In this document: positions 1 to 27,754 of the stretch, piece after piece | Position numbering within the stretch: the stretch's first letter is position 1 | Layout of the letters: each line of letters begins with the position of its first letter | Source of the DNA: a virus | Direction: 5' to 3' (one strand) | Virus record (IMG/VR): IMGVR_UViG_3300017776_000133 | Location: 1-27,754 of that record | DNA: 27,754 bases | Translations under genes and position numbers: made by a program | The notes under the pieces: model-generated | Told to the model about the DNA's origin: nothing | Seen by the model: the letters and a program-made list of their open reading frames with translations, nothing else | Database searches by the model: none

Positions 1-987
1 GCTGCTTCAGCAACTTCTTTTCAGTGCACACCATTGACTGCAGCAACTGTTGCCTTAGCTGACAATGCTGTTGTTGACATGCCGATTATAGGTAATATGT
101 TCGCTCAAGGAACAGATCAGCCAGGTGACTTTTTAGAGTCTAACGTTGTTAAGAGAACTAACCCTTACGCTATCGTAAAGGAGTCATACGAAGTTTCTGG
201 ATCACAAGCTACTAACATCGGCTATATCGATGTAGGTGGTGGTGACTACCGTTACTACATTAAAGGAGAGTCAGATACTCGTCAGCGCTTTATGGATAAG
301 CGTGAGATGGTAATGCTTCTTGGACAGAAGGTAACTAACACTGGAGATATTACTACTATTGAAGGTACTGAGGGATACTTCTCAGCACTAGAAGATCGTG
401 GTATGGTAACTTCAGACCTTATCGGTTCTGCTGGTCTTACCGACTTAGACGCTCTAATTAAGGAGATGGATAAGAACGGATGTCCTGCTGAATACGCTGT
501 TTACTCATCTACTCGCCAAGACCTTCTTCTTGACGATATGGTTGCTGGTGCTGGTGCTGGTTCTAACGTTACTGCAGGTGTTGCTGCAAGCTTCGGAGCT
601 TTCAACAACGACAGAGACATGGCTCTAAACCTTGGGTTTAAGTCTTTCTCTCGTGGCGGATATACGTTCCACAAGAACAGCTTCAAGCTTCTTAACGATC
701 CAACACTTCTTGGTAGCGACGATGTTCACAACAGATTAGCTGCTGGTGTGATGATTCCTCTTGCTAACGTAGTAGATCCACGTTCAGGTGAAAGAGCTCC
801 TGCTCTAGAGATGAACTATAAGTCTGCTGGCGGTTATGATCGTGAGATGGAGCACTGGGTAACTGGTGGTGGCGTTCTTGGATTCACTAACGATACAACA
901 GATATCGCTAAGTTCCACTACCGCTCAGAGTGTTGTCTAGTAACAAGAGCTGCTAACCAGCACGTTCTTATTCAAGGAACTGTTTAA
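1..987 (+). CDS. Putative major capsid protein (HK97-like), 5' end cut by window
   Basis: The reading frame is open from the first base, so the true start lies upstream. The TTG at 34 is only the first start-like codon in the frame and is unlikely to be used. At least 328 residues are visible. I see no catalytic motif. The protein is rich in Gly/Ala/Asp, with a hydrophobic strand-rich C-terminal third (GVMIPLANVVDP, then a Cys-Cys pair near the end), as expected of a shell protein. The gene has the strongest codon bias of the window: AAC, TAC, ATC and CGT/CGC are favoured where neighbours use AAT, TAT, ATA and AGA. That fits a very highly expressed product. Its place upstream of neck and nozzle genes supports a capsid role. 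The fold assignment is inference from size, composition and context, and another abundant virion protein cannot be excluded. Confidence 0.6.
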   Translation, partial: AASATSFQCTPLTAATVALADNAVVDMPIIGNMFAQGTDQPGDFLESNVVKRTNPYAIVKESYEVSGSQATNIGYIDVGGGDYRYYIKGESDTRQRFMDKREMVMLLGQKVTNTGDITTIEGTEGYFSALEDRGMVTSDLIGSAGLTDLDALIKEMDKNGCPAEYAVYSSTRQDLLLDDMVAGAGAGSNVTAGVAASFGAFNNDRDMALNLGFKSFSRGGYTFHKNSFKLLNDPTLLGSDDVHNRLAAGVMIPLANVVDPRSGERAPALEMNYKSAGGYDREMEHWVTGGGVLGFTNDTTDIAKFHYRSECCLVTRAANQHVLIQGTV

Positions 988-1007
988 TCTTTTAATTGCT
1001 AGAACAT

Positions 1008-1400
1008 ATGAAAACATTTATATTTCACTCAGGCGCTATCGACGGTGATACTGCTACAGAAAATGCTGCTGCAACGCACAATGATTATGTGGTAATTCCA
1101 CAGCATAAGTTGACTAAGATGGCTGCTACTAACGGAGGTTTAAAATTGTACTTCGATGATGCGAAGGACAAGGAAGCTCTTCAGTCGGGTAGCGATTCGA
1201 AGCAGGCTTTCCCCAAGCTGGTTGTTACTCTTACAGTAGCAAACGCAAGCATCCCTACGGCTGCTGAGCGTATTGCTACGCTTATGAACAAGTCTAAAAC
1301 TGCATTTATTAAATTTGATGATGTTAATTCAGACTATGATGTTGAGCAAGTAACGGCTGTTAGCATCCTGAATACTTCTGATTCTGCTGCTGTTTCGTAA
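1008..1400 (+). CDS. Small capsid-proximal protein, unknown function
   Basis: This 130-residue protein sits 20 nt behind the putative capsid gene and just before a terminator, so the two probably share a transcript. I chose the ATG at 1008 over the in-frame TTG at 996 because ATG starts dominate here and the extra four residues add nothing. There is no Shine-Dalgarno sequence. The protein is soluble, with alternating beta-like segments (LVVTLTVANASIP, AFIKFDDVNSDYDVEQVTAVSIL) and no signal peptide or membrane segment. A head decoration or auxiliary capsid protein is a reasonable guess from position and size, but I do not recognise the family. Confidence 0.6.
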   Translation: MKTFIFHSGAIDGDTATENAAATHNDYVVIPQHKLTKMAATNGGLKLYFDDAKDKEALQSGSDSKQAFPKLVVTLTVANASIPTAAERIATLMNKSKTAFIKFDDVNSDYDVEQVTAVSILNTSDSAAVS

Positions 1401-1417
1401 CAGGCAATCTATTTTTG

Positions 1418-1455
1418 AAAGGGGGAGGGAATGGCTCTCCCCACTTTCTCTTTTA
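1418..1455 (+). terminator. Rho-independent terminator after the capsid genes
   Basis: GGGGAG at 1422-1427 pairs perfectly with CTCCCC at 1437-1442 across a 9-nt loop. The stem can be extended by AAAG (1418-1421) with CTTT (1444-1447) around one bulged A. A pyrimidine/T-rich tail (ACTTTCTCTTTT) follows. It separates the capsid pair from the next gene. Confidence 0.75.
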
Positions 1456-1473
1456 ATTTAATACGATTTAATT

Positions 1474-2328
1474 ATGACACAAGAAAAAACTACGGTACAG
1501 CGAGGCCGTCCTATAGCTCGCAAAGAGACTAGCCCTGCTCCAGAGGCAGCGCCAAAGAAAGCTGTAAAAGCTAAGAAGGCTACCATTAAAAGAAATATTC
1601 CTGACACCGAAAAGCTACCTAAAGTTTATGAAACACTAGGAAGAAGAGGTGGTATATTTTTTAAACTAAGAGCAAACAGGCTTACTGTATTTGATGATGA
1701 AACAGGTCAGAGAAGAGCAATTAGATACTGTCCAGGAGAGCCATCTATTTATGTGGACGAGCAGTCAGATCAAGCTATAAGAGAGCATGTTATTTTTAGA
1801 AACAAAATGCTAATTGTTCGTTACGATCAACCTTCTCTTAGAGAGTATTTAGATAAACATCCAGACAACGCTGTAAATGGAGGAGGTGCATTTAGGCTTG
1901 TTGACAATAAAATTGATCATCAAAAGGATATAGATAATGAGTTCTTGGTACACGATGCTATATCTTTAATCAAAGCTAGACCTATAGAAGAGTTGCTGCC
2001 TGTAGCTATGTCATTAAACATAAGCACAGATCAACAAGACCTACAGGTAAAAAGAGCTTTAGTTATGTACGCTCGCAAAACGCCACAAAAGTTTATCGAA
2101 ATGTTCGATAACCCACTTGTTCACGCACGAACTAGCGTTATGCAAGCCATGGACTTCCAGATCATATCAGAAAAAAAGGGAGTAATTGTTTGGTCAGATA
2201 CAGGAAAACTCGTAGTTTCGGTACCTGTAGGACAAGATGCAATTGACACGATGACACGCTTTTGCTTGACAGATAAAGGTTCATCTGTTCTCAATGAAAT
2301 AAACAGGCAGCTCGAAGAGATTGCTTAA
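1474..2328 (+). CDS. Basic N-terminus, AT-hook-like phage protein of unknown role
   Basis: This 284-residue protein is flanked by a terminator on each side, so it appears to be a single-gene unit. The first 40 residues are Lys/Arg/Ala/Pro-rich and contain an RGRP core (residues 10-13), the signature of AT-hook DNA-binding motifs, followed by a histone-H1-like Ala-Lys stretch. The remainder looks globular, with a beta-rich segment at about 50-115 and a helical segment at about 150-220. It has no membrane segment and no catalytic motif I recognise. Its position between capsid and neck genes suggests a virion or head-assembly component, and the tail could contact packaged DNA. Both points are inference. 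The ATG at 1474 follows an A/T-rich leader without a Shine-Dalgarno sequence. I do not recognise the family. Confidence 0.7.
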   Translation: MTQEKTTVQRGRPIARKETSPAPEAAPKKAVKAKKATIKRNIPDTEKLPKVYETLGRRGGIFFKLRANRLTVFDDETGQRRAIRYCPGEPSIYVDEQSDQAIREHVIFRNKMLIVRYDQPSLREYLDKHPDNAVNGGGAFRLVDNKIDHQKDIDNEFLVHDAISLIKARPIEELLPVAMSLNISTDQQDLQVKRALVMYARKTPQKFIEMFDNPLVHARTSVMQAMDFQIISEKKGVIVWSDTGKLVVSVPVGQDAIDTMTRFCLTDKGSSVLNEINRQLEEIA

Positions 2329-2357
2329 ATACATTTCACAAACTCATAGCTGAGGGT

Positions 2358-2383
2358 AAAAGGGGGCACTGCCCCCTTTTTCT
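2358..2383 (+). terminator. Strong rho-independent terminator
   Basis: A perfect 10-bp stem forms between AAAAGGGGGC (2358-2367) and GCCCCCTTTT (2371-2380), with the 3-nt loop ACT and a T-run (2377-2381) continuing into TCTT. It ends the single-gene unit upstream. The A-run on the 5' side would give it some activity in the opposite direction too. Confidence 0.9.
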
Positions 2384-2392
2384 TATATTTGC
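2384..2392 (+). promoter_or_regulatory. Bacteroidetes-type -7 promoter element for the late operon
   Basis: TATATTTGC matches the Bacteroidetes primary sigma factor -7 consensus TAnnTTTGC exactly. It lies immediately after a strong terminator and 18 nt before the ATG of the first gene of the long late operon. Transcription would start near 2399, giving a leader of about 12 nt. No convincing -33 TTG/TTTG element is visible upstream, because that spacing falls inside the terminator stem. The site may therefore need an activator or be weak. Confidence 0.55.
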
Positions 2393-2410
2393 CATACAAC
2401 TATAAATCTA

Positions 2411-3151
2411 ATGGCAAGCGTAAGAGAGGTATATAACGCATTAAGCGATTTAGCTAATAAAGATGAGCGAGGGTTTGTTACTCCTACGGAGTTCAACTCT
2501 TTTGCCCCTATAGCACAACAGAATATATTTAACAGGCTGTTTCAAGAGCTTACTAGTGTAGAGGCTCTACGTAAAAGAAACGTAGATCCCGCAAGAGATA
2601 AGTCTAGAAGTAAGCAGATCAAAGAAGACCTTGCTGTCTTTTCTGTACAGTCAAACATCGCTAAGGCAAGCGGATCGTTTGCTAAGCCTGACGACTTTGC
2701 TAGACTGATTAGCCTTAAGACATTTGGTGATGTGCTGCTTGACGTAACAAACTCTGTTATGATAGACTCAGTGTACGATGAGGAGAAGATCGACAGAATA
2801 CTTTTAAGCAGCCTTTCAGCACCGACTAGAACAAAGCCTGTTGCGCTTGTAAGGGATACAATAACTGTATTCCCGACAAGCGTAAACAGAATTACAATGC
2901 GCTACTACAAGCAGCCAGAGGGGTTAAGCCCCACTACTGGAGCAAGAACTGTTGCTCTACCTATGTTTGGATTTACTTTATCAAATGGTAAAGAAGCTTA
3001 CAACGCTGCTACGTCAGTAGACTTTGAATTGCCAGAGCACTACACTTCTGAGTTGGTTGTAGAAATGGGTAAACTTATAGGGGTAAACCTTCGTGATAGA
3101 GATGTATATGCATATGCTACAGGAGGACAACAAACACAACAAAGACGATAA
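2411..3151 (+). CDS. Virion neck/head-completion protein (Bacteroidetes phage family)
   Basis: This 246-residue protein is the first gene of the late operon. Near its N-terminus (residues 16-40) it carries a segment reading NKDERGFVTPTEFN followed by AQQNIF. I associate this pattern with a structural protein found next to neck genes in crAss-like and other Bacteroidetes phages. The middle (about 90-165) looks like alternating beta strands with the phrase RYYKQPEG; the C-terminus is Gln/Arg-rich (QQTQQRR). It has no membrane segment or enzyme motif. It lies 3 nt upstream of the next adaptor gene. A ring or head-tail adaptor role is inferred from context and remembered family resemblance. The exact position in the virion cannot be told. 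Confidence 0.6.
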   Translation: MASVREVYNALSDLANKDERGFVTPTEFNSFAPIAQQNIFNRLFQELTSVEALRKRNVDPARDKSRSKQIKEDLAVFSVQSNIAKASGSFAKPDDFARLISLKTFGDVLLDVTNSVMIDSVYDEEKIDRILLSSLSAPTRTKPVALVRDTITVFPTSVNRITMRYYKQPEGLSPTTGARTVALPMFGFTLSNGKEAYNAATSVDFELPEHYTSELVVEMGKLIGVNLRDRDVYAYATGGQQTQQRR

Positions 3152-3154
3152 GAG

Positions 3155-3964
3155 ATGGCAAGAAATTTAGTTACAGTAGATCAAGTAGTCAATGACTTTG
3201 TTCTTACGCTAGAGGGTGATGATTACGCAAACAACGCCTCCGACACTCTTATTCACAACTACGCCCTGCGTGGTATTAGGGAGATGGGTTTTGATTTACT
3301 TCAAAGAATACGCTCTATAAAGCTTACAGCAGGATCTAACAATACTGTTGAACTGCCAGATGATTTTGTAGACTTGGTAAAAGTAGGTATTGTAGGTAGC
3401 GACGGGTTGGTGCATGTGTTCGGAGAAAACAAAAACATAAACTACTCTCAGGCTTACAGAACTGATGCTGCAGGAAACTCCATAGATAGTGATGGGGACG
3501 GGGTGTTTGATAGGGTAGACTCCAAAGGTGGGGTAGCTACTGGCGGTGTGTTTGGTGCAGATGACTTCATTGTATTCTCTAACTACATATACCAAAACAA
3601 CATAGGTCAGATCTACGGTTTAGGTGGTGGGTTTTACGAAGGGGAGTATAGGCTTAACCTAGACCAAAACAGAATAGAGTTTTCTTCGAACAGTAGTGTT
3701 AACGAAATAGTAATAGAATATATTGCTGACGAAGCTAGATCAATAAATCCTACGGTACATATCCAGGCTGAAGAAGCTCTTAGAGCATATATCTACTTTA
3801 GAATTATAGAAAGAAAGAGTAGCGTCCCCATGGCTGAGAAGTCTAGGGCACGCTCAGAGTACTATAACGAGCGTAGAAAAGCTAACGCTAGGTTAAAGTC
3901 GTTTGCTAAAGAAGAGGCTCTTAAAACTATTCGTAAGAACTTTAAACAATCACCTAAGTATTAA
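3155..3964 (+). CDS. Head-tail adaptor / tail tubular protein A-like
   Basis: This 269-residue protein has the layout of short-tail adaptors (P22 gp4 or T7 gp11 type). An N-terminal helical part (residues 7-52, with ALRGIREMGFDLLQ) is followed by a strand pair ending in a LPDDFVDLVKVGI turn (about 67-80), a loop domain, and a C-terminal helical region (about 205-265) rich in Arg/Lys. A DSDGDGVFDRVD sequence at residues 111-122 looks like a thrombospondin-3/dockerin-type calcium loop inserted between strands. Its TAA overlaps the ATG of the giant nozzle gene (TAATG at 3962-3966), so the two are translationally coupled, matching the adaptor-then-nozzle order of podoviruses. No motif is diagnostic, so the assignment rests on pattern and position. 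Confidence 0.55.
   Translation: MARNLVTVDQVVNDFVLTLEGDDYANNASDTLIHNYALRGIREMGFDLLQRIRSIKLTAGSNNTVELPDDFVDLVKVGIVGSDGLVHVFGENKNINYSQAYRTDAAGNSIDSDGDGVFDRVDSKGGVATGGVFGADDFIVFSNYIYQNNIGQIYGLGGGFYEGEYRLNLDQNRIEFSSNSSVNEIVIEYIADEARSINPTVHIQAEEALRAYIYFRIIERKSSVPMAEKSRARSEYYNERRKANARLKSFAKEEALKTIRKNFKQSPKY
3485..3520 (+). other. Calcium-loop-like motif within the adaptor gene
   Basis: This stretch encodes DSDGDGVFDRVD (residues 111-122 of the 269-aa adaptor). Its Asp/Gly spacing matches thrombospondin type 3 and dockerin calcium-binding loops. It sits in a Gly/Ser-rich insert, so it is probably surface exposed. Calcium binding is inferred from the pattern alone. Confidence 0.45.
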
Positions 3965-6900
3965 TGGCTATTGATAAACTAATACCTCAATACCTTAATA
4001 AGGATGAGGACGCTAGACTTATTAAAGGAGTGGAGATGTCAGACGCACTTAACGTGCGTGTATCTCATGAGTCGGATGGCGATCAAGGTATATTAAAAAA
4101 TATCCTTGGCAATACTGCTATAGCAGCAAACTCTGCTGCTGACGCTATACCTACAGGGTCGGGGTTTGATGGTATTAACGTTGTTATAGGATCTGTTGCT
4201 AGTGAAAAAGGTAAGTGTATATATTTCTTTTTATGCAATATTGGTGGAACTCACGGAATATATCAGTATAAGCATACTACAAATACATACTTCAAAGTTT
4301 ATGAGAACAGTATTCTAAACTTTAACTACCTCGACTTTGTAAAGGCTGACGTAGTAATAAATCAGTTTGGGGAACACTTACTGTACTTTACAGACAATAG
4401 AAACGAGCCACGAAAGATAAATGCTACACGAGCTTTAGAAGGAGGTTATAGCCCTAGCATTCAAACAGCGGCTAGCGCAGAGCTTTACCTTACTGTGTGT
4501 AAGCAACCGCCGCAGACACCTATTACATTTGAGTTTCAAACCGTAGAAGATATTCCTAACAATCTAAAAAACGATCTTTTTCAGTTTACATACCAGTACG
4601 TGTACGATGATGGCGAGGTAAGCGCTCTTTCTATGTATTCTCAAATAGCTGCAAGTAATACTCATATGGCGTTTACTGCAGGAGGTCAAGAGTTTTTAGA
4701 AGGCTTTGACAATCAGCTTGAGCTAACTGTAACAATGTCTGACGGGCCTGTAAGGAAAATAAGAATTTTTGCTAGGAGAAATAATGAAGGAGCTTTTTTC
4801 CGTATCGGAGAAATAGATAATTTTGGACCAGGAACCCAACAGTTTTTGTTCAGAAACGATGGGGTGTATACTTTTGCTCCAGACCAAGAAGTAAATAAAC
4901 TGTATGACTCTGTTCCAAGAAAAGCTTTTACTCAAGCCATAAGCAACAACAGAATTTTTTATGGTAATTATCTAGAGGGTTTTGATAATATAACTACTGA
5001 CACTTTTTGCTACCCTGTTTTTTTTCCTGAAACTGCAGCAGGAGGTCTTGTTAATATAGACATAGGTAATGGCCTTGCTAACCTCACTCCCAATGCACTT
5101 GATTTTACAAATCAGGGGACAGTTCCTGTTGATACTATTGTTATAAACGGGCAAGTATTAGATCAAACCGATCCATTTACCTCGTACGATACTGCTATAC
5201 CTTCTGCTAACTTTGGTTTTCAAGAGTATAAATATAAAGTGTATGCGGAGTTTGGTCTAGTTAATCAACACGATAATACCGATAGTCCTTTAGTGTTTAC
5301 AGGGCCTTTTCAAGACATAGATGTTGCTACAAACATTCAAGACACCTTTGATGCTGATACTGACGGAGTGCATTTTGAAATAGACTTGTCTAACATACAA
5401 GAGGTTTTAGAAAACCCTAACCCTGGCAGTATTTCTGTTTCTACGCAATTAACTTGTGATGAGTTTATGATAGCATCTCATGGAAGTTTTAATGGAGCTA
5501 ACTTTGCTTTTACAACAAATTGCACGGTAACTACGAATCCAAGTTTAGCGGGTAGTGGTACTACTTTTGAGGTTCATTATTTAGATCCAAACAACGAAAG
5601 AAACAATATAAATAATTTAATTCCACAATCGCCTGTTACCTTTAATGAGACGATAGCGTATGATGGGTCTGATAGCACGACAGAAGAATTTGCTAATTCT
5701 ATTTCAAACGGACTTATAGGTGCACTTGCAATAGTTTCTGTTAAAAGCCCGTCTCCCTTTGAATTAAATGAAAGCCCTAATGAATTTCTCCAAATGTACC
5801 TTGGAGCCTCTACATGTTTAGACAGAAGTTTAGGGCAGGCGGGGCAAAGTACACTTGGAAGAATTTGGTTGTGGCTGCAGGGAGAGTTAAGGTTTGAAAT
5901 ATATCAAACTTCTTTTCAGCCAGAGACTCAACACCTTAGGTGCAAGGTGAGAATGCAGCTTGCAGATCTTCAGGCTTATAGGGGTGTAGCAGATCAGACT
6001 CAAAATGTGGGAGGAGAGACTTTAACCAATAACAGTTTTATTATAAGCGGTACAAGCTTATCAGGTGACGGCACGGTGGGTTCAATGTTTGGAAATTTTG
6101 GGTCTGCACAAGGTCAAGTATTTAATGGGGCTCAAATAACATGCAGTATAGGCGGTCAAGATCTTAATGGGTTGGGTGACGTCCTTAGAGATAACCATGC
6201 AATAGATGCCCCTGCTGGCGCTGCATTTTTTGATGAAAAAATAACAACATATTGGAGGAATTATGCGTGTAAAGGAGGTGACGTTATTGTTACACAAACA
6301 GGAGGTGAGGCCACCCTTTCTTTTAAAGCGGCAGCTACACATGAACTAGGGATTGTCTATTTTGATCATAGAAACAGACCTTCTTCTGTTCAAAAAATAG
6401 ATGATGTTAACGTGTTTCCATTTGGTCATCATAAAAGATTTGGTAACAATGGGCCTACACATATAGATATAAGAGTACTACACGAACCCCCATACTGGGC
6501 TACTAAATGGGCTCCTGTATATGGGTTAAATACCACGTACGAAACAGTTTTACAATTGCCTGTAGCAGAAGCTGCGTTAGGGAGAACAATTACTTTTGAC
6601 GGGGGGATATATGAAGGTAGTACAGAAAAAATTACAGAAGGGTTACTTAATGGCGTAGACTCTAAGATATATTTATCTATGAGGCCTTTAGAGGGTAAAG
6701 TAAATTCTTATAAAGAGTTTAAAGCTAGCCTTAAATCGTATGAATATAAAGAGGGGGATGTCTTAAGGGTCTTAAGATATCGGGATGAAAATAATGTTTT
6801 ACAAAGACCTAATTTTGATTTTGAAATAACATCGTATAAATTCTATCAAGACAACGATGAAAACCCTATAAAGCTTTCGGACACCTCTATAGATGGAGCC

Positions 6901-9381
6901 CTTCAGCCTGACGATGAACAAGATTACAGAAGAACGGGATGGTGGTTAAGTATTAAAGACAACAAAATACCTGGCTTTACAAGAAACGATATTATAAACG
7001 GGGCTGACTTTTTTTCACAAAGGTGTATAGTAGAAATATATAGGCCTAAACAAAGTGTAGAGCAAAGGGTTTATTATGAGATAGGTAAAAAGTTTGATAT
7101 AATAACAGTGCCAGAAGGTTTTAGAACACATGGGGGCGATAGAAGTAATTCTGTTTCTCTACCGTTCTTTATGATCTTAAGTGGGTCTGCAAGTAGTTTT
7201 TCAACTACCCATAGGCTTTACCGTGGAGACAAGGTAACAACATCAGCCTCTGCATCAGGTCATATATTTATAAGTAATATAATAATGACTGCTCCAAATG
7301 AGTTTACATATATAGTACACCCATCGAATCCTCTTAGCACAACTGTTACAGGTTTGGTTGCTGCGCAGGTAATTGATGATGTGAATAACAACAACAGTAT
7401 ATTCCCAGGGGTTATTACATTAGACAGGGGTGACGTTTATTATAGAATCAGAGAAATGCTTGTAAATGGGCAGCAGTCATACCTAGGGGTTTTACAAGAT
7501 TTAAATTATAAGTATGATCCAAGAAAAGTAGATCAACAAGAGTATGACGCTTTCTTTATAGAAGACTTCAGCGCAAGCGATTTTTTTGATTCTAAAGCTG
7601 TAGATATAGGTAGGGCTCACATAGAAATGCCTGACGCTGGAGAGGTGCAAAGAATATCTTCTATAACATATAGCGATGTAACACCAGCTGATTCTTTAAG
7701 AAACTTTTATTCAAGTTTCAATCCGTCTTTGTTTCCATTTAAAGACTACAACACATCACATGGTTCTATATGTTACATCGTAGATCAGAACGAAACGATT
7801 ATGGTGCTTCAAGAAAACAAAGTTGTAAGCACTCCTATAGGTAGAACTTTAATAGAGGACGCTGGAGGTGGACAGTTGGTGACGTCAACAAATGTGTTAG
7901 GTACAGATACTTTTTATGCAGGGGAGTACGGTCCAGGTATGCAGCCAGAAAGTGTACAACATGTTTTTGGTAAAGTTTATTTTGCAGATGTTTCTAGTGG
8001 CGTTGTTGTAGAAATTAGCGGCAAAGGAATAAAAACTATTAGTTCCGCTAGTATGGAGTCTTATTTTTCTGATAAGTTTTCTGAGCTATCGTCTTTGTCG
8101 CAAACCTTAAAACTGCCTGGAGGCTATGATCCAGATAATGACGAGTATATATTAACGATAGCTGATATTCACACTGCTAGGGTTAGCGTGCCCTCTGATC
8201 ATGGTGGGACATTAAGTACTGTGCAAAAATCTACTGTTTCTACAGCGTCACAATCAAACACTACGTTTAGTGATGGATTGGTAGATGTAGTGTATAAAAA
8301 AGGAGGTCAAAATACATGGGAGCTTTGCGCAGATAATTTTCAATTAGATGAGTCTAATTGGGAAGACTCTGGTAATGGCGTAGTGTTCTTAGATAAGCTA
8401 GGAGAAAAAGGCAGCGCATATGTAGATACTTCTTACAGGGCAAGCACAAGTTCTATAAGTGTAAAGTTTATGACAGGCAATGGGGCTTTAATAGGTTATG
8501 GTTCTTTATCATTAAAAGATAACTCTATAGATATCCCGTCAACTGTAACAAAACAATCTGATGGCAGTTCTATTAACGTTACTATTACGGGTACAGACAA
8601 TCATGCATCTCCAGAAACGTTGGCTTATTCTACAAAGAAAGAGTTTTGGTTAACATTCTACTCTTTTCTTCCATCGTTATATGAAAATTTACATAATAGA
8701 TTTTTCTCTTTCCAATTAGGCCAGATGTATAGGCATAATGTTAATGAAACTAGAAATAATTTTTACGGGGTTCAATATTCTTCTACTTTAAATATGATAT
8801 CAAGGGCTAACCCTAGCGATGTGAAAGTATATGACGCTATGAGTTTAGAGGGAAATTCTTCTTGGAGCGCTGTGGTGTCTAATACAGAACAGACTACAGG
8901 CGCTATGGCTTCGACAGAGTTTGAAGAACGAGAGGGTATGTACTACAGGCAAATAGAAAAAGACGCTACAGCAGATTCTACAAACAATACATCTCACAAA
9001 GTAGTGTTAGGTCAGGTTGCATCTGTTAGTGGATCTACTGTAACATTTACTTCAAAAATTAGTAACTTGCCGTTTGGAATTGGAGACACTTTGTTTAAAT
9101 TAGAAAGTTCATCAGAGACAAGCCTTAGCGTTACTCTTGCTTCTGTATCAGGGAGGAAGGAAGTTACTGCTAGTGGTACTGTTTCTAACCTGTCTGCAGG
9201 AGATACAGTTATGGCTGTCTCAACAGCAAGTATAAACGGAGATAAAATGAGAGACTACCATGCTCAAGTTGCTTTGACAAATACAGCTACTACACCAGTA
9301 GAGTTGTTTGCTGTAAACATGGTGTACAAGTCTTCTCCTTTACATAATAATTCGTCAATTCCATCGCAAAATAAAAAATAA
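3964..9381 (+). CDS. Giant tail nozzle/muzzle protein (tail tubular protein B-like)
   Basis: At 1805 residues this is much larger than T7 gp12 (about 800) and closer in size to the muzzle proteins of crAss-like phages. The N-terminus (MAIDKLIPQYLNKDEDARLI) and two further segments match patterns I associate with that family: YFTDNRNEPRKINATRAL (about residues 140-158) and FQFTYQYVYDDGEVSALS (about 205-224). The rest is dominated by beta-strand-like stretches, Asn/Ser/Thr-rich turns and few helices, as in stacked beta-propeller nozzles. Near the C-terminus (about 1680-1770) are Ser/Thr/Val-rich Ig-like strands, then the closing phrase ALTNTATTPVELFAVNMVY. It follows the adaptor gene with a TAATG overlap. 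It would form the tail tip and DNA exit channel. There are no enzymatic motifs. Receptor-binding parts could be embedded, because no separate tail fibre gene is seen in the window. Confidence 0.75.
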   Translation: MAIDKLIPQYLNKDEDARLIKGVEMSDALNVRVSHESDGDQGILKNILGNTAIAANSAADAIPTGSGFDGINVVIGSVASEKGKCIYFFLCNIGGTHGIYQYKHTTNTYFKVYENSILNFNYLDFVKADVVINQFGEHLLYFTDNRNEPRKINATRALEGGYSPSIQTAASAELYLTVCKQPPQTPITFEFQTVEDIPNNLKNDLFQFTYQYVYDDGEVSALSMYSQIAASNTHMAFTAGGQEFLEGFDNQLELTVTMSDGPVRKIRIFARRNNEGAFFRIGEIDNFGPGTQQFLFRNDGVYTFAPDQEVNKLYDSVPRKAFTQAISNNRIFYGNYLEGFDNITTDTFCYPVFFPETAAGGLVNIDIGNGLANLTPNALDFTNQGTVPVDTIVINGQVLDQTDPFTSYDTAIPSANFGFQEYKYKVYAEFGLVNQHDNTDSPLVFTGPFQDIDVATNIQDTFDADTDGVHFEIDLSNIQEVLENPNPGSISVSTQLTCDEFMIASHGSFNGANFAFTTNCTVTTNPSLAGSGTTFEVHYLDPNNERNNINNLIPQSPVTFNETIAYDGSDSTTEEFANSISNGLIGALAIVSVKSPSPFELNESPNEFLQMYLGASTCLDRSLGQAGQSTLGRIWLWLQGELRFEIYQTSFQPETQHLRCKVRMQLADLQAYRGVADQTQNVGGETLTNNSFIISGTSLSGDGTVGSMFGNFGSAQGQVFNGAQITCSIGGQDLNGLGDVLRDNHAIDAPAGAAFFDEKITTYWRNYACKGGDVIVTQTGGEATLSFKAAATHELGIVYFDHRNRPSSVQKIDDVNVFPFGHHKRFGNNGPTHIDIRVLHEPPYWATKWAPVYGLNTTYETVLQLPVAEAALGRTITFDGGIYEGSTEKITEGLLNGVDSKIYLSMRPLEGKVNSYKEFKASLKSYEYKEGDVLRVLRYRDENNVLQRPNFDFEITSYKFYQDNDENPIKLSDTSIDGALQPDDEQDYRRTGWWLSIKDNKIPGFTRNDIINGADFFSQRCIVEIYRPKQSVEQRVYYEIGKKFDIITVPEGFRTHGGDRSNSVSLPFFMILSGSASSFSTTHRLYRGDKVTTSASASGHIFISNIIMTAPNEFTYIVHPSNPLSTTVTGLVAAQVIDDVNNNNSIFPGVITLDRGDVYYRIREMLVNGQQSYLGVLQDLNYKYDPRKVDQQEYDAFFIEDFSASDFFDSKAVDIGRAHIEMPDAGEVQRISSITYSDVTPADSLRNFYSSFNPSLFPFKDYNTSHGSICYIVDQNETIMVLQENKVVSTPIGRTLIEDAGGGQLVTSTNVLGTDTFYAGEYGPGMQPESVQHVFGKVYFADVSSGVVVEISGKGIKTISSASMESYFSDKFSELSSLSQTLKLPGGYDPDNDEYILTIADIHTARVSVPSDHGGTLSTVQKSTVSTASQSNTTFSDGLVDVVYKKGGQNTWELCADNFQLDESNWEDSGNGVVFLDKLGEKGSAYVDTSYRASTSSISVKFMTGNGALIGYGSLSLKDNSIDIPSTVTKQSDGSSINVTITGTDNHASPETLAYSTKKEFWLTFYSFLPSLYENLHNRFFSFQLGQMYRHNVNETRNNFYGVQYSSTLNMISRANPSDVKVYDAMSLEGNSSWSAVVSNTEQTTGAMASTEFEEREGMYYRQIEKDATADSTNNTSHKVVLGQVASVSGSTVTFTSKISNLPFGIGDTLFKLESSSETSLSVTLASVSGRKEVTASGTVSNLSAGDTVMAVSTASINGDKMRDYHAQVALTNTATTPVELFAVNMVYKSSPLHNNSSIPSQNKK

Positions 9382-9384
9382 AAA

Positions 9385-10344
9385 ATGACTAACGGAGAAG
9401 AAGAACAAAACGGAACTACATCAGAAGAAACAACTACAGATGATAGCGGTAGCGGTGGTGGCGGAGGTGGTTCAGGAAGAAGAGGTGGGATAACACAAGG
9501 GCAAGCGTCAGCAATAGCAGGGGGAGCTGCAGGATTAGGCTCGCTTGTTGGAGGTATTGCTGGCATGATGAATCAAGGGCAGTTAGAAGCTGATGCTACA
9601 GCTTCTTTAGATGCAGCGTTAGCAGAATTGCGTGAAGCTCGTGCAAGCCAACCGTCTTTATCTACACCGTCAGCTTACTACGAAGGTGTAAAAGGGGCGT
9701 ATGATCAAAGGCTTTTGCAGATGAGGATGGACGATATAAATAGATCGTTAGCTACTACAACGCAAGCTGCTACACAGTTTGGCGCTAGGGGGTTAGGTGC
9801 TTTAGCTGGAGCTACATCACAAGCTCAAAGGTCGCAAAGGGAAGAGGCTCTTACTCAACAGAAGCTTCAGTCTCAAGCTCTTATGCAGTTAGGGGCTGCT
9901 CAAGAAAGAACTACTCAGTTACGAGAGGCTCGTAGTCAGCAAGATTTACAGTATGCATACGACGCTAAAGCTTTAGGCGAGGCAAGGGTAGCCCAAGCTA
10001 ATCAGCAAAGAACACAAAACTTTGCTAACGTAGCTAGTGGTATTGGGGGTATTGCTGGTGCAGCTGTAGGTCTTAGTATGGAAGACGGAGGTATGGTGGG
10101 TTACAGAGTGGGCGGTAAAACTAAAGAAGCTCCATTTGTTACAGAAGGGGAGTTCGATCACGACACAAACAAAAAAGCTGTTGTCGATGAGGAAAGCGGA
10201 GTAAAGGAAGCAGAGCTTACTGGGGGAGAGTATGTATTTAATCCAAAGCAGTCTGAAACATTATTTAAGTTAGCAAAAAAAGGTGATACTCCGCTGCATA
10301 AATATTTATTAAAATTATTACTAAGATTCGAGAAAGATGTCTGA
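9385..10344 (+). CDS. Candidate small ejection (internal virion) protein, T7 gp14-like in layout
   Basis: The 319 residues begin with an acidic Thr/Glu/Asp tract and a Gly-Ser run (residues 21-35). A Gly/Ala-rich hydrophobic helix follows (about 41-62), then a long Gln/Ala/Arg-rich helical rod (about 66-213, coiled-coil-like), and a second Gly/Ala hydrophobic segment (215-231). The C-terminal domain has VGGKTKEAPFVTEGEFDHD and LTGGEYVFNPKQ, a pattern seen in phage virion and tail proteins. Two glycine-zipper segments around a Gln-rich rod recall T7 gp14 and other small proteins that enter the outer membrane during ejection. That role is inferred from layout and from its place before two giant proteins. 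Its last 8 bases overlap the next gene, implying coupling. Confidence 0.55.
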   Translation: MTNGEEEQNGTTSEETTTDDSGSGGGGGGSGRRGGITQGQASAIAGGAAGLGSLVGGIAGMMNQGQLEADATASLDAALAELREARASQPSLSTPSAYYEGVKGAYDQRLLQMRMDDINRSLATTTQAATQFGARGLGALAGATSQAQRSQREEALTQQKLQSQALMQLGAAQERTTQLREARSQQDLQYAYDAKALGEARVAQANQQRTQNFANVASGIGGIAGAAVGLSMEDGGMVGYRVGGKTKEAPFVTEGEFDHDTNKKAVVDEESGVKEAELTGGEYVFNPKQSETLFKLAKKGDTPLHKYLLKLLLRFEKDV

Positions 10345-13300
10345 ACAAGGTACACGATTTAAAACAGGGTTTTTAGCACCCAACATAGACTACGGAGCTA
10401 TCGGTCAAGGTGTAGCGGCTTCTTTTGCTAACCCTATTCTTGCTGTAGCTCAAGAAAGAGCTGTGCAAAGGGACGCTAAGATGAAGGCATTAAACCCAAT
10501 GGGTGCTGCAGGAGAGGCTGTACCAGGACAGATCAATCAAAAGTATCAGGGTGCAGCACAATTGGCTTTGGACATATATCAAGAGGCTGCTACAAATTTT
10601 GAGTTAGATCCTAGCGGTGATAACGAAGCGGCTTTTGCACAGGCTAAAAATCAATACTTAAGCATTGTTGAAGACGCTAAGTTTGGGACACAGTTTATAG
10701 CTAAGAAAACTGCTGAGATAAAAGGCAACACTGAGCTTGCTGAGCAAGGTCTTTTAGAGTCTAACATAAATGCTATTAACGAGTATGCTGTGCCTCCTGT
10801 ATATACAAGGCAGGGTAACGTAGTTATGGTTGGGCAAGGTGTTGACGCAAAAGATTATTTTACTTCAGGCATAACGGCATCCAATGCAGACAACTTGTTT
10901 TACGAAACAGGATCTATAGTAGGTGATTATAAGTTTTTAGGTAGTGCAGTAGGTAAAGAAGTTTTTAACTCGCAGTTTGCTACTAAAAAAGGCTTGAGCG
11001 CCTCGCAAGGTGGATATCAAGAAACGCAAATTGTACCAAACATTAGCCAACCTGTCGTTGTCGGTTTTGACGAGGAGGGTTTTTCTGCAGACGTAGCAGA
11101 TCAATACAATGTATTTGCTAAAAACAACCGTACTATGTGGAACGCCTCTGCTATGGAGGGGTATAAGTCTATGTACGCAGGCAATAGAGACTTGCAGTCT
11201 GGAGATTTAAATGCTATAAACAACACGATGCACCCAGAGCTGTTTAGCTTAAGAAACAGTAAGGGTGTCTCTATATCTAAAGTTACAGGCTTTGAAACTG
11301 ACGGGACTCCTATATATGCTCTAAGCACAGAAGACATAGAAGCAGGTATTGCAAGCGGTGAAATGCAGTTTATTGACGCTGCAACTGGACAGCCCGCAAG
11401 TCTTCCTTCAGGTATAACCATGGATGAAATAAACAACTTTAGAAACGGAGAGACTGTCCATGCAAGAGAATACTACAATACTATACGTGGTCAGTTCCCT
11501 CAGGTAGACGAAGATGCTGTAGCAGAAATGCTATCGGGGGCGACGACAGGTCCTACTGGTCTTACTAGAACAATATTTACAGCGTATAACGCTGATGATC
11601 AACCAGCTGCAGATCCTACTTTAGCGAATACATATCCAGACATGACTGTAGGTAGTATAGCTAGTGGCGGAAACTTTAAATCTGTAACAGTAAGTAACGT
11701 TGGTATAGACGTAGAAAAAGCTATTATAGATTTATCTACAGGGCAAGTGATAGGTTATAAGATTGCTAAAGATCAAGAACTTATAGATAGATTACAGAGT
11801 ATGCAAGGCCGTACACAAAGCCAAACAGATTTGTTAGCGCTGCTTACGGAAGAGGCTGATATATACGTAAACTCTGAAACAGACAGCGCTGCATTTAATA
11901 ACATAAAGCAGCAGCTAGAAGGACAGGAAAGGACAGGTAAGGCTTCTACATACAACACTTTACTAGGTCAAGCTATGAGTCAGCTTGGCCCTATCCTTCA
12001 ACAGCAAAATCAAAGCCAATCAAATCAAAACATAAACAACTTAAACCAAGGAGTTGGAGGAGCAAATCCTTTAGAAGAAGGAGGTGTAATTCCTGGAGGG
12101 ACCAATGGTGATGACGAGACAAACGGTGATCAAAAAAAAAAGAACGGTGATCAGAAGATGAAGTATGATCCAGTTTCAGGGAAAATGGTTCCAGTAAAGG
12201 AGAAAGACTCAGAAGAGTTAAAAACTGTTGTAAACCCTAACATGAGATATGATTCAGTTTCAGGGAAAATGGTTCCAGTAAAGGAGAAAGACTCAGAAGA
12301 GTTAGAAACTGTTGTAAACCCTAACATGAGATATGATCCTGTTTCAGGGAATATGGTGGAGATAACCGACGAAGAACAGATAGATGAGCCTGTTATAGAA
12401 GATATTCTTAATCGACCATTAGCTCCTGAAGTACTCCCAGGTAAGGAAGCAGGCCCTATAGATACTGGTGTTGAAACGCCAAACCTTCTTGCTCAAATAG
12501 TTTCTTATAACGAGCCTACAAGAAAAGAAAAAAGAAAAGCAAAAAGGAGTCGTAAAAGAGATGATAAAGACATAGCTAGGATGACTAAGGAAGCAGGGGG
12601 GCAGGAAGTTATTGATGAGTTTAAGCAAGAGTTCGAGGAAACTTTAGCAGAGCAAGTCGCTTTAAACGCTGAAAATAAAAAAGCTGAAATTGAAGCTGAG
12701 GCAAAGCGTATTGAAGAGCAGAAAGCTCTAATTGCAAATGGCTTAACAATGTCTGATGAAAAAATTACTGAGTTTATGGGGGGTTATTTACAGGGGCTTG
12801 TACCAAATCCATTTAATCCTGACAACCAAGAGCAGTATGATAATGCAGGACTTTTAGCTCAAGGCTCAGATACTTATGAGTTTGATTTGGCTAATATGAT
12901 TTTAAGATTTGGAATGCCAGGAGAAGGAACAGAGCACTACGAAGCTGCGCAAGCTCTTGACATAAACAAGTATGGAATTACAACAGCAGAGTTTGGTGCA
13001 GCAATGCCTAACACGGCTACTCTAATTAATAGAGGAGCACCATTAAGTGATTTTATAGACTTTAATGAGTCTAAAGAAAAGCAAGCTCTATCTCTTCTGA
13101 CTAACGTATTTAATTTAGGGGAAACAGAAGGAGATATAGTGGAGGATATTGAGCAGATGTTTTTAAATGTAACAACGGCAGATCCTACTAACCCTTTATT
13201 TTCAACGGAAGCAGAAGCTCAAACTTATTGGGATAATTCTGTAGATCAATTAGCAGAAGAAAAAGCTCTTAAATACCAAGATTATAAACAAGAAACAGAT

Positions 13301-13888
13301 ACTACTTTAAAAGCGGCGAAGAAAAAAGAATATTATAACGTTGATCCAGTAATGGCATGGTGCGCTATTTTCATTGGTGATTTAATGTTGCAAGCTGATC
13401 CAGAGCAAGATATTCCTCAGGATGTAAGTGGAGATAGATTTGGTGCTGTTAGAGCGAAAGCTTATGCAAGTGTAGGAGATAATATTTTTGATAATCCTAG
13501 CCTAGATATTCAAGATAACAATGATCAAATTATTACATCTGCAGGAGCTAGAGTAGGAGATGTTGTTGTGATGAAAAATGAGTATGGAGGAAATCACGTT
13601 GGTTTATATGCTGGTATGACAGAGGATGGGGATGTATTACTTTTCGGTGGTAATCAAGGTGATAAAGTTTCTTTAATAAGAGTAACTCCATTTGAGATGA
13701 AGTATAAAAACGCAAAAGAAACTAAAATGGAAAATGGGGTTCAAGTTGAAAATGACACAGTTCGCACAGGAATTATTTCTATTAGAAGAGTCACTGCTCC
13801 TTTATTAAATCCAGCAGAAGCTGAAGCAATAAGTATATTAGCTGTACAAGGAGGTGCTGTTGCTCCAGAAGGCGAATCAACTAGATAA
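10337..13888 (+). CDS. Ejection protein with C-terminal NlpC/P60-like (TIGR02594-type) murein hydrolase domain
   Basis: This 1183-residue protein is predicted to be packaged and to open the cell wall during DNA entry. The first ~550 residues look like an extended virion protein, mostly helical and Gln/Ala-rich. A low-complexity Gln/Asn/Gly linker (about 550-605) and 28-residue tandem repeats (608-675) follow, then a Lys/Arg/Glu-rich helical stretch (about 720-800). The last ~180 residues carry the hydrolase module: Cys1009 in MAWCAIF, GDVVVM, His1087 in GGNHVGLY, and Asn1106 in LFGGNQGDKV. This Cys-His-Asn arrangement matches TIGR02594/CHAP-like amidase-endopeptidases. The module's DNA favours ATT for Ile and GGA for Gly, whereas the N-terminal half favours ATA, hinting at a separate origin. 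The gene sits in the ejection block, in the slot where T7 has transglycosylase gp16. The domain call is strong; the ejection role is inference. Confidence 0.75.
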   Translation: MSEQGTRFKTGFLAPNIDYGAIGQGVAASFANPILAVAQERAVQRDAKMKALNPMGAAGEAVPGQINQKYQGAAQLALDIYQEAATNFELDPSGDNEAAFAQAKNQYLSIVEDAKFGTQFIAKKTAEIKGNTELAEQGLLESNINAINEYAVPPVYTRQGNVVMVGQGVDAKDYFTSGITASNADNLFYETGSIVGDYKFLGSAVGKEVFNSQFATKKGLSASQGGYQETQIVPNISQPVVVGFDEEGFSADVADQYNVFAKNNRTMWNASAMEGYKSMYAGNRDLQSGDLNAINNTMHPELFSLRNSKGVSISKVTGFETDGTPIYALSTEDIEAGIASGEMQFIDAATGQPASLPSGITMDEINNFRNGETVHAREYYNTIRGQFPQVDEDAVAEMLSGATTGPTGLTRTIFTAYNADDQPAADPTLANTYPDMTVGSIASGGNFKSVTVSNVGIDVEKAIIDLSTGQVIGYKIAKDQELIDRLQSMQGRTQSQTDLLALLTEEADIYVNSETDSAAFNNIKQQLEGQERTGKASTYNTLLGQAMSQLGPILQQQNQSQSNQNINNLNQGVGGANPLEEGGVIPGGTNGDDETNGDQKKKNGDQKMKYDPVSGKMVPVKEKDSEELKTVVNPNMRYDSVSGKMVPVKEKDSEELETVVNPNMRYDPVSGNMVEITDEEQIDEPVIEDILNRPLAPEVLPGKEAGPIDTGVETPNLLAQIVSYNEPTRKEKRKAKRSRKRDDKDIARMTKEAGGQEVIDEFKQEFEETLAEQVALNAENKKAEIEAEAKRIEEQKALIANGLTMSDEKITEFMGGYLQGLVPNPFNPDNQEQYDNAGLLAQGSDTYEFDLANMILRFGMPGEGTEHYEAAQALDINKYGITTAEFGAAMPNTATLINRGAPLSDFIDFNESKEKQALSLLTNVFNLGETEGDIVEDIEQMFLNVTTADPTNPLFSTEAEAQTYWDNSVDQLAEEKALKYQDYKQETDTTLKAAKKKEYYNVDPVMAWCAIFIGDLMLQADPEQDIPQDVSGDRFGAVRAKAYASVGDNIFDNPSLDIQDNNDQIITSAGARVGDVVVMKNEYGGNHVGLYAGMTEDGDVLLFGGNQGDKVSLIRVTPFEMKYKNAKETKMENGVQVENDTVRTGIISIRRVTAPLLNPAEAEAISILAVQGGAVAPEGESTR
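12158..12361 (+). repeat. 84-bp tandem repeats (2.4 copies) inside the 1183-aa virion gene
   Basis: Units start at 12158, 12242 and 12326. Units 1 and 2 (84 bp, 28 residues each) differ at 4 of 84 positions. Unit 3 retains only about the first 36 bp before diverging. Each unit encodes a segment starting MKYDPVSGKMVPVKEKDSEE or its variant. The length is a multiple of three, so the frame is kept. The repeats form a hydrophilic linker before the C-terminal half. Confidence 0.9.
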
Positions 13889-13898
13889 TTAAATAAGC

Positions 13899-16800
13899 AT
13901 GAACGGATTTACAGAATATCAAAACAATATATTCAATATTGTAAAGGACGCTGGATACGTAGGAACCCAAGATCAGCTGTTTGATATGATGCAACAGCAG
14001 ACATATTTTGACAGTACGTTTAATCTTGTTAGACAAGCTGGCTTTGAGGGTAACGAAAGGGATTTTATTTTCTTAGCTGGCGTAGCCCCAAAAAAAAAAG
14101 ATTCAGCGCTATCGGCAGAGTACTCTACTCTATTAGGATATGGTGTAGAAGGTGGAGGTTTAGATGTTCCAACGGACAGTACTATTGCACCTTCACAAAG
14201 GGAGAACGATCTGTCACGATTGGCGTCACGACAAGAGGCTCTTCAAGGTGATTTCTTTGAGGGTATATTCGGGAGTAGAACAGATCCCATAGACGGTGAT
14301 AACTTTACTGGTGTAGGCGGATTAAGGTCAGAAGAAAAGGATAGATTCCATGAGCAGTCTAGGTTGGACATTGCCGAACAGTTTTCTTCTGAATCCGTTG
14401 GTAACGGTTTTGTTGCCACAGAGGGAGACTTAAGTAATGTAGATTACGAAAACTACCACTTAGCAAAAAAATGGTTAACAAGCAGAGGAATAGAGTTAGG
14501 CACTCCCGTAGGACCTGGTGATATTGCTAGCTTTAGTAACGAGATTTATGATACATTTAGAACTAACTCTTATGTAACCAACACAGGCACAACAGCGGAT
14601 AACTTTGAAGCTATTATTCAAAACAGTGGATTGCTTATGGAGGATGCTAACTCTACTTTAAATGTAGAGATGAGGAAGCAAGCTATAGTTTCTAATACAT
14701 TTGACATAGGCACATATAGTAGTGCTGTTGTAGCTGAGGTGCCTACAATAGATACCGAAGAGGGAGCAAGTTTTTTTTATGAGCCACACCTTAATGAGTT
14801 TAACACATCTTACATTCCCACCAATGAAGAAGAGTTAACTTTAGCTCAGGGAGGGATGCCAGAAAAGCTAAACACTTTTGAAAAGGCATCTGAGTACTAT
14901 AGTGCTTTTGGAAAAGAGTTAACAGCAGAGGAGTACAATAAAGTCGCTGGATATTACACAGCTAGATCTGAGGTTATAGAAGCTTTAGATAATAAAGGTA
15001 AGGTTCAATCTCACATAGAAATTTTTGTAGATGAATTTTCTGCAGCTACTACTAGGGCTGAACAAGAGGCTGTTTTAAATCGAGAAAGAGATCGTGAAGC
15101 TACTGTTATATCCACATATAACGAAGCAAATGAAGTGTTAGGAATAGAGAGAAGAGCTTACGATATTTTTGATGTGGTTATGCAAATGTCTATGGACGAG
15201 GTGTTTATGAATGGCGATACTGCAATAAATAGATATAGACAAAGCGCTGAGTATTATGGGAGGAAGTTAGATGACGTAACATATTGGAAAAACTTATATG
15301 CAACAGGGGGCATGATTGCTTATGGGTTTATTGATTTAGGTAATATGATAGGACTTACTGACGCAACTTCTGAAAGTATGCTTCTATCACAAAAAATTAG
15401 GGGTGGAAATCTGATAGCAGGAGGAGGGTTTAGAGACATATACGGAAGGGAGTTTGAGCCTGACATGTTTACTTGGAATGAGCTTGCTGCAGCTATGGAT
15501 CAAAACAAAAAACTAAGAGAGGGTTTAAGTCTTGAAGAAATAGAGAGAGGTATTTTTGGAAATATTACACTTGGACCTTATCATAATGAAAAGGCAGCAG
15601 CTACATTATTTTTAGATGGCGTTGCAGCTGCTGTACCTCAGATTGCTGGACAAATAGTTCTGACGGTTTTAGGCGCTCCAGAGGTAGCGTTAGTTGGTTT
15701 TGCTGGAAGTACTACAGGAAGTGCGTATAGCGATATGAAAGACAATCCAAATTTAACTATGGCAGAAAAGATTTTATACTCTTCTCTCATGGGTGGGTTT
15801 GAGTATGTGTCAGAAAAAATATTTATGAAGCAAGAGGTTATCTCTGCCAATGCTATACGTAGAATGTTTGGCATAGGAGTAAAAGATATTGCCCAAGAAA
15901 CAGTAAAGACAACAGCAAGGAAGGGGGTGTTAGGAGCTATAGGGACAGGTTGGAGAAAAACTACGGGAAATAGAGTGTTTAAGTTTTTTGAAGAGGGTAT
16001 AGAGGAGGGGTTGGTTTCTTTTGCAAGTCAGCACCTTACTAATTATGCTGAACGTACAGCTTTAGATAGGGAGATTTCAAGTTTACAAACAAGGTTAAAT
16101 ACAGAAGACATAGCTGATGACGTAGCGTCTAATTTAAGATCACAGATAGCAGGTAAAGAAATAGAGAAAACTAATATAAAGTATAACTATATTGAAACCC
16201 TTGATGCTTTTGCTATAGGTACTGCAGCAGGAGGTATACAAATGGGTATTGTAAGAGCGCCCTCTTATATAGCTTCGAAGTTTAATTTTAAAGATCAACT
16301 AGCTTTAGAAAATAAATATGAAGCTTTACAAAAAAAATTAGCCAAAGAAACAAACTCTGAAAAGAAAGCTCAGATAAAACAAGAGATGCTTGAGACGCAG
16401 GACCAGATGTGGAGGGTGTCAGCTAGAGACATGGCTTTTTTAGCAAATATTACTGATGAGGATCTTACGGAGATAAGTGGGTATAATACTCGTATCAGAA
16501 AAAATAGAAGGAAAGCTTTTGATACTAGAAAAAACTTAGAGGAAGCAAGAAGCCAAGGCAACGAGGATGCTGTTGCTGTGTACGAAGCAGAGCTTTCAGC
16601 TTTACAAGCAGATACAAAACAAGCTTTTGAAGCTAAGTTTAATATAGAAGGTAAGTACTCACAGAATCAATCTTTCCTAGATCAAAACTTAGAAGATCCT
16701 GAAACTCAAGCTGTTATAGATGAGGTGGGTAGAGTAGATCCAGATATAACAGATTACGGGAGAGTGAGTAGAGGAAATTCAGTAGAGCTTACTGGTGAAA

Positions 16801-19800
16801 ATGCTAACAGCGTTATAGATAGAATTATTAACGCTGGTAAAATTATATCTACTAAGTTTTCTTCTCGTGAAGAAATTATACGTGGACTTCAAAACGTAAA
16901 GAAAGTAATACAAACTGTCGTAGGTCAGGGAGGTAAGGTTTTCATTCATGGTACAGCTAAAGCTTTTGAAAAAGCTACAGGGGCAGATGTATCAAGAGGT
17001 ATTCATCTAAAGGATGGCAATCAAGTGCACCTTTTCTTACCTGCTTTAAAAGCAAATACAGCATACCACGAAGCTTTTCACTCTGCTGCTATGCAGATCG
17101 ATGAGAAGCAAGGTGCAGGGACAGCGTTGCGTAAGCTTGCACGCCAGTTTGCTATGGCTTTACCTAATGCTAAAAGATATTTAGCTTTTATTAGCGAGTA
17201 CCTTACTGAAGAGCAACAGGCTTTATCAGAGGTAGCTGTAACAGACGAGCTTGCTAGAAAGTTGTTGTCACAAATCGTAGAGCAAAATCCAGAAGCTGCT
17301 AAGGAACTTGTTATGGAGATACTCGCTGACATCACTAACGGTGATTTGTCAGCGGAGTATAAGCAAGGTCTTATCTCATCACTAAAAAATTATGTAGGTA
17401 GATTGTTTGGTGCAGAGTTTAAAAACCCTACGTTAAAGAACGTAGCTGACGCTATTAAGTTTGTTACTAGCACTATGGCAGAAGGCTTTGGTGTTGCTGG
17501 CATGCAAAGGCTAGCCGAAGCTACTGAGGGGCTGAAAGACGTACCAACAGTAACCACTGATGATGAGGCTGAAGAAGCTCAAGCAGAGCCGACGCCTGAT
17601 CCAGCAATAGCTTCTGAGGTAGAGTCTTTAAATGAATCTGAATCAAATGACAATACAGCAGAGGAAGGTAAGAGCGCACAGAAGATTGTAGAAACTGTAG
17701 CTGACATGCTTACAGAGGATGGGTTTACCTTGGTTATGGAGGGAAAGGGTAAGAACAAAAAGCTTGTTTTAAAACGATCTAAGCAAGTCAACTTGTTTAA
17801 GATGAAGAAGGATGAGATAATTAAAGTTCTTCAGGATAGCGGTATGAAGAAAGAGCAGGCAGAAAAAACATACAAAAATGCTGTTCAGTTTGCTAGGGGA
17901 AGGAGAGCTGCTAGGAAAGAGTCAGCTAAGATAGCCTCTCAAGCTAGACGTAGACAAGGCAATCTATCTACAGAGGCTAAAAATCTACGTAAAGAATTGC
18001 AAAATCTTAAGGACAAGTCTAAAAGTTTGCAGGAGTTCTTTAAGAAAGCCCAGGCTCTTATCAAAGAACGTATGAAAGATAGGAAGACGTCTAATAAGTT
18101 TAGTGCTACACAGCTAAAAAGCTTTTTCGCTATAGCTGGGCAGATGGCACGAACTTCAGCTAAGAAACTTTCTGAAAACGATCTCGATATTATAGACTCA
18201 TTCCTCGATAAGCTAGCTACTATATTCGATAAGCAAGATGCAAGGAAAGCGATGGACGATCACCTTAACCTTGTTAAGAGTATGCGTAGCCTGCAGAAGA
18301 CTTTGGTTAGAAAGTCTAGACAAAAAGACTTTGGAGCATACCGTGCTCTTGCAAGAATTGTAGCTGGGATAGACGCTTCGCTTATCCCTGTTGATCAAAT
18401 GCAGTCGTTCTCTGACTTTGTTAACGACGTCAACAACAGTATGAAGAGGGCTAGGTTTAGCAAAGACGAAGAAGGTAATCTCGTTGTAACAGAGTCAAAC
18501 CTCAAAGAAGTAAAATCTATGATGGCTATAGCTACAAACTTTAAAGCTATAGAAGAAACAGAAAGGGATGCAAACTTCAGAGCTAGGGCAACAAAAGCTG
18601 TTGAAGCGGCAAAGAAAGCTGGGAAGTCAACGACGTTTGCAGAAGAATATACAGCTCTACTGGAGAAGTATCAGAGAAGTAGGCTAAGCCCTACACGTAA
18701 GAAGATTGAGGATACAGCAAAGAAGCTAGGCCTTGACGTAAACAATGTGCAAGATCTAGAGGTTATACTTGATGAGCTGGCTAAGGATAGTGCTGAGTTA
18801 GCAGAAGATAAAAAGGAACTTATTTTATCTGACGCCATCATCCCAAGAGTTATGGCTAACCTTGAGGAGTTGCTGCAGGAAAAGTCGTTTAGAACAATAC
18901 TAGGTTTGTTTAGTATGGACAACGTTTCTGTACCAGAACTTAAGGCTAGACTTATGCAGCTTGATATGAGGCACTTAGCTGCTTTGGAGTATAAGATCAA
19001 TGACTACTTAGTAAACTCTTCTACCATAGGTCTTGGATACTTAGCGTCTATAGTAAGGGGCAAGATATCTTTAGCTAGTGATATCAAAGCTCTTGTAGCA
19101 AAAGGGGTTAGATCTAAAGACAGATCTTACGGAAGCTTTGCCGATAACGTTCCTTCATTTATACGTAACGTATTTAAAGTAGGTAACGTTGATGTAGCTA
19201 AGATATTAGTAGCTATAGGCTTCCAAGATGTTATGTCTAGCGTAAACTTGCATGAGCAGGCTCATATGGAAAGAGTCACTGCTTTACAAAACAAGATCGA
19301 TGAGATAACAGAAAAAGGTGGTGAGATAACGTCAGACTTATCCAATGCTATAGCACAGATATTCTCTATGGCTAATCAAAAACCAGAAGCTTTATCAGAG
19401 GCAGAATGGTTTATGAACCTACGTGACGCTATGGACTCTACCATTCAAGAGTACGAGGTAGAGCAGTCAGATATATATGATCCAGAAACTATACAAGAGT
19501 TTAAAGACGCTCGTGAATATTTGTTCGGGCAGACTAATAACCTGCAGGAACTGTTAGATAAAGTTAGAAACGAAAGAACAGACATCGTAGAAATCGTAGA
19601 CTTCTTATCTCAGATGCATGAGTCTATGCGTCCACGCTTTGAGCAGTTTACAGAAAAATATCTAGGAAAAACTTTAGAGGTATTAGAAAACTACACCCCG
19701 TTTAAGGTTAGGAAGAAAGGCTTTGATGATCAGTTAGATTCTGTTATGGAAATACGTAGACAACTGATAAGTGCTCTGAGTAGTGCGGGTAACAGTAATT

Positions 19801-21935
19801 ACACAAAGACTCCTGGCGCTACATTTGAAAGGGAAGCAAGAGCCGTCGGTGGAGATTCTGTTTTAGGATTAAACTTCTTGAAAATAAACGAGGCAACGCT
19901 GAGACAGAACTCGTTTATTATGATGTCGCTTGAGGATGTGCTTGCTATGAAGTATGCTTTCCAAACTGAAGCTATGCAGGGGCTTATGCCAAAAAGCATA
20001 AAGGCTAAGCTGTCAGAGATGATAGACAACTACCTTGTTGCTGACGCTACAGAAGTTCCGTTTATATTCCAGAAAAATATAAAGATTGCTGGTAGAAAAA
20101 TACGTAACCCCTTTGAAATGTTTAGGGTTGCTGCTGTAGTAAATGCTTTTGGTGGTGTGTTTGTACAGTTTATCAAACAGTCTACTGTTATGCTGTCTGC
20201 TTTTGCAAACACTAAAACACTACAAGGTAAAGCATACCTCATGAGAACTTTTGGGGAGATGCTAGCTCTTACTTTTGTAGGTAAGGATAGAGATGGGAAA
20301 CTTAAAGTTCTTAGCGATCCTAAAGTAAAAATTAATGACGGAAGATATGAGCTATTGCGTCACACCACTTTATTCTTAAGAGACTACAAGGCTGGTAATA
20401 TAGATCCGTTTACAGGTAGGGTAGAGTTTGATAAGAGTCGACTTGATAAAACTCGTGACTGGCTGCAAGACAAGTCTATGTGGACACTAACAACGACAGA
20501 TAAGGTAGCTGCTATAAGTTCTTTCTATGCTTTCTATGCAGACTTCTTATTATCTGAGGGTGTAGTAAATGATATTTCCGAAATCAATTGGGAGCAAGAG
20601 GCTGCTAATCCAAACATGGAGGCTATAGCGTATGCAGAAAACATAGTTAGTAAAGATCAGAATGTTTCTAGCTCTAGACTTGCAGCAAATGTTTATAAAA
20701 ATAAAAGTGCGTTTGTAAGATTTTTAGTGCAGACTATGCTCCCGTTCCAAAGCTTTGCCATCAATACAAAGAGATCGATTACTGGTGATGTTGGTCGTAT
20801 AATTGATCCTTCTAACGCTCAAGCTAGAAAAGATGGGTTGAGAGGACTAGCAGGAACAACAGCTTCTTTGTTTGTGTTTGCATATATGTCTAGGGTGATG
20901 ACAGCAGTAATATCTGAATTTGTTAAAAGCTTCGGAGATGATGACGATGAATCTAACTTAGATGAAATACTTACAGATACTAAAACAATAAGGGAGTCTG
21001 CAGTACAAACGGTATTAGACGCAGTTCCACTTCCGTCTACACCAGCTATCGATAATAAAGTAAAAGACTTTTTTAACTACTACTTGTTCTTTAACGCTTC
21101 AGACTATGATGCCGCAGGACTTGAAGATAAAGATGCCTTTGAACTGTTTAAACAATACGGTGATGCTGTAACAACTTACGGTGCAGGCACAACAGATAAA
21201 AAAGGACCAGTACAAAACGCTATACTTACAGCGCTAAGTGTGCTTGGACCTGGCGGTAAGTTTGTAATGGACTTAGAAAAGATGCTTGAGCCTACACTCA
21301 ATGGCGGAACTTCGTACACTACAGGTTCGGGGCGTGAAAGGTTTATTAGACCAGAAGATCAAGCAGATTTTATGTTGAGCAACACGTTAAGAACGTTGTT
21401 AGCTTTTTCTAACTTAGCAGGTGTAGGAGTTAAGGAGCTTGATTACGTAGCAAAAGCATTAGATGATGTGCCTAAAGACAGGGCGTTATCTTCAGAGGAA
21501 CAGCTTGCAGCATTTGAAACTATACTGATTGCAATAGGTGACGATCCTGAAACTCTAGCTACTATAGAAGCTGCAGAAGGTGCAGGACCAGGAAGGTTGC
21601 TTAGCATACTACAGAAGCAAGCTGAAGAAGATCCAGTGACTTTAGCCAGAGGGTTGAGCCAGTCTAAATTTAAGTCAGCACTAAAGGGAGCTGTAGGAGA
21701 CAAAGCTGTAGAGATGATCTTCCCTCAAGAGTACAAGAAATATTCTGCAGAGGTGCGCAGAATATCTAGACGTTCCCCAAAAGAAATAGCTGCTGTTATC
21801 AGGGGTAAGGAAGGCGAGATGAATCCTGACGACTTCAAAAGGTATAATAATTTCTTACTATATTACATCGCTTTTAACTCTGAAGCAACGTTAAACAACG
21901 TGCTGATAGAGTTAGAAATAAACACAGTAGAATGA
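13899..21935 (+). CDS. Giant internal/ejection protein (polyvalent-like) with HExxH metallopeptidase motif
   Basis: At 2678 residues this is the largest gene here. Two ~29-residue repeats open it (FNIVKDAGYVG at 12-22, FNLVRQAGFEG at 41-51), a pattern I know from large virion proteins of Bacteroidetes phages. A Gly/Ala hydrophobic region (about 567-612) is followed by AYSDMKDNPNLTMAEKILYS (about 608-627), common in large ejected proteins. A charged coiled-coil region (about 790-910) precedes a zincin-like module with H1057-E-A-F-H1061 and a possible third ligand near Glu1140 in VMEILADI. Long Lys/Glu-rich helices fill about 1250-1900. A second hydrophobic region lies near 2316-2346 after VRFLVQTMLPFQSFAIN. 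It is probably packaged and injected, with the peptidase processing virion, periplasmic or host proteins. It ends in an ATGA overlap with the endolysin gene. No RNA polymerase DxDGD-type motif was found. Confidence 0.7.
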   Translation: MNGFTEYQNNIFNIVKDAGYVGTQDQLFDMMQQQTYFDSTFNLVRQAGFEGNERDFIFLAGVAPKKKDSALSAEYSTLLGYGVEGGGLDVPTDSTIAPSQRENDLSRLASRQEALQGDFFEGIFGSRTDPIDGDNFTGVGGLRSEEKDRFHEQSRLDIAEQFSSESVGNGFVATEGDLSNVDYENYHLAKKWLTSRGIELGTPVGPGDIASFSNEIYDTFRTNSYVTNTGTTADNFEAIIQNSGLLMEDANSTLNVEMRKQAIVSNTFDIGTYSSAVVAEVPTIDTEEGASFFYEPHLNEFNTSYIPTNEEELTLAQGGMPEKLNTFEKASEYYSAFGKELTAEEYNKVAGYYTARSEVIEALDNKGKVQSHIEIFVDEFSAATTRAEQEAVLNRERDREATVISTYNEANEVLGIERRAYDIFDVVMQMSMDEVFMNGDTAINRYRQSAEYYGRKLDDVTYWKNLYATGGMIAYGFIDLGNMIGLTDATSESMLLSQKIRGGNLIAGGGFRDIYGREFEPDMFTWNELAAAMDQNKKLREGLSLEEIERGIFGNITLGPYHNEKAAATLFLDGVAAAVPQIAGQIVLTVLGAPEVALVGFAGSTTGSAYSDMKDNPNLTMAEKILYSSLMGGFEYVSEKIFMKQEVISANAIRRMFGIGVKDIAQETVKTTARKGVLGAIGTGWRKTTGNRVFKFFEEGIEEGLVSFASQHLTNYAERTALDREISSLQTRLNTEDIADDVASNLRSQIAGKEIEKTNIKYNYIETLDAFAIGTAAGGIQMGIVRAPSYIASKFNFKDQLALENKYEALQKKLAKETNSEKKAQIKQEMLETQDQMWRVSARDMAFLANITDEDLTEISGYNTRIRKNRRKAFDTRKNLEEARSQGNEDAVAVYEAELSALQADTKQAFEAKFNIEGKYSQNQSFLDQNLEDPETQAVIDEVGRVDPDITDYGRVSRGNSVELTGENANSVIDRIINAGKIISTKFSSREEIIRGLQNVKKVIQTVVGQGGKVFIHGTAKAFEKATGADVSRGIHLKDGNQVHLFLPALKANTAYHEAFHSAAMQIDEKQGAGTALRKLARQFAMALPNAKRYLAFISEYLTEEQQALSEVAVTDELARKLLSQIVEQNPEAAKELVMEILADITNGDLSAEYKQGLISSLKNYVGRLFGAEFKNPTLKNVADAIKFVTSTMAEGFGVAGMQRLAEATEGLKDVPTVTTDDEAEEAQAEPTPDPAIASEVESLNESESNDNTAEEGKSAQKIVETVADMLTEDGFTLVMEGKGKNKKLVLKRSKQVNLFKMKKDEIIKVLQDSGMKKEQAEKTYKNAVQFARGRRAARKESAKIASQARRRQGNLSTEAKNLRKELQNLKDKSKSLQEFFKKAQALIKERMKDRKTSNKFSATQLKSFFAIAGQMARTSAKKLSENDLDIIDSFLDKLATIFDKQDARKAMDDHLNLVKSMRSLQKTLVRKSRQKDFGAYRALARIVAGIDASLIPVDQMQSFSDFVNDVNNSMKRARFSKDEEGNLVVTESNLKEVKSMMAIATNFKAIEETERDANFRARATKAVEAAKKAGKSTTFAEEYTALLEKYQRSRLSPTRKKIEDTAKKLGLDVNNVQDLEVILDELAKDSAELAEDKKELILSDAIIPRVMANLEELLQEKSFRTILGLFSMDNVSVPELKARLMQLDMRHLAALEYKINDYLVNSSTIGLGYLASIVRGKISLASDIKALVAKGVRSKDRSYGSFADNVPSFIRNVFKVGNVDVAKILVAIGFQDVMSSVNLHEQAHMERVTALQNKIDEITEKGGEITSDLSNAIAQIFSMANQKPEALSEAEWFMNLRDAMDSTIQEYEVEQSDIYDPETIQEFKDAREYLFGQTNNLQELLDKVRNERTDIVEIVDFLSQMHESMRPRFEQFTEKYLGKTLEVLENYTPFKVRKKGFDDQLDSVMEIRRQLISALSSAGNSNYTKTPGATFEREARAVGGDSVLGLNFLKINEATLRQNSFIMMSLEDVLAMKYAFQTEAMQGLMPKSIKAKLSEMIDNYLVADATEVPFIFQKNIKIAGRKIRNPFEMFRVAAVVNAFGGVFVQFIKQSTVMLSAFANTKTLQGKAYLMRTFGEMLALTFVGKDRDGKLKVLSDPKVKINDGRYELLRHTTLFLRDYKAGNIDPFTGRVEFDKSRLDKTRDWLQDKSMWTLTTTDKVAAISSFYAFYADFLLSEGVVNDISEINWEQEAANPNMEAIAYAENIVSKDQNVSSSRLAANVYKNKSAFVRFLVQTMLPFQSFAINTKRSITGDVGRIIDPSNAQARKDGLRGLAGTTASLFVFAYMSRVMTAVISEFVKSFGDDDDESNLDEILTDTKTIRESAVQTVLDAVPLPSTPAIDNKVKDFFNYYLFFNASDYDAAGLEDKDAFELFKQYGDAVTTYGAGTTDKKGPVQNAILTALSVLGPGGKFVMDLEKMLEPTLNGGTSYTTGSGRERFIRPEDQADFMLSNTLRTLLAFSNLAGVGVKELDYVAKALDDVPKDRALSSEEQLAAFETILIAIGDDPETLATIEAAEGAGPGRLLSILQKQAEEDPVTLARGLSQSKFKSALKGAVGDKAVEMIFPQEYKKYSAEVRRISRRSPKEIAAVIRGKEGEMNPDDFKRYNNFLLYYIAFNSEATLNNVLIELEINTVE

Positions 21936-22381
21936 AACTAAGTAGAAACTTTACTCTTAATGAGCTTACCCGTAGCGGGACAGCGCAAAGAAGGGGAATT
22001 GATAATGAGCCAACGGATGTTCACCTTGACAACTTGCAAAGAATTGTAGACGAAATACTGCAGCCTATGCGTGAAGATCTAGGTCCTATCCGTGTAACAT
22101 CTGGGTATCGTAGCCCAAAATTAAATAGGGCTATCGGTGGTAGCTCAAGATCACAGCACTGTAAAGGTGAAGCTGTAGACATACAGTTTTGGGAAGGTGG
22201 TGACATGGACAATAAAGTTATCTATGACTACATCTTAGATAACGAAATTGAGTTTGACCAGATGATAAATGAATTTGACTTCTCTTGGATACATATTTCT
22301 TTAAAAGAAAAAGGAAACAGAAACAGGGTGCTTGAGGCGTATAAAAACGAAGAAGGTAAAACTTGCTATAGAGAAGTATAA
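21932..22381 (+). CDS. Endolysin, peptidase M15 (M15_3, D-Ala-D-Ala carboxypeptidase-like)
   Basis: This 149-residue single-domain zinc peptidase would cleave peptide stems of peptidoglycan to lyse the host. The zinc-binding signature is complete: S74-x-H76 with G79-x-A81-x-D83 (SQHCKGEAVDIQF) and the distal W119-I-H121. The upstream VTSGYRSPKLN (55-65) and the N-terminal FTLNELTRS are typical of the M15_3 family, and the length is normal. It has no signal peptide, so export would depend on the holin-like product encoded next. The ATG overlaps the stop of the giant upstream gene (ATGA), and the holin gene follows 10 nt later, giving a lysis cassette at the end of the late operon. A virion-associated role is less likely. 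Confidence 0.9.
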   Translation: MKLSRNFTLNELTRSGTAQRRGIDNEPTDVHLDNLQRIVDEILQPMREDLGPIRVTSGYRSPKLNRAIGGSSRSQHCKGEAVDIQFWEGGDMDNKVIYDYILDNEIEFDQMINEFDFSWIHISLKEKGNRNRVLEAYKNEEGKTCYREV

Positions 22382-22391
22382 AACTAATCTT

Positions 22392-22820
22392 ATGAAAAAA
22401 ATAAAAGACACAAAGCTAGGTGGTTGGCTAGCCAATAAAGCACCACAAATACTTGATGTGGTAGGAGATCTACTACCAGATAGCGGAGGCTTGGGCGTAG
22501 TAAAAAACCTTATCGATAAAGATCCAAAGGTAGATTCTGCAGATGCTCAAACACAGATAGATGCAGAGGTTAAGTTCCAAGAAAATGTAACTGACCGTTG
22601 GAAGGCTGATATGGGTAGTGATGTTAAGCTGGCTAAGTTGATACGTCCAGTCACGCTTATATGCCTTATGGCTATGTTTATGCTTACTATGTTTATAGAC
22701 AGCATGGATAACGTAGCATTCAATGTGAAGGATTCATACGTATCCCTACTTGAACTGTTAATGCTGACTGCTTTTGGTGCGTACTTTGCAGGGCGTACTA
22801 TCGAAAAGAAAAGTAAGTAA
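22392..22820 (+). CDS. Holin-like membrane protein (GTA_holin_3TM-type layout)
   Basis: The 142 residues comprise an N-terminal soluble part (1-80) with a Gly-rich helical segment (LDVVGDLLPDSGGLGVV) and an acidic Gln/Asp/Lys stretch. Two hydrophobic segments follow at about 84-102 (LIRPVTLICLMAMFMLTMF) and 117-134 (VSLLELLMLTAFGAYFAG), then a basic tail (RTIEKKSK). The RP just before the first membrane segment and the overall layout fit the holin family annotated for gene-transfer agents (GTA_holin_3TM), which is common in marine phages. I chose the ATG at 22392 because the longer frame back to 22332 overlaps the endolysin gene and adds an implausible basic extension. Location directly after the endolysin supports a pore-forming lysis role. 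Its stop overlaps the next start (TAATG). Confidence 0.75.
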   Translation: MKKIKDTKLGGWLANKAPQILDVVGDLLPDSGGLGVVKNLIDKDPKVDSADAQTQIDAEVKFQENVTDRWKADMGSDVKLAKLIRPVTLICLMAMFMLTMFIDSMDNVAFNVKDSYVSLLELLMLTAFGAYFAGRTIEKKSK

Positions 22821-23179
22821 TGTACACATACAATATAGATGTCCTCAGAGTAATAGATGGGGACACGATTGACGCTAGCATAGATCTAGGCTTTGATGTT
22901 AAGATAAAGAAACGTGTACGCTTTATGGGTATCAACACACCTGAATCAAGGACTCGTGATCTTGAAGAAAAGAAAAAAGGTCTGGCGGCTAAAGCTAGAG
23001 TAGCTGAGTTGTTGGACACAGCTACCGAGGTTCAGCTTATATCTCACGGTGTAGGTAAGTTTGGAAGATGTTTAGGTGAAATAGACTTCTGTTGTCCAGA
23101 TTCACTCACTATGAAGAACTTAAACAAGCAGCTTATAGAAGAGGGGCACGCTGTAGAATACTTCGGGGGCAAGCGTTAA
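22820..23179 (+). CDS. Thermonuclease-like (staphylococcal nuclease fold) protein
   Basis: The 119 residues form a compact SNase domain. V11-I-D-G-D15-T16 matches the calcium-site strand of the family. R34 in VRFMGINTPE and E42 correspond to the catalytic Arg35/Glu43 of staphylococcal nuclease, and R83 in GKFGRCLG to Arg87. The Asp of the usual DTPE motif is Asn (N39), and a C-terminal NLNKQLIEEGHAVEYF helix closes the fold. It should cut DNA or RNA with Ca2+. There is no signal peptide or membrane anchor, so it would act in the cytoplasm, or outside only after lysis. As the last gene of the late operon, just after endolysin and holin, it might degrade nucleic acid released at lysis or attack residual host DNA. 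These roles are inference. Confidence 0.88.
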   Translation: MYTYNIDVLRVIDGDTIDASIDLGFDVKIKKRVRFMGINTPESRTRDLEEKKKGLAAKARVAELLDTATEVQLISHGVGKFGRCLGEIDFCCPDSLTMKNLNKQLIEEGHAVEYFGGKR

Positions 23180-23188
23180 AGTGTAATT

Positions 23189-23211
23189 AAATACCCTAGT
23201 TTTTGGGGTTT
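23189..23211. terminator. Weak candidate bidirectional terminator between convergent blocks
   Basis: AAATACCC (23189-23196) can pair with GGGGTTT (23205-23211) around the loop TAGTTTTT, using CCC/GGG and AAA/TTT with a small internal mismatch. The site is 10 nt past the SNase stop, in the 79-bp gap where rightward and leftward transcripts meet. The stem is short and imperfect, so position is the main support. Nothing else is visible in the gap. Confidence 0.35.
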
Positions 23212-23258
23212 AATCTCCACTTGTTTGTAGTCAATGGTTGTGTTTGTATACCAATACA

Positions 23259-23702
23259 TTATCTTTTTATAATTGTCGTAAGCTCCAGGGGTATTTGATA
23301 AAAGTACTCACCCTTGCCAACGTATTTGTTTTTAACCTCTACAGGCTTAAGATGCTTTATCTTTTGACTCCAGAACATAACAGCATGTGTTAGTTCTTTG
23401 TTCCAAATGTAAAACAAAGTAAGTTGTTTAAAAAACTTTTTCTTACGGTGAGGTAGCTGCACTGTATTGTAAGGGAAGTTTGGACCAGACCACACTACTT
23501 TTACTTCACACTCTACACAGAATGGATCTGAATAATTTACTCCCCATTCATCTGCCTTTGAAGCTATGAGGTCCTGAGCATATTTATTATGATGATCAAC
23601 AGCGGCAAACCCTTTCTTTTTAAGATGTTCTTTACAAGCAACTCTTGCTAATCTATCGTACTTTTCGTACAATTTTTTATCAAAAGGTTTTCGAGCTGAC
23701 AT
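23259..23702 (-). CDS. Small candidate PD-(D/E)XK nuclease
   Basis: This 147-residue protein is the last gene of the leftward block. A helical, Lys-rich N-terminus (1-40) leads to an Asp in YAQDLIAS (D44), followed after about 20 residues by VECEVKVVW (E64, E66, K68). D...ExK on a hydrophobic strand is the core of PD-(D/E)XK nucleases. A basic QLPHRKKKFF segment (82-91) follows, as expected for DNA contact, and then aromatic-rich strands (LTLFYIWNKELTHAVMFW). Two other PD-(D/E)XK-like proteins are encoded in the same block, so a nuclease or DNA-repair role fits. The spacing is only roughly canonical, and I do not recognise a named family. It starts one base after the stop of the small gene upstream of it. 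Confidence 0.55.
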   Translation of the reverse strand: MSARKPFDKKLYEKYDRLARVACKEHLKKKGFAAVDHHNKYAQDLIASKADEWGVNYSDPFCVECEVKVVWSGPNFPYNTVQLPHRKKKFFKQLTLFYIWNKELTHAVMFWSQKIKHLKPVEVKNKYVGKGEYFYQIPLELTTIIKR

Positions 23703-23703
23703 C

Positions 23704-23928
23704 TTACAGCTTTACTTTGCTCTCGTTGTATTCCTCACATGCTGATCGTACCCCTTCTATTTCTGCTAGCACACCTTTTCTGTAGTCTAGCATAGTGTCA
23801 ATTACTTGCTCCCAATTATTTATTGGCTCACCATTGTCTTTGTGAAGGTCTTCATATAGTTTAGAAGTAATCTCATGTATCTCGTTACAAGTAACGAAGT
23901 ACAGGTTACTCAGTTCCTTTGAGTTCAT
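23704..23928 (-). CDS. Small acidic helical protein, unknown function
   Basis: I place the start at the ATG at 23928, giving 74 residues, because the longer frame back to 24009 runs about 100 nt into the resolvase gene and adds a Cys/Trp-rich stretch without coding character. The product is acidic and almost wholly helical (LSNLYFVTCNEIHEITSKLY, then LAEIEGVRSACEEY), with no membrane segment. It overlaps the end of the resolvase gene by 23 nt and lies 1 nt before the next gene, so it is translated as part of the same operon. I do not recognise it. A small accessory or inhibitor protein is possible. Confidence 0.5.
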   Translation of the reverse strand: MNSKELSNLYFVTCNEIHEITSKLYEDLHKDNGEPINNWEQVIDTMLDYRKGVLAEIEGVRSACEEYNESKVKL

Positions 23929-24364
23929 CCTGGATAATTTTGATTGTTGCGTCCACTTGTTTTCTATTCTTAGGAATAAACAACATGTAGTCATCCATCT
24001 GATTATCAATCAGATACCTAAGAAAAAGTTTCCACCGCAACGGGAAGGTGTGCTGTCCGTGCACGTAACCTTTGGTTTCGATGATAAACTTATGATCGTG
24101 GGAAACAAAATCAGGGGTGTACTTTATCCCAAGCACAGCCTTTTGAGTGTTATCTCTCATAACATCTCTACCCTTCGTCATCTTGTGATAGATACCGTTG
24201 TATCTAAAACCATCCATTAAATAAAAGACATCTGTCTCGTATCCAAACTTTAATTTAGAATCCTTAAGTCTGTCGTAACAGTATGCCTCTAGTGCACTCT
24301 TAAGGTTATTGCCTGCCCTTCTATGGCCTTTAGCTTTAGCTCTTTTCTTTACTTTTTTTCCCAC
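23906..24364 (-). CDS. Endonuclease I-like Holliday-junction resolvase (T7 gp3-type)
   Basis: This PD-(D/E)XK nuclease has the motif order of phage endonuclease I: a conserved Glu in LKSALEAYCYDRL, then YTPDF (catalytic Asp), then FIIETKGY (E-x-K), and a C-terminal Arg/Lys-rich helix and strand (LRWKLFLRYL, DYMLFIPKNRK). T7 endonuclease I has the same E, D, E-x-K set and a similar size (149 aa). It would cut branched DNA arising in replication and recombination, and may trim DNA before packaging. Start choice: I prefer the GTG at 24364, giving 152 residues beginning GKKVKKRAKAK. A TTG at 24388 would add a purely hydrophobic FIFIFPF prefix that the family does not have. It lies just after the helicase gene in the leftward operon. 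Confidence 0.8.
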   Translation of the reverse strand: MGKKVKKRAKAKGHRRAGNNLKSALEAYCYDRLKDSKLKFGYETDVFYLMDGFRYNGIYHKMTKGRDVMRDNTQKAVLGIKYTPDFVSHDHKFIIETKGYVHGQHTFPLRWKLFLRYLIDNQMDDYMLFIPKNRKQVDATIKIIQDELKGTE

Positions 24365-24391
24365 AAATGGGAATATAAAAATAAACAAACG

Positions 24392-26182
24392 TTAAAACTG
24401 TTCAAACTCTAGCTGTTTATCAACATCTTCTATGTTAATATGTTGATATAGTTTAGAAAAGGGGCCTATCATACTAAAGCCAGCGTGATTTGGATTAAAA
24501 TCAAAGTAAAATGGATCATCTATTGCTGTTGGTTCTCCACCAGTTTCTTGCTCTCTAACTTTACGCACATGAAACTCTGTTCTGTTGCGTTTCTCTACAT
24601 CAGGATGATGTATTTTTCTATGTATAGTAATGAAGCAGTCAGCTCTGTTTACCCACATGCCACCGTATTCTGTATCAGGAGCGAGGGGTGCAATAGGCTG
24701 TCCATCATCCCCCTTTTGCCTCTGCGCTGATGTAATCGAGTGTGCGTTTACCCATACAGCTATGTCTAACCTATTACAAAATGTGAGGAAAGATCCAGCT
24801 GCTTCGTAATGGTACTCAAATGCTGATCCTGATTTGTTTGATGTAAGAGCTACCTTAAGAGAGTTGTATGGATCTATAAGCAACCCATCTATCTTTCTAT
24901 GCCTAGTAATCTTTTCTGTGTATACAAGTAGGTCTGCATAGCTAAGCATCTTTGTGTTGTCTATCAATATAAAATGCTTCGACACCCACTTCATCATGTA
25001 TCGCACCTCACCTTCAGTCATTTCGTCTAGCGACTTACCGCAAGCAAACTGCATAAGTTTGATCTTAACGTTAGCAGTTTTATTTTCTGAAGAGTAGATT
25101 ACCCATACCCAATCATTATTTATAGATATAGTAACCATCATGTACAGCATAAACGTAGTTTTACCTACAGAGCTGTGCCCTGATATCATAACAAACTCTT
25201 TCTTGTAGATAAAGTTTTTATCAAACAGCACGTTACCTGTACCACACCCTTTTTCTATCTCTCCATTCTTGTATCTAATAATCCAGTCTAAATCCTCTAC
25301 GTCAGAACTCATAAACGACATGTCGCCATCTGATAGTAGCAACTCTCTTTGCGCTTCCTCTTCTGCCTCTATAGTCTCATGTATAGGCGCCATCTTACCA
25401 CGCTCTATGCCATCACGAATTGTATTCTTAGCGACGTACATATCGTCAACCTCACGCAGCTCTATCTCACGTTCTAAGACACGGTACGCTTCAAACTCAT
25501 CTACCCTGCCTACAGATATATACCCACCCATAAGTATCGCAGCTTTGAGTAGCACGTTATGCTTCTCCCCATCAGGCGCATTGCGTATCATCCTGGCGGC
25601 AAGGTGTAGCTTAGTATAGTCTGTAGATATTTCTTTTACCTCAGCTACCTGCGTCTTTGGAATGTCATCAAAGAGCATCTTGCCGAAATGCTCTGACTCT
25701 ATCTTTATAACAGCATCAGGATCGTAGCTCTCGAAGCACGCTCTACTTTCATTGATCCCCGTACTATCAACCTCTAGGTTATACTTGTTATCAAAGTACT
25801 CTACTAACGCACGAAAGTGATCTCTATGATTTTCTGAGTTTGTAACTTTAACAACAGCCTTTAGCCCATCGCCAGACGGACTTACCCAGCATGCTTTTAC
25901 AAAAGGATCTAGTGATAGTATTGACTTGCTTTTATCAACGTCAATGTGGTCAAAATCTAAGACGATGTAGCCACTATGCTTTATTAGCGAAGAGTCTTTG
26001 CGTTCATTAAACTTACCGCTAAATAATACTACAGGTAGCTTTGACTTTAAAGACTTATCTCCTCCTCTAATTTTTTCTATCGCAGATTTTTGCTTACCAG
26101 ATTTTACCCTGTCTAAGCACTGTTCTAACGATATGTAATTAGGAGCGTCTTTGCTGTATAGGTCACGATATATTGTGAGCAT
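24392..26182 (-). CDS. Primase-like (BT4734/VirE-N) and RecA-type replicative helicase fusion
   Basis: The 596 residues carry three modules. Residues ~45-160 match the BT4734-like/VirE N-terminal domain: LPVVLFSGKFNER, then IVLDFDHID with D76 and D78, SPSGDGLKAVVKV (101-113), and SRACFESYDPDA. The paired acidic residues and following SPSG resemble archaeo-eukaryotic primase-type sites, so priming activity is possible but unproven. Residues ~195-265 look like a PriCT-like helical linker. Residues ~310-560 form a RecA/DnaB-like ATPase with Walker A GHSSVGKT (335-342), Walker B IDGLLIDPYN (D437) and the VWVNAHS motif (476-482). The fusion would act as replisome helicase with attached primase-like domain, analogous to T7 gp4. 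It overlaps the upstream HTH gene by 20 nt. This domain pairing is typical of Bacteroidetes elements. Confidence 0.9.
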   Translation of the reverse strand: MLTIYRDLYSKDAPNYISLEQCLDRVKSGKQKSAIEKIRGGDKSLKSKLPVVLFSGKFNERKDSSLIKHSGYIVLDFDHIDVDKSKSILSLDPFVKACWVSPSGDGLKAVVKVTNSENHRDHFRALVEYFDNKYNLEVDSTGINESRACFESYDPDAVIKIESEHFGKMLFDDIPKTQVAEVKEISTDYTKLHLAARMIRNAPDGEKHNVLLKAAILMGGYISVGRVDEFEAYRVLEREIELREVDDMYVAKNTIRDGIERGKMAPIHETIEAEEEAQRELLLSDGDMSFMSSDVEDLDWIIRYKNGEIEKGCGTGNVLFDKNFIYKKEFVMISGHSSVGKTTFMLYMMVTISINNDWVWVIYSSENKTANVKIKLMQFACGKSLDEMTEGEVRYMMKWVSKHFILIDNTKMLSYADLLVYTEKITRHRKIDGLLIDPYNSLKVALTSNKSGSAFEYHYEAAGSFLTFCNRLDIAVWVNAHSITSAQRQKGDDGQPIAPLAPDTEYGGMWVNRADCFITIHRKIHHPDVEKRNRTEFHVRKVREQETGGEPTAIDDPFYFDFNPNHAGFSMIGPFSKLYQHINIEDVDKQLEFEQF

Positions 26183-26519
26183 GATCTACCTCAGTCTTTT
26201 TCTTAATATCCATAGCTGTTTTATAACACATCCTATACAATGTCGATTGCTTTATATTTTCTTCATGCTTATCAAACACATGATACATTGTAGTTCTATC
26301 CATACCCCATGTCTTAGCCAGTAGTTGTGGGTGACAAAAATTTCTAAATGCATTTATAAAAGCGTATCTTAAAAAGACATACTCCATCTTCCTCGTTTTT
26401 ATTTCTTTGTACATATCCTCTGGAAGAGCTAAACTCAGGTACTCATTCTTTAAAGTATCCATAATATCTAAAGTGTAGCCTAAATGTTTTGGCTTTCTTT
26501 CTCTACTTAACTGTCTCAT
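26163..26519 (-). CDS. DnaA domain IV-like helix-turn-helix protein
   Basis: The 118 residues are basic and helical. Residues ~45-90 read like the DNA-binding domain IV of DnaA: a long helix (YVFLRYAFINAFRN), then PQLLAKTWGMDRTTMYHVFDK, where GMDRTTMYH parallels the GRDHTTVLH signature that contacts the DnaA box. No AAA+ ATPase domain is present, so it is not a full initiator. It overlaps the upstream nuclease gene by 4 nt and the downstream primase-helicase by 20 nt, placing it squarely in the replication operon. It may mark the phage origin, recruit the helicase, or interfere with host initiation. Similar lone HTH proteins are called hypothetical in many phages. Fold confidence is moderate and function is inferred. 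Confidence 0.55.
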   Translation of the reverse strand: MRQLSRERKPKHLGYTLDIMDTLKNEYLSLALPEDMYKEIKTRKMEYVFLRYAFINAFRNFCHPQLLAKTWGMDRTTMYHVFDKHEENIKQSTLYRMCYKTAMDIKKKTEVDHAHNIS

Positions 26520-27271
26520 ATGTAATCTGTTTCATAGTAAGATGATGCTTTTACACCGCTATCTAAATGCTCACGTATCCGAGCAACGGCCTTTTCAAAC
26601 TTCATCCTCCCAAAGTTTAATGTGTCTTCAGAAGCAAAGTATAATCCTACTGCATACGGATATGTCTTTTCTTGGACTACCCATCTGAAGTCATCTATCC
26701 CAAGGACCTGAGTATACATGTATGCCTGAATGTCGTAACCAAAGTCACGAACACTCCAACGGAACTTACTTATCTTCTGTGTAGTTTTAGAGTCAGATAT
26801 ATATCCGTCTCCTAGTACATCTAAAAATCCACGCACAGGTACGTCGTTTATAAAATCATTAAACTCATACTGTGCATCGCCATTCAAAGAAGTTTCATGA
26901 ACTCCCGTATCATGTAGGCGCTCTATCATCTCTTTTGCTTTAGCAACATCTTCATGTGACACAGTTTCTTTACCTTCTTCTGCTATAGATTCTTTCCATT
27001 CAGAGTAAGCCTTGGTTCTTTGAGGAGCCTTACCCCCTATCTCTAAGCATATAACTGTATCGTCTGCGACTACGAACTGATCGCTAAACGACTCAGGAGT
27101 TAGGAGCAGGCAGTCATATAGCTTACCAAAAGCTAAAGCTGGACTTTCAAACTTAAGTTGGTTTCTCATCTTCATCTCAAAGAGTTGCATATCTTGTAGC
27201 GCAACTTTAATAGACGAGTATGAGAGGTACGATTTACCATACCTATCTTTTAGCTGAGTTGATAAATCCAT
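26516..27271 (-). CDS. PD-(D/E)XK exonuclease, RecB/Cas4/RecE-like
   Basis: The 251 residues contain the full motif series of RecB-family nucleases, as in the RecE/exonuclease VIII and DUF3799-type families. AFGKLYDCLLLTPE (47-60) is the position where relatives carry GxxxH. VRGFLDVL (D151) follows, then YISDSKTT (D160, K162, the D/E-x-K step), and DIQAYMYTQ (Q182, Y184), the downstream QxxxY helix. The expected His of motif I is Asp here (YDCLL), a small deviation. It would digest DNA ends for recombination or repair during phage replication, and a single-strand annealing protein may be encoded outside the window. Its ATG overlaps the stop of the upstream gene (TAATG on the minus strand), and its end overlaps the DnaA-like gene by 4 nt, so the operon is tightly coupled. 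Confidence 0.85.
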   Translation of the reverse strand: MDLSTQLKDRYGKSYLSYSSIKVALQDMQLFEMKMRNQLKFESPALAFGKLYDCLLLTPESFSDQFVVADDTVICLEIGGKAPQRTKAYSEWKESIAEEGKETVSHEDVAKAKEMIERLHDTGVHETSLNGDAQYEFNDFINDVPVRGFLDVLGDGYISDSKTTQKISKFRWSVRDFGYDIQAYMYTQVLGIDDFRWVVQEKTYPYAVGLYFASEDTLNFGRMKFEKAVARIREHLDSGVKASSYYETDYI

Positions 27272-27754
27272 TACTTATTTTTTTTAACTTTTACTAAAGC
27301 ATCAGAATAAATGTCACTGAAATATTCTAACTGATCATTTTCTTTATTGTAAGTCTGTATGTAGTTCTTTTGACACATTAAATTAATTGCGTCAATATTT
27401 AATCCTTGGTTGTCAAAGTGTAATACTTTTATCGATCTAGAAATTTTCTGACTAAAAGGACTTGCTTTCATTGGGTGTTCATTCATAACCATAAGCGTAT
27501 CAAAAATTTCTGCACCTGACTTTTCATCCATTCTATATGTCATGTCTTTTAGCCTCGACCTTAAACCACTGTAAGTCCTGTTTTCCATAAGTACTTCCAA
27601 ACCAGTAATTAAACTTAACTTATTTTTGGATTCTTTATTCCATTGCTTAGAAATTTTTACTGCTTGTTCAACATCAATATTGCCGCTTTCAGCAGCGTAG
27701 TTTGCATAATCCATAGCTGTCCATTTAGAACTAGTGTTATTTATAGCTATTGTA
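27271..27754 (-). CDS. C-terminal part of a ParB/Srx-like protein, 5' end beyond window
   Basis: An internal ATG at 27714 would give 147 residues. However, the frame stays open to the right edge, and the extra residues (AINNTSSKWTAMDYANYAAE) read as continuous protein. The gene therefore probably starts outside the window. An Asn-rich turn, then KWT, then a DYANYAAESGN helix resembles the region after the ParB/sulfiredoxin domain in Bacteroidetes phage and plasmid ParB-like proteins, where I..N...KW...DY is common. The rest is helical and basic, ending in a Lys-rich tail (VKVKKNK). The diagnostic ParB box itself would lie outside, so this is a tentative call. It is the most upstream leftward gene visible and is coupled to the exonuclease gene. 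A replication- or partition-related role is inference. Confidence 0.45.
   Translation of the reverse strand, partial: TIAINNTSSKWTAMDYANYAAESGNIDVEQAVKISKQWNKESKNKLSLITGLEVLMENRTYSGLRSRLKDMTYRMDEKSGAEIFDTLMVMNEHPMKASPFSQKISRSIKVLHFDNQGLNIDAINLMCQKNYIQTYNKENDQLEYFSDIYSDALVKVKKNK

Follow-up and report, generated by a model that had tools for sequence, protein, structure and literature searches.

A probable three-gene ejection module with exchangeable enzyme domains in a marine podovirus related to flavobacterial phages

Phages with trios of ejection proteins have been described before, as have hydrolases on the middle protein of such trios and zincins in ejected proteins of giant size. In the crassvirus PhicrAss001, the three cargo genes gp45-gp46-gp47 follow directly after the muzzle gene gp44 with the giant gene in the last position, and their products are virion cargo proteins according to mass spectrometry (PMC10172136). 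The schitoviruses N4 (gp52-gp51-gp50) and DEV (gp73-gp72-gp71) also have a small, medium and giant triad: The giant protein carries a zincin-like domain with an HExxH motif and is an RNA polymerase, and the available parts of the sources report no hydrolase on the medium protein (PMC12633501, PMC10925440). HExxH domains in giant ejected proteins are known from the N4 virion RNA polymerase (PMC12633501) and from the polyvalent proteins, for which autoprocessing or an attack on host proteins has been suggested as the role of the zincin (PMC5512222). In phage T7, gp14-gp15-gp16 form the corresponding trio, and the transglycosylase resides at the N-terminus of the largest protein. Finally, gp35 of K1E and K1-5 is a gp15-like protein with wall-degrading activity, in this case reported as a lysozyme; an exchange of enzymes at one site within one lineage is not described in the available part of that source (PMC8954989).

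Here, we have analysed a 27,754-base fragment of a virus record, referred to as the window. Its left part consists of late genes that all point in one direction: a truncated major capsid protein gene, several small structural genes, the gene for a nozzle-like protein of 1805 aa, the three ORFs studied here, and genes for an M15-type endolysin, a holin and a nuclease. The nozzle-like gene, the three ORFs with their domains and the lysis genes lie on the plus strand. The nozzle/muzzle-like tail protein (3964..9381), directly upstream of the module, matches phrog_14478 (virion structural protein, E 1e-106) and phrog_18548 (E 3e-41), and its gene is syntenic with phi38:1 gp97 and with phi18:3 gp114/gp115, the latter two annotated from MS/MS. 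The module itself encodes protein 1, a small Gly/Ala-rich ejection-type protein (9385..10344, 319 aa), protein 2 (10337..13888, 1183 aa) and protein 3 (13899..21935, 2678 aa), 4180 residues in total. Two IMG/VR contigs, L009 and L006, are 99.98-99.99% identical to the window and agree on the reading frames, which are thus sound. An earlier note on this DNA had placed these three ORFs after the nozzle gene and had pointed to a small glycine-zipper first protein, to a Cys-His-Asn murein-hydrolase-type domain in protein 2 and to an HEAFH metallopeptidase-type motif in protein 3: The ORFs are real and located as claimed, protein 1 is rich in glycine, and the two enzymatic features were recovered as putative domains, as detailed below. 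An additional ORF of 134 aa with a TTG start and without a PHROG match separates the capsid gene from the one that follows it (positions 996-1400).

The source of the window is a marine short-tailed phage whose relatives infect flavobacteria. Judged by the major capsid and nozzle proteins, it is close to the Cellulophaga phages phi38:1 (Pervagoviridae) and phi18:3 (Pachyviridae), the Flavobacterium elemo phages, the Maribacter phage Panino, and ctfjg026. In all of these, three genes of small, medium and giant size come after the nozzle genes; those of phi18:3, namely gp120, gp121 and gp123, occupy the same three positions as the module and are all annotated from virion MS/MS. Scans of IMG/VR yielded the close relatives L001-L010, the intermediate relatives L024 and L025, and 80 loci with protein 1. 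The order nozzle-small-medium-giant, counted as protein 1 followed by a protein of 407-1361 aa and then by a giant measuring 1400 aa or more, was found in 54 of the 69 related contigs examined, which are not 54 independent cases since nearly identical contigs are among them; in the others, the contig or locus boundary mostly came first. Three adjacent late genes of increasing size beside a tail nozzle are the arrangement of an ejection module. As a side observation, a gene for a GroES-like co-chaperonin is located immediately 5' of the terminase gene in three relatives (L012:3099-3683, L014:3377-3919, L015:4024-4572).

The earlier note had seen the parallel in T7. A three-gene module of the ejection type is indeed present, and the order, the proposed roles and a murein hydrolase on one member are shared with gp14-gp15-gp16. 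However, T7 is the poorer comparison because gene order, protein sizes and the HExxH motif fit gp45-gp46-gp47 of the crassviruses and gp52-gp51-gp50 of N4 better. In contrast to T7, the window has its NlpC/P60-like domain at the C-terminus of the middle protein, and its giant protein is twice as long. Protein 3 did not match any transglycosylase domain in Pfam or NCBIfam, and this domain is also missing in P22-like members of the wider group (PMC8954989). The likeness to PhicrAss001 has its limits as well: gp45 (842 aa) is larger than gp46 (534 aa), and the RNA polymerase cargo gp49/gp50 that comes next in the crassvirus was not seen in the window.

Protein 1 contains 13.8% glycine and two weakly hydrophobic segments. 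Its profile was iterated from the window protein using metagenomic relatives only, with the cultured phages left out, and searched against 8464 six-frame ORFs. Exactly one ORF was picked in every one of the five cultured or complete phages, always the syntenic one: phi38:1 gp99 (E 3e-9) and the counterparts in Panino (1e-6), elemoA (gp23, 3e-5), phi18:3 (gp120, 7e-5) and ctfjg026 (5e-4). The remaining matches outside the training set were protein-1-like ORFs at further loci, and there were no off-target matches. By this profile match, protein 1 has homologues among the virion proteins of cultured flavobacterial podoviruses, including the MS/MS-annotated gp120 of phi18:3; this is the firmest link of the module to virions. 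Profile comparisons of shallow alignments with the phi38:1 and elemoA counterparts had given no match before the deep profile succeeded, and a scan of genome contigs for protein 1 returned 86 pattern matches with no relative among them. The C-terminus of protein 1 (window positions 10140-10344) has the family-typical TGGEYVFNP and a GEFxH motif; in the family, TGGE occurs in 66 of 74 members and GE[FY][DS]H in 64 of 74, and TGGE is absent from protein 1 of all five cultured or complete phages. For proteins 2 and 3, no sequence link to counterparts in cultured phages was found, and their presence in the virion is therefore deduced from their position.

Protein 2 combines a conserved core with an exchangeable C-terminal part. 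The N-terminal core (residues about 1-560, 10337..12016) is kept to 29% identity in distant relatives, and its predicted model reaches pLDDT values of about 80-93 across most of residues 40-400. The start motif D[YF][GAS] occurs in 50 of 76 proteins at the middle position as compared to 6.1 expected (a redundant set), and no hydrophobic segment was found in protein 2. At the other end, residues about 1000-1155 (13334..13801) form a putative NlpC/P60-like (TIGR02594) domain: Cys1009, His1087 and Asn1106 occur in the order of an NlpC/P60-type site, the profiles TIGR02594 (E 3e-8) and NLPC_P60 (E 3e-4) match, both under their curated cut-offs, and triad order and profile match together place the domain in the NlpC/P60 superfamily. 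With the isolated C-terminal piece, phrog_1259 ('baseplate hub subunit and tail lysozyme') was found at E 8e-10.

The domain is also present in L001, L004 and L007 with W-C-A, H and GGN conserved. L002, L005 and L025 have a GH19 lysozyme in its place, which in L005 matches the PDB endolysin 9ms6 (E 1e-12) and PHROG endolysins (E 2e-26; 2e-24 for L025), the Pfam matches being weak. The middle protein of L024 has both enzymes, with GH19 above the Pfam cut-off (PDB 4ok7, E 4e-12), and L033 has a serine in place of the catalytic cysteine in a variant close to DUF2272 (E 0.001). Between the window and L005, protein 2 is 55-90% identical (42% in one block), and identity drops sharply to less than 30% at about residue 540-600. 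Similarly, the cores of L034 and L033 are 82-98% identical over the first 540 residues and their tails are unrelated. The tail of L034 (12513-13664) matched no known family and may be a new wall-active or other domain; our guess of a pesticin-like lysozyme found no support and was rejected. Most middle proteins of the relatives (407-680 aa) lack a recognisable enzyme. As far as sequence can tell, the hydrolase is thus not a fixed feature of the middle protein, being absent from most relatives and replaced by a different enzyme in close ones; the view of the earlier note that an NlpC/P60-like domain replaces the transglycosylase needs this correction. That GH19 can stand in for the NlpC/P60-like domain speaks for selection on wall cutting at this C-terminal site. 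The window has a dedicated M15-type endolysin (21932-22381; phrog_894, E 2e-39) and a holin (22332-22820; phrog_3427, E 1e-22) in its lysis region (21932..22820), and therefore the protein 2 hydrolase is not needed for lysis.

These observations bear on the question whether protein 2 might instead be an external lysin that is part of the tail tip, with only proteins 1 and 3 being internal. External virion lysins are common, and the best PHROG match of the C-terminal domain is to a baseplate hub/tail lysozyme family. However, in every complete triad protein 2 separates protein 1 from protein 3, the same place is held by the internal proteins gp46 of the crassvirus and gp51 of N4, and since most relatives have a protein without a detectable hydrolase at this position, the basic role of protein 2 is not lysis. 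We therefore regard an external location as unlikely and an internal protein 2 as the better reading.

Protein 3 consists of two conserved blocks (residues 1-1226 and 1240-2678), the first of which is closed by a zincin-like region. This predicted domain (residues about 960-1150, 16776..17348) contains HEAFH at residues 1057-1061 and a candidate third ligand, Glu1136 or Glu1140; a second HExxH sequence (HEQAH) is found at 1785. The pattern T..[YF]HE.[FY]H was present in 64 of the 8464 six-frame ORFs of all loci, all of them giant ORFs of at least 1664 aa, and HE[AG][FY]H together with E[FL][LV]xE about 80 residues downstream is common to giants down to about 20-25% identity. Because the pattern is confined to giant ORFs and the motifs are conserved across divergent giants, HEAFH is not a chance occurrence. 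The predicted model of the region (helix, strands, HExxH helix, helices) has an order of secondary structure elements compatible with polyvalent zincins (PMC5512222). The domain is common but not universal, since HExxH is absent from the giants of the cultured phages phi38:1, phi18:3 and Panino. A zincin profile built from the family, with elemoA gp21 included, finds gp47 of crAss001 at E 4e-5 (calculated for 10,000 sequences), as compared to E 19 for the best of 200 shuffled controls, and gp47 and protein 3 share the motif T.YHEAFH. Of the crassvirus cargo proteins only this zincin part of gp47 was detected; profile comparison of proteins 1 and 2 with gp45 and gp46 gave no match.

Protein 3 shares its position with N4 gp50 and with crAss001 gp47, which is annotated as putative RNA polymerase subunit, and the N4 virion RNA polymerase likewise has an HExxH domain (PMC12633501). 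One might thus ask whether protein 3 is a virion RNA polymerase with the zincin as an accessory. Yet protein 3 has no sequence match to polymerase structures in the PDB and none to polymerase families in Pfam or NCBIfam, and a simple search for a DxDGD-type motif was negative; we regard this candidate as quite improbable. A giant polyvalent protein is the preferred reading.

The two blocks of this giant protein flank a slot just after the zincin motif (residues about 1226-1240, 17574..17618). The slot is nearly empty in the window and empty also in L001 and L004, and it holds 237 aa in L005, 347 aa in L007 and 344-1026 aa in other relatives. Pfam recognised LPD23 in L007, L025 and L092 (E 5e-10 to 6e-9), DUF7178 in L024 (E 8e-26) and ART-PolyVal in L097 (E 8e-7, with bits just under the cut-off), and close pairs have high identity on both sides of the slot and none inside. 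LPD23, ART-PolyVal and other inserted domains in the relatives as well as a zincin in a very large phage late protein are the hallmarks of polyvalent proteins (PMC5512222), which assigns the family to them, whereas the window copy has no Pfam polyvalent domain of its own and shows the zincin-like motif only. That the module is internal but serves mainly head assembly, as core or scaffold proteins whose enzymes act on virion proteins, seems highly improbable to us: P1 DdrB is cleaved before packaging (PMC5512222) and zincin domains can act in autoprocessing, but a peptidoglycan hydrolase that has been swapped for a lysozyme with a different fold is understandable only if the enzyme meets the cell wall, and ART-PolyVal-like cargo is typical of host-directed proteins.

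The C-terminal core of protein 3 (residues 1240-2678, 17616..21935) is 32-96% identical across relatives and had no PDB sequence match below E 0.02; protein 3 contains some membrane-prone segments, which are only weakly hydrophobic. In L002 (3925-11923), the giant gene is split over two ORFs of 333 and 2343 aa that overlap, due to an assembly error or a real frameshift. Searches beyond the family returned little: tblastn of protein 3 against the phage collection found no match, PDB sequence searches linked the module proteins neither to schitovirus ejection proteins nor to gp14, gp15 and gp16 of T7, and Foldseek searches of PDB and BFVD with a modelled piece of protein 3 (residues 470-1220) and with the protein 2 model had no match at E 0.001. 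The earlier note had suggested structure prediction of the complex as a check; with proteins 2 and 3 modelled singly, the secondary-structure order is compatible with a zincin but fold searches did not confirm it. No fold match was found to T7 gp14, gp15 or gp16 or other ejection proteins, with weak models (mean pLDDT 65 and 59, moderately confident at most) and families that diverge fast. VIA-align gave middling Z scores with unrelated, mostly helical proteins; the cell-wall hydrolase 5udm (Z 5.1) over the C-terminal domain of protein 2 and a zincin-fold toxin domain (Z 5.3) over the zincin part of protein 3 were tied with unrelated rows.

Giants that are otherwise unrelated share a short N-terminal leader that ends with KKK, followed mostly by D or E; in many cases it consists of two copies of a motif about 30 aa long. 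In protein 3 this leader (13899..14099, KKK at residues 65-67) has the duplicated motif and may be helical as judged by reading the sequence. Of 45 non-redundant giants, 38 have KKK in their first 120 residues, where its frequency in the remainder of these proteins would predict 2.4; this is a post hoc observation. KKK occurred there in none of 76 middle proteins, and among other ORFs of at least 300 aa it was seen only in further giants and one clade of protein 1. In contrast to most giants of this family, gp47 of crAss001 has no KKK. In phi18:3 (L013:22952-29082), the giant gp123 is without a leader, and gp122, an ORF of its own with 103 aa about 12 bases 5' of gp123, carries the duplicated leader and KKK; gp122-gp123 may be a split gene, a frameshift or a giant with a separate leader protein.

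Taken together, we consider it likely that this podovirus, a relative of flavobacterial phages, encodes ejection (internal virion) proteins in the three genes: The trio is most likely carried inside the virion and driven into the host before the DNA enters. By analogy to T7, N4/DEV and the crassviruses (PMC8954989, PMC12633501, PMC10925440, PMC10172136), we infer packaging inside the capsid and the following order of ejection: (i) The small, glycine-rich protein 1 would leave first and open the outer membrane. (ii) Protein 2 would line the periplasmic path, and its NlpC/P60-like domain would cut the peptidoglycan locally to let the conduit pass. (iii) Protein 3 would enter last and either anchor at or cross the inner membrane so that its enzymatic domains reach the cytoplasm. 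There, the zincin-like domain beside the slot may process protein 3 itself or cleave host proteins: Its position favours the release of cargo, but the slot of the window is empty, and the zincin may just as well be an effector. It is tempting to speculate that protein 3 is a general delivery chassis in which the KKK leader docks or packages the protein, the body crosses the envelope and the zincin frees the slot effector, with protein 2 being fitted with a host-matched wall enzyme; we put this forward as a tentative idea.

In related phages, the wall-cutting enzyme and the cargo segment are swapped, each at a fixed position, and the trio thus resembles a modular device for protein delivery whose general kind is known. 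To call it an undescribed type of ejectosome, as the earlier note had proposed, goes too far: A hydrolase on the middle protein is known from gp35 of K1E/K1-5 (PMC8954989), and HExxH domains in giant ejected proteins are known as well (PMC5512222, PMC12633501). What appears to be new are three features that we did not find in the partial coverage of the literature searched: enzymes exchanged within a lineage at a single joint, a cargo slot of fixed position and the leader ending in KKK. If this reading is correct, DNA delivery in a widespread phage group with many marine members relies on a trio of proteins with enzymes that are exchanged at fixed joints, and nature provides before/after pairs (L033/L034, and the window versus L002/L005) for the roles of wall hydrolase and cargo. 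Moreover, the shared zincin domain would link the flavobacterial-type podoviruses to the cargo proteins of the crassviruses, and the leader would be a testable candidate for a packaging signal of giant virion proteins.
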